Of a DNA stretch of 64,000 nucleotides, positions 1 through 64,000 are shown piece after piece (position 1 is the stretch's first letter; every line of letters begins with the position of its first letter). Both the position numbers and the translations under genes were made by a program. Source of the stretch: Incurvaria masculella (lineage: Eukaryota; Arthropoda; Insecta; Lepidoptera; Incurvariidae); contig OX335641.1 in the NCBI GenBank assembly GCA_946894095.1, positions 10,930,501 through 10,994,500 of the forward strand, written 5' to 3'. The notes under the pieces are model-generated. The model did not search any database and was not told the origin of the DNA. It was given only the letters and a program-made list of their open reading frames with translations.

Positions 1-3000
1 AACCCAAAGAAACGAACGTTTGTCAGAAGCAAACAATTTAAATATATAAGCAGGGGTGGAAGATAATAAGATAGTAACAAATGTATCGGTGGTCGAGTTA
101 TTGAACGTAGAACGCCCACGAAGACTATTATCGAACAAAGCAGTGCGCCTCACCTTACCGTACAGTGATATCCAGAATTAATAAGTATGGTTAGCAATTT
201 TCTGTGGGATAATCAAATAACGCAATGGCTATGCATACATGATGGACAGCTAGGCAGATAATAGTATTAAGTAGGTTTTCAGCTAGAATTATTGTTTTTT
301 TTTGTATACTTTTGGAAACAAACTTAACTTTCTCAATTTCCTCATTGTAATTTTCTTAAAAGAAAAATTATGTATGGTTTATACTTCAGTACACTACATC
401 GAAGGAAATGTGTTACCTAGCGCGCCTACTATCAGACCCGCTGTCGCCAATTTTATAAAACTACTTTACCAACCCAACCAAAACTTAAAAAATAGTCCCA
501 GACGTTTTGCAGGGTCCGTGTTGGCGGAAACTTGTTTGGTCTTTGTGGGCACACGAGACGCGTGGCCGGCTTCCCATACGATTATATAGACAATTTGTCC
601 ATACAGCGGAGATACTTCTTCCTTTTCTGTTCCGTGGATTACACGACAGCACGCATAATCATGCAAACATATTTCTGCATGACAGCAAGAGTGGAATTAT
701 GAAAATACGCCTGTGAATGAAGAACATGTAAATGAGTTCATTAATTGGAAATTGATTCGGAAGTTTTTTTTTTATTTTCGTCAATTTATTTAAACGTTCA
801 ATCATAAGACGTTGTTTACGTAAAAAGTGGTTTTTGTCTTTACTGCACAACTGTACAATGTACACGACACTCCCTGTAATCCCCTGACGTACAGCGACAG
901 ACAAACGCCAAGTGATGCCTGTAATAAATACGCCCTCCCGGCCTCGAAGCAGGCATCGAAGCTGTGTCCGCTGCCTACGCTCCGCGGATCGCCAGACCGA
1001 GCCTGCTTAACGTCGTCATTTCAGTCCATATAAAGGTATGGTGAATCAGCAGAGAAACATGTGTATATCCATGCATCCAAAAGCAAGTATGCAGAATCTC
1101 TGTTTGCTTGAGATTGACATACGGTTGAATGAAATGATCTTGTCTAGATAAGAGTTTCGTTGTTTATTATCACCATTAAATAAAAAAACCCAACAAGTGC
1201 GAGTCTGAGTCGCGCACCAAGGGCTCCGCAAAATTTTGTATGTAGATGTTTGTCCACTACGGGATTTTTTAAATGTTATTATAAAACTACTAATAAAAGA
1301 TTTTCGAATTTTACCATTACATGCGGTTTAAGACTTTTCTTCTTGCCCTTTTTCATGATTTCAGGAAACCGGTAAATACCCAATAGGTTGTCAGGGTGGC
1401 AAAATATGCGTTATAAAGGGCCGTATTTTTTGATCGGTCGAAACGTAGAATCAACAAATTATCTTCAAAGGAGTACGTACGGTGTACATTGGTCACCGAC
1501 AAATTCAGCGTCAGACGAAATTGCAGGCGAAATGAACAGCGGCGGAGGCGGTGGTAGTCCGGACATTCCGACTTCTAATTGGAAAAGTTTCTGATTCACC
1601 AAACTACGCCAGTGTGACAGCTATCTAATCCCAGTCGTATTCCGCTGTCATGTGTGATGGTTAATGTGATGTAAGATTTTAAAAACCCCAAAGATTCTGA
1701 GATTTCAGATAATCCAGAATTTAACTCTACTTTATTAGTTACTTTTGTCAGATGCGAAGGAATCCAGGGAGTTATTGGAGAGACATGTGCGACTCCATAG
1801 AGTACTGCTGTAAGAACACCCTCTTTGCTGTCGTGCATTTAGGTATAAAATCTTATTGCTTAAAAAAAGTCAAGATGGCAAGTGAAGCAAAATATAAAAA
1901 GGCCGATCAAAGTAGAAATGTTTCAATTCAAAGCAAAGAGGGACTAATTAGAAAAGCCTGAAACAGTGTGACGTTTTATAGTTTGTCTAATCGGTCCTGA
2001 CTGGGTAGTTTTTTGGACGGCAAACCCTACGTTTAGTATTTAAATAAATGAAAAGTATTTTCAATAATTGTCTATGCAAGAGTTTGAATTGCATAGAATG
2101 TTCGGTGCATTGAACGCCAGTTGAATTCCTCGACTGCATCAGCGTACAATTAGTTGTCGCGCCCGGCGCCACGCGACTCGCATACGAGATGCGCCTTAGA
2201 TCTGAACTCATTGATATGCCTCATGCCGCTGTCGAAGGACGAAATTGGGTAATATTCTTTTTGGCAGGGCGAGCAAATCGTGAACTTGTAGCAGATATCA
2301 ATCGAACCGAATATTCATCAGATTTGTGCCGCGACAGTTTTTTTTATTGGAGTCATGTGTTCCCTTTTAGGCTATTATAGTTATTAAATAATTATTATTA
2401 CCATTTCTTATAACATCCATCCATGGAGGTGAATCCATGCATCCATCGTTCGGTATATTTCTGCCTGTCTCATAGATCAGAGATCAGCTGCGCAAGGCGC
2501 GCAAAGAATTACCTCCGTCGGTGCTTCGAGATATGTCCGCATATAACTTGAGAACTGCTAACCACATTGTTTATGCAGTAATCTACGTGTAGCTTGTGTT
2601 TTCCTATCAATTATAAGCTTCTTACCATCACGGTAAATTACCTGACGGGTGAGATGTCGGGAAAAATCGACTGTTTTTCATCGGACTTGAACGCAGGCGG
2701 AAGAAGTATAATGAATACAATAACAACGAAAAAAGTTATTAATATTTCTATCATCTTCTATTTACATAAATCAATCTTCTATAACGTTAAAGTAGAAGAT
2801 AATAGGACTAAGGTTTTATAATTTAAGCGTACATGTTTGAGTAAAATAGTGGATGACAAGTACAATGTTGAGTTTGTGACTAAATATTATGAAGTGGATG
2901 GAAGCAGTGTGAAACGGTTGAAATTACCAAACTATAGCCATTTTCGTATAATAACCGTAACACCACGACTGAGCTGACCGCGCGTGCAGCGTCGTCGTCC

Positions 3001-3632
3001 AGCTCTTCATAGCGACCTCTCTGTCTATCTCAAGCACGACGATAGAGACAAGACAATACTCGTGTCGAGAACGCTGGAAAAAACTGTTGTACCGTCGAGA
3101 TTAATTTCCGCGACGCGACCCGCATTTCAGGGCGATGGGAAGGATAGACAATAACCTCACAGTAAAGTTCATATGCATCTTTAAAACATGTCTTATTAGT
3201 AATCAAAACTGCAGGATAGCGCCATGTAAACACTGTATCTTCATTACACTTGTAGTTTAGTAGAACATTAGTATTATTCGCTCTGAACTGTGAACTCGCG
3301 ACTATTTAAAAAAATAATAGGTACCTAATGGAAAAGTATGATTGGTATGGAAATTATGGGATAAGGTGGTACGGTATAAGTACTTTTAACTTTTTAAAGA
3401 CACGCACGTATGAGTCTATCTAATTAAAAATTAATGACTAAGGGTGGAGTGCACAATTTCTGGTTATTGTTATGGTTATTATATTACCGTCCTAATTTTT
3501 CGCCTTAAGAAGAAAAAAGTTAGATCTATAATAAACGTAACTTTATTTTTGGGTTTCACACACAAAACAAATTTATTGATCCGCCGATTTGACTAAGTGA
3601 AGAAGAACCCGCAAAGTTACTTCACCGGTCTA
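1..3632. other. Intergenic DNA, nothing recognised
   Basis: AT-rich unique sequence. Open frames here are at most 95 codons, overlap each other on both strands, and show no motif, no matching splice signals and no compositional sign of coding. A GC-richer patch at about 930-1010 and another at 2155-2240 contain no frame I recognise. Distal exons of the minus-strand gene that starts at 18073 could lie in this direction, but I could not identify any. Confidence 0.5.
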
Positions 3633-3656
3633 TAGGTTAGGTTAGGTTAGGTTAGG
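3633..3656 (+). repeat. Interstitial TTAGG telomere-type repeat
   Basis: About four tandem copies of GGTTA followed by a GGATAGG variant. TTAGG is the telomere repeat of most insects including Lepidoptera. A short internal block like this usually marks double-strand break repair or a subtelomeric-type insertion, not a chromosome end. A smaller CCTAA block lies at about 12052-12068. Confidence 0.8.
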
Positions 3657-4039
3657 ATAGGTATTAACTAATATCTAAATGCTAGTAATAGAACGGCCCA
3701 AGGTAAAGAACTAAAAACTACGAAGAAACAAAAACCCACTAACACAATACAAATACTAAAGAGTCTAATGTTAGACAACGAAACCAAAACCGCTTCGGTG
3801 TTTCTTTTTCGCAAGGTATAATAAAAGCTATGGACGGAATTTAATTTAACTTAATTAGCCTATTATAAATTAAAAAAAAAGTTTAATTTTAACTCGTTTC
3901 CGAGTGAGGAACAATAAAATAAAATATGTAAAAAAAGTATGATACAATTCTTACGAATTCAATTCAACCGTAAGTCAAAGAATATCTAATAAATACTGCC
4001 TTGGTTTTAGGTCTTGGTTAACTAAAACCGCTGAACGAG

Positions 4040-4345
4040 TGAGTTCTTTACGATTATAAATCCGATAATCGAGACAAGTTCGGAGGGCCGAGGGATTTGC
4101 CTCGATAATAAGGCTTGAGGGGGCGAAGTAATTGATCGCGATAATCTCGTAGCCGGCCGGCGGCCGCGCGGCCGGGTGGCGCCGCCTTCGACAGCCGCGC
4201 GATTTCTACACGCACGCAGCTATCTTCTCGCAATCTCCGATACACACGTACCCGGGAAATTATTGTCGAGACCCCCCCCCCCCCTCTGCCGCGGATACTA
4301 GAACCTTGCTTTACGGTGGATTCTGCTTGCATCTCACCAGAGACG
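4040..4345. other. GC/CpG-rich island without convincing ORF
   Basis: A sharply GC-rich patch in AT-rich surroundings, with CpG-dense words around 4152-4205 (ccggccggcggccgcgcgg) and a run of C at about 4271-4284. A 92-codon minus-strand frame spans it but is arginine-rich low-complexity translation of the GC-rich DNA and matches no family I know. In such genomes islands like this often mark promoters or untranslated exons; here I see neither a TATA box nor a matching splice pair, so the function is open. Confidence 0.3.
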
Positions 4346-5260
4346 GATTTCCCTATGGACCGAGTGGGCCCGGCCTAGGGCGGCAAAATTTCGGGGGCGG
4401 CACAACATGGTGAGTTTTTTTGCAGTCGCGTCCACTAACCCGTCAATGTTTAAAAACTATTCGTAAGCATCAATATCGAATCTTATCTTATCATGTACAT
4501 ACTTTCGCATCTTTTAACTTTCATTTAATTCTTATAAATCAATAAATTTATCGTGGTTTAAAGCATGTAGGAGGAGAGTGGGGCCAGCAATTTTCTATAC
4601 ACCTAGTGCAGTCAAGTTATCTAATCCACCCCTGCATATCACATTTTTTCACACGATTTTGGTGACGATGGAAATATGCTAAATGTTTAATCTTTTTAGT
4701 CAATGTCCTCAATGCAGGTGAAGCGTTGAATCAATGTTTATATAATATCTTAAACACTTTGATAGTAAGATGCATTGACTACGGGAGGAGGGACTGTAGG
4801 CTTCCTGAGGATGTTTACTTTTACAGAAGCAAGCATCAGTTTCTACAGACATATCATCACGCCGGTTGGTCAGGCAGTGATGATAGAACGAGATGTGCTA
4901 CGATCAAAATTTACTTCTTTTGTTCCCTACAAACATACATATTATAATACACGCTCGAGGATTACGGGTGCCTGATCTTTACGAAAAACTACATATATCT
5001 GGTCGCGGTAGGTTCTCATTGGCCGCCCGACATGACTCACTTCTGCGCTGTAATTTTGTTTCGTCATCCTTTCGTCATCGACTCGGTCTACATATCTACG
5101 GTCTCCATAATTCTAATTCGAGATTTTTAAATCTTCTTTCAATTTACAATCAGCTATAAATGCACTCATCAAAACCTGAAGAGAAAGAAAGCCGTCCACG
5201 GCGACGAGTATCAAACCGATGATGTCTCTCGAGGGGAGGGAAATATACATATAGATATAT

Positions 5261-5300
5261 ATTTGTGGGGCACATGACCAAAGTCATGTGTCCCACAAAT
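5261..5300. repeat. Hairpin-forming inverted repeat
   Basis: Arms of 18 bp (ATTTGTGGGGCACATGAC and its complement) with one G/T-type mismatch, separated by 4 bases. It sits just after an AT dinucleotide-like stretch. It could be the centre of a foldback element or a chance cruciform; no longer terminal repeats are visible around it. Confidence 0.6.
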
Positions 5301-5984
5301 GAATAGGCCACGGGTATTCAATAATCATTTTCAAATATCAGATTGCAAGCTGAAAAATTTTTTTTAAATGGCACCTAGGTTTACAATTGTTTTAGTCATA
5401 TTAGGTGTGTGACGATATCATAATAAACCTTGCTTCGTCCTGGTTAGTTGATCCACTTTCGCACTCTGCACAAGGTCAGCGTTTTTCCAGGCTAAAACAT
5501 ACGACGTGTGCACACTTTCAAAGGTCCCCGATAGCCTGACGCATCAGCAACATCTGGCCAGCGCGAATGAATGAACCGTCGAAATTAATACACCACAAAA
5601 AATACGAACGCGACGCTGCCCTCCTTCGAAATTTAACCTTAAAAATAACGCAAAATATCAGAATCAGGACTTTATTTGCGAACATTAAAGTTTAACGTAA
5701 GTTTGCACGGATGAAGGATTCGAAAAAATCTCTACCGCTAGCGGGGAAATTTGTACTCACGCAGCAGCCAATAAAGTCTAAAACATTAAATCGTCTGTGC
5801 CCGCAGATTTGCGTCCTATTTCCACTTTAGTTGAGATATATTTGTTGGGATGCCATGAAATCCTTTGAGCATATCGTCTGGCACCTCCGGGCACGAATAT
5901 TCTTCTGTTGCCGTGTGCTTGATGTTTAGAGACGTTTTTCCGTGACTCTTGTCGTCATTGCGAAGGGGGAACGGCAGAACGTCT

Positions 5985-7105
5985 AATATGCAGATCGTAT
6001 AGTATCACATTTTAACAAAATTTTAAAACCATGCACAACGTATAATCGGCAGATCGTATAATTTTATACGTAGTGCATGAAGAAGTTTAAAAAATAAAAT
6101 TACTTATTTCTCCATGCCTAACGTATAATAGTCACAACGTATAAAATTATGATCTTTATTTAACAAAAAAAGAAAACCATTCATATCATATAATTCAAAA
6201 AGTTTTCATACGATAAGCGCCCTTACGAATATACATTTAAAGCGTATACTCGCACGCGACTTTTCGACCGTCTCAATTAGCGTAAGGTGGCCTTGTTACT
6301 CTTTAACAAATATCGATTCGTAGCGATTTCAGCCTTAAATGTATCGCTATTAGGGCGCTTTATGCAGTGCTTAAATGGCATATTATACGTTCTGCATGGT
6401 TTTCTTTTTTTGTGAATTCACGTTAGGAATATTATACGTTGTGACTATTATACGTTATGCATGATGGAAAGAGTTGATTCTACTTTTAAACTTTCTTCAT
6501 GCACAACGTATACAATTATACGTTGTGAATATTATACGTAGTGAATACGACTCAATTTTAAAACCATGCACAACGTATAATCGGCAGATCGTATAATTTT
6601 ATACGTAGTGCATAAAGAAGTTTAAAAAATAAAATTACTTATTTCTCCATGCATAACGTATTATATAATAGTCACAACGTATAATATTATGATCTTTATT
6701 TAACAAAAAAAGAAAACCATGCATATCATATAATCCAAATACTTTTCATACGATAAGCGCCCTTATGAATATACTTTTAAAACGTATACTCGCACGTGAC
6801 GGTTCGACCGTCTCAATTAGCGTAAGGTGGCCTTTCGAAATTGTAGCAAATATCGATTCGTAGCAATTTCAGCCTTAAATGTATCGTTAATAGGGCGCTT
6901 TATGCAGTGCTTCTTGGCATATTATACGTTGTGACTATTATACGTTCTGCATGATGCAAAGAGTTGATTTTATTTTTAAACTTTATTCATGCACAACGTA
7001 TAACATTATACGTTGTGAATATTATACGATATGCATGGTTTTCATTTTTTGGAAAAAAAATACTATTATACGTTGTGAATATTATACGTAGTGAATACGA
7101 CTCGA
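5985..7105. repeat. Tandem dimer of a 0.54-kb palindromic unit
   Basis: Two near-identical copies lie head to tail (about 6012-6551 and 6552-7103); landmark words recur with an offset of about 535-540 bp. Each copy is itself imperfectly palindromic: the left part has CACAACGTATAAT words and a 'aagcgccctta' segment, the right part has ATTATACGTTGTG words and 'agggcgctt'. I count about twenty ACGTATA/TATACGT-type words over the pair. There is no protein-coding content. The structure suggests a non-autonomous element with arrays of subterminal binding sites, or a satellite seed; the superfamily is unknown. Confidence 0.75.
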
Positions 7106-7255
7106 TGCAACAACTGAATAATTCTGAAATTAATTTTAAAGATATAGATCGTTAAGTTAGTGCTACACAACGAGCTACGTAGTTCGGCATAAGTGTAAAC
7201 AATCTTAATCCCCTCAATTTCCAGGAGTCGTGCAAAATTTCGTAATGTTAAATAT

Positions 7256-7260
7256 AGTAT
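7256..7260 (+). repeat. Left target-site duplication AGTAT
   Basis: AGTAT directly precedes the left LTR and the same five bases directly follow the right LTR at 11559-11563. The same five bases also precede the right LTR, so the exact LTR start could differ by a few bases. Confidence 0.7.
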
Positions 7261-7518
7261 TACGTTTGGCAACTTGTGAGACATCACTTGCAACACCATC
7301 CGACTAGCAACAGATTCGATTATACCTGAGAGCCTTATGCTGGTACTGGCAACACATATCTAGACGTTTTCCGATTGGCTTCCGGTTCCGGAAGCCATCT
7401 TGTTGTTTACTACATTTTGGCTGTGTGATTGTAAAACCGGGCAAATGTAAAGGCTCAATAAATAAATCAAGAAGGACCGCCGTTTTTCTTTCCGACCTGC
7501 TACAATAAGGCTAAAACT
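7261..7518 (+). repeat. Left LTR (5') of gypsy-type element
   Basis: 258 bp, starting TACGTTTGGC and ending GGCTAAAACT, identical to 11301-11558 (constant offset 4040). An AATAAA-type polyadenylation context (ctcaataaataaatcaag) lies about 50 bp before the end, consistent with an R/U5 region near the 3' side. It does not show TG...CA ends. Confidence 0.9.
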
Positions 7519-7538
7519 TCAGAAGTGGGATTGAAACC
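7519..7538 (+). promoter_or_regulatory. Primer-binding site matching tRNA-Leu 3' region
   Basis: TCAGAAGTGGGATTGAAACC directly abuts the left LTR. The first 14 bases are complementary to the 3' acceptor/T-arm of animal tRNA-Leu (…AATCCCACTTCTGACA). The usual TGG, complementary to the CCA tail, and the next TG are missing, so the pairing begins inside the acceptor stem. The match to tRNA-Leu is from memory of conserved tRNA sequence. Confidence 0.65.
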
Positions 7539-7549
7539 AGCCTTGCAAG

Positions 7550-8133
7550 ATGTCGGGACCTTATCATGGTGGACTCGGCAAACGGACGCGAAAAAAAAGT
7601 GAAGATGTTAGCAAAATGGCCAACAGCTTGAAAAATTTTTTTTCCGAGTTAATCGAAACGAACTCTTCACCAACCCCTTTCAAGAAAAGAAAGACCACGC
7701 ATGCTGACGCGGAATTGGTTCCAAAGTTTGATCCCGATTCTAAGAATACCAATGTTAAGGTGTGGGTGAACAAAATCGACCAATTGGGCAGCATCCATGA
7801 TTGGAGCGATGCGGATAAATCGTACGTAATGCAAATGCGGCTTCGTGGCCCTGCCCGGGAATGGTACGAGAATTTAGAGACTTATGATCTCACCTGGGAC
7901 GAATGGAAGGAAGCTATAGAACGGGCATTTCCAAGATCTGTCGATTTCGCGGATCTTCTAGAAGAAATGATGAGTCGTCACAAGAAGAACGATGAAACCA
8001 TGACGCGATATTATCATGATAAACTGGCTATGATCAAGAGGTGCAAGCTGGACGACGAAGCTGCTATATCATGCATTATTCGAGGACTTCCATCAGATCT
8101 AAGAATTAACACGAAAAAGCCTACAAATGCCAA
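7550..8133 (+). pseudogene. gag: gag, capsid part, frameshifted
   Basis: Structural polyprotein of the gypsy-type element, which would form the virus-like particle. The frame opens with ATG 31 bases after the left LTR and reads a basic N-terminus (GKRTRKKSEDV, then PFKKRK). A retrotransposon gag capsid domain follows at about residues 60-190, with the typical blocks 'KVWVNKID', 'MRLRGPAREWYENL', 'TWDEWKEAIERAFP' and 'YYHDKLAMIKRCKL', and the 'IIRGLP' end. The reading stays open to 8605 (351 codons), but near 8115-8135 the gag homology moves to the next frame (…DELYYGYLSLLENYKN), so a one-base indel breaks the gene there. The later part of the 351-codon ORF is out-of-frame sequence until the protease segment. 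Confidence 0.9.
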
Positions 8134-8137
8134 ACTA

Positions 8138-8323
8138 CTGATGAGTTATACTACGGTTACTTATCATTGCTCGAAAACTATAAGAATAACAAGGAACAAG
8201 GCACTACCTTATCAGGGAACACTGCGACTACACCTGCTACGTGGAGAGCAGCTGTCATTTGCTACATGTGCAGGAAGCCGGGACACGAGGCCAATACCTG
8301 CAGGAGCTACTTACAGTGCGAGA
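8138..8323 (+). pseudogene. gag: gag, nucleocapsid CCHC part, in shifted frame
   Basis: Continuation of gag in the +1-shifted frame. It reads the capsid end, then a perfect CCHC zinc knuckle (CYMCRKPGHEANTC, 8260-8301), which binds the genomic RNA during packaging. A second knuckle begins (CEKCNRRG) but runs into a stop just after; its H and last C appear in another frame ('VANCW'), so a small deletion cuts the second knuckle. Normal gypsy nucleocapsids carry one or two knuckles, so both were probably present in the parent. Confidence 0.8.
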
Positions 8324-8379
8324 AGTGTAACAGGCGTGGCTAACTGCTGGTTCGCGGATGGTGCTTCAAGAAATGATGG

Positions 8380-8605
8380 CGATGGAGCTAAAATCGAGGT
8401 GAGGTTTACAACTTTCGATGTCATCCTAGACTTGTACAGAAAGCGCATCATCATAAAGGTTCATCCTTTAATTACTTACTTGGATACGGGAAGCCGAGTA
8501 TTATTGCTAACAGTCAGGTTAGTAAAATTGGCCTACCCACAAAATGTTGAAACATCGGTCTCAGTCAATATAACTAAGTTAAGTGTGCATAGCGGTGGAA
8601 GTTGA
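8380..8605 (+). pseudogene. Retropepsin (protease) fragment
   Basis: Back in the frame of the initial ATG, the translation reads 'TYLDTGSRVLLLTVRLVKL' with the active-site triad DTG at 8483-8491 (DTGS variant). This is the aspartic protease that processes the Gag-Pol polyprotein; as a retroviral-type enzyme it would act as a dimer. The flap and the C-terminal ILG(R/M)D segment are not seen, and the frame ends at 8605, so no functional protease can be made from this copy. Confidence 0.7.
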
Positions 8606-9686
8606 TGGACGATTGAAAAGCAGCCCTCGAATCTCCTTTAACCTGATTTTATAACGACATAATATATAAAGTCAACACATTATTAACAGAAAGGATATTA
8701 TTCTCATTATTACTCATAATTCCGCCACCCTCATTAACACACGTGAACTAAGAATAATAAGAATAAGAATAAGACATTTCATTTGCCACAACACATAAGT
8801 ACAAAAGAGTAATGAAAAAAAAATTTAACTAAATTTTCACTTGTAGGTATCTTAAATTTGTGACAAATGGGATCAATCTCAGCCCTCTCGCAGAAAACTA
8901 CGAAGCTGGTTTTCAGACGAATCCCTACTATAACTATCTTTAAACATTGCAGTTTAGGTGACGCTGCTTCGTCTGATGTGAATTTACTTATTTACCAATC
9001 CGATTGCTTTGAAAGTCACAATTCCTTTACAAACATGGACGACTGATTAGTGTAGATAACAGGTTCAAAGATTGTATTTAGTAACCAGATCATTTTTCCA
9101 AGAATGGACGATGTTCTTGTTTCATACTGGATACCATTACAAGTCCGGGTAACAGGTCGGCGATTATCACATTGACTGGCCAGCAACTAAGCTAATTACA
9201 CAACGGGAAGTTGGCCAAGAAGAATATTAGGGACCACTAGTAGGTACGGATAAGAGTCTAAAATTTATTTTTTGTGCCTTAGGTGTGGGAAAACTTGGAA
9301 GTTTTCGAACGTGACATGTTAGACAAATGAAGAAAATAAATGTATTCTCCAACACACATTATTTATTATAAAATACATCTCATAAATTTCAACATTCTGG
9401 ATCTTGTAGCTGTGCCCATTAAACTATTAAAAAAAAACTCCTCCATGGACAACGACTGTGGAAAGGTAACGCTTGCTGCGTTCCCTCTCTGCACTGCCAG
9501 GCCGATGCGCTGGAGGAGGAACGACCCGGCTCGAATGTCTCCGGACTATTCGCGCAGCCTGTTACTCAGCTCGCTCAACAATTGTTTTCCGGCTGCGCGA
9601 ACGGGCCCTAGCGTCCCTCTTGCGAAAGGGATAAAGTTAGACAAATTTTTGAATATACATTCAGGGTTCTTTGCTATGAGCGCGAA
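8606..9686 (+). other. Element interior with no recognisable coding
   Basis: AT-rich decayed sequence between protease and reverse transcriptase remnants. A GC-richer patch at about 9465-9630 lies in a 140-codon plus frame (9340-9762) that starts in noncoding AT-rich sequence and does not resemble Pol; it may be a captured or inserted segment. The end of this frame (about 9690-9760) begins to look like the pre-RT linker of gypsy elements. Confidence 0.4.
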
Positions 9687-9766
9687 TTATTTAGGTTCCA
9701 CAGACTTAATTGAGATGAAAATACTAACACTTATCATCAAAAGAACAAGACATCGTGCGTGAGTAA

Positions 9767-10530
9767 GTGCAGGAGCTAGTTAATGCTGGAATTGTGTCAG
9801 AATCTAACTTCGATTACTCTAGCACGGTGATTTTGGAAAAAAATAGGGGCTTATCGACTTTGCGTTGATTTTCGTGTCTTAAATACTCGTACGGTTAAGA
9901 GACTACATTTAAAAATATAAACACCCATTATTTACCAACAAAGATGTTGCGCAGCTAGGCAGGAAAAATCTATTTCCTACATCAAAAATGTCCTATTAAA
10001 AAAAATCGGAATATATTTCGGAATATATTTTAAGTAGCTAGTCTCCTATGTTTTCATAAATTAGTTTTTCTCGCAAATGACTGTTAAAAGCAGTTTCTTT
10101 TCGCATACGTTTATTTCAAATGTTTTAATGATAAGCATTTAATATTTCAGTAAATAAAAACCTTGATAAAATTAAAAAAAACATAGACGACTACGCACTA
10201 GGTTGATGAAGTTTTTGGCAAAATTTAAACCAAATATCTTTAGAAATTAAATAAGAAATAGTTTTTCCTTTTTTTATGAGCCGACACGAAAAGTGTACCA
10301 TCTTTTAGTATTGTTATCCACTACCTAATATAGATGATCAAATAAAGTATTTTTCAGGGAAATACTAATTTACAAATTTAGATTGGGAGCAAGGATACTA
10401 TCAAGTCCCCGTGGCTTTAGGCTTTTGTCTTCTCTTGGAATTTAAGATTTAAAAAAAAAAGTGCCTTTTATGGTAGTCAATGCCACAGCAGTGTTTTATA
10501 GATTATTTAAAGAAAAACTACTGACATTAC
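9767..10530 (+). pseudogene. pol: Reverse transcriptase, fragmented
   Basis: Gypsy-type RT signatures survive as islands in different frames. 9767-9910 reads 'VQELVNAGIVSESNFDYSS' and, after a frameshift, 'LCVDFRVLNTRTVK'. 9922-9990 reads 'HPLFTNKDVAQLGRKN'. About 10381-10420 reads 'DWEQGYYQVPVAL'. 10462-10530 reads 'VPFMVVNATAVFYRLFKEKL'. These are RT blocks 1-4 in correct order. The gap of about 380 bp between the second and third islands is AT-rich and should not be there, so an insertion splits the gene. The YxDD catalytic block and RNase H were not found. The protein would copy element RNA into DNA in an intact relative. Confidence 0.8.
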
Positions 10531-10619
10531 ATCGAAATATGAGCAATCTCATAAATAGGAAAAATAGACTAACTATACCTAGAGCAGCAAAATGGAGATT
10601 ATTACAAAAAAATCATGAC

Positions 10620-10735
10620 TAGATCGATACGTAAATCCCCTGTGTGCTTACAAAAAGGGCAATTAGAGTAAGCTTGAAGTCGAACTACATCCTACAGAAC
10701 AGCCTATTCGAATACACCAACATAAGAGCTGTGTG
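10620..10735 (+). pseudogene. pol: Integrase remnant (zinc-binding/linker segment)
   Basis: The plus strand reads 'LEVELHPTEQPIRIHQHK' around 10672-10725, resembling the linker between the integrase zinc domain and its catalytic core in gypsy elements (…ELHPIEKP…). A weak zinc-domain-like 'IRKSPVCLQKGQLE' precedes it. The DDE catalytic core should follow but is replaced by the minisatellite. Identification rests on one short block. Confidence 0.5.
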
Positions 10736-11041
10736 CCAACTATAAAGCTGTGTGCTGACTGTTACGCTGTGTGCCAACTACAAAGCTGTGTGCCAACTAT
10801 AAAGCTGTGTGCCAACTTTAAAGCTGTGTGCCAAATACAAAGCTGTGTGCCAACTATAAAGCTATGTGCCAACTATAAAGCTATGTGCCAACTGTAAAGC
10901 TATGTGCCAACTGTAAAGCTGTGTGCCAACGAAAAGCTGTGTGCGAAAATAAAAGCTGTGTGCCAACTTTAATGCTGTGTGCCAACGTGTAAGCTGTGTG
11001 CTAACATAAAAGCTGTGTGCTATCTTTAAAGCTGCGTGTTA
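10728..11041 (+). repeat. 19-bp minisatellite inside the gypsy element
   Basis: About 17 tandem units of AAAGCTGTGTGCCAACTAT with substitutions and 1-2 base length changes; three adjacent units share a G-to-A variant (AAAGCTATGTGCC), showing duplication within the array. Degenerate units continue to about 11145. The array occupies the place of the integrase core. Confidence 0.9.
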
Positions 11042-11285
11042 ATGTAAAAAAAACTGTGCGCAAATCAAACTCATATCTGCTTCTTCAGAACTGTGTGCCA
11101 TAATAATGCTGCGTTCGAATATAAACAGAGCTGTGTGCCGTTTACTTAAAATGTGTATAACAACTAGGTTTTTGAATGCTTCGAAAGCACTTAGTACACA
11201 AATACTGCCCAATATTTGTTTTGTTTCAGATCAACAAAAACGCCACTGCCTTCACGCAGAATCGCCGTGGGTCACGGCAGTAATT

Positions 11286-11298
11286 AGGATGGCCGAGT
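11286..11298 (+). promoter_or_regulatory. tRNA-Leu 5'-like 13-mer before the right LTR (PPT position)
   Basis: AGGATGGCCGAGT, where a polypurine tract is expected, is only partly purine but equals bases 4-16 of typical animal tRNA-Leu (GTCAGGATGGCCGAGTGG, from memory). It would act as the plus-strand primer site if functional. Chance or tRNA-derived origin cannot be told apart here. Confidence 0.4.
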
Positions 11299-11300
11299 AT

Positions 11301-11558
11301 TACGTTTGGCAACTTGTGAGACATCACTTGCAACACCATCCGACTAGCAACAGATTCGATTATACCTGAGAGCCTTATGCTGGTACTGGCAACACATATC
11401 TAGACGTTTTCCGATTGGCTTCCGGTTCCGGAAGCCATCTTGTTGTTTACTACATTTTGGCTGTGTGATTGTAAAACCGGGCAAATGTAAAGGCTCAATA
11501 AATAAATCAAGAAGGACCGCCGTTTTTCTTTCCGACCTGCTACAATAAGGCTAAAACT
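11301..11558 (+). repeat. Right LTR (3') of gypsy-type element
   Basis: Identical over 258 bp to the left LTR. It is followed by the AGTAT duplication at 11559-11563 and then unique host sequence. Confidence 0.9.
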
Positions 11559-11563
11559 AGTAT

Positions 11564-14500
11564 ACAATGGCACGAAGTTCCACGAACAATGACTGTTATT
11601 AAACTGCCAGCTAAATATTCATTGCAGTTGAGAGAAATGCACATCGGTCCATGGAAATTAAACAATTCTCTGTAAGTTTATTTTCTCGCTAACGCGCAAG
11701 AACCACGTTTTTTCGATTACGGCTGTTGTTATAACATTAAATATGTTTTTAAAATATTTGAAATTTTGTTAACATATTTGTTACCGTTTGTTTATAGATA
11801 TCGTTTCAAAATGTTACCATAAAAATTAAAATGTCTTGTATAAGCCCAGTAAATTAAAAAAAAAACTTACTTATTTCTTTATCTAGACGACCTGATTGTG
11901 TACGCGTAGGTATATTTTTACCCTCAAATAATTTATAATCTGCAACCAAATCTTGATGGCGTCATTATCTTTAAAGTATTCGGTTTGCCAGAATCCTAGA
12001 CCTATAGAGATAGATAAAGACTTAGACCTAGACCCAGAACGAGAAATCCAGAACCTAACCTAACCTAAGCAAGTATATTTACCTCGGCGTAATACAATAT
12101 ATTTCACAGAATAGTACAGTTGTGAGGATTTCGCAGACGTAAATTTATATAAGTAGGATGATTCCTATTGACTACGGTATTATTTTAGTTTCAGATAATC
12201 GCGCATTCTAGATATCATTGAATAACTTGAATTTATATGGCGTGTAAAATTATTGCAATCATTAATGTACCGCTTACCAACTCGCAGACTGAACAAAGAG
12301 CATGCTATATCTGTAATAGGGATAGTTTAATGAACGTCTTTATATGTATATGGCGCCTAAATATGTTAGGTAGTAACTACTGTTGCAGGATGCGCGACGA
12401 CACGCAGTCGTGTGCAGTCGAAGATAAACGGATCATGTCCCTTTACTCCTCATTGTGGCACGGTACGTAACGTAACGTCATTCGAAGTCTCGTAACGTAG
12501 CCATAGCCGCGCAAGCAATGGAGGTAGATCACTTTCACGTGCAGAAGATTTTAGGAAGACTTCTGATTTGTAAATCAAACGCATTTTAATTGATAGGAAG
12601 CATATTTAATAAATCCAAATGGGTCAAGCCTTCAAAACTGCATACGTGTCACAATAAAATCCATATCGCAGTTTTATTAAAAAAAATCGATTGGCCAACT
12701 TTAAGTTTTTGTGAACAACAAAAATGATGGAACAACAAACACTGAAATGAGATTAATATATTTCCTGTAGAGTTTAATCCAAGAAACCTAAAATTACCCA
12801 ATGAATGTAATGCCACTAATATGATTTAGGTTTTGGCTAAAATAACCCCTAACCAATATTTATCCGGTCCTACGCCACTCAAGTCAGATGCACGTGGTCT
12901 AATAATAAGTTAAGGTACAATTTCAAATATGTCGTCTGCGAATCTGTCGGGTGCATTTTCGTCTAAGATTAGGCTAAGCTTGGGACGGGTCGTTAATTTT
13001 GACAGCTCGTGTCTGTGTAATTTATGAATATCCGACCGTTGACGATCTCTGGGTGACAAACGACCGACTCCGTGAATGCAACATTTCGAAAAATGTAAAC
13101 GGGGAATAGGAGAAATTATAATTACAATTAAAGAATTACGAATTTCTCATGAATTACTTAACATAGGCGGATAATATTGTTGCGTGGATAGTTAGACGCA
13201 AAAACCCAAATTTTCCTTTTACTCAAACAATTTGCAAACAGACTCAAAAATGCACAATTTTATTACAAGTCGATTTTTCACTTTGAATACAAAACTTTAA
13301 ACACTCGGAATCTTTTTCACTAAAATAACTAGATCACTTGCATCACTTCAGAGTATCAGTATCGCCTCGTATCAATCGTAAAAATATATTAACAAAAGTC
13401 ACGATATTTTATGTACCTGTGCAACCTGAACAACGTATCCAACTTTAATTTGAACACCGAAGGACAGATGACACATAATATGTGTAATCTGTGACTGAAC
13501 CCTCAATTCTTCGTCGCGTTAACCCGACTAAACCAGCGCGTATGTCGCTCGGAGAGGGTTTAAGTGAGCCCTTATAATGGGAGAGTGTAAGTATCATGTT
13601 ACTACTATTACAGCTATCCTATATATTACCAACGTAAATGTGGGTGTGCACTGATTTGGCTTCTACCCTTGTACGAAACCAGTTGTTTTCACAAATTTCG
13701 TGTATTTTAATCGACCCAAAACATGGTTTTCGCTGTCTTTTTACTTAAAACAAACCGACGCTAGCCTCAGTTGCCCACTGGCCCGAGACCCAGTTCCCAT
13801 TCGATAGTCTAGGTGAAGCAACTTTGGGCGTGGTCGTATGTATGGCGGATTCGGTGGCTTATCTTATATTTAGCTCTTTAGTCTATCATATATTTTAGTA
13901 GTACGTTTGATAACATCAATTCATGAACCGAAGTCTTCTCCTTTCTTTATGCATACAACGTCGTTAATAAAAATAAACATTATTTAAGACTAATGCGTAT
14001 CGTGTTGCCAAGCGTGATCTCCACGCGGACGCATGATAATTTCAGCATTTTCATGAAACAGCAAAGGTAGCAAGTACACATAATTGCTAGTTCCCGTGCG
14101 CTGATGCGCGCGCGCACCCGACACGCAGGCGGCCACGCAATGGGCGGACGCGAAATTAGAATTTCAAATTTGACGTTTCCTGTTCGGAATCGCGACGGAG
14201 ACGAATTGGGAGATTTGTCTTTCGGTAGCCACTTACCATAATGTGAGGCACTATGTCATGGCAACCTTAGTTATGTACGATGTGGTCATTGATATTGGTG
14301 ACATTACTATTTCTCACGAGTTAGAGATAGCGACCATCCGCACTAACTAATAAAGTGTTCGATATTTGTACTGCTACCCGATATATAGTTTCCGTTTGAG
14401 TTTTTGACAGCTGTCCGCGCTCACTTCTTCTTCTTTAAAGTCTCCACACCAGGCTGGTGGATTAGCCTTTTTGGCAATCACGCTTGAGTTTTGCGTATTT

Positions 14501-16685
14501 CTGCTAGTGTCGAGTAAAAGCAAAGCACGGTATAATCGGAATAAATGTAGATATTAAAAAGGATTTTTGAATTTAGTGTTGATTTTCTCTTTGTTTATAA
14601 TGTTTTGACATAAGCTTGTGTATCTTGTTGGATCGCCGCTAGTCCGATTCTGACGCGATTGTAAGGGCCGCAAGTTCGTTAGGATTGGCCGAGGCCCTTA
14701 ATGGCCTAGCTTGTTCAGTAAAGTTAAGAGAAAACCCGTATTTTATCTTTATTATTCTTAGGATTTAGGCGAGGCCTAACGAAACCCACTTTACAAAATA
14801 AATCAGGGAAACACATGTTCGACCTCTTAAGATTCCTTCAGAGACAGTGACTGTTTTAGAAAACCTACCATGAGACGTAATGCTTCGCTACTCGTTCGAC
14901 CATTGTGCTGGATGAAAAAAAGAGATCCGATTCCGATCCCACTTCTTTAAAACGGCGGTTTTAAGTGAATCTTAGCGAGATGCTTAAAAATGCACATGCT
15001 CCACTGAACGCCACAGGAAAGAGGAAATTAAAAACCAAACACATTCTTCACGATCGCACCTACGTTCCGGCTATTTCGAGCACCATGTGCGTGTCTGTAA
15101 AATTACACAAAAAATAAACTAAAAAAGGTGTTCACCGTGAGAACATGAGTTATGTCCGTAATACAACACCGCCGCGTCATCACGTGCGTGGTGTCGGTCG
15201 ATTATACCACGAACGGATACGCCTGCCTCGCACACATTTCCTTGAGTATAGGGTAGTAAGACTCAGCTTTGATTGTGGGATGAAATATGCTTATGTAAAA
15301 CAAATAGAGGTTTCGGCACTTCCCTATTGCACAGTTACAAAGGTCAAATGATGTTATGCACAACACATGTAGACAGACGACAGTGTTTCAGTAAAACAAC
15401 TAAGAAGAGTTCACAAAGTTCAATCTAGCTCTCCATAATTCTATGCCACAAATGAGTTGAGAGAGTTTTTAATTGTGATTAAGGATATCGTGAAGTCACA
15501 GGAAATGTAAGATTTGAAAATTTTAAGAAATGCATTCTTTGTCCATTGGCCAAGGCACAATTTTGCACGGCGGCTGCCATTAATCTAGCGAACAGATCTC
15601 TTCCAGGTCCTAACGCTTCCCTACCTCTAAACGTTGTTAGATATTAGTATATTTTTTTGTAAATATCTGTAATTTTTCAGTAAAAAGAATTGAAGATGAA
15701 TGTAAAAAATATTCTTCCGATGTTTATTAGCCAATATTTTCCAATCTAAAAGGTACATGAAAAAAAATAAAAAATACAGACGTAGATTTCGAAAATCTGG
15801 TATCCAAAATTTCAAAAATCTGGTTAGACATTAAGAGAATGTGAACAGTAATAGCCCGTAGTAAGGAGAATTGATAGAGAGTAACGACTCTTTCGAGCCA
15901 TATATTTAAAACATAAAGAATTGAAATGCAAACGAGCACGCAATTTTGTCGCCAAAATAAATAAAATCAGGTCGTATCCGAACAGAAATACACGTCCAAT
16001 AACAACTTTGAGAAAGTCACCTTGGGGTTTGCCTGCACTGAGCCTTGACATGAAAGAGCTCTTTCTCGAGAGCGCTGTGTCGGCGCAGGACGCAACGCGT
16101 ATCTGAAGGTCCCTGGCCATTATTTTAAGTTCTGCGAAAGGCGTGCCCGCAGTCGTTACTCGTGCACGTAATTTATATCGTCGGTGTGACCCTGGCGAGA
16201 TCAATCTCAGATATGTTTTCAATTTAACCGCAGCTTTTGGTTTCGAAGATAATTTGTCCACGGTTAACGGTAGCCAACATCAAGTTATCGAGGCGCCCAT
16301 GTTGTAAATTGAACACGAGTATGGGTACATGCATAAGCGTGGATAGTTTAAAAAATATTGTAATCAAGAAGAAAAAAATAAGTTCCCCGAAATGCTACAC
16401 ATTCGACAAGTTTAAAAACATCACCGCAATATTTGATAACCTCATCCGTTTGGTACGTAGCCAACGAGCATACATTAAAGCAACGGTTCCTGGGTAAAAC
16501 GATTCAAGTATGCAATACAACAGACGGCCTTTGTCAGACAATCGCGGTTTTATCTTTCTGCGTTACGTTTGAGTCATCGATTAGGTCTGCCCTCAAATAT
16601 TTGTGATCCTCGCCATCGCCTCGCGTTCGACGACCCTGACTTTGCATGCAATGAATATTCTTTACTTTTAAGAGACAGAGTTGTA
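11564..16685. other. Intergenic DNA with a CpG-rich patch
   Basis: Mostly AT-rich unique sequence. A CpG-rich stretch at about 14010-14210 (gctgatgcgcgcgcgcaccc, then ggcggccacgc) has no frame of note and could be regulatory. A 145-codon minus frame at 15824-16261 is the longest host ORF outside elements; its translation is basic, without a domain, transmembrane pattern or splice context I recognise, so I do not call it a gene. Confidence 0.4.
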
Positions 16686-16689
16686 TTGT

Positions 16690-17060
16690 CTATACAGCTC
16701 GCATCTACGCGGGCTCAGGGGCGCTCAGGTCATGAGTTCGATTCCTGTCCTGTTCATACAATACTTTGTTTCTCTTTTTGAGTTGGATAAGTGCATTTCG
16801 TTACGAATGCGAGCTGTTCCGACTCTATGTAAAACTGTAGCTCCCCAGTCTCCTACCAGGTGGTAGGGTTTAAGTCCTCCCGGGTAGGTACCAGCGCATT
16901 GGGTGAAAATATGTTCGACGCGGGAATGAAAAGTTGTCCGTGTGTATATATAGCCGTGCTCATAAAGGGAAGGTCCTGGCATGGCACCTCATTACTTCAG
17001 GAATGCGGTGTGCTGGGCTAATATCACGACGCTGGGAGCGGTATTAGCCATCTATGTCAG
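16690..17060 (+). mobile_element. tRNA-derived SINE, plus orientation
   Basis: The head has a pol III B-box-like word (gagttcgattcctg, about 16733-16746) preceded by an A-box-like 'gggctcaggggcgctc'. The body continues with 'gagttggataagtgcatttcgttacgaatgcgag', the 'ctcccgggtaggtacca' block, 'tagccgtgctcataaaggga', and a tail 'gaatgcggtgtgctgggctaatatcacgac…ggtattagccat'. The same body occurs in reverse at 42527-42910 and 51393-51787. It has no coding capacity and depends on LINE machinery for movement. Confidence 0.8.
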
Positions 17061-17119
17061 TTAACATAAAGAAATGGAATGTGAGTATTCTTTGTGCAAC
17101 GTCCGGAATGGGTCGATTT

Positions 17120-17247
17120 CACCCGGTTTCACTACCTCCAGCTACATATATCCCAAATTTACCTTTAGGTTACACCATATAAATATGCAATTGAACCGAA
17201 AGTTAACTTACGAATTTCAGGTAGCTGGAGGTGGGGAAAACGGGGGT
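17120..17247. mobile_element. Small inverted-repeat element (MITE-like)
   Basis: The left arm 17120-17145 (cacccggtttcactacctcc…) and right arm 17221-17247 are complementary over about 26 bp with a few mismatches, centred on AT-rich sequence. There is no clear target duplication, so the class is undecided. Confidence 0.5.
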
Positions 17248-17296
17248 AAGATGGGCAATAATATACTCAACTAATGCAAACAAAATATTTAACGTA

Positions 17297-17529
17297 CAGT
17301 CGAACAAAGAGTTTAGGATACACATCCGGTTGAATGAAAAGATGAACAGTCGAAATACTTTCACTTTTGGAAACAATTATAGGGTTGAGTTTAGATTCAA
17401 ACATAGTTAAGAATGTCTACCAGCTACTGAGTAAACAAAACCCTAACAAAATTGAATCAAAGGTTGTATTTAAACACCATTCATTTTTACATTCAACCGG
17501 AAGTGTATCCTTTAACCTTTGGTTGACTG
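17297..17529. mobile_element. Tc1/mariner-type MITE with ~45-bp TIRs
   Basis: Ends are CAGTCGAACAAAGAG… and its complement …CTTTGGTTGACTG, with the inverted similarity extending about 45 bp inward ('aggatacacatccggttgaa' versus 'ttcaaccggaagtgtatcct'). TA dinucleotides sit immediately outside both ends (17295-17296 and 17530-17531), as expected for Tc1/mariner insertion. The 233-bp element codes for nothing. Confidence 0.75.
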
Positions 17530-17944
17530 TACGTAATCATACACATCAGCAGATTCGTTGTAATCGGCTATACGTAGCAGGTTGTTGCATAGAATCAACT
17601 GTACATAGATCGCTAAGACCTGTGCGTAAATGAACTAAGTGACCTACTGTCAATATATCAGTACATCGCGCTGCATTCACAAAATAACATGAAAAATTAA
17701 AAAGCTAGCAAAAATAATTTAATTTGATTGCTTTCAAAACCATACAATAAATACAATTTATACATTCGTTTAAGGGCGACCAAATGCATGTATATTTTCT
17801 ACTTTTAACTGCATTAAAATTAAAAAACGAAATGATACCTGTTAATATTTAAAGTCGCCTAAATAAAATTAAAACGTAAATTCATATAAATCAGAAAATG
17901 CAGCACAGAATAACTGCCTGGCACACTATCAGCTGACCACTCAC

Positions 17945-18073
17945 CATCTCCTCCTCCTCCATGGCCCTCATCAGCTCGTAGTACAGCATTTCCGCCTCAG
18001 GCGAGACCTGCGCCTTCTCGCCCGGCGACGACAGGTAGTTGATGTCCGTTGCAATCTCTGTCTGGAGATGCAT
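17945..18073 (-). CDS. First coding exon of an unidentified host gene
   Basis: The minus strand reads ATG in a fair insect start context (aacagcgaagATG), then 43 codons beginning MHLQTEIATDINYLSSPGEK and ending in the acidic tail MRAMEEEEM. The exon stops exactly at a strong donor (ATG|GTGAGT at 17939-17947), phase 0. Codon third positions are strongly G/C (ctgtcgtcgccgggcgagaa) against an AT-rich background, which is the best evidence of real coding. If the donor is ignored, the frame runs into hydrophobic AT-rich sequence and a stop at 17891, as expected for an intron. No signal peptide or known motif is visible and I do not recognise the family. Downstream exons must lie below 17944 or beyond the window; I found none. 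The giant LTR element lies upstream on the same strand. Confidence 0.65.
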
Positions 18074-18120
18074 CTTCGCTGTTTAGTGTTTCACTCTTCA
18101 CTAATGATCACATCCGCGCA
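18074..18120 (-). other. Probable 5' UTR of the exon at 17945-18073
   Basis: Sequence directly upstream of the ATG (tgatcattagtgaagagtga…) is purine-rich, lacks upstream ATGs in the last 45 bases and contains TCATTAGT-like initiator words. The true transcription start is not determinable. Confidence 0.3.
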
Positions 18121-20057
18121 CTATCATCTTCGCAATGTTCACTTCACTCGTTATTTTGCATCACATTGTAAGCGATCCATTTGATGTTCGTTTCTTTGAA
18201 CGTAATTTGTCATCAATAATATAAAATAAATACATTTTGTAGTAACATTCTTAATGTTTGGAAAATAATTGGTAACGTGCAGTGTTCAATCTCGATTTAT
18301 TATATGTCATGAGTCATATTCCTCTATTAAGTGAATATGTTTTTACAAATTTACCATAGTTATCGTCCATAAATTTAAATAAGTTTAATATTTGCTATAT
18401 TTACCTACGGAACTAAATAAAAGATCTTAAAAGGAGGAAATAAGTCGCCGTTGATCTAAAAAATATTTTATTCCGACACAACAGGCCTATCTGGCATATA
18501 AACCGGGCGTCACCAGATTAATAGATTTATATGAATATGGTATATGACGAAAACCTAGTGAGGACATAATCGAGAGAGGTTAAAATTGATCCATAACCAC
18601 AACAACAGTTTTGCGTCAACCGTAATGGCCGATGGCGGGTAATTTCAGGATCTCGAACTGGTTTATGCGCTACAAACAAGAATTTTGTTCAAATTCACGC
18701 CGCATTCACCTGATGCGGGCATCCAAACATTTGCGCACATTTATTACCCGAACCGAAATTAACCTACAACCGACCGTTCGCTTACGCATTCCGTAACGTA
18801 TCACGAGCGCATCTGGTTCACGTCATCGCCATTCGCGAGGCATTATTGTGGCTTTTACGGCTAAATTGGATGGAAGTGCACCAGGCGATAGGTTTCACAG
18901 CTATCCTTTCATCCTGTGTTATACACGTGGGCACTCATTTTTACACCGTAATAACATTATTCAATTTCGGAATGGTGCAATTTTATTCACCTGATAAGAC
19001 TATATAAAAATAAATTAAAGATGCATGTATGGGTAGAAGCAGACGTAGTAGTAGAAACAGGTCAACATCGATTTACTCAAAAGAAAGATTCTATGTTTAT
19101 GCTCGTACTGGCCAAAACGCGAAGTTTACCGGGGCACAAAGTCTGACTATTACTTATCGCATTATAGGAATGTTATTGTTCGTTTACTTATAATTAAAAG
19201 TTTATAGATATTTTCGTAGTAAGCAAGTACCTCGCTTTTTCCAAGAAATGTGATGTGTATAATCGACCATGAAGCAAGGATACACTATTTAAAGAGCCCT
19301 ACAAAAAGAACTACTTTATGAATATACTGCAAGGCTGGACCCGAACCAGCAAAATATACCATTCGCGGGTATTGCGTCTACCAATTTCGCCACGTGATGT
19401 GTACCCATAATTTGAATTTTACTTATATATCTAACGATCCAACTCCTATCAAAGTTCTAATGCGAAAGATAGTTTTTTAATCTTATGCAATCCCAAATAT
19501 ACAAACTAGAAATGTTTTCACTAAATATTATTCGACACACTTTGTTTGACGGTACATTTATAAGGCGCTACGAGTGGACAAGCCATTTTGCTAATAAGAA
19601 AATACAAACAACGTATAAAGATAAAATGGTATTCATCTATTAATGCATTGATGCGGAATACCAAAAAGGATGAGACAACCATATATGAACAATCGTTTAA
19701 ATAAATAGTAACAAAAATAAAAAACGTCTCACAATTTGTTCTTCTTTAGTATGGTTTTAGCTTTTCACAAAAGAGTGATGGCTATTCACTTTTGTTCTTC
19801 AATAACATTAAAGTTAGAATGTTACTTACCAGAAACAAGATACCACCGGTCGAACCAGCAAATAACTCTAGCATATGCACTCAAATGACTCGTCCTGCGA
19901 GAGGCGTCAACTCGCAAAGCTGTCCCACCGAGCCGATTCGTCCTTAGGTCGAGGTTTGCTCCTTTTGCTCTTTATTTGTTTCGCGGCGTCTGATTCACGC
20001 GCCTTCCAGAATTAGACGCATCGCAAGCTGCGAGTTACTTTCAATTTGGAGACTTGG
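18121..20057. other. Upstream flank of the host exon
   Basis: Mostly unique AT-rich DNA. A GC-richer conserved-looking patch at about 18740-18910 has no frame of note. Candidate regulatory sequence for the minus-strand exon, but no specific site can be supported. It ends at the ATAC target duplication of the giant LTR element. Confidence 0.4.
19300..19405 (-). mobile_element. tRNA-like SINE fragment, minus orientation
   Basis: The minus strand reads an A-box-like 'gtggcgaaattggtagacgc' and a B-box-like 'ggttcgggtcc', spaced as in a tRNA-Leu-type gene, but the cloverleaf does not close and the anticodon region is odd ('acccgcgaatggtatatttt'). The same segment recurs on the plus strand at about 41226-41350 with shared flanking 'agtatattc', so it is a repeat family, not a tRNA gene. 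Confidence 0.6.
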
Positions 20058-20061
20058 ATAC
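20058..20061 (+). repeat. Left target-site duplication ATAC
   Basis: ATAC precedes the left LTR (…cttggATAC|TGTAAACC) and the same four bases follow the right LTR (…GTCCACA|ATACcatg). Together with TG…CA ends this fixes the borders of the giant element to the base. Confidence 0.9.
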
Positions 20062-22113
20062 TGTAAACCTCCAGACCCCCCCTTAAATAGACTCCTAGCC
20101 TACATTAGCTTATACATATCTAACCTAAGTTATGTACCTTATATTTCCCTTGGATACATCCTACATTAATTACCTATTTACCATGTATCCACTCGTCCCA
20201 TTTGTTCTCCCCATTGGCTCGTGATCGTCCTATATGCTTTCATTATTTACATTACATAACCATTTGTCTAATATATTCCCATTTACTGTTTCCTGATTTG
20301 CTCACGTTAAATCTAGTTATTTTACTACATTACTTGCTTAGGTAACATGTATTCTCCTGAATATTGTTGTCAAATCCTCATTGGTGCTATGCCCTCCCCC
20401 TGTACCTAGCTGTCTGTCTCTTTCGGTTCTTCTAATCGGTTCCTTTCTCCCTATCCTAACCTGATACATAATCTCTCTCTCTCTCTCATACACGCGCTCT
20501 CACATACAAACACAAATCTGAATTGATTGGAATAGAGCATTTCAGCATGCCCAGAACTTCAAAAAAATTTTTACCCCATGGGGTAATGGTGACGCCCCTC
20601 ACAGTCCAAGGTCCATCCATGGCACTGTTATCCCGCGTCCCCACATGATCGCCTTCCTGCCTTCAGGCTGTATATGCGACCTCTGCTTCAAAAAGCGGCG
20701 GCCAACCATCCTGAATATGGCCTCTGAACACCAAGGCTCAATTCCCGTGTAGGGATGTATGAGTTTATGTGGTTCATTATATACCAATTGGGGTATTGGA
20801 TTTACAACATGACCACTATATATTTTGAGTGTCCACTGACAACGTCAAGTACGACACATTAGGTATCACAAGAATTTTCGTTTTGTCAGCCGATCAAACG
20901 GTGACGGAAAACTACGGCGGGTGACCATAGTTACGAATCTGTCTTGTACCAGCCCACATGAATGTAGGACATACCTCAGACCCTCCCATCTGCCATTACT
21001 AATGCATGGACATAAGGGTAGTTTCGTGAACTGCTCCGGACGTACCAAAGCGTAGTCACTTTAAAGATTTTCGCGTCTAGTGACATTAGCCACACGCGTT
21101 GCCAAGCCTTTCCTGGACTCAGGGTAGGTCATGAGAGTGTCTCCACATTTTCACGGTTCCGGCACTTGGCAGATCGTGGTAAAGCCAATAAAGGCTTTCA
21201 GAAGAGCTGATAGAAACAGCAGTTCAAGATAAGCGGTTATCCGCAGTCATGACAAACCCTCAAGGTTGTCGACTAATTTAAGCAGGGAAACAGGAAGTTG
21301 CCTGCGAAATGTACACTGAGGTCAATCCAAGATGGATATGCCTTCAGATTTTGTATTTATTAAGATAGTCAACCTGGTCGCCGGTTGTCGAGCGAACCAG
21401 AGTATGGCCTCCGCCTTCCTCTCAAACGAGGTGAACATTTTTATATTGGAACATGACTCCCAGGTCTAAATGCCAACAATTTAAAATACGGTGTCATAGT
21501 GTCATTTATGTTCAGAGAGATATTTGGTATGTATTGTATCATCGTAGTGTTTTTTTTTTTTTGCGATAATGTCAATACTATATTTTTCTTTCATGGTTTT
21601 CTAGAGTTTGACTGAGTATGAAAGTCTTAATGGGTTCCGGCTCCTTTCAGTATAAAGGGGTACCGCCCAATCTAACTTGAGGCTCAAATTCAGGATCCGC
21701 AGCTTCTCGGAATGTTCGTTAGTGATGCTACATTTACGTTTAAGGTACAATCAATCTGGCATGGAACCTCATAGAGATCCCAGACCCGACCGATGTCCCG
21801 TAATGCCTCGTTTTCTGGCTGCACTGCAAACAAAAATCCACATAGCGTGCACAAGTATGTGGATTAAACATGCTTCCCACAACTCGACATCCATCGCCTT
21901 AACATTTCTGTGAAGAAATATCGTTTTATTCTTTTGTAGCTAGCTAGATAGATTTTATCTAGAAAAAGCGAACCGGTGTACGTGACTGTTCCGTCGCCCC
22001 CACTATGGACTCCCGGTCCTACTATTTAACACTGATCCTAGGAATTTAATATCTTTCTGGTTCAGCGTGCGCTGACGCACTCCCTCATTTCACTCACACC
22101 CAAACACTCCTAA

Positions 22114-22475
22114 GCCCTTCCTAAATATAGTCCATATAAATCAAACACAGAAACCCATCCTCCTGTGAGGCGAGATTTTGTTCCACGTAAAACCACAGCC
22201 TGTAACCCTCATCCGAGCCATCGGACCTTTAATACCCACGTGAAGCCCCCTCCTCGAATACTGTACACATTATTCGAACACAGAAAACCCTCCTCCTGTA
22301 GTACAAGATTTTATTCCATGTAAAACCGCAGCCTGTAACCCTCGTCCGAGTCGACGAACCATCATTACACACGCGAGGTCCTTCCTGAATATATTACAAA
22401 ATATCTGAGCACAAAATAATCCTCCCCCCACTATAACCAGAGATTTTATTCCACGTAAAATCTTACCTTGAACTT
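22114..22475. repeat. Triplicated ~130-bp subrepeat in the LTR
   Basis: Three diverged units begin near 22114, 22250 and 22379 (cttcctaaatatagtcc / cctcctcgaatactgtac / ccttcctgaatatattac) and share 'gattttattccacgtaaaa' and 'cagcctgtaaccctcgtccgag' cores. The same array is at about 32027-32388 in the right LTR. Function unknown; repeated blocks in LTRs are often enhancers or packaging/structure elements. Confidence 0.75.
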
Positions 22476-23392
22476 TATAAAGTCTCTCTTCATACAATTC
22501 GTAATTCAAAATGCAGTACACCCGCATATCTAATCCTTCATCCAATGCGCTTGCACATCTAACAGGCCGCGCGAACTTCGATATACAATCAATACATATG
22601 CCGTCACCTCCCCCACACGGGGCTCCTCATCGCAGTTTGCTACCGCTTGTGGTCCCCAACAATATGTACAGACTTACCAAGGTCCAGTGCCGTCCATTCT
22701 TTCACTCTATTTTAACAAAAGCTGTTTGCAAATCTACCTACTCTGCAAGAAAACATAGATTATTTAGCTAACTCATCTCGTTCCTAAATTTGCACTTTTG
22801 CTACTTTCTCAAACTCAATGACTCGTTTCAATGTCCCCAAACAAAATCTAAACGAGGGAAAAGACTTTGCAGGTGCAAATTCTTTAGTAAAACACTTCCG
22901 CGTATTCAACCTACGTGCCGTAAGCCCTGAATAGAGGCATACTGCCCCAGAGACTCGCTCGCCACCGACTGACGAGGGACGCGCGCGCCTTTTCTGTTCT
23001 AGGCTCTGATCCCCCTCGCCCCTCCCTTTGAATCCCGCCATTTTTCGAGTGGTCATGCGCACTCTCCCCTCTCCCCCGCTCATCTTTCCTCCCGGCTCCC
23101 CTCTGTACCCGCTCTCCACCCCTCGCCCGGCGTTGGCCTTGGGCGCGTGAGTCGTGTTCTTATTATTTTATTATTATTTACCTGTCGCTAAGCAGAGCAT
23201 TATTCGAGTACTTTCGAACGTTGTACCTGCGCAGTCGCTCAGGGTCATACCTCAGACCCTCCCGTCGCCCCTCAGCCTGCGATGACCTTGATTTTATGTT
23301 TAGTCAGATGTGCGTAAAACAAAAGTATTATTTTTACTTGTCGCTAAGCGGCATCGCGACGCAACTTTCATATGCCTATAGGATGCTACTTT

Positions 23393-23410
23393 GTTGTATT
23401 TATATATCAT
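23393..23410 (-). promoter_or_regulatory. Candidate TATA box of the giant LTR
   Basis: On the minus strand ATGATATATAAATACAAC lies only about 30-45 bp inside the LTR start (23439). If it is used, U3 is very short and transcription would start near 23365, giving an RNA leader of more than 3 kb. The identical site in the other LTR is at 33306-33323. Confidence 0.4.
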
Positions 23411-23439
23411 GTTTTGAGTGTGGAGGCTGGCCGTCCACA

Positions 23440-23452
23440 GCCGCCCCCAATT
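23440..23452 (-). promoter_or_regulatory. Candidate polypurine tract of the giant element
   Basis: On the minus strand AATTGGGGGCGGC ends exactly at the left LTR start (…GGCGGC|TGTGGACGG). It is the only purine-rich tract at an inner LTR border, and it sets the element's orientation. The opposite inner border (29958-29974) is not purine-rich. Confidence 0.6.
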
Positions 23453-25765
23453 AACTGTGACTGCACATGGCACACGATGCCACACGCAGGGAAGCAGTTA
23501 ATTCAATAAGGTAAGGACAATTGTTACAACATAAAATAAAATAATGTCTTTATTCCATATTAAGGAAACCTCAACCACGCCCCCATCTCAAAATTACCTT
23601 CAACATCCTTCCACCTACTGCGAACTTCCCATATGGAAAATGTTTTTTGTTTAGTTTTGTTTTTGTTTGTTTGTTTGTTTGTTTGTTAGTTTGTTTGTTG
23701 TTGCTGCACCTAACCTCCTTCAAAGTAATTTAACTTATGTTAACCTAACCTACATCCACAATTTATCCTAATCTTACCTAGCCTAACCTAATCTAATCCA
23801 ACTGTAATCACCCACAGCCTAAACCTAACCTAGCCTACCTATACCTATCTACCAATAAAGACTAATAATAATAATAATAATGACTAATAAAGGCACGTGT
23901 TCGTCTAGTATTATTAATCTAATTTTAATCCAATCATTTATACTTAACCTCAAATAGAGTTTCCTAAGTATTCAACTAAAATATTACTCACCCATACTAT
24001 ATTGTATATATTCTTCTCTTATTCTTTAACTAAGAAAATATCAAATATTTCAGCAGAAGTTATTATATTGCTGCTCAATAAACTTCGATAAAAACAAATA
24101 AAATGAAAATTCGCGGAAATTTAAAAGAATTATAAAATTTAAGACGATTTCGAGCTAGGCCCCAATAGTAGAGCCCCATTGAAAATTTACAAATGTTCTC
24201 CTCCTCTCAACCAAGTGAAAACCTGCCTAAATATTCGAATCGCTTTCTCCTCTTTGTTGTTACAAATTTTGAAGAAATTTCCATGCTCAAAATTTAGCAA
24301 AGTATAAAGAGATCCAATTCACTGATCTCTACTTTACATCTGCCAACAGGGAGGTCAAGCTTATGATATGATCAAATAACTTGATTGAATCTATTTGCAT
24401 ACCAACCATGAAGGTTGGATGTTACTGCATGAATGACATGGTCATTTTCGGATTAGTGTTGTACATAGAGCATACCAACTATGAAGGGTTGGATTTTACT
24501 GCCATCTCAGCGTCACGCAGTAGCGTGCTAAACCCTGCAAATGCCTGTACTCGCCATTAATAAATAGGTGTGGTTCTGGCATTTTTCCTCTGACATTGGG
24601 CTGATTTAGTGAACACAGTCATTATATGGTCACAATGCCCTAATATGGAATGGTTCAGGAAGTTGTTTAATGTATTCAAGCAATTCAAACTTTATAGTCT
24701 GAAATACACAATGACCGAACCTCAAATTCGCATTGAAATTGTATGGTGTTTTCAGTTGTTCTCTGGGAACAATATGAACAATGTTTACCCTATGTATTCA
24801 TGGTCAATTCACTAGTAGTACTCGTCAACGTTGCACTCCGGGTGAGTGTGTGGTTTTGAAGGTTAACCAATACTTCCCACGTTGCAGTATGCAAGTTCCC
24901 ATCTTGACAACTGATCCATCGGTGGAAGTCACCCGCTATTCAGCTAAGGATCTTCTTCATAAACGACTTTCCAGAACTAGTTAAGCCATGAACACAAAAG
25001 GCACTCATATCTCCATAATTGGCCATCAGACAACACGGTCAACTAGCAATGTGGATGAACTCTATTTGTTTTGTTATTTTATTGAGATCTCCACAGAATC
25101 CATGTCATTTTACTTTAATCAAGACAGGTATTCTACAATTCAGTTAAATTGAATCGTAGCCGACCTCATAATCCATACCAAGAATCAATTTAAAGTTGGT
25201 AAAACCACCAACATAAAATGCAGGAAGTATAGATCGTTAATAAATCAAACGTTTGGAAAACGTATGTGAAAATTATCTCACATATATCGTGATCGAAGAC
25301 AACTCAAACGAGTAGAGAATACATTGAACAAAAGATGTTCTGAAAATATTGGTTGAAACACATCAAAGCCTTTCCTCTTCAAAATCTACATGATTTGAAA
25401 TTTACTGATTTGAAGCTTAAAGTAATAAAATAAAAATATATTTAATTTCTTGAACCACAATTTATTAAGTGCATTTGTATGTAGTTCATTGTATATTTAC
25501 CATCAGCAGATTATTTAGTTTCAACCTTGGCAACTCGCTGAAACCATCAAAATATCAAGGTAATTATTTGATGTTGTCCTCGAATATTTTGTAACAAACC
25601 ATCACAGTGAAATCATCACTATAAATCAAATTTAATAATTTATAATCTAAAACAAAGTCTAATAAATGAATGATTTAATCAAATAATCCAGAGAACCTTA
25701 TTCAAGCTTCATATCTATGGTAATAAAAAACTAAGTGATTTATATTTACGATATTTCAATTACTG
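23453..25765 (-). other. Giant element interior, left part, with decayed pol trace
   Basis: Mixed-composition sequence. It contains a GTTT-type simple run (about 23641-23700), a stretch of CCTAACCTA words (23706-23860) and an AAT run. On the minus strand 25147-25233 reads a retropepsin-like C-terminal motif 'FKLILGMDYEVGYDS', preceded by 'LPAFYVGG', and 24580-24640 reads 'MTVFTKSAQ', faintly like an integrase core block (FSK.AQ). Stops interrupt every frame. If these are real they are the last remnants of pol in the expected order for a minus-strand element. Confidence 0.4.
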
Positions 25766-26635
25766 CTCAGCAAAGAAAAACCTAATCAAACACACCCATG
25801 GCTCACACTCTCCTAAATATTCTTTCAATAATCAATTTAATAATCATAATAAATCACACAAAATATCAAAGAAAACTATACCATTGAATCCACTCAAACA
25901 CACTCATACACTAATCCCCCTTTTTTTTTTTAACCCCCCCCCCCCATTCTAAACACCTCTACCCTTAACTTACCGAAACCCCCATTATCCTTCTACCCCC
26001 CCCCCCCCATTCTAAACACTTCTACCCTTAACTTACCGAAACCCCCATTATCCTTCTACCCCCCCCCCCCCCTTATCTGATAACCATTTTATCATACATA
26101 TATGTAGCCGAATACGATCGCCCCCACTCCCTCCTAGTCTCTGATCCCCCCTCAGCCATAGCGGAAATATCATTTCCACCTTTTCCCCAATTCCGTGGCC
26201 CCGCGAAACACCGCCGCATACCCGTAGACTGACTCTTTGGTCATAGTACGTCACCAATATTGGAGCAACTGTCACTTCTAACCTATTTTCCAATTCCGTG
26301 GTCACACTGAACTAAGTATTCGAAATTTCCCGCGTAATCTTCCAACAACGTTTGCTCAAGTTCAAATTTAAGTTCACTTCCCTACTTGCTAAAACCAATC
26401 GCTATTTTTCTGTCTACTTCTGAAAAAAAATTTTTTTTTTTTTTTTTAGATATCCCGTCGTCACCTCACAATAAGACCGTTTCAATGCTCCCATTCACTA
26501 AGTCTATCCACACTTTTAATACTATTTCACTTACACTAAAGTTGAACTCTAGGGAAAGAGACACGCTAAAATAAGCCTATGCCATCATCACTCGTAATCC
26601 CCCCCTCCCCCAGAATGTAACCCTATCTTCTTACG

Positions 26636-26671
<36 letters not shown>

Positions 26672-28960
26672 TGACTCCTAAAATCAAACACATATTTAAC
26701 GATAACCTTGATTCTATTGATCCCAATTGGAATGAAACAACGATTTCAAATGCCACTCCTTGATAAATAAACAATACCTTCATTCACTTAATACCATACG
26801 TATATGTATATATATATATATATATATTTATTTATACCGCAACGCGTTCCCCTTCTCCAGTTTGCCTTTATTTTTTTTTTTCAAAACCCTACCACTAGCA
26901 TGATACACCTGCTCGAACTACGTTACAATAATACTCAAAACGCAAGCCAAAATACTTGGCCGTCAATATTATGTCAATCTAAATAAATTCAGATTTGTGT
27001 CCGAATAATCTCAAAATACGAAAATAGTATTCACCGAATTGTATTAAATTTAAAATACCCGTCAACATTATTGTTAAGAGAAATCAATAAAAAATTGTTA
27101 AATAAATTATTATTATATCTTTCTCCAAAAGGTAATACACCATCGCCCACTATCAACACGGTCAGCAACGGGATCCCCTATATACAGTAACCGACCGATC
27201 CCTAAGTCATCAAAAATAAATATTTCCCATTCCACACCCCTCGCTCTCGTATACGATGATGACGTCAACCTTCTTGTGGCTAAACCACATGCAAACATCA
27301 CCCCGACTAACATCCAAACATCATGATATCGCATCATAGCACAAAGTTCGCCCCCACCTTCATACAATAAAATATCCACAACTCGTTATCGCGAAGCCAC
27401 CCACACATCACATTATCCTCCCTAAGTCCAACACTCGTACTATTACGCACCTGCGACCCGAACATTCAGATCTCAGATTTCATCGGAATAGACTGTCACA
27501 ACAAATTCACCCCTTTTTTTTTTCAATCTCTACGGAACCCTAACGCTAGTTTATCTCGCCCTCACATAAACTCACAGTCATTACTAATTCTCGTTCCGTT
27601 CTCGAACTTCCTCACTCACCCAAGGCTACTTGCACTTCAATGTTGTAAATATGTCTAAGTAATTGCACTATAACCCGTAAAATTGTAATCACTTATTCCT
27701 AATATTTTTCCCCTATCAAATAACACCAACTTAAAACTCAAAGTAAAACAACAAAACCCCGATGGAATATCGTAACCTTCAAGGAGTCTGTCTTCTTCAA
27801 TATCTAACATCCATAACCATTCCTTCATTCATAATTAATCAATCTATCTTTAAATAAACCCCAACGCAATCTCTAGAATAATGGTAATAAGCGCGCGTGG
27901 TTCCGTTATTCAATAATAATATCATTCTTGACGCTCCTACCGCGACCCTAGACACAAGACGCACGAACCACGTGACCCGCCGCTCGCGCCACCAATCCAT
28001 GTGACTGTATAGGTATGTACACCCGCTGTTCAGCGCGCGAGTTCACCCCGCCCCGAGTCGGCACCACCGCACTGAACGAACGACGGTTGGAGCGGCAAGG
28101 AACGTCCCGCGCCCCATCCAAATCAATGTTACCTCGCAATACTATAATAACCCCACAAAATATGTAATAATGTAATAAAAATAACAAATTATAATAATTA
28201 TTATTTCCTTCCTTGCTTTCACAAAAGTTTTAACCAATATTTAAGTTACGTGATGGTTTACAACCTAAGTTCCCATGTTTTTCTACTCACCCCATTCTAA
28301 TACCAATATTATACCTACTCCCACACTTCGTCTTCGTTACGGACCCCATGCGACAACCAAAATTTTACATATCAACGAAATATTATAAATATTATTAGTT
28401 CAAATTTGCTCATACCTCATTTTAAAATATACCTCTCCGCACAACGACTTATTTACCCTACCACTATTTACCTTTGTTTCGATTAATATATTACATATGA
28501 CCAGTGCACTTTATCAATACTTTCCCGTGACCAATGGTCAACACAAATATTACGCACACGATACTTCTACAATCTCCGCCACGTGTTCGACTCATGATCT
28601 CTCTAATACTCAGCGGAGGATCAGACGCCCCGGCTCGTTAAGCCCGTCGCCCCCATAATTTCGACAGGGTACGAATATTTAATAAATGTTTTAACGGAAT
28701 AATTTTAAGTAAAACGGTAAATCTACAGCAAGCGTAGTCAATAATAGTAATTAAAACATAATTTCATTAGGATTGGTCGCCCCCACAACATTGCCGCCAT
28801 CCCTCGGACCCCAATCGGCCCCCCATATAATCGGTCCTGACTTTAGCCAATCCTTGCGTCTATTAATCTGTAATTTTCCTATAGTAAATAGAAATCTATG
28901 TTCATATAGATACTTAAGACAACATTCGCCCTGAGGAGACATTATTCAGTTCTATCCGCT
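25766..28960 (-). other. Giant element interior, C-rich/G-poor strand segment
   Basis: The plus strand is full of C runs and T runs (long C runs near 25934, 25996 and 26059; T runs at 26430-26448 and 26639-26667) and poor in G, so the element's sense strand is G- and A-rich. ORFs are at most 88 codons with no recognisable domain. A (TA)n run lies at about 26803-26828. I see no gene here. Confidence 0.6.
25934..26072. repeat. 63-bp tandem duplication ending in C runs
   Basis: The unit 'attctaaacacctctaccct…ccttctac' plus a C run occurs at 25946 and again at 26009 with one visible difference (acctct/acttct). The C runs at each junction suggest slippage or template switching made the duplication. 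Confidence 0.85.
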
Positions 28961-29974
28961 CAACGGAACCAACCGATCCTAAATGCAAATCTTCCTTTGA
29001 CCGATTTTCGTTCGTGGAAAATTGGTTCTCTATTTAAAGAAACCTAAAAGATATCACTTCCTTGATTGTTTACCGTAGTGAGACGTAACTAAACCTAACT
29101 AAAGGTTTTATTATTTTTATTTCTGCCGACTTTAACGTGCGTGTGTAATTACAATTATTAAAATGTTAATGGTACGAGAGTAACACATTCAGATAAGATG
29201 GAGATCACCATAAGAGTGGATTATTGAAGAATGGTACAGAACTTAATTTAAGCTGAAATTCATAACACTGTTTAGTACCCAATTCATTAGCACAACCAAT
29301 TTTATACTGACTTACCTGCGGATAAAACATTTCAGAACACATAATTAACAATTTCCAAAGGTACTAACCTTTGTACTACTTTTTTAAAGTAATTCTGAAC
29401 CCATGAGCAATAGTTTTCACACATTCTAAACTGTAGTCAAACAATTTACCTGGTAGGTACCTCTGAGCCTTCCCAGAGGTAAGCGTTCGGCGTCGCGCTC
29501 GCGCGATCAACGCGTCTCTCATAACGCATCCAATGCGCTAGTGGCGCGATCACACAACGCATTCAATGCGCTGGTGGCGTAATCACACAACCGCTCTCGT
29601 GCTGTTGAAACATCCTATATTCCCTAATCTCTTTTCATAGTTTCATAATATACTTTAATAAATTACAACAACAGTGTAATATGTTGAGAATTGTTTACAA
29701 ACATGATTTTATTTTTCCGTGAACCGACTAACCGCGTTTAACTATTTCCCTGCTGACAATTTTACGTCTTATTACTTTTATATATTTTTATTCTTTTGCT
29801 TCAAGTATTTTCTTAGTTATTTTTCGTGAACAAATACGAATAATATGACTACGCTATTTGACCCATTTTATTTGTTGTGTCCTTTAGTAACCTTGGTTCT
29901 TTTTAATTGTAGGATTTGCTTAAAGATATAACCAAGTCCTTGTCAACAAATCATCCTGTGGTCACGGCAACAGC
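28961..29974 (-). other. Giant element leader region next to the right (5') LTR
   Basis: In the inferred sense this is the segment after the 5' LTR, where the primer site, packaging signal and gag would lie. The first bases (minus strand GCTGTTGCCGTGACCACAGG) lack the TGG of a normal primer site and match no tRNA end I know. A 33-bp tandem duplication lies at 29523-29590 (cgcatccaatgcgctagtgg / cgcattcaatgcgctggtgg). No gag frame is present. Confidence 0.5.
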
Positions 29975-32900
29975 TGTAAACCTCCAGACCCCCCCTTAAA
30001 TAGACTCCTAGCCTACATTAGCTTATACATATCTAACCTAAGTTATGTACCTTATATTTCCCTTGGATACATCCTACATTAATTACCTATTTACCATGTA
30101 TCCACTCGTCCCATTTGTTCTCCCCATTGGCTCGTGATCGTCCTATATGCTTTCATTATTTACATTACATAACCATTCGTCTAATATATTCCCATTTACT
30201 GTTTCCTGATTTGCTCACGTTAAATCTAGTTATTTTACTACATTACTTGCTTAGGTAACATGTATTCTCCTGAATATTGTTGTCAAATCCTCATTGGTGC
30301 TATGCCCTCCCCCTGTACCTAGCTGTCTGTCTCTTTCGGTTCTTCTAATCGGTTCCTTTCTCCCTATCCTAACCTGATACATAATCTCTCTCTCTCTCTC
30401 ATACACGCGCTCTCACATACAAACACAAATCTGAATTGATTGGAATAGAGCATTTCAGCATGCCCAGAACTTCAAAAAAATTTTTACCCCATGGGGTAAT
30501 GGTGACGCCCCTCACAGTCCAAGGTCCATCCATGGCACTGTTATCCCGCGTCCCCACATGATCGCCTTCCTGCCTTCAGGCTGTATATGCGACCTCTGCT
30601 TCAAAAAGCGGCGGCCAACCATCCTGAATATGGCCTCTGAACACCAAGGCTCAATTCCCGTGTAGGGATGTATGAGTTTATGTGGTTCATTATATACCAA
30701 TTGGGGTATTGGATTTACAACATGACCACTATATATTTTGAGTGTCCACTGACAACGTCAAGTACGACACATTAGGTATCACAAGAATTTTCGTTTTGTC
30801 AGCCGATCAAACGGTGACGGAAAACTACGGCGGGTGACCATAGTTACGAATCTGTCTTGTACCAGCCCACATGAATGTAGGACATACCTCAGACCCTCCC
30901 ATCTGCCATTACTAATGCATGGACATAAGGGTAGTTTCGTGAACTGCTCCGGACGTACCAAAGCGTAGTCACTTTAAAGATTTTCGCGTCTAGTGACATT
31001 AGCCACACGCGTTGCCAAGCCTTTCCTGGACTCAGGGTAGGTCATGAGAGTGTCTCCACATTTTCACGGTTCCGGCACTTGGCAGATCGTGGTAAAGCCA
31101 ATAAAGGCTTTCAGAAGAGCTGATAGAAACAGCAGTTCAAGATAAGCGGTTATCCGCAGTCATGACAAACCCTCAAGGTTGTCGACTAATTTAAGCAGGG
31201 AAACAGGAAGTTGCCTGCGAAATGTACACTGAGGTCAATCCAAGATGGATATGCCTTCAGATTTTGTATTTATTAAGATAGTCAACCTGGTCGCCGGTTG
31301 TCGAGCGAACCAGAGTATGGCCTCCGCCTTCCTCTCAAACGAGGTGAACATTTTTATATTGGAACATGACTCCCAGGTCTAAATGCCAACAATTTAAAAT
31401 ACGGTGTCATAGTGTCATTTATGTTCAGAGAGATATTTGGTATGTATTGTATCATCGTAGTGTTTTTTTTTTTTTGCGATAATGTCAATACTATATTTTT
31501 CTTTCATGGTTTTCTAGAGTTTGACTGAGTATGAAAGTCTTAATGGGTTCCGGCTCCTTTCAGTATAAAGGGGTACCGCCCAATCTAACTTGAGGCTCAA
31601 ATTCAGGATCCGCAGCTTCTCGGAATGTTCGTTAGTGATGCTACATTTACGTTTAAGGTACAATCAATCTGGCATGGAACCTCATAGAGATCCCAGACCC
31701 GACCGATGTCCCGTAATGCCTCGTTTTCTGGCTGCACTGCAAACAAAAATCCACATAGCGTGCACAAGTATGTGGATTAAACATGCTTCCCACAACTCGA
31801 CATCCATCGCCTTAACATTTCTGTGAAGAAATATCGTTTTATTCTTTTGTAGCTAGCTAGATAGATTTTATCTAGAAAAAGCGAACCGGTGTACGTGACT
31901 GTTCCGTCGCCCCCACTATGGACTCCCGGTCCTACTATTTAACACTGATCCTAGGAATTTAATATCTTTCTGGTTCAGCGTGCGCTGACGCACTCCCTCA
32001 TTTCACTCACACCCAAACACTCCTAAGCCCTTCCTAAATATAGTCCATATAAATCAAACACAGAAACCCATCCTCCTGTGAGGCGAGATTTTGTTCCACG
32101 TAAAACCACAGCCTGTAACCCTCATCCGAGCCATCGGACCTTTAATACCCACGTGAAGCCCCCTCCTCGAATACTGTACACATTATTCGAACACAGAAAA
32201 CCCTCCTCCTGTAGTACAAGATTTTATTCCATGTAAAACCGCAGCCTGTAACCCTCGTCCGAGTCGACGAACCATCATTACACACGCGAGGTCCTTCCTG
32301 AATATATTACAAAATATCTGAGCACAAAATAATCCTCCCCCCACTATAACCAGAGATTTTATTCCACGTAAAATCTTACCTTGAACTTTATAAAGTCTCT
32401 CTTCATACAATTCGTAATTCAAAATGCAGTACACCCGCATATCTAATCCTTCATCCAATGCGCTTGCACATCTAACAGGCCGCGCGAACTTCGATATACA
32501 ATCAATACATATGCCGTCACCTCCCCCACACGGGGCTCCTCATCGCAGTTTGCTACCGCTTGTGGTCCCCAACAATATGTACAGACTTACCAAGGTCCAG
32601 TGCCGTCCATTCTTTCACTCTATTTTAACAAAAGCTGTTTGCAAATCTACCTACTCTGCAAGAAAACATAGATTATTTAGCTAACTCATCTCGTTCCTAA
32701 ATTTGCACTTTTGCTACTTTCTCAAACTCAATGACTCGTTTCAATGTCCCCAAACAAAATCTAAACGAGGGAAAAGACTTTGCAGGTGCAAATTCTTTAG
32801 TAAAACACTTCCGCGTATTCAACCTACGTGCCGTAAGCCCTGAATAGAGGCATACTGCCCCAGAGACTCGCTCGCCACCGACTGACGAGGGACGCGCGCG

Positions 32901-33352
32901 CCTTTTCTGTTCTAGGCTCTGATCCCCCTCGCCCCTCCCTTTGAATCCCGCCATTTTTCGAGTGGTCATGCGCACTCTCCCCTCTCCCCCGCTCATCTTT
33001 CCTCCCGGCTCCCCTCTGTACCCGCTCTCCACCCCTCGCCCGGCGTTGGCCTTGGGCGCGTGAGTCGTGTTCTTATTATTTTATTATTATTTACCTGTCG
33101 CTAAGCAGAGCATTATTCGAGTACTTTCGAACGTTGTACCTGCGCAGTCGCTCAGGGTCATACCTCAGACCCTCCCGTCGCCCCTCAGCCTGCGATGACC
33201 TTGATTTTATGTTTAGTCAGATGTGCGTAAAACAAAAGTATTATTTTTACTTGTCGCTAAGCGGCATCGCGACGCAACTTTCATATGCCTATAGGATGCT
33301 ACTTTGTTGTATTTATATATCATGTTTTGAGTGTGGAGGCTGGCCGTCCACA
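29975..33352 (-). repeat. Right LTR (5' LTR in element sense), 3378 bp
   Basis: Second copy of the long terminal repeat at a constant offset of 9913 bp. It is followed directly by ATAC (33353-33356) and unique host DNA, and carries all the sub-features of the left copy. Confidence 0.92.
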
Positions 33353-33356
33353 ATAC

Positions 33357-35354
33357 CATGAAGTAGGTAACAATTTATAGTCGGTGTCTTCTGGGTCATC
33401 ATTTTAGTGTGATTTAACATTATTGGCTTCAAACTGGTTCTTTTAAGCATGATCAATGTCGATGAAAACGAAGCTTACTTTCTTATCCTTAGTGAAAACA
33501 ACGTAATAAGACATCGATATGACATTTTGAAATGTACAAAAAAAACCGTATATGTCAAGTCGGGTCTTTGAATTCCTCATCGTCTGCCTTCTTATAAGTA
33601 AGACTCACATTTTCCAACTTAGGATTCATGAACCTAATAAGGCGCAAAGGTAAAAACACCAGGAAATAACCAGATGTGCTCAGTGACAAGACTCTAATCA
33701 GAGGTTTGTACAGTTGCCATAATGTGCGTAAAAGCTTTAATCGTCGGGCAGAATGCAAATGCTGAGGACAACGACTTTAAATCCGCATATCTCGGCGTTT
33801 AATTGCATCCGAATATGGCCCGTCGCAGATAAGGTGATGACTGGGCAAATACAATCATATTAAGGAAGTCAAATGCGTTTCTGATTTTACTGCGGATAAT
33901 TCTTTTTTAAGCGAAAAAGGCATGAACTAGTACAACAACGACAATGAGATGGCGAAAGTTTCAAAGGTCAGGGATCGATTTATATGAAAATTTAAAAAGA
34001 AAGGTTAAGTTTTCAGCCATCCCCTTTCGGTGCACTGAATTCTGAGACTTGAGATAAAGCCGAAAGTATTTTTAGGAACGAACAAATTTTGGGCAAAAAT
34101 ATTGTAAACTCGTTTTTCAGTCTGAATGGAGCAGGTTCTTTTAAAGGCCGCGCATTGAATATTTTATAAGCAAATATTGAAACATTTGCAAGTAAAATTC
34201 GTAGTGTATTGAACTCTCAATGGAGGTGACGTTTCTCGGCGAGGTAGCGTGCGGTTAAGTTTGCCTTCCTGTTTTGCTTCTCCGGCGATTTGTTTTGCAA
34301 ACCGAGACCACTCCTGTAATTTCGCAGATTTACAGCCCTGGATTTGTCAACGGGAGCGTGCTGCGTCATTTCGAGCCAAGAAGATCTTTGAGAGTTTAAA
34401 CTATTTCGTACTTTAAGTAGGCTAATTTTATACACTTCTGGGAAATAATTAAATTACTTCCGGGGTCAGACACCTTAACCAACACTTCAGTCATACCATA
34501 AATGTAAAGTTAGACTTGTAAGAGGGAACTTCCCAAATGTTCAAAGCGTGTAGTTATTTTCTAAATATATATATATCTTCTTTTTCTGTCAGCACAGGCT
34601 TTCGATCATTTACTTATTCAAAATATTGATTAATTTCTACTTCAAATTATCTTCATTCACAAAGTCTCGTTTTCTTAATATAATGGTGTAGTCTATACCT
34701 ACGATGTCACCTTTTATCCATTTCACCACTAAATTGTTCAGTGACTTATTTCTTCATACATCTTACATCTTCTTCTTCATTACATTCTGATTATGAAGTT
34801 TGATGGATTAACAGTTACTTTTAGAAGGGAGGCGCCGTTACACCGACAATTAAGCTAGTGTTTCATAAGATTCCACTTAATTATATTACAGAAATAAACA
34901 CATAACCATAAACATAGTTTGTTATTGCTTGTTACGGTTGAGAAGTAAATGCGTATGACTGCATATTCAACATTCTATACTTCACTAGCCCACCTCGGAG
35001 TATATTTATCGTAACAGATAAATGAACGGTGCACTTAATGAAAAGTCCAGACTCTTCACGAATCGCAGCCATATGGAACAATAGTCTTGCTGACTTATCC
35101 ACTTTGCTTTGTATAGGCAACTTTGTGAAGTGCAAGTCACTAGTAGGGACATATCATGAAGTGTCTTACCGTACTAGACGGATGCCATTATAAAGCGACA
35201 GATAGCGAAATTGATAACACGCTTAGGATTTTTCAGTTTGTAGCTGCAATGAGTTAAGTATGTAAAATTTTAATGAAGTGCACCGTTCCTGCATGATGCT
35301 TCGACATCTACATTTAGGATTTCATTCACAGTCCACCCCTGCCTGTCCCGGCAC
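33357..35354. other. Intergenic DNA, nothing recognised
   Basis: Unique AT-rich host sequence right of the giant element. Frames are at most 72 codons and none is convincing. A short (TA)n run lies near 34566. Confidence 0.5.
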
Positions 35355-35358
35355 TTAA

Positions 35359-35726
35359 GGTGCCCCCGTAAGCATCAGAAAATTTCGCCTCCCATACAAA
35401 CGTAGTTTAATAATCATTTGAAAACCACTGTAGCAATTTACTTGATATTTGGTATCACATATCTGGCAACAAATATCTGTGTCTGCATGCCTTTGTTTTT
35501 TCGATAAATGTATAATGAGTCAAACCACAGATAAAATAAAATTAGTATGAAGATTTTGTTTTTGCTTTCATCTGATTCGGTTTGGATTTTTCAAAAAAAC
35601 AAAAGCATGCAGACACAGATATTGGTTCCCTGATTTTAGATATTAAATATCAATTTAATTGGAACAGCTGTTTTTAAATGATAAGTAAACTACGTTTGTA
35701 TGGGGAGCATAGCTTACGGGCCGTTC
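35359..35726. mobile_element. TTAA-flanked MITE with long inverted repeats
   Basis: TTAA at 35355-35358 and 35727-35730 bound a 368-bp element. The ends (GGTGCCCCCGTAAGC… and …GCTTACGGGCCGTTC) are imperfect inverses, and the inverted similarity continues inward ('catacaaacgtagttta' against 'taaactacgtttgtatg'; 'gtgtctgcatgcctttg' against 'caaaagcatgcagacac'). TTAA targets indicate the piggyBac or Kolobok superfamily. No coding. Confidence 0.7.
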
Positions 35727-36230
35727 TTAAGTTATCAAGTCGCTCACTCGTGGTTTATTTTCGTGGCACTCCATCCACGCACAAAATCTTCCCACATAAT
35801 GATCTTTTTATCGGGGTAAACGACCGGAACGTCATACCCAAGCCTGCGCTGTAAAATTTAACTTTGTACACTAGCGATAAGAAATCATTTTCCACAACTC
35901 CAAAATAAACCGGCGTAAATATCCAAGAATGCATGTGCATAATTTTTGCAGTAAACATCTAACATGATGCAGAATTGATGAGAGCTCCGATAAATGCATA
36001 ATACTCATTTAATCTTGCTATTATTATACGGCTTTACATCGATTTTACATGTAGGTAGAATGAACATCTCAAAGATAGTAGAATATATTTGAACTTTGCT
36101 TTTGTATTATAAAATATATTTCAGATTTAACACATTTTATTTATTTAATATTAAAACTTATAGACAGGTTTATTAAATTTATCATTCACGGTCATTTAAA
36201 TCTCTTCACATTACGTTTTAAAGGACCCAA

Positions 36231-36432
36231 GGGTGGTAAATAATTGGCAGGTGAATTGCAGGGGGACAGACAAGAGTGATTAAATCTGACGTTTAGTTGC
36301 ATTTTGTACCGTGCTGGTAAATTTCGGTTCACTTGGCTGAATAACACATCGTTTTACGAAATGCAACTAAACGTCAGTTTTATCACTCTCTTACCTATTA
36401 ACCTGCTATTCACCCGGCGAGTTAACTTACCC
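36231..36432. mobile_element. Palindromic MITE, ~70-bp inverted arms
   Basis: The left arm starts GGGTGGTAAATAATTGGCAG and ends 'tgacgtttagttgcat'; the right arm is its complement ('atgcaactaaacgtca' … 'gttaacttaccc'), with about 52 bp between. No clear target duplication was seen, so the superfamily is open. Confidence 0.7.
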
Positions 36433-37003
36433 TGGTTACTCCAGGTTGTTTCTCGACAGGGAGTGAATTTCAAATTGAACGACCTTAGAAATAAAGGATC
36501 TACAAGATCGGTTGGTTCAAATAGGCGGAATGCGGACAGTGTATAGGAGTTTTCTGCCTGTTGCGTGTTGAGCTATGATGGTAGAATGGGAACAAAACGT
36601 TATGCAGCTCCGAAGAGCATTCGCCGTGGTAAACACGATAGACAGTTCCGTTCAGTTTGGAGTTGTTGGGTCTCGAGTATATACGGCGCAATTAGAGCTA
36701 TATCAATGGCACGCAAAACAACCGAATCTAGTCCGATCGTGCCTTCTTCACATCGGCTCCATGTTACCTAATTTATCTAACGAACATCGTCCGTTCGAGC
36801 TCACGTAACTACTTACGATACGTGACGATTGAGTACAAACATTATCCGAGCAGAAGACACATTATCTCCAAGACTCCCGCGTGCTCCGACATCGATCTCG
36901 TATTGGTCGACAAGAGAGAAGTAGATATACGCAGACCTGTACGAAAAGAAAAGTGTACGCACAAAACTATACGGCCCTGTATGTTGACATGACTGCTTTT
37001 TAG

Positions 37004-37307
37004 GGTTCCGTACCCAAAGGGTGCCAACGGAACCCTATTACTAAGCCTCCGCTGTCCGTCCGTCCGTCCGTCCATCCGTCCGTCTGTCTGTCACAGGGCT
37101 GTATCTCAGTAACCGTAACAGATACACAGCTGAATTTTTCACAGATTGTGTATTTATTTTGCCGCTATAACAAATAAGTAAAATAAAAAAAAAAATTAAA
37201 GGGGGCTCTCACACAAAAAACGTGATCTATTTGTATTAAATCTTTTACGATGGTACGGACCCCTTCGTCTGCGAGTCCGACTCGCGGCGCGGCTAATCGG
37301 AGGTGTC
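37004..37307 (+). repeat. Lepidopteran dispersed repeat, copy 1
   Basis: Starts TAGGGTTCCGTACCCAAAGG, contains a (CCGT)n run at 37053-37082, the block 'tgccgctataacaa', a 'gggggctctcacac' segment and the end 'gcgagtccgactcg'. I recognise this as an abundant element family of moths and butterflies; it is non-coding and its class is not settled to my knowledge. The second copy is at 46108-46353. Confidence 0.75.
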
Positions 37308-38779
37308 CGACGACGGCAAAATGTGAGGATTTTCATGGTTGAAACGTATTATTTTCAGAATTGTGTTTTATTTCACCTATATCGAGGATGAAAACTAAAG
37401 CGCTTATTGATTGGCAAGCAATTAAATGTTTGTTATTTCGTAAAGTTTTTTAAGGTTAAAACATTAGCTTGTGTTTATTATTTTTAAGATCGATTATCCA
37501 GATCAACTAACAAACATGTTATACTGAACATTTTCGACAAAGGTTGCACGTCATGATTTAATAAATAAAAGAAATCTAAAATAAAAGTATTTTACAATAA
37601 CAGTATCTGGCTAGCGTGCGAGTCCCACGACTTATACCAATGCATCCAACTGCGCGAGCAACACACACAGTTCTGCCTTCAGGGCAGCTATCAGCTGTGC
37701 AACACTAAAGGACAATGCTGGTGTCTGTTTAGAGGAGTCAATGCTGTTTTATGACTACTGAGTTAAAGCTAAGCTCAGAATATGAGGCTATGATTTTCTT
37801 ACTTTAAGTATACATGTAACCGGACGTGCAATTGAAACTGGATAAAAAATGTATGAACCTCACCTGGTTGAATGACCCGAAGAGTGCATTTTTTATTTAC
37901 GTTGAAATGTTTATGAGATGATGATAATATTTTAAATTTATAAAAACTACTTACGGAGCATTGATATCGGTAGTGATTTTACAGTAAACGCTTACATCAC
38001 TAAGATCGTGCAATTTTATAATGAGAAGTTTCATGCGGTACTTAAAGTTAATGACGAAGTAAGCACGAACACACTCATAAACTGGATGGTAAAAGTTTTC
38101 TATAAGTAGATACGATTATGAAAACTGGCTGCGTTTTATGATTTCCTGTATACATTCAGACTTCTGACAATCAGATATTTATAATCTAATTTCGTGCGAT
38201 ATTACCCTACTGAAGTACGTCCAGCATACCTACATGTAGTAGTAATTCAATGTCTTTTTTATAAAGATCGCTGCTGATCCGCGGATTGCGTCATAAATAT
38301 TAAATTCACTACACATGCAACAGTGGTGACATTGGCACAAACCCTTGTTCACTTAAGAGGATATACAAAGGCGAATATCTAATATGATCACTATATAAGA
38401 TGGTGACGGTTAGATGTTACGAATCACATAAGAAATGACGTTTAAAGTCGTGACGTTGTTAGGTATATTATTCATGTATAAAACAATAACTTCCCCAGTG
38501 GATAGCCATTATTCAAATATAAATAAACTAAAAACCTTTATATTTAAGACTACTATATTTTATCTTATATGAGACGCCCAACAATAAAACTTATCAATGT
38601 GATAATGCAACGGCACCACAGAACAGCAACATATTGACTAATGCATTGGCACAAACCCGTAAAAAGTAAATAAAACATTATTTCAATCCGAACACAGGCG
38701 ATGCACGCCGACAGGGATTCGTCATTTATCGATTCGATTTAAAAACATTATTCACCGACCACTATTCAACGACTCAATT
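37308..38779. other. Intergenic DNA, nothing recognised
   Basis: Unique AT-rich host sequence without a supportable frame, RNA gene or repeat. Confidence 0.5.
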
Positions 38780-39030
38780 GAATTTACAATAAAATTTTCA
38801 CGCACTCTCGCGTCGACGAGCCGGCGAAATGATTCACAATTATTATGACAGAGAAAAGGGCGCGAACGCGATGCGCGCACGCAAGCAGCCGCCATGACAC
38901 TGAGTTAGCCGAGCTCGTCGAAATGCAAGCAAAATGCCGGCGGGCGCGGGCGGCGGCGCAGCGCAGGGGAGAAGGAGGCGCGAGAACGCATACGCCATGC
39001 GCCATGCACAAATAGGACGTCAATCCTAAA
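38780..39030. other. CpG-rich island without convincing ORF
   Basis: Dense CpG words around 38860-38990 (gcgcgaacgcgatgcgcgca; gccggcgggcgcgggcggcg). An 86-codon minus frame covers it but resembles translated GC-rich noncoding DNA. It may be a promoter or untranslated first exon; no TATA box or donor/acceptor pair stands out. Confidence 0.3.
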
Positions 39031-39896
39031 ATTAATGGAACCAAAATACAATTTGAGACCTTGGATATGAAATACCTATGCAGCTAAGAAAAAAGACATA
39101 AATCAGGAAAGGGGACACTTCGCCTCGCTTCGCACTGACCAGTTCCTTTATAGCCACTATCATTTGCTTAAGTACATAGTGCAGAGTACACAGCCGCTGG
39201 TAAAACATGAATTATCGATAATTATTTAATCAACCTATGTTAATGGAGTAAGTTGAGTTTTCCGAAAGCTTTCCGAAGCACGTGAATCTCGACAATTTGA
39301 TTAAGTAACATTTATTGTCAATTCAAATTTGTCATCCTGAAAAGGTATTTATATTATCTAAATCGAACATACATACATAATTAATAAGAACTTTTAAAAG
39401 TCACATGCAACAGTACAATATAAAGGTAATTTGAAATTGTGTTTTAATCGATCGAAACTTGAAAAAAGCGACAGGCCTTGGCCTTACCTGACCTACCTAC
39501 ATTGAGCTGCTTTACTTATGACTTAATTAAAAATCTTCAAAGGAAAAGAGTCCACTGTTTCAGATTGATTAGTAACTTGGAGTAATTTTATTTAGAATCT
39601 TTTATTTATAGAATTTGTCATCTCTTTTTCGTGAAAACGGTTTCGGGTTCGTATGAAATTCCATTCTGTATACTTACGTAAACTCAGCTGATGATATGGA
39701 TGGGACTATGCATAAATAAGGGCCGAGTGACCGAAGCGTGCGCCGGCGCTAGTGATGTAGCACGCAAGTATTTTGTCGCCGCATTCGCAACAACATTCTT
39801 GCGCTTTTTGTGCAAGAATTACACGAAAAGTCGACGATGCACACCACATCACCACAGCAGCATCCTAACATAGCAAAATGCGCCAACATGAGAGAA

Positions 39897-39928
39897 GTTC
39901 ACTTATGTACGTGTGTACATAAGTGAAC
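39897..39928. repeat. Perfect 14-bp-arm hairpin
   Basis: GTTCACTTATGTAC, four-base loop GTGT, then the exact complement. No flanking repeats extend it. Confidence 0.85.
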
Positions 39929-41225
39929 CGAGTGTGTGTAGATAATATTTTTAAACTGAATGTTTCGAGTACGTAGAGAAGAGTAGTACTTTGTCACGAA
40001 ATTTTGATATATTTTGTAAGAACGTAGAGTAAACAGATTAGTAGTACTGTTTAGCCCAAATTTAAATCAAGTTTAGACACATTTTATAAGGACGTAAAGT
40101 ACTTATATACTATAGATTAGGACAAAAGTAATTTTGTAAATAATTACACACAAAATGTATGGGGAGGACGAAAAAGTTATCTACCTTTTTTGCTACAAGC
40201 ATCCATAGGAATTACCTGGATAACGTTTGGACCGAGGTTTGGACCCCTCCGTTAACACCCGGTATATAGGCTTTCCATTTCGATCCACCATATGAATCCC
40301 ATTCAAGCGAGTAGTTTATTGTAATTTATGGTTTTCTGTGCAAAATATAGTCATTACTGGGCTAGCTGTTGTTGATTTTTTTCTGCAACTAAATATAGAG
40401 CACTGCGACTGCAATTTCGCACTATTTCTTCTTGTGTCGCGAATAACTAAAATATTGCAAATCTGACTATAGGCCCGTTCCCGGACGGTTTGAGAAACAC
40501 ATGAAATCCGAAATGATTTTTTTTTTCTCAGAAATATACAATTTCATATTTATATGCTTACATTAAGTTTGCAACATTGAGCGGGGCCCGGAAGAGAGAA
40601 AAAAATAATCAAAATGTATAAAAAAATACATAACTCCTAAACAAATATTTAGAAATGGTATTATAGAAATGTATTTGTTAACTCTTTTAAGGCGTAATGT
40701 AACGGTGAATTTGCAACAATTTACTAATTACGGATATATATTAAAAAAAAAGTTTTTACTAAAAAAAATCTATGCTGAGAACCTTACTTGCTATGGCTAT
40801 CTTTCTTTTTAGAATATGTAAACAAAATTATATTCTTTATTCTGTAAAGTTTTTAGAATGTTGCAAGTCTTAGAACAGTATTTTTTTAAAATCCAAACTT
40901 TCTAATGCTATAAACGGTAAACAAAAAATCAGAAATAAGATTTCCGTCATTCAGTGTTAACTTAAATCAATTGTGAACATTTCCCTAATTTTGCAACATC
41001 GCAAGAAGTCTGAAACAAGGTAAAAATGAATTAAATCTGCAAGCGTTTTACAGGTGCCGCTCTCACAGGTGTATTTGTTGCGCAGCCATATGCAGACATT
41101 TATCAGTTGTAATTTTATGAGTGAGTAGGCAGCGGCATGGGGAGACGGACGGAGGACGCTATCGCCGGGTGGTGCGGGGCGGGAGTGGCACGTGCGTGCG
41201 ACAGTTACATGTGTAGGTACTTTCG

Positions 41226-41360
41226 GGTATTACGTCTTGGAAGACGCAATACCCACGAATGGTATTTTAGATGGTTCGGATCCAGCGTAGCAGTATATTC
41301 TTACAGTAGTTATTTTACGGGGGTCTTTCTTTATTTCATATGTTCTTGCTTCACGGTCGA
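41226..41360 (+). mobile_element. tRNA-like SINE fragment, plus orientation
   Basis: Matches the minus-strand segment at 19300-19405 ('gacgcaatacccacgaatgg', 'ggttcggatccagc', 'agcagtatattc'). A short inverted repeat (cgggtattacgtcttgg / aagacgcaatacc) lies at its start. Confidence 0.6.
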
Positions 41361-41522
41361 ATAAAAGATATTTATTTTATTTATTTAGCACGAGTGACCC
41401 TTGCGAGCCGTGCACATTTTATAACATAAATTAATAATCTTAGAGTTTATAATAAAAATTAATTATAAATACATTATTAAAATTCACAATACATATCTGG
41501 TTCCATAAATGTCAATATTAAA

Positions 41523-42036
41523 TTATTCTAAATTACAATTAAAATTATTGAAAAATTCTTCTATATTATAAAACGGGTGACATAACAAATATTCTTTCAA
41601 ATTTATTAAAAAATTGGTTATTGTTAAAAATTGTTTGAAGGAAATAGGTAAATGATTGTAAATTTTTACTCCAGTATAAATCGATGAATTCTTAAACAAT
41701 AAACATTTTGGGCCTTTTGGTCGAAAACTATCGTTATTTCTTAAGTCATATATCTGCAATTCCTTCACTTTATCCAAGTATTCGTTTTTCTTATATACTC
41801 CAATGCATATTATATTACAGTCATGATTTTTTATTTTACGAAAAGGGGTCGGCAACTTTCATCATATTTGGCTCCACAAATAATTCGTATAACTTTCTTT
41901 TGAAGGATGAAAATACTTTTTTAACATTACAATTGTTTTCCCACACAACTATTCCGTACCTTAAAATCGATTCTATATAGCTAAAATCAATTATTCTTAA
42001 AGTTGATATGTGCACAGTGTTTTTTATCGATCTCAT
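41523..42036 (-). pseudogene. 3' end of a non-LTR retrotransposon (LINE) ORF2
   Basis: Two overlapping minus frames carry the C-terminal region of a LINE reverse transcriptase. The first (41836-42036) reads 'YIESILRYGIVVWENNCNVK' and 'FKRKLYELF', matching the post-RT block 'YGi.vWG…QKra.r'. The second (41523-41855) reads 'LFKNSSIYTGVKIYNHLPIS', 'FLINLKEYLLCHPFY' and 'IEEFFN', the usual ORF2 end (GvkiyN.LP … LK.yLl … fYsieEf). A frameshift separates them, and the endonuclease and RT catalytic blocks are absent: this is a dead 5'-truncated copy, as most LINE insertions are. Jockey-like clade likely, not proven. Intact relatives copy their own RNA and SINE RNA at nicked DNA. Confidence 0.8.
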
Positions 42037-42059
42037 CGCATAACATGCACTGGCTATCT

Positions 42060-42140
42060 TCCATATCGTTCATTCAATGTGATGGTACCAACCCGGACGG
42101 GATAAACCCTACAACATAGTAAGTAAGGAAGGGGAGCAAC
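42060..42140 (-). mobile_element. SINE body fragment
   Basis: Contains 'tcgttcattcaatgtgatgg', 'accaacccggacggg' and 'agtaagtaaggaagggga' blocks of the SINE body seen at 42527-42910 and 51393-51787, minus-oriented. Confidence 0.6.
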
Positions 42141-42526
42141 AGTTTTACGTTTACGTTTGTTTGTTACGATACGGGGTCATATCGAAACATCTTGTTATGT
42201 TTTTCGCTTTTCTGATAATTTTTTCGTCGGTTGAATTTGTTGAAAAAAAATGTTTTTTTCTGGTTCAAATCTTCCTGTTATTTCAGATAATGACTATGCG
42301 TGGCGAAATCGGTAAAAAGGTGAAATTATTAAGGCGAACAATTAATCATCCAAAATAAAAATATAGATAAAAACCAGCATACCGTAAGCATACTAAGAAT
42401 GTTAAAAATAAAAGGAATAGAGGCACGGTCGGCATCCCGTCAAAACGTTCTTAGTAATTGCCAATTATGATCGCATCACTTCTATTCCATTTTACCATTT
42501 TTGGTTGTTATTTTTTTATGTGACTG

Positions 42527-42910
42527 GAATTGTAAGGCCAATACCACACCCACCGTCATGATATTAGCTCAACACACCGCATTTACGATGGAATAAGTGC
42601 CATGGCAGGACCATCCCTTTAATGAGCACGGCTACATTACCTGGATGGAAAACACGGACGTAAAATGCGTATGATGGAACCAACCCGGGAGGGCCTAACC
42701 CTACCCCCTAATACGGGAAGGGAACCTACAGTTTTTCATGGATTCCGAACCATGGAACCGCTCGCATTAATAACGAAATGCATTTATCCAACTCAGAAAG
42801 AGAAAGATAGTGGTGCATGTGCATTGTGGTGATTTGAACCCAGACCTCTGTCGTGTAAGGCAAATCCACCCGACACTGTGCCACGCAAATGTCCGCAGCC
42901 ATTCTGTATT
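42527..42910 (-). mobile_element. tRNA-derived SINE, minus orientation
   Basis: On the minus strand the head reads 'gtggcacagtgtcgggtgga' (A-box-like) and 'ggtctgggttcaaatcacca' (B-box), then the body 'gagttggataaatgcatttc', 'ccctcccgggttggttcc', 'gtagccgtgctcattaaagg' and the tail 'aatgcggtgtgttgagctaa'. Full-length copy of the family at 16690-17060. Confidence 0.8.
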
Positions 42911-43060
42911 ATCAACAATGTAAATCAATTTACACATGAAAATTGCTCCCGAACGAACACAAAATAAATGCGGCTAGGTATATGTAGCAAGGCGGGGAGG
43001 ATCTGTCGAGCCGACCGGCCCCATCCCCCCGCGCCCACCGCAGTCTTCCTAGCTATGTTT
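42911..43060. other. Short unique segment with GC-rich end
   Basis: CpG-rich words at about 43000-43045 (aggatctgtcgagccgaccg; ccccatccccccgcgcccac) next to the right arm of the long inverted repeat. No gene. Confidence 0.3.
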
Positions 43061-43739
43061 ACACGCGCTACACTCACACAGAGAAGTGGCTTTACGTCCG
43101 TGTACGAGTGAAAACTGGTAATTATAGTAATGTTTTAATTGAACCTTTTTCCGGACGATTTGTATTGTTGCAAAATTGATAGCATATTATTGAAAGATAA
43201 AACTACAAAATGAATTATTCAAACCGCATTTCGAATTTTTTGTTTAGCTTATATTCGAATCTAAAAATTATAATTGAAAAAAAATGTGCTTCTAAGTTTT
43301 GCAACATTTTGAATTTCTCACAGAATATAGAGTTTTAGGCCATTTACATATTACAGAAAATAAAACTGAGTTAGCAGTATTTGCTTTGCAGATATTACGG
43401 AAATAGTACAAAAAAATTATATTTACACAGTTCCGTAAATAATAAATTGTTGCAAATTTACAGTTATATTACACTTAAAATTAGTTAACATATTCGATTT
43501 TGAAATACCATTTCTAAATATTTGTTTAGGAGATATCATTTCTTAAACATATTTCATATTTTATTTCTATCTTCCGGGCCCCCCAAAATGTTGCAAACTT
43601 AATGTACACACGTCCACATGAAATACTACGTTTCTGAGAAAAAAAAAATGCATTTCGGATTTAATGTTTTTCTAAGTGCTGATTTAAGTCTAAAGTTCCT
43701 GGAGTACTATGCAGTAATGACATGCGACACATTGAATAT

Positions 43740-44600
43740 ATAAAGATTTGTTTTATAAATCCGTACTCATATCTAAATTAATCAAGTTTTCTAATATCAA
43801 TAGAGTGCATTGAAAGAAGAAAAATATAGGCCAAATATACTTGACATGTTAAAAAATAAATAGGCCTTATCCATCCCCTTAGAAGGTGGCCGTAAGAAAT
43901 CAGAAATCACGTGACTTTGACAAAAGGTTAAGGGACTACTTTTATAGATAAGCAAGAACTGATAATTTGCAAGAAATCATAGAAAATAAATGTAGCAATG
44001 TACAAAATGATGGCGACCCTCCAGGAACGAGTAGCAAAAAAAAACGGACAGTTGACATTTGGCTCCATTTCAATCAGCTTCCTCTCCCTAGTGTTGCGCA
44101 AACCTCACCTAACTATATGTGAGGAGGTATAGTAGAGTAAGCATGTCTCAATGCGGAACAACAATAGGATCGAGAGAGACAAAGTGCCATTGTAACGAGC
44201 GCCACAATAAGGAGAGACAGTGATATTAAGTTAGATGGAAAGCAGATGTCTACGTTTTATATTTTATATTAAATTTTAATAAAAATATTATAAGAGAGAT
44301 AAGGCGGTATTCAAAAAAACGTTAAAGATTATTAATTTCGTTGGTGCGTCTATTTGGACATAACTAAATACACAGAGCTCTTGCTCCTCACCGAATAAAA
44401 CATAATATTTGCTCTTATCATGTGTACGCGTATTTTTTAGTCTGTTCTGTACCCTGAAAATAATTACCTGTAGAGGTAAATTAAAAAAAAATATATTTAA
44501 GAATCAAATAGTACACAAACGAATCATTTAAAAATGTACGGAACACATGTGTTAATGTGTAAAGAATTCGTATGAGAAATATGACTCGAAAGAAGACTTC
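43740..44600. other. Intergenic DNA, nothing recognised
   Basis: AT-rich unique sequence, no frame or repeat that I can support. Confidence 0.5.
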
Positions 44601-44604
44601 TTAA

Positions 44605-44949
44605 GGTGGCGCTTCCCGGCGGGACTAACTCATTCGCGGGTACGGTACAAAACCGTGCTATTTATTGCGATCTGGGACCTTCTCCGTTTCAAAAAAAAAG
44701 ACAGTCTCCGTGATGAGGACGATGCAACATGTCCACAAATCAGACAATGCACATAGTGTTTGATTTGGTAAGAATAACGAAAATTTTAATTACAAAACGA
44801 CTTATATCTGAAAGTAAACCACGACCACTGTAATAAAAAATCTAACCAAAACCCAAATTGATTATACCTTTTCATGAAACAAGCTATGTCTGATGACTAA
44901 TTTTTTAAGATTCCACCTTTGTATGGGAACTTGAGCGGGAAGGCCCACC
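44605..44949. mobile_element. TTAA-flanked MITE, family A, short form
   Basis: TTAA at 44601-44604 and 44950-44953; ends GGTGGCGCTTCCCGG… and …GGAAGGCCCACC. Shares 'gggactaactcattcgcggg', 'ctccgtgatgagga' and 'gtttgatttggtaagaat' with 51245-52075 and 57744-58285, in opposite orientation to the latter. Non-coding. Confidence 0.8.
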
Positions 44950-45745
44950 TTAAAGCGATTCCTTAGTTCCCAACTTGAAAATAAGACCGACGGCGGTCTG
45001 AGCACCCATAACGTCTCAACGATGTTGAGAAGTGTATATTCACTCAGTCTTTCTATGCGTTGCAAATGGATTGAAGCCCCTAGGTCTGAGTTCTATGTAA
45101 TACGGAATACGGTCGACTCAAGTTTGGAAATGTGAACAAAACTGTGCAAGCCCAAGTAAAGATTTCAGAGTTAATGTCATTGCGTTTTATCATTTGATCT
45201 CCGGTGTCTTGCTTCTTTCTGAAAAAGGGAAAGTAACGAGCGATAGTAAAACTCAAACTGAATCAGACTTGGGCCTTCAGTCCAGTTTTGACGCACTTGT
45301 GATCGTATTCTGTGCATCGCACGGAGCAATATTTCGGTGCTCGCCCTGCGGGAACCTTATACCAAAGGAAACTTTATCGTTTCAAATTAAGCGTTTCGAC
45401 CGGTATTAAGTATATACGTACGATTGCAGATGTAGACACTCAGTACTGACTTCACATCGTTGGTCAATGCTAATGCGGTCGACTTGACGGGAAGAGAACA
45501 TTTTCTATTTCACTTTCGTTCCAACTCGCACGTGCCCCGAACTCTAATTAAATCATCAGGAACTAACTTAGCCTCTTCTCCATCTCCTATTCTTCTTCCT
45601 TCCTTTCTATAAACGTTTTATTAAACCTTGTAGATCTCATTTTACATACATGTTTCATTCGATGCCCTACGCATACTTCGAAATATTAGACTCGATTGCC
45701 AAATCAGTTTTAAGAAGCATATTTTACGTAGAGAACGAATGGGTA

Positions 45746-45772
45746 AATAATAATAATAATAATAATAATAAA
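45746..45772. repeat. (AAT)n microsatellite
   Basis: About eight to nine AAT units in a row. Confidence 0.9.
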
Positions 45773-45843
45773 TTCTTTTAATTCAGATGCAAGATCCATA
45801 TAAATTACAGTAAATTAAATTAAACAAACATTCAGAAGGTGCG

Positions 45844-46098
45844 TCAACTGTTACCTGAAGACACTTTACGGCTCCAGAAAGTATAAAAAGGACAAGTCAT
45901 ATCCGTGGCTACACCGGCGACTAGAGAGTTTCGTGATTTCAGTATCCTTGCACTGAAACTCCCAATCGACTTACGGTGTAGCGCATAGAAATCGTCCACT
46001 CTGTGCTCCGCAAACATACCTGAGGCGCTGCACCAGGGAGGCAGACGCAGCAGTGCTCGGAAGGCGTTGTTATATTGTACTCGAAGTGCGTTGTATGT
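45844..46098 (-). pseudogene. LINE ORF2 C-terminal fragment
   Basis: The minus strand reads 'LRVQYNNAFRALLRLPPWCS', 'ASGMFAEHRVDDFYALHRKS' and 'FSARILKSRNSL', closely following the post-RT C-terminal region of insect non-LTR elements (YNNAFR.LLgLPr.CSASGMF…vddF.al.RKr), and ends at a natural stop at 45844. This 85-codon piece is still open, suggesting a younger or different LINE from that at 41523-42036. Its upstream part is cut exactly where the lepidopteran repeat begins (about 46108). Confidence 0.85.
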
Positions 46099-46107
46099 AA
46101 AGAAAGG

Positions 46108-46353
46108 AAGGGTCCGTCCGTCCGTCCGTCCATCTGTCACATGGCTGTATCTCATAAACCGTAATAGGTAGGCAGCTGAAATTTTCACGGAGTGTGTATT
46201 TATTTTGCCGCTATAACAACAAACAGGTGAAATAAAAAAAATATAAAAATTTAAGGGGGCGCTCGTACAAAAACGTGGTTTTTTGTTTTAAATCTTGTAC
46301 GATGGTACGGCACCATTCGTGTGCGAGTCCGACTCGCACTTGGCCGGTTTTTT
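46108..46353 (+). repeat. Lepidopteran dispersed repeat, copy 2 (5'-truncated)
   Basis: Starts within the (CCGT)n run, then 'ggctgtatctcataaaccgt', 'tgccgctataacaa' and the full end 'gactcgcacttggccggttt'. Same orientation as copy 1, lacking its first ~50 bp, and abutting a LINE fragment. Confidence 0.75.
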
Positions 46354-46539
46354 CTAATCTAAAACATAATCTTCGAGCGCGAGATTTTATGGAAACGACC
46401 CATATTTTTTTTTAGATACAGAAAGGCTGCAATATCTGCCTCCCAATCCAAAACCAAATGAGTTACAGAAAATACACCCGTCATCTAGTAACTATCCAAA
46501 ACATTGCAAAGTTCCTAATTAATAAGTACGTATAATGTA

Positions 46540-46790
46540 GAGATGCGTACGCGCCGGCTCCCGCGACCACTTCCTGCCAGCCCGGTGGGCTTTGTTCAAT
46601 TGCACTTCCGGTCGGACGCGCGACGATGAACGGTCTCGTCGCGTTGCACTAGATACCTACATATTAATGCGTTTCCAGCAATTAAATCATGTTCTTCAAG
46701 TCCCATAATAAGTAATAGTGTAGTAGTGGCGTTCGGTGACAATCACAGAAGGTCACTGTGCTCGTCACGGTGTCACCCGCAGTTGGCCTG
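46540..46790 (+). other. Possible promoter and first untranslated exon
   Basis: A CpG-rich island (46550-46650) followed by moderately GC-rich sequence ending at a consensus donor (gcctggtGTAAGT, about 46788-46795). A polypyrimidine acceptor (tttttcatttacag) follows about 120 bp later. The pairing suggests a short intron in a 5' UTR on the plus strand. Purely a signal-based guess. Confidence 0.3.
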
Positions 46791-46913
46791 GTGTAAGTTT
46801 ATTCCTTTCTTAGAACGCATGTTTACCCGTGTGAAGTAATTTCAAGTAAATAATAAATTTAAAATACTGTGTTCGTACGAGTATTCTATTCATTTTACTT
46901 TTTCATTTACAGG

Positions 46914-47080
46914 TAACAATGGTAAAAACTGCAATGTCGTGACCGGCCATTAATTTAGGCTCTTTCGGCCCTCTTCCACTATACGTTGGTGGTTCCGAAG
47001 CCGCTTCATGACTCCTACGATTCCTTCAAAGCTTCGCGTGGGGTGACTACGAGAAGATAGTTCCAGTGGGGCAACTAGGT
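46914..47080 (+). other. Possible second untranslated exon
   Basis: Begins after the acceptor at 46900-46913 and ends at a donor-like ggcaactagGTGAGC (about 47072-47083). It contains ATGGTAAAAACTGCAATGTC, but that frame stops after six codons, so any product would be encoded further right; no coding exon was identified. Confidence 0.25.
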
Positions 47081-47089
47081 GAGCGCGCG

Positions 47090-48395
47090 AGCACTACACG
47101 GCTTGCATCTCATTTTGTTTTTGTAAGAAGCTCGCTGTAGTCTGCCCCCGCACTCTTGACACTTCGCTAATTTATGGACTTTAAACCGGAAAGCGGATGG
47201 GACGACACGGCGCTTTTGTAGGTTGAACATTACAGAAACACTGAAGATTCTAATATTAAGTATCTACCCAAGAATGAAAAGGTTTTGCAATGCAGATTTT
47301 ATCATAGAGTTTCAGACATAGTGCATGCTTGTAATGGTCTAAAAGTTACCGAAATTTAGAATATCTTTCTGATTGTGCCATCTTAAATTGAGAACTTCGG
47401 CTAGTATATATATATATTAAGTGAATGAGTGCGTGCCAATACAATACAATGCCATTTCAATATGTAGTATACAACAAACTAACATGCTGTAGCCAATGAA
47501 GCGAAGCTCCCCAGAACATTATTCAAAACTGGCGTAAAATTTACGACCGCTAACAAATTGATGACATTAGCCACTAACTAAATTGAATCGTTCCGCCCAC
47601 TGAGCGCACGATTAATTGGAGCATATTGTAAACTTGGATGAGCTACGTCAGTTCAAATGAAACAACGTTAACATTTTTAACGTTGATTACCAAAAACTGT
47701 TATGTACAGTGGAAGAGAAAGCAAATTTACCACTTCCGATTGAAAGTCAAAATGAACGAAGTTGTTGTTGAATCTTCATTGGTTTTTCGTAGGGTTGCAT
47801 AACAATTGAATGATAGATGCTAAACAAACGTTAATAATCATTGTATGTATAGTCCCCCCATAAAAGTGTCGCCAGAAGTCAACGTATTTTGTACGTTCAC
47901 ATTTTGCTTGTGAGTTGCCCACTGTACCCGATATTGCTGATTCTTAAGACAGTTGTTACACTATTAACTCCCTATACTACGGGCGATTACTGGTTCCATG
48001 ATCTTAAAGTTTTACTAGGTTTTTGAAATTTTGAATTTTACAACATAAACTATAAATCTATGACAGTATTTCTTCTTTTTTTAGGTCCATTTTAGATTTT
48101 TTTTTATTGAAAAATACAGAATAATCAATACATACGGACATAGAATGAAGTTTTTTCATGTGATAAAACAATTAATTAAATCCAACAACGTTTAGGGGCA
48201 GGGAAACGTTAAGACCTGGAAGACGGTTTCGCTTTTAATGGCAGTCGCCGTGCAAATGTTTGCCTTGGCAAATGGATAAAGAATGCATTTCCTAAAATGT
48301 TCAAATCTTAGATTTTCTGTGACTTCACGAGTCTTAAGCTTGTTAAGTTGGCAGTGGAATTAAATCGAATGGCAGAAATTAAACTTTTAAGTATC
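47090..48395. other. Intergenic DNA, nothing recognised
   Basis: AT-rich unique sequence with a (TA)n run near 47405. Confidence 0.5.
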
Positions 48396-48399
48396 AAAA

Positions 48400-48870
48400 C
48401 GTAATATCGATGCTACATTATCACCGCGACACTGGCGCCAGACTCGGACTGCAGAAATTTGCAAATGACTCGATTCACCTTCTCAGCGCTTTCATCGCTC
48501 TGCTGGGGTACGTTCATTACGCTCAGCGAAAACGGCCACTCGCGTTCGACTTCGAGTCGGGGCGTTTTTTTTTCGCTGCGCGACAATTTGCAAATCTCTC
48601 GGTCGTCAGCAGCGTTCCGGATTCGCGCCTATCGCGGAAACGAAAGCGATTCGGCGCGCGAAAAAGACAAAATGGCGGACGACATCGAACACGGCGGAGT
48701 TAAATAATTCATGGGTGTAGTTCTCGCGGTGTGGTTTGTCGAAATGCAGAGAAATCGCAGCGACAGACTCGAGGATGTGAGCACGGCGAGGGTCAATAAT
48801 GGCGACTATGCCGGTGGAATTGGTTATCGGAGATTTATGCTCGTTTCGAAATGGTTCAAACAATTTGCGT
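48400..48870 (+). other. GC-rich segment, possible promoter/untranslated exon
   Basis: CpG-rich over about 450 bp, with frames in both strands of 80-97 codons that overlap each other and have no recognisable domain. One ATG in good context (gacaaaATGGCGG, about 48671) opens an 11-codon frame only. More likely regulatory than coding. Confidence 0.3.
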
Positions 48871-49170
48871 GCACCTTCTGCATTTCATTGACCTGATAGG
48901 TGTTCGCCGTATCATAATGGAATATAGCAACATATTATTTTAGTTATTTTAGTTAAGCATTATTAGTTTCTCGGTATTGGTCAAAATCTCATATAGGAAT
49001 CTATTATTACTTTATTGATAGGGCTGCTCTCAAACCATTATACTCTTAATTTTCTGTAGGCAGGCTGTAGCAGCATTTAAAGGGATATGTAACTGTGATC
49101 AGCTGACAGTAGTAGTTTATGACAAAAGTTATATTATTAAAACCTAATGTGCAAGTGTTTAACAGTGTTG

Positions 49171-49344
49171 TGTTGCCACTGGAGCAGGGCATCGCTTAAA
49201 GGTCCAAGCGTCACCGTAAGGTGACGCTTGGCTCGGGTTATCTCTTTCCCTAAAATATGGTTGAAAGCGGTAATAGCTGTGCACGGCGTGATGCTCGTGA
49301 ACGGGTGCTATTTGTGGGGACTGGCCTGCTCCAATTGGCAACAT
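49171..49344. mobile_element. Small inverted-repeat element with central hairpin
   Basis: Outer arms 'tgttgccactggagcagg' (49171) and 'cctgctccaattggcaaca' (49326-49344) are inverse with few mismatches. Inside, 49204-49231 forms a perfect 12-bp hairpin (CCAAGCGTCACC, loop GTAA). MITE-like; no clear target duplication. Confidence 0.6.
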
Positions 49345-50976
49345 ATTAGTTGGAGGGGATTGTCTTTGCAAATAAAATGATATTTGTCATGAACTGTTGC
49401 ATACGGCATGGATTGTAAATTTTGTGTATTCATGTTAATTTAGTGATTTACCTATGTTTTTGTTAAAATAATTGACAAACACTTTTGTAAACTTAGACTA
49501 AGTGGACGTTGAAAAAAAAAACAGCGGAGTTTCTTTCCAGTTCTTCTTCGCTGTGTTTTGTTTTGCTGAACTGGCCAATGCTAAAATATGACAAATCCGA
49601 GTGCAGTGTACTGTTTATGGATGATGAATAAACAATACAATAACAAAAAACAATACAATACAATTATATGGTTTTTATCTTTTAGGGTCATAAAACATTA
49701 ACTATATTTTACATAAACAATTTCCAATTAAAAATATTTCGATGTGCTAATAAAGTTGACATATAGGATAAAGTTAGCAAAACTGCAATGCTGGAAACTA
49801 CGTCGAGTCATAGTATAGTAAAGTCCCAGGAAGTATAAGAAACAGTTAGATACCAGATTTGTTAGCTAAAATAAAATGTGGCAACAGTGATAGAGAAAGG
49901 TATGTTAATATGCTTTGGACATGTCGAACGAATTAGTGAATTCAGTCACTCGTCATTATTGATACGAAATTGTATTAAATCAACATATACGTACAGTATT
50001 TACACTATTACTGTTACATTCTTAAACGGTGCTTTTAACAGTTGCCACCTGCACTTAGAAAATAAAATAAAACTTATAAAAACCGCCAAAATGCGGAAAA
50101 AGCACTTAAGCTAATCTGAGCCGCTTACGAGTTTAGATAGAGCACTTCCTGAGTCAGGCGTTGAACTTGGGAGTTTGATTGATCAAATTAGTCTCGAAAT
50201 CGTGGTGAAATTGTGACTCGAGAACGAAGATTTCGTACATAAGTTGTTGGAAGTTGTCACGGTGTCTTCTATACGACGAAACCACAGTTTTGCGGTAGAC
50301 GCTACAGGCGCTAACAAAACAACTTTCGTCGGTGCAGTTTGGGATGTCGTTTGTTAGGGTAAAGGTAAACACAACAACAGCTCGTTGTAAAGTTGTCGCA
50401 TAGTGTGTAAGCAGTTCAGAACAGTGGATTTTCACTCTTCCTTCCATTTGATAAATTTGAAATAAAATAAATTGGTTAAAATTGAAATAATTCGATAAAA
50501 AGTGATCTTAAATGAGCAAAATATACTTATTCGAACGAACGTTTTTCAATATGTCTTTGAAGCAAAGTCTTCGAATCTACCTACATATCATATTCATTGA
50601 AATTTTCAAATCATTCAATTGCGACTGTTCTAGCAGATGGTGTCCTTGAGTTGGTTTACCCATAAAACTACCGTACCTTATCGGAACTAATGCGAAAAAT
50701 ATATGAAAAGCTTAAATCAATTGAAAAACCCGCAATTTAGGATGTAGGCGCAAATTTTATCGTAGAGCGTTGGCGTTTCGAATTTGTTCGGAGCTAACTC
50801 TCCAGTCAGAACTAGCTGAATTTATGAGTTTAATAATTTATAAAGCACTCAAATAACGCGATGACAGACAGACGGTGCGAGAGAAGGCAATGCCTATAAA
50901 ATGGGTTTGGACAGGTATTTGTTTCATTACACCTGATAGGGTAATAATTGTGTATTATGTATAATATTATGTGTAC
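49345..50976. other. Intergenic DNA, nothing firmly recognised
   Basis: AT-rich. The stretch 50150-50450 has a more even composition ('aaccacagttttgcggtaga', 'gtaaacacaacaacagctcg') that looks like a dispersed repeat, but no second copy lies in the window. Confidence 0.4.
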
Positions 50977-50980
50977 TTAA

Positions 50981-51240
50981 GGTGGGCCATCCCGCTCAAC
51001 TCCCCATACAAATGGGGAAAGAAGATCACGCCCATATTTCTTGTCAGAGATCCCAAATTTTGCTCAAAATTGCTTTATTTGATCGAACTAGATGTCTGAT
51101 GACCGTTGGCATTGTAAAATTGTGTTATAAGGTCCGAAAGTTAGAATTTTTCGCGCGTTTTATACAATAACTTTGGAGGTGGATTATGCGATGATAAAGT
51201 AAGAACATCTTAAAAAGATTAGTCATCAGACATAGCTTAT
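50981..51240. mobile_element. TTAA MITE, family A, truncated left half
   Basis: Begins GGTGGGCCATCCCGCTCAAC after TTAA (50977-50980) and follows 57744-58010 closely ('aagaagatcacgcc', 'gaactagatgtctgatgacc', 'ttcgcgcgttttatac') up to the point where the next TTAA starts a second, inverted element end. Only the left half is present. Confidence 0.8.
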
Positions 51241-51244
51241 TTAA

Positions 51245-52075
51245 GGTGGCACAACCCGGCGGGACTAACTCATTCGCGGGCACGGTACAAAACCTTGCTG
51301 TTGTGCTCTGGGACCTTCTCTGTTTCAAAGAAAAAGACAGGCTCCGTGATGAGGAAGATGCAACATGTCTACAAAAAAGACAATGTACGTTTTTTTTTAT
51401 GTGACTGGACATGGATGGCTAATACAACACTTTCTGTCATGGTATTAGCCCAACACACCACATGGGAACTAGGTGCCATGCCAGGACCTTCCTTATATTG
51501 CACGGCTACATTGAACTGGATGGAAAACACGGACAATTTTCTTTGCCGCTTCGACCATCGTTCATCCAATGCAATGGTACCAACCCGGGCGGGTTGGTAC
51601 CCTTCCTTACTTACTACCACCTAGTAAGTAAGGAAGGGGACCTACAGTTTAACGTGGAATCCGAACCACGGCCAGCCTCTCTCAACGGTCGAATGGTCAC
51701 CCAACCAAGACCAGACCGGACCCAGCGTTGCTTAACTTCGGAGAGCGATCGCCGAAGTGTCGCGCCACTGGGCCATTGAGGCTGACACTAGTGTATGATT
51801 TGGTAAGAATTACGAAGATTTATAATTTATTTGGTTTTTGTTAGATTTTTGACTACAGCGGTCGTGGTTTACTTTTAGCTATAATTCGTTTTGTAATTGA
51901 CATTTTCGTAAATCTTACCAAATCATACACTATGCACATTGCCTTTTTTGTGGACATGTCGCATCTTCCTCATCACGGAGCCCATATTTTTTTTTAAAAG
52001 AGAAGGTCCCAGAGCGCAACAGCACGGTTTTGTATCGTGCCCGCGAATGAGTTAGTCCCGCCGGGTTGGGCCACC
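51245..52075. mobile_element. TTAA MITE, family A, palindromic form with SINE inside
   Basis: Bounded by TTAA at 51241-51244 and 52076-52079. Both ends are versions of the same (right) terminus: 'ggtggcacaacccggcggga…' and '…cccgccgggttgggccacc'. Each inner part carries 'ctccgtgatgagga(a)gatg' in inverse orientation. A SINE interrupts it at 51393-51787. A fold-back derivative of the family at 57744-58285. Confidence 0.8.
51393..51787 (-). mobile_element. 5S rRNA-headed SINE, minus orientation
   Basis: On the minus strand the head reads 'tccgaagttaagcaacgctg' then 'cttggttgggtgacca', an unmistakable 5S rRNA-derived segment containing its internal promoter region. The body (agtaagtaaggaagggtacc, cccgcccgggttgg, gtagccgtgcaatataagga, gtggtgtgttgggctaatac) is that of the tRNA-headed copies at 16690-17060 and 42527-42910. 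A 22-bp inverted word 'cttccttacttacta' / 'tagtaagtaaggaag' lies within. Confidence 0.85.
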
Positions 52076-53195
52076 TTAAGGTAAGGTTACAATAATTAAA
52101 ATGCGTATTACAGTGACAAATAACGCGATAGTAAAACTATGGATGATTTTCAGCTTTCTTTAAAAAAAACGGAAAAGGCTACGTAGATAAGTGTAAATAT
52201 CTACTGCCGAGCGTGCGAGTTTGTTTACCACACTTTCGACACAGCTATTTTAGTAACAGCTTCGACCAAACCGTAAACACGTGCGCCAAACTTACTGCAC
52301 CGCGTAAAAACTTTACACCGATCTTTTACGACTTGCAAGTCGCGGAATTATCCGTTAGTTCTCCTAAAGACTCGCTTATTCGATTACCTGGCGCCGCCGC
52401 CGTTCCTAGCTGTGATTGAAAAAAACATTATCTATTCATCATAGGACGACCTCTGTGACATATCAGCGACGGACTTGGAACGAAAGTTGATATGGAGTAG
52501 TGCGTATAACGCGACTGATAATAGCGAAAATATGTTTAGAGGCTAAGTAATCGCTTATAATAATAAGTTCCTCAAACACTTTGTTCATTTATAGCGAGGC
52601 CCTAGCGTAGGCCTCAAAAGACCGACGCCCATGGAAATTAAGAACTTTCCCAAGGGGCTGCGGAACCATGTTTAAAGGACCCCAAGTTGTACCATTTAAG
52701 AGTATAAGTGTTAGTAATTTATACCAAGTATCTGTATATTATTTTAAAGTATTTTGATTATTCGTATCAATAAAGTCTACCATTTAACATGTACAGAAAT
52801 CATGTTAATGTTTATCAAACAGCCGAAAAGTATGACAATTGCTCCCAGAGAAAAGCAAACAATCTTAGCATTGCTAAGGGAAAGTTACCAAATTATATGT
52901 ATGTATCCTTGTTAAATTATATGTATGTGTCCTTGATCGACATATTTGTTATTAGTGTACATTCGACCAGTAAAATCTTCCTGGATCTCGAACAATGCTT
53001 ATGTACCAAATCTATTCCACTTTGGATGTCACACGAGTAAAAACCAAACCGTAAAAAAATGTTGCAGGACGCGAGGTAAAACGTAACAGGGATACTACAA
53101 GCGACCGTGACTTTCACGGCCGTTTCTAGCCCATCAAAGAGTTGGGAAGTCTTAATATTTTCTTTGACACGTTATCCATGCTAAGATCTAGATCT

Positions 53196-53235
53196 GGTAC
53201 TGGACTAGCTACCCTAGGGTAGCTAGTCCAGTACC
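53196..53235. repeat. 40-bp perfect palindrome
   Basis: GGTACTGGACTAGCTACCCT is followed immediately, without a loop, by its exact reverse complement. It is preceded by AGATCTAGATCT, itself palindromic, and followed by a GC-rich inverted stretch (53260-53390: 'gggatggctat…' against '…tagccatccg', 'ggagcc…' against 'ggctcc'). Perfect palindromes of this size are usually unstable and therefore recent. Confidence 0.95.
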
Positions 53236-53874
53236 GGTGCCACAGCTCGCGGTGACACAGCGCCGGCGCGCAGGAGCCAGCGGGGATGGCTATCGGACGA
53301 TTAGCATATTAATGCGGGACGGTATTAGCCATCCGCCTAACGCGTGAGATAGCCCGGCTCCCGGCTCCCGTGCCCTGCACGCCGCGCTTATAGTACGCAT
53401 TCAGACTTTACATTACCGTACAAAAATGACACGCAATGCCTAGTACCCCTTGGTTTCTTATAAAACCTATTTTGAACGATTGACACCAGGGTATATAAAA
53501 ACCGGTCAAGCGTGAACGTGTTGATGTGCCGAGGTACGCTTCACTGCTGGTATTTTACAATTTATTACAAAATAAGCGCTTTTAAAATCTATCTTTTTCT
53601 CGAAAAGTATGACGTTTTGACAAAAAGTAATTAGTTGGTGCGCAACTACATAAGTGTACCTATATTGGTATTTCAAATAGGAGGAAACGAATTCAGGACA
53701 AAATTTCGTGTGACCTACAGACTCCTTTTTCTGCGACAATACCCTATAATTTATTGTAGATAAAAATCTTATTGTGACATTATCGACGCCCTAAATGCAA
53801 TAAAACCTTATTTTTTTATTTTTGTGCCGCTGAGAATTGTGAATGTTTTAGAATAATTTAATGCGTCCGTGGTC

Positions 53875-53995
53875 ATAAATGGGATGGACTGGTATTGCAC
53901 CTAGCTAGTTCCTCCAGGAATGAGGTGTGATGGACTAATATCACGAAACCAGATGAGTTGTTTGCCATCAGGGTCCGGTTATATAAAAAAGTCAC
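53875..53995 (+). mobile_element. SINE tail fragment, plus orientation
   Basis: 'gaatgaggtgtgatggacta', 'atatcacgaaaccag' and 'ttgccatc' match the 3' part of the SINE at 16690-17060. Confidence 0.5.
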
Positions 53996-53999
53996 CGAG

Positions 54000-56360
54000 A
54001 CTTAATTAATTCACGTAACTGAATCCGAACCGAATGTTCCTACACTGAAAACATTAAAATATGTGCAACCCTTTACTCTTTTAGCACAGGTAAAATTCAG
54101 TAATGTATGGTAAAGTATATCTCATTAATATTAAATATTACGGTAAGTATCTATTAATGAGCCAAAACAGTTAATATAAAACAGTTATATTAACCGATTG
54201 AACAGTACCGCTTGGTAACAATAACACGTATGACAGATCAGATGATTTTGAAACGGTTATCTTAACTGATTGAACATTACGGCTGACAACAAATTAGGCG
54301 TGCAACTGTCCAGTTTCAAGAGGCACAGGAATTTTAATTGGACCAGTACCTTTTGACTGAATATAAGACGTAAGTAATAATGGAAAAAATAATAAAGCAA
54401 ACAGTTTTCACGCAGTTAGGGAAATGGTAAAAGAAAACAGTTTATTGCACACAGTTAAAAAAACACGTCAAAAGATAAAGTACCATTAAATGTTTAAGGC
54501 TAAGGGCCGAGTGCACGAAATGACAAAAAATTAAAATCAACGTCAACGTATGATTAAACACGTCACTTTGTATGGACAGTATGAAAGGAACTACGTGGGG
54601 TTCACTAAAAGTGATGTGTTTCAACATTGATTAACTCAGCCGTCTCTTCGTGAACTCGGCCCTAACCGTTTGCCCTCAGTTAGAGTGACCGATTTACTTA
54701 GCTGGCTCTATTTTAACGTTGCAAGATGGTTGTTTTTATTGGTATTACAGATAGAGTTACTGATTATTTTTTCAGTGTACCGTTCGTTGGGAGCCGGATT
54801 ATTGTAAGGTAATTTTAGGTCTTATTAATAATGCTATATTAAGGAATTTCAGGTGAGTAGTATGCCTCACCCCTCTGCCACACAGGGAAAATATTCTTGA
54901 AAGTAATAAGTAACTAAAATTTCCACGTGGCTATGAGAAATAGCACTCGAATCGACGAACCGAAATCTCACTAAAACAATAAAACCGAACAATAAAATCG
55001 CGCTCCAGTTCCGCATCTCTCGCTCGAACTTTGACACCGTAACTCTATCAGCGATTGTCCTGAAAACCGCGACTCCATTAAACGAGAGGTCATGCGGACA
55101 TTTTACTGCGAGAAATGCGGACGTTTCGCTCATCAGATTGCTCTTCATCCTCAGAACGCAGAAAGATAGACGTCCCTTGAGGACACGCTTCTCACACCGC
55201 CAAAAGCCACACCGCGACGTCATAACTTCGCAAATTTAAGGAATAAGTTAAGATGATTTTGCAAAACTACGTTGAAATTATTCGTTATGCCAATGTTATT
55301 GTTCCGAAATTAGAAACAAAGGAGGAAAATGTGTATTTTGAAGATATATGTATTAAATACTAACTATCAATGTACAAAATGGCAATTACAAACGCTTTAT
55401 AGCTAATTTTGAAATGCGGTTTTTAAAACTCCCCGAAAAATTACTCATATTTTCGTCACCTCGTTTTACTTGGGACTGCTAACACCTAACGCAAATTTAA
55501 AGATGCTAACAATTTACTCTAGATCTCTACATATTCGCTGCTCTGAGTAAAAAGCAAATGGCGGGAGTGTCGTTAAGTTTCTCTATAAGATTCATTGCTC
55601 AAATGCTCAACCCCGGTTCTGTATATGCCGTTGGCATCTCTCCGCTTTAACAAAGCAATTTGTAATCAAATTACAAAGTACAAGATTTAATTCGGATCGG
55701 CATGCGTGTACATTGTTTTCTAACTTGGATGCAAATAACTTGAATTCTATTATGAGATTTTAAGTTCATATGTTTCGTTTAATTAGTATTTCTGTTTATT
55801 AAAAGTAAAACTAATTTATTGCACTCTTAGGTAATGTCGAATGATGCAGTGAATCATTTGACAGAATCAATGACTGAAAACTTTTTAACAAAGAAAAGAA
55901 TCTGAAATATGCAAGAAAATAACCATGCAAGTTATAACACATCGCGTGGAGCTAAGTGGAGGGGAAAATTTGCGCAATTATTCACTTAATGCAATTATAA
56001 ATAAAAGGTAAGTTATTATAATCAATAGTCATTATCTTACACGCTATGCAACTAGAGTGCATCCATGAAGGCTCAAGTTCTTCATTACTACCCCTCTCGC
56101 CTTTAACTTTACTTTTATTATTCTGAAAAATAACTCAATCGCCTTGTTTATTAAAAAAAAAAACAGATACTTTTTATCTGTGGACTTTGGTAGAAGTGTG
56201 TATGATACTTTTGAGGTTACCGCAGTCAGGTAGAGATATCTTTACCTGCCGCGTGAAAAGCCGTAACATTTTTCAGAAGTGTTTATGTCCAGTGACAGAA
56301 GTAAAATGGCAAAGTGTTTTATCGGTGAAATGTCGCAACCTTGAGCGGTTCCTAGTCAGG
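54000..56360. other. Intergenic DNA, nothing recognised
   Basis: AT-rich unique sequence. A 118-codon minus frame at 54867-55223 shows no domain, splice context or codon pattern that supports coding. Confidence 0.45.
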
Positions 56361-56364
56361 CCTC

Positions 56365-56640
56365 TCCTCTCTCATTTTAGAGGTTGTGGGTTCAATCCGG
56401 ACTGGTGCATGAGAATTTCGTCACGAACGTGAGTTTCACGGTTCGGAATCCATGCAGATCCCTTTCCCGCCCGGGCATTGGAGGAATGCAGTCAAAGAGG
56501 CAATGGAACATTGTTCGTGTTTTCAATCCAGATCTAACCGTGTTATAAAAGGAAGGCAAATTCCTTTGGGAATGCGGTGTGTTGGGGTAATATCACGACA
56601 GTAGATTGATTTGGGCAATACTTGAAGCATAGTGATTACA
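56365..56640 (+). mobile_element. tRNA-headed SINE, diverged, plus orientation
   Basis: B-box-like 'gtgggttcaatccggactgg' (about 56384), then the body words 'cacggttcggaatccatg', 'ccgtgttataaaaggaag' and the tail 'gggaatgcggtgtgttgggg', 'taatatcacgac'. Third head variant of the same SINE body. Confidence 0.7.
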
Positions 56641-56899
56641 AGTAACGTTCACTGAACTTACCGAAGTCCGAACCCTGGCACAGGTCACACAAAAGAAACG
56701 AAACGACTTACCTAAAAAAGAGACATTCAAATTAGAAAAGTTACTGGCACATGCATTTTAATACACGTCATAAACAAACGCACACTTTGGCCAACTCGCC
56801 ACACTCTATTTCGGTCAGCATGCATCATCATCAGTACCAATTGAACGGATTCACCCAGCCAAACAGTCACAAATTGCTAAAACCGACCACCGCTTGAGA

Positions 56900-57135
56900 A
56901 TTCAGAATACCCTCGCATGTGAGATATACAGTAACCCTCGCGCCCTTTCTGCTTATCATCCACGAATGCATTCTGTCTGCGCGAGCGCAGGGAGCGAGGC
57001 CGTCTCATTCCGCTCGACCAATGGAAACGCGGCGGGCGAAGAGTCTTTCTTCGCGTGCCGCTCCTGTCATTTTATCTATCAATACCCAGCGGAGCGCGAA
57101 CTCTGCTCCGAATACTATGTTACATGGCAGTGTTA
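56900..57135. other. CpG-rich patch without gene
   Basis: Contains 'ctgcgcgagcgcagggagcg', a CCAAT-like 'gaccaatgg' at about 57017 and no supportable frame. Possibly promoter sequence. Confidence 0.25.
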
Positions 57136-57743
57136 ACGTTAATTCTTTGAATTTGTTTTAAATATAGAACACAGAAGCGATAAAACACTTTCGTTGGAAA
57201 TTAAAAACATTATATGCATGAGCCCGATTTTAACCCAATTCGATGTTATTATTACCTTTGTGTTTTAAAATTAAAACTTGCACTGACCATACGCATTTTT
57301 AAAGCATACGTTCGGATGCGGTAATAAGCCGCTTCGCATTTTCAATTAGCGCCTACTACTGAAATAAGATCAACCAAAACTCCTGAAAAATAAATGAAAT
57401 TCTTGACGTAAAAGTTAAAGATTGTATACGAAAGTTTAAGATTGTAAGTATTATCAGTCCACGGATTGTTTAATTTTGGATGTGAATATATTGACTGATA
57501 TGTGCGAAGTTTTGATGTTAACAACCACGCTAAGTATATTTCATAAGTAAATTGAACATCTTAATCTACTATAATTCAATATTAACCCAAGAATGGTTCA
57601 AGATGATGAAAAAAAAAACAGTCGACATCTGTAATACTTGTTCGAAGTCTGATTCAATCAAAATGGGAAGCGAGCTGACAACTGAAAATATCTCTACGGA
57701 CGGTCAGCACACATTCTAGTTTCGCGTGCGACCACCGGATTAA

Positions 57744-58285
57744 GGTGGCCCAACCCGCTCATCTCCCCATACAAAAGGGGAAAGAAGATCACGCCTATAT
57801 TTATTGTCAGAGATCCAAAATTTTGCTCAAAATAGCTTTATTTGATTGAACTAGATGTCTGATGACCATTGGCATTGTAAAATTGTGTTTGGTTTCCAAG
57901 TTATAACGTCCGAAAGTTCGGATTTTTCGCGCGTTTTATACAATAACTTTGGAGGTGGATTACGCAATGATAAAGTAAGAAGATCTTAAAAGGATTAGTC
58001 ATCAGACATAGCTTATTTATACAAGATTTAGAATCTATTTGGTTTTTGTTAGATTTTTGACTACAGCGGTCGTGGTTTACTTTTAGCTATAAGTCGTTTT
58101 GAAATTAAAATTTTCGTAAATATTACCAAATCATACACTATGCACATTGTCTTGTTTGTGGACAGGTTGCATCTTCGTCATCACGGAGCCTGTCTTATTC
58201 TTAGAAACAGAGAAGGTCCCAGAGCGCAACAGCACGGTTTTGTACCGTGCCCGCAAATGAGTTGAGGCCGCCGGGTTGGGCCACC
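57744..58285. mobile_element. TTAA MITE, family A, full-length 542 bp
   Basis: TTAA at 57740-57743 and 58286-58289 flank terminal inverted repeats GGTGGCCCAACCCG / CGGGTTGGGCCACC (14 bp, perfect). Best preserved copy in the window; non-coding. TTAA target and GG-start fit piggyBac or Kolobok type transposases acting in trans. Confidence 0.88.
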
Positions 58286-58289
58286 TTAA

Positions 58290-60730
58290 GCCAACCCTTT
58301 GTGGGCTTACGGATATGGCTCAGTGGTTCGGCCAAACGCGTCTTTGCGGTCGTTTTGATGCCTCTGCCGATATAGCTGATGTAGAGAAAACTTAAGCCGC
58401 ATTTACATATGCTGAAAGGGCAATGCCCATTCCTCAATAGAACTAATATCGGTGCGGATTACTGTTCATATGGACTATTGAATAATTAGTCAAATAATTG
58501 GCAAAAATGTTAACAGCCATACTTTTAAAAAAATGCTAGACATATCGAATCATAGATGGATTCATACAATCAGTATTTCAGTCAGTATAATTTGTTAAAT
58601 GATAGTTTGAAAAAAAAATCAAATGATTAGAGAACAAATTATATAGTGTATCCCCCGAGCCGAGCGCCGATGTACGGCCTCGGGGCTCCCTGCAGTTCAC
58701 TGGCTCGTTACATCTTTTCTTTTGGGCCTCAACCAAATAAATACGGCTTTACGCATTGCGAGAGATAGGAATATAGACGGGTTTTTAAGCGCACTCATAA
58801 AAAAGGATAATAATACGAACGCAGCGGATGACCAGACACATAAGTCAAGTTTAAATATAATTCCTCGCAGTCACCACGTTAGCCGCAAGCAAAAACAGTT
58901 TGGTCATTTTTTTAACCACCAAACGCATCTAGTAGCGAAAGATTTCCACATAAAACCTATTGACTTGCAACAGTTCAGAAGAAAAAAATTGTACAAATCA
59001 AGAGATTCCTATTTACGACAGAACATAGACCGAGAACTTTACATATTAAATACGTGGAGTCAAACATTTAAAAGTTGTAATTATTTTACGTATGTAACTG
59101 GTTATATACTTGTACTCTTAAGTGCCGGAACTAACACAGCACCGGATCAGCTACAAAATATTTAATTAAGGAAACATTGCCAACGGAGAAGTCAAAGAAG
59201 ACGTGTGACGAATATTTATTTGAGAATCGTCAAAAGTTTGTTGAAATGATAAATAGATGCAAAACTAATGAGCGACACAAGAATGAAAGAACAAATTTAC
59301 AGAGCGGAAGTATGTGTAAATGTCGCGCCTGAGTGGCCTAGAAGAACGTACAATGTCTAGACAGAGGAAGTACGCGTAATCGTAGAGCATGTATGAAAAT
59401 AACTAAGCTGTGATTTTTTTAAATTATTTTTTTTATCTCAAATTCATCGGTAACACCATATCACAAAGGTACGACGATCTAATTACAGTTGCAATACATT
59501 TATACTTATTGAATTAAAATAAATGTTTGAATGTGTAAATTAAATTAAATTAAATACAATACAAACATTTCCTTCTTTTCAATACACACATTAACCCTTA
59601 TTACACAAAATTGTTTATTATTTTGATTTCTTATTATTATTTTTACTTTCTAAAAAAAATAATCAATTGTATAAAATGGCCGATCAAGTAAGAATCTCCT
59701 TAGTTTATTTTTAAAATATTTTTTTGAATAAGATTTTTTTACGTAGTCTGGAAGTGCATTAAAGATTAGTATGGACATATACTCATTGTCCTTTATCGTG
59801 CAGTACGGCGCTCTATCATATCTCGGATGGAATCGGGGATGCGGCGCGATGGTACGTCATATATTTCACGACAAAAGGTCAAAAGCAGGAAGGGGGGGTT
59901 GTGAATATAGAACATTAGATATGTCCACAGTGGGCACGCCGGCACAGACGGACGGACCGGCGACGTAATCCGGATACGTCGCATTGCGGCCGTGCGCACG
60001 CATACATTATCCCGCAATTGGCGCCCTACGCGTGCACTTCTGCCTACATATGCACTTATGCCGGCACGCCATAATCCTCACCATCGGGGAAGGCGGGGCG
60101 ATGATGCAAGCCTGCAATGACTGATTTAGTCATTGCGGTTTAGTTTCAGACAACATTGACACAAAAAACATTGACGCAGTAAAGTATGGAGAGATTTACT
60201 GCAAGGTACATAAATACATTTAGTCTATCCATTGAGCACGACTATACAGGATATGCCACTTAAACTAGGATGGAAGGAATAATGTTGTTATAATCAGGTG
60301 ACCAATTTGTAGCCGGACGGCGAAAAATAAAACAAATCGTGCTTTGATTCTCGTTTTCGAATAATGAGTACATCGTCTTCCTGAAGTTTCTGTAGCCTAA
60401 ACAGATATTAACAGTTAGTAACTAGCATTCGAAATAAAACGCACATTCGTAAAAAATAAACAACGAAGGAGAAGCATGCTGGTTGAATATAGTTCCATCG
60501 CGAAATCTCAGGATATCCCTAATATTCCTGAAGAACCGTAAAATGGTATCGCTCAATACTGATACGTAAAAAATTCACAAGACGCTATTTAGTGCAACGA
60601 ACATTCGATGTTGGGAGTCCCGAATTCGTTAGCCATGTAACTACAGTCGGAGCTTTTACAGTAACTGGTTGCTACGCTGCCGCCATACGAATGAGATTCG
60701 ATCGACTTCCATCCTTCCTTGCTTGCTGTG
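58290..60730. other. Intergenic DNA with an unassigned 147-codon ORF
   Basis: A plus frame at 58722-59165 (MGLNQINTALRIARDRNIDG…) is fairly polar, Lys/Asn/Gln-rich and unlike any family I know. It follows a GC-rich patch (58650-58700) and ends '…SAGTNTAPDQL'; the underlying DNA word 'gtgccggaac(c/t)aacacagcac' recurs at 63280, hinting that this is old repeat sequence. Another GC-rich patch lies at 59820-60110. Confidence 0.3.
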
Positions 60731-60734
60731 TTCA

Positions 60735-61945
60735 GCATATAACGCAGGTCTACTTTACCATCCCAAAACGTATATATACGTGTAAAGAAGAAAAAAGAGA
60801 ACAAAATGAAAGCGTAGAATCACATGCTAGTGCTCATGCTATTCCGCCTATAACGCGGGTCAACAATACCACTTCAAAACCTGCGTTATAGCAAGATCCC
60901 ACTGTATTTACCACGGAGGATAAAGGGAGAGAGGAGATGTTTTTAACTCATATTACTGAGGACCGCAGGGTGACACTGTGCGGGGAAGCGGGGGGAAAAT
61001 CGCTTCATGGTGGGGTCATGCACCGCCCATTTTTGCGAAATCCATCTACCGGAAGAATCGATATTCTGGAAGCAGCTATTCCGAGAGCTATTCTTAGTGG
61101 TTACAAGACTACAACTAGATGGCGCCTTTTAAATTTGACTAAGTGTTTTTTCTATAAAAAAAACCTTAGAAATTCAAATCTATGCTTTCACGCGGATTCA
61201 AATAATTTTAATTTAAAAATGTCATTAAAATTTGCATCATGAGATCAAATTTCTTACCGTAAAACGAAAATGATTGCGGGTCATCTATCGGCACATAGCA
61301 AGAGCGATACATCGACACAATGCTCGAATATTGACTCAAATTATAAAATATGAGGTGTTTTACTGACAAATAAAATGTAATTCCACCTACAAACTTTAGA
61401 TTATTTGGTCCTGTGTACAGTTTGCAACATTTTACACAAAATCTCATCGTGTAATGGACTGTTCGCCGAAAATTGCGCCGTAGACCAAAATATTGTCCCA
61501 CAACCTAACACCTCCAGCGCCATGTCGCGAATGTCGCTAAGCCACGCCTTCTTTATCACGTGGGCTGTGACGTAGCGACCCACTTGGTGGACACAGACCC
61601 AGTTTGCTTAAACCATCTCCTCTCTACCTCTATCCTCCGTGGTATTTACTGAAGCAACAACCGAACAAGATGAAACCGTGGAATCACATGCTAGTGCTTA
61701 TTTTACCCCAAGACCTGTGTTATAACGAGAGCACAATCATAACCTGCATTATAGCGAGATCCCACTGTATTTACTGAAGCAAGAACCGAACAAGATGAAA
61801 CCTTAGAATCACATCCTAGTGCTCATGTTGTGCAGCCTATAACGCGGGTCTATTTTACCCCAAAACCTGTGTTATAGCGATAGCCCACTGTATTTACCGA
61901 AGCAAGAACCGAAAAGATGAAGCCATAGAATCACGAACCTACCCC
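60735..61945. repeat. ~130-bp tandem array, interrupted by a transposon
   Basis: About 3.5 diverged units, each with 'cactgtatttactgaagcaa', 'gatgaaacc', 'gaatcacatgctagtgctca', 'cctataacgcgggtc' and 'aacctgtgttatagcgagat'. Units are at about 60735-60910 and 61643-61945; the gap is the transposon at 60911-61642. Confidence 0.8.
60911..61642. mobile_element. 732-bp non-autonomous DNA transposon with 6-bp target duplication
   Basis: Terminal inverted repeats of about 33 bp (CCACGGAGGATAAAGGGAGA… and its complement with about three mismatches). TATTTA occurs on both sides (60905-60910 and 61643-61648), and the uninterrupted tandem units nearby read CACTGTATTTACTG, showing the empty site. The interior (101- and 97-codon frames only) has no transposase. 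A six-base duplication fits few superfamilies I know of (for example IS3EU or Dada types), so the assignment is open. Confidence 0.88.
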
Positions 61946-61949
61946 ATCG

Positions 61950-63050
61950 GCACTTGATACTGCTCCAGTTTTCCACGCAAATTACAGTCCCGCCAAGATC
62001 GCTCGCAGCGCCACAATGGCCGCCCCAAGTGGTCGTCTCATTAAAAGTTGCCCGCTGCCTTCACCCGAGAGCGAAACAAATAAAAATACCCGCGGTCACA
62101 AATAAATAAGCGAATAAAGTCCCCACAACGTGAATTGCACGACCGATAGATGCGTCGCGAAATCTTTATACCACTGTACTGTAATTGTGCAGGTACCTAC
62201 TTATATTTTGTATGCTTGAATTGTTGGCGAAATTCACATTGGCTGTGCTCTTTGCCCTTCAGTTTTGAAATTAAATCTAATTTTTTGAGTGTACTTGTTT
62301 GCATAATAATGGCTTAGATACATTGGGACGGTAGGTACTAGTACAGTAGGCTAGACTAGGCCGCCTCCCAGTGAGTAGCTAGCTACTGTTTGATTGCATT
62401 CTACTCAAATTTGAATGCGTATATGATACATAACGTATTCGTTGACGTGCTTACGACGTACTGGACAATAGAGCCTCGTGCCTCAGCTATTAGTCTATGG
62501 ATGTCCTTGAGTCACGCAGTAAAATTTTTAGGACTCAACTGTTGGCGCAAATATAATATGTAGCAAAATGATATTATACGTCAAATATTAGAATTTGTTT
62601 AAGTAACATATATTTTTACGACTGCACTATTGTCGGCACAATTAATCCGTATCACATTGCCTCATTCAGTTGCAGATACACGTTTGTGTCTAGGTTTGTG
62701 TGCATTAAAATTTCGCAAAATTCTAAAGCGATACGAACAAAATGACGAGCCTGAAAATGCGTGGTGTGCACGCAGAGAGCGCGCGAATAGAATAGAGTTG
62801 CAAATCCACCGACCGAGTTGGCGAAAAAGTTACAAGAGTGGAGTGATTTTTCAACAGAACCCAACTTGGAAGTAGTGAGGTGAAGCGGCATATTTTATCG
62901 ATCACATCGATCGCCTGATATCCTGTTATTTTATTTTAAAGTTAAAAAGATAATTGTTACAAGAAATTTCACATACCAGTTATTTGAATCGATTAAGTGC
63001 CATTTTAAAGGTGACCTTTTATACACGTCGTGTATTAAGAATGGCTAATT
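61950..63050. other. Intergenic DNA, nothing recognised
   Basis: No supportable gene. Short GC-richer patch at 61970-62060. Confidence 0.45.
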
Positions 63051-63054
63051 TCAC

Positions 63055-63230
63055 ACTAACTGGTACGCTATTAGTATAACACACCACATAGGAACTAGGT
63101 GATATGCCATGATCTTGCTTATAAACACGGAGAATTTGTATTGCCGCTTCGACTATCGTTCAGTCAATGCGATGGTAACAATCCGGGCGGAATCAACCCT
63201 ACCAATTACGACGAATACCTCAGGCGGCTT
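63055..63230 (-). mobile_element. SINE fragment, minus orientation
   Basis: 'aacacaccacataggaacta', 'ccgcttcgactatcgttcag' and 'caatccgggcgg' match the SINE body at 51393-51600 in the same orientation. Confidence 0.65.
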
Positions 63231-63659
63231 TTACAACATGCAAGAGAAGACATTTTATGGCCCAATTGTAAACTTTTTACGTGCCGGAACCAACACAGCA
63301 CAAAATAAAAACCTATATAAAAAGACCTGCGAATGGCGAAAAGTGCCGCAAAGTACAAGTTTATTGAATTTTCAAATACGTATCCGACAATACTGCAGTT
63401 TATGTCACCATGGAAAAACATTTCGTTCCAACCTTATGACTCATCCCCACCAGTATGACCAGCGTTCCTAAAAACCATGGAAACCAAAAATAACGACGCA
63501 AACGTAGGCTACATTAAATTATACAAATTGATTTGGTATTTTTTACTGTAAAAATTGCATCACATTTTAGAATGAACGAAATGCACGTGGTTAAAGTGGT
63601 AGAAAAAACTCGGACAGATCTAATTTAGTTTTACTTGGGTTACCGTTGTCAAAACCGAC

Positions 63660-63925
63660 GAAAGAGACCAAATTGGCATGAGGAATGGCGGCCGGTCTAT
63701 CGACAAGTCGCGGCCGCAGCTGTGGCGTTATGCAGAATCAAGTGGGCGTGGCGACGAGCTCAGTAACGAGGCCTTCAGTCCCGCAGTCGATGCCGATCGA
63801 GGCGACAAACGCGACGCGCAAACAGGCCCGAAGGCAAGCACGACGGGGAATGCGTCACTCGTCGAAGGTAGAGTACGAGGCTTGGAGAGATATATTGATC
63901 TTGAATGCATGCAGAGAAATAATTA
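63660..63925 (+). other. GC-rich segment with two overlapping short frames
   Basis: CpG-rich (ggcggccggtctatcgacaa; gtcgcggccgcagctgtgg). Plus frames of 82 (63678) and 81 codons (63685, ATGGCGGCC start) overlap in different phases and neither is recognisable. Could be an exon or promoter; undecided because the window ends soon after. Confidence 0.3.
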
Positions 63926-64000
63926 ACTAGTAACGATTATCCACTAGAAGATAAAACGAAAGCGTTAAACACAGACCCGTGTCATTTTGCGTGAAAAATT

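What the first reader, a model, noticed from the sequence alone, without database searches (positions are those of the whole stretch)
20062..33352. 13.3-kb LTR element with 3.4-kb LTRs and an essentially gene-free interior
Seen: 3378-bp direct repeats with TG…CA ends, ATAC duplication, and 6535 bp between them without any ORF over about 90 codons. Known: LTR elements of this plan (LARDs) are described mainly from plants; insect LTRs are normally far shorter. Inference: this may be an undescribed lineage of giant non-autonomous retroelements in Lepidoptera, copied by another element's Gag and Pol.
Basis: partly seen in the sequence, partly recalled or inferred. Interest (0 to 1): 0.88.

Follow-up and report, generated by a model that had tools for sequence, protein, structure and literature searches.

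The report
Giant gene-free LTR retrotransposon family
A 13.3-kb stretch flanked by near-identical 3.4-kb repeats is one of many young copies of a jumping element in which no gene was found, and the same genome holds further gene-free families that share its start signal for copying.

Summary
In detail: 3378-bp LTRs (1 mismatch), TG...CA ends, ATAC duplication, 6535-bp interior with no stop-free frame over 95 codons. The element reads on the MINUS strand: a site matching the tRNA-His end (recalled) lies 2 nt after the LTR, and a purine tract ends at 23440. It is no assembly artefact: the genome has 173 exact LTR ends, and 11 of 11 copies read share borders and carry their own exact 4-bp duplication, with 0-2 substitutions between paired LTRs. 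No sense frame of 60 codons is intact in all copies. The exact primer site led to more gene-free families: LTRs of 3721 bp, of 3724 bp, and a partly resolved smaller one. I saw no coding element with this site, but targeted only 38 of 93 sites, and longer variants were not read. Best reading: LARD-type non-autonomous retroelements, copied in trans by an unidentified helper. LARDs are known from plants; I found no described insect case with LTRs this long. Parts of the LTR and interior are unusually uniform and fold well; the compensatory test was inconclusive.

The parts
20058..20061 (.). target-site duplication ATAC, left
   Evidence: same 4 bases at 33353-33356
33353..33356 (.). target-site duplication ATAC, right
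29975..33352 (-). 5' LTR (sense = minus), 3378 bp, sense ends TGTGGACGGCC...GGAGGTTTACA
20062..23439 (-). 3' LTR, 3378 bp, 1 mismatch to the other
29953..29972 (-). primer-binding site TGTTGCCGTGACCACAGGAT, 2 nt after the LTR; 13 of 14 to the tRNA-His complement (tRNA end recalled). Ten of 11 copies have this TGTTGCC form; the C18 copy has TGGTGCCGTGACCAGGAT exactly
23440..23454 (-). polypurine-tract-like TTAATTGGGGGCGGC directly before the 3' LTR, identical in 11 of 11 copies
23440..29974 (-). gene-free interior, 6535 bp
23803..25905 (-). block 82-88% identical (four blast pieces) to the 3' 2.2 kb of the sister family's LTR, ending at that LTR's terminus; probably an old nested LTR fragment
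24725..25474 (-). low-diversity interior island (pi 0.001-0.003 in 10 copies) inside that block, with little G+C skew; 24575-25474 folds at z -3.8 against 20 shuffles
29975..31352 (-). low-diversity 3' part of the 5' LTR (pi 0-0.006 in 11 copies); 30553-31352 has no skew and folds at z -5.0 against 20 shuffles; 29975-30552 keeps the skew
20062..21439 (-). same part in the 3' LTR (the LTR used for the diversity count)

Best explanation
The stretch is a full-length, very young copy of a non-autonomous LTR retroelement of the LARD plan. Its RNA, read from the minus strand, is inferred to be transcribed from the 5' LTR, packaged and reverse-transcribed from a tRNA-His primer by the Gag and Pol of another, Ty3/Gypsy-like element, and inserted by that element's integrase with a 4-bp duplication. 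Shown: LTR, PBS, PPT and duplication anatomy, many copies, recency, absence of recognisable genes in the 11 copies read, and exchange between lineages. Inferred: transcription, packaging, the helper, template switching as the cause of the exchange, and a role for the uniform LTR core as a signal that the helper recognises.
For: Borders and exact 4-bp duplication in 11 of 11 copies. LTR pairs differ by 8 substitutions in 37,013 compared sites over 11 copies, whereas different copies differ by a median of 1.7% in the LTR, so several source lineages were active recently. 173 exact LTR ends genome-wide against 0 for the reversed control; of the first 100 listed, 80 lie in same-strand neighbour pairs 8.1-13.6 kb apart. 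The PBS is the only position of 128,020 in the window that reaches 13 of 14. PPT identical in 11 of 11. Longest interior stop-free frame 135 codons in any of 11 copies; no sense frame of 60 codons or more of the window's copy is intact in all copies. Mosaic interiors: four-gamete site pairs rise from 2% within 50 bp to 26-30% beyond 500 bp, at least 29 exchanges. Further families of the same plan: LTR 3721 / interior 3965 / TSD CAGT, and LTR 3724 / interior 4470 / 4-bp TSD in 3 of 3 copies.
Against: No helper found. Of 93 exact tRNA-His-type sites (union), 38 were targeted; 15 of these are unclassified singletons, of which only 3 were read downstream. Length variants with LTR-to-LTR spacing of 11.9-12.1 kb (5 pairs) and 13.6 kb (one run of three ends) were not read and might hold genes. 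The tRNA-His sequence is recalled; its gene was not checked in this genome because that search did not complete. An antisense frame of 67 codons (window 24781-24984, +) is intact in 10 of 10 copies, but it lies in the low-diversity island and shows no codon difference either way. No expression data. Mosaicism could also come from gene conversion or crossing-over.
Confidence: 0.85

Rival explanations
1. Deletion or replacement derivative of a coding family that still exists in this genome with the same LTRs; the longer variants (11.9-13.6 kb spacing) are that family or steps toward it.
For: Five neighbour pairs at 11.9-12.1 kb and one run of three ends at 13.6 kb among the first 100 LTR ends, none of them read. 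By my arithmetic on the positions, the extra 2.1 kb of one 12-kb copy (C2:10077203) and the extra 3.7 kb of the 13.6-kb run lie downstream of the interior island.
Against: 2-3.7 kb extra is short for gag-pol (recalled: 4 kb or more). The interior island has 171 candidates, and the 40 scored are 99-100% alike; 33 of 41 spacings are 9.4-10.2 kb, so the short form is the common one. Other gene-free families share the primer type.
Confidence: 0.13
2. Decayed autonomous element: genes were present and have mutated beyond recognition in each copy.
For: The interior is about as long as a gag-pol region (recalled).
Against: LTR pairs are nearly identical while the interior has 121-165 stops per frame and no Pfam trace in the frames scanned; the gene-free form itself has multiplied.
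Confidence: 0.01
3. Assembly or segmental duplication that mimics an LTR element.
For: Near-identical 3.4-kb repeats.
Against: Copies on many contigs with identical termini and their own exact 4-bp duplications, 11 of 11.
Confidence: 0.01

Closest known systems
LARD (large retrotransposon derivatives; barley and other grasses, Kalendar et al. 2004)
   Same: LTRs around a long non-coding interior, non-autonomous, assumed trans-complementation; [quoted passage not shown] the 2004 paper is not held).
Non-coding LTR families cqUNK_1 to cqUNK_45 of Culex quinquefasciatus (PMC3286476, section 14)
   Same: Gene-free LTR elements in an insect with PBS, PPT and TSD and no known coding master copy.
   Different: LTRs 125-931 bp in that table, not 3.3-3.7 kb; TSD mostly 5 bp; none listed with tRNA-His; all are said to carry tandem repeats.
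Helenus and Ajax (PMC10886601, passages); TRIMs such as PbTRIM (PMC3532108, listing only)
   Same: Non-autonomous LTR elements known from animals; some Helenus families and the Gypsy element Gypsy-39_CGi use tRNA-His.
   Different: Ajax is a TRIM with a 5S-type promoter and both groups are described as small-RNA-gene-derived; Rfam finds no RNA gene in this window at gathering level. Element sizes of Helenus were not looked up.

Membership tests
LTR retrotransposon | Direct LTRs with TG...CA ends and a TSD | tested here: met
   11 of 11 copies
LTR retrotransposon | tRNA primer-binding site and polypurine tract next to the LTRs | tested here: met
   the tRNA-His sequence is recalled and its gene was not checked here
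LARD | Long interior without protein-coding capacity | tested here: met
   for the 11 copies read (19 of 38 frames of the window's copy scanned in Pfam); longer variants not read
LARD | Multiplied as a gene-free form | tested here: met
LARD | Conserved RNA secondary structure | tested here: inconclusive
   Uniform, well-folding segments, but the pair-keeping test gave 1-4 of 1000 with one fold and about 300 of 1000 with the other, and some flank windows fold as strongly or more
LARD | Mobilised by another element's proteins | not testable with these tools
   needs particle or cDNA data; no helper found
Ty3/Gypsy superfamily | Order of pol domains | not testable with these tools
   no genes; a 4-bp duplication is merely compatible (recalled)
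TRIM | Short LTRs and almost no interior | tested here: not met
   3378-bp LTR, 6535-bp interior

The most novel reading that the evidence does not exclude
A guild of at least three, probably four, gene-free LTR families in one animal genome shares a primer type and plan but (for the fourth family) no detected sequence beyond it. It has multiplied without any coding member that uses the same primer, held together by a conserved RNA core in the giant LTR that captures a helper's proteins.
Probability: 0.3. Interest if true: 0.8.

Novelty: new variant of a known kind. Interest (0 to 1): 0.62.

Why it matters
[quoted passage not shown] Here are families checked by ends, TSD, PBS and PPT, recent enough that the helper may still be active. 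That makes it testable which signals let a gene-free RNA parasitise a retroelement, and why its LTRs reach 3.4-3.7 kb.

Tried and rejected
Plus-strand orientation: on plus, the places for PBS and purine tract show neither; on minus both are there. Assembly duplication: refuted. Hidden genes: frames with stops were not accepted; 19 of 38 stop-free frames of 60 codons or more gave nothing in Pfam. Coding phase in the conserved island: differences from the sister LTR fall 11/17/10 and 7/6/5 over the three phases, no coding signal. RNA structure by kept or compensated pairs: inconclusive. Rfam and tRNA genes in the window: none. Helper by primer site: 38 of 93 exact sites targeted. They are 5 of this family, 7 sister, 2 third, 3 fourth, 6 in telomere-like arrays and 15 singletons. 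Three singletons were read on and showed no gag-pol-length frame: L054 longest 176 codons (looks like a host CUB-domain gene, my reading, not searched), L075 182, L076 119. Sister interior as a hidden part of the longer variants: 19 of 19 candidates scored, none inside the long-variant intervals among the first 100 ends. TSD of three more sister copies (C1, C13, C10): the 3' LTR end was not in the fetched stretch. Third family: LTR start not settled because of a repeat of about 200 bp. Literature: eight searches listed no paper describing gene-free families with multi-kilobase LTRs in Lepidoptera; only open-licence papers are held, and I looked at listings and passages, not at every paper.
Full report
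What is there. The two repeats are 20062-23439 and 29975-33352, 3378 bp each, with one difference, bounded by ATAC on both sides; the interior is 6535 bp. The interior has 121-165 stops per frame and no stop-free frame above 95 codons. Composition changes at the borders: on the plus strand C exceeds G through most of the element (skew to -0.68), against values near zero in the flanks.

Orientation. On the minus strand the 5' LTR ends ...GGAGGTTTACA and, after GC, TGTTGCCGTGACCACAGGAT follows. It matches the complement of the tRNA-His 3' end (recalled) at 13 of the first 14 positions, and no other of 128,020 positions in the window does as well. Before the other LTR stands TTAATTGGGGGCGGC, a purine-rich tract, identical in 11 of 11 copies. 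The copy on C18 has the exact 18-base tRNA-His complement; the other ten have the TGTTGCC form. So the sense strand is minus. The tRNA gene was not checked because that search did not complete.

Copies. The genome is held without a name: 552 Mb, 31 contigs. A 1001-bp LTR query gave 221 candidates; the 40 scored are 99-100% identical. The 17-base LTR end occurs 173 times against 0 for the reversed control; only the first 100 places are listed. Of these, 80 sit in same-strand neighbour pairs (41 spacings, 8.1-13.6 kb), and 33 of the 41 spacings are 9.4-10.2 kb. Some of the 20 unpaired ends may be solo LTRs; at least one (C1:6116979) has a partner that lacks the exact end. Ten further copies were read in full. 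All 11, the window's included, share the borders and carry an exact 4-bp duplication: ATAC, AGCG, GGGT, CACC, AGTA, AGTA, AACG, AACG, ACAG, AAGT, GTAT. One of them (C3) has an interior shortened to 4749 bp.

Age and lineages. Over 11 LTR pairs there are 8 substitutions in 37,013 sites (one pair also has a 2-base gap), while LTRs of different copies differ by 0.06-3.1%, median 1.7%. At 2.9e-9 per site per generation (recalled, for a butterfly) that is about 37,000 generations on average. Several source lineages have therefore been active recently. Interiors are mosaics: blocks at or near 100% alternate with blocks at 86-97% identity to the window. Four-gamete pairs rise from 24 of 1417 within 50 bp to 0.26-0.30 beyond 500 bp, with at least 29 exchanges in 10 copies (C3 left out) and at least 8 in the LTR of 11. 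Template switching in co-packaged RNA would give this; gene conversion could too.

No genes. Across 10 interiors (C3 left out) no sense frame of 60 codons or more (ATG to stop, as found in the window's copy) stays intact in all; in the LTR the longest, 99 codons, is intact in 8 of 11 with 19 synonymous and 19 non-synonymous codon differences. On the antisense strand a 67-codon frame is intact in 10 of 10 interiors without any codon difference; it lies in the low-diversity island, so this says little. Of 38 stop-to-stop frames of 60 codons or more, 19 were scanned and have no Pfam match near a cut-off.

Relatives. An exact pattern for LTR end, 2-base spacer and tRNA-His complement hit 35 places against 0 in the control, and the 18-base complement alone 89 against 0. 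The union is 93 sites, of which 38 were targeted. Seven belong to a sister family whose LTR end, PBS and leader are about 70% identical to the window's over some 220 bp. One sister copy was read: LTR 3721 bp, pair 99.84% identical, interior 3965 bp with no frame above 109 codons, duplication CAGT. An 1100-bp query from its interior found 19 copies, 94-100% identical, all candidates scored, four of them in a row at 12.1-kb spacing on C16. Three sites belong to a fourth family: LTR 3724 bp, 1 substitution between its LTRs, interior 4470 bp, no frame above 95 codons; three of three copies carry exact duplications (AGAC, read by eye; GAGT and ATGG), and most of the interior of a second copy was read without a frame above 101 codons. 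It has no same-strand blastn match at E 1e-5 to the first two families. A third family, with an LTR of about 1.1 kb and no frame of 100 codons in 7.9 kb, is only partly resolved. No coding element with this primer site was seen, but 55 of 93 sites were not targeted. By coordinate, many of those lie in 37-bp-period rows close to contig ends, and seven belong to this family or the sister.

A nested fragment. The sister LTR from position 1499 to its end is 82-88% identical (four pieces) to the window's interior, sense 4070-6172, window 23803-25905. The likeliest reading is an old fragment of a sister-type LTR, now copied along with the element.

Uniform cores. Diversity is 0.001-0.003 with 3 gap columns in interior sense 4501-5250 and 0-0.006 in LTR sense 2001-3378, against 0.011-0.091 in nearly all other bins. 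The interior core is 90-97% identical to the sister LTR over 4401-5000 and 5201-5500, but only 78-80% in 5001-5200 and mostly 78-89% around. The interior core and LTR sense 1801-2800 have little skew; LTR 2801-3378 keeps it. They fold better than dinucleotide shuffles: 800 nt of the LTR at z -5.0, 900 nt of the interior at z -3.8, a control piece of the interior at -0.2 (shuffles each). In 200-nt windows the LTR core reaches -4.4, but the interior core only -2.9, against a minimum of -2.8 in 40 flank windows. The sister LTR reaches -5.2 sense and -4.1 antisense; the fourth LTR has one 300-nt window at -4.5. Against a structural reading: flank windows fold to -7.9, the antisense strand folds nearly as well in places, and the pair-keeping test is split. 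A recent spread of one version by recombination would also lower diversity.

Place among known things. The plan is that of plant LARDs. [quoted passage not shown] In insects, Culex has 38 gene-free families with LTRs up to 931 bp (PMC3286476, section 14). The LARD category appears in bumblebee (PMC4414376), honey bee (PMC8978429), Scirpophaga (8.84% of the genome, PMC10923946) and Spodoptera littoralis papers (PMC9339325), passages only in each. PMC5718144 (passages) warns that this label is easily wrong in animals. The families here pass the checks that such labels may skip. What is unusual is the 3.3-3.7 kb LTR, the co-existence of several such families with one primer type, and the lack so far of a coding partner.

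Verdict. A real, young, giant-LTR family of the LARD kind, gene-free in every copy read; trans-mobilisation is inferred, the helper unknown, and the species not identified.

Noticed in passing
window 7535-8602 (+): Open frame of 356 codons with Ty3_capsid and Retrotrans_gag matches, from another retroelement; the window holds no second tRNA-His-type site at 13 of 14.
   Followed up: partly
L031, L036, L041, L045, L062, L063; C10:10282-10446, C15:6624-6752 and other contig ends: Rows, many with a 37-bp period, that contain the tRNA-His 3'-end complement, next to TTAGG-type repeats near contig ends.
   Followed up: no
G000 C16:8584211-8621657: Four sister-family interiors in a row at 12.1-kb spacing, as in LTR-sharing tandem arrays; similar rows of three LTR ends of the window's family at C1:29907146 and C9:17037222.
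   Followed up: no
G000 C6:337191-361332: Two pairs of LTR ends with nearly equal spacing (9891 and 9889 bp) 14.25 kb apart on one strand, possibly a segmental duplication.
   Followed up: no
window about 35451-35750 and 36201-36500: Two 300-nt stretches that fold very strongly on both strands (z -5.1 to -8.1), perhaps palindromic small transposons.
   Followed up: no
window 10717-11038: Tandem array of 17 copies of a 19-bp unit.
   Followed up: no
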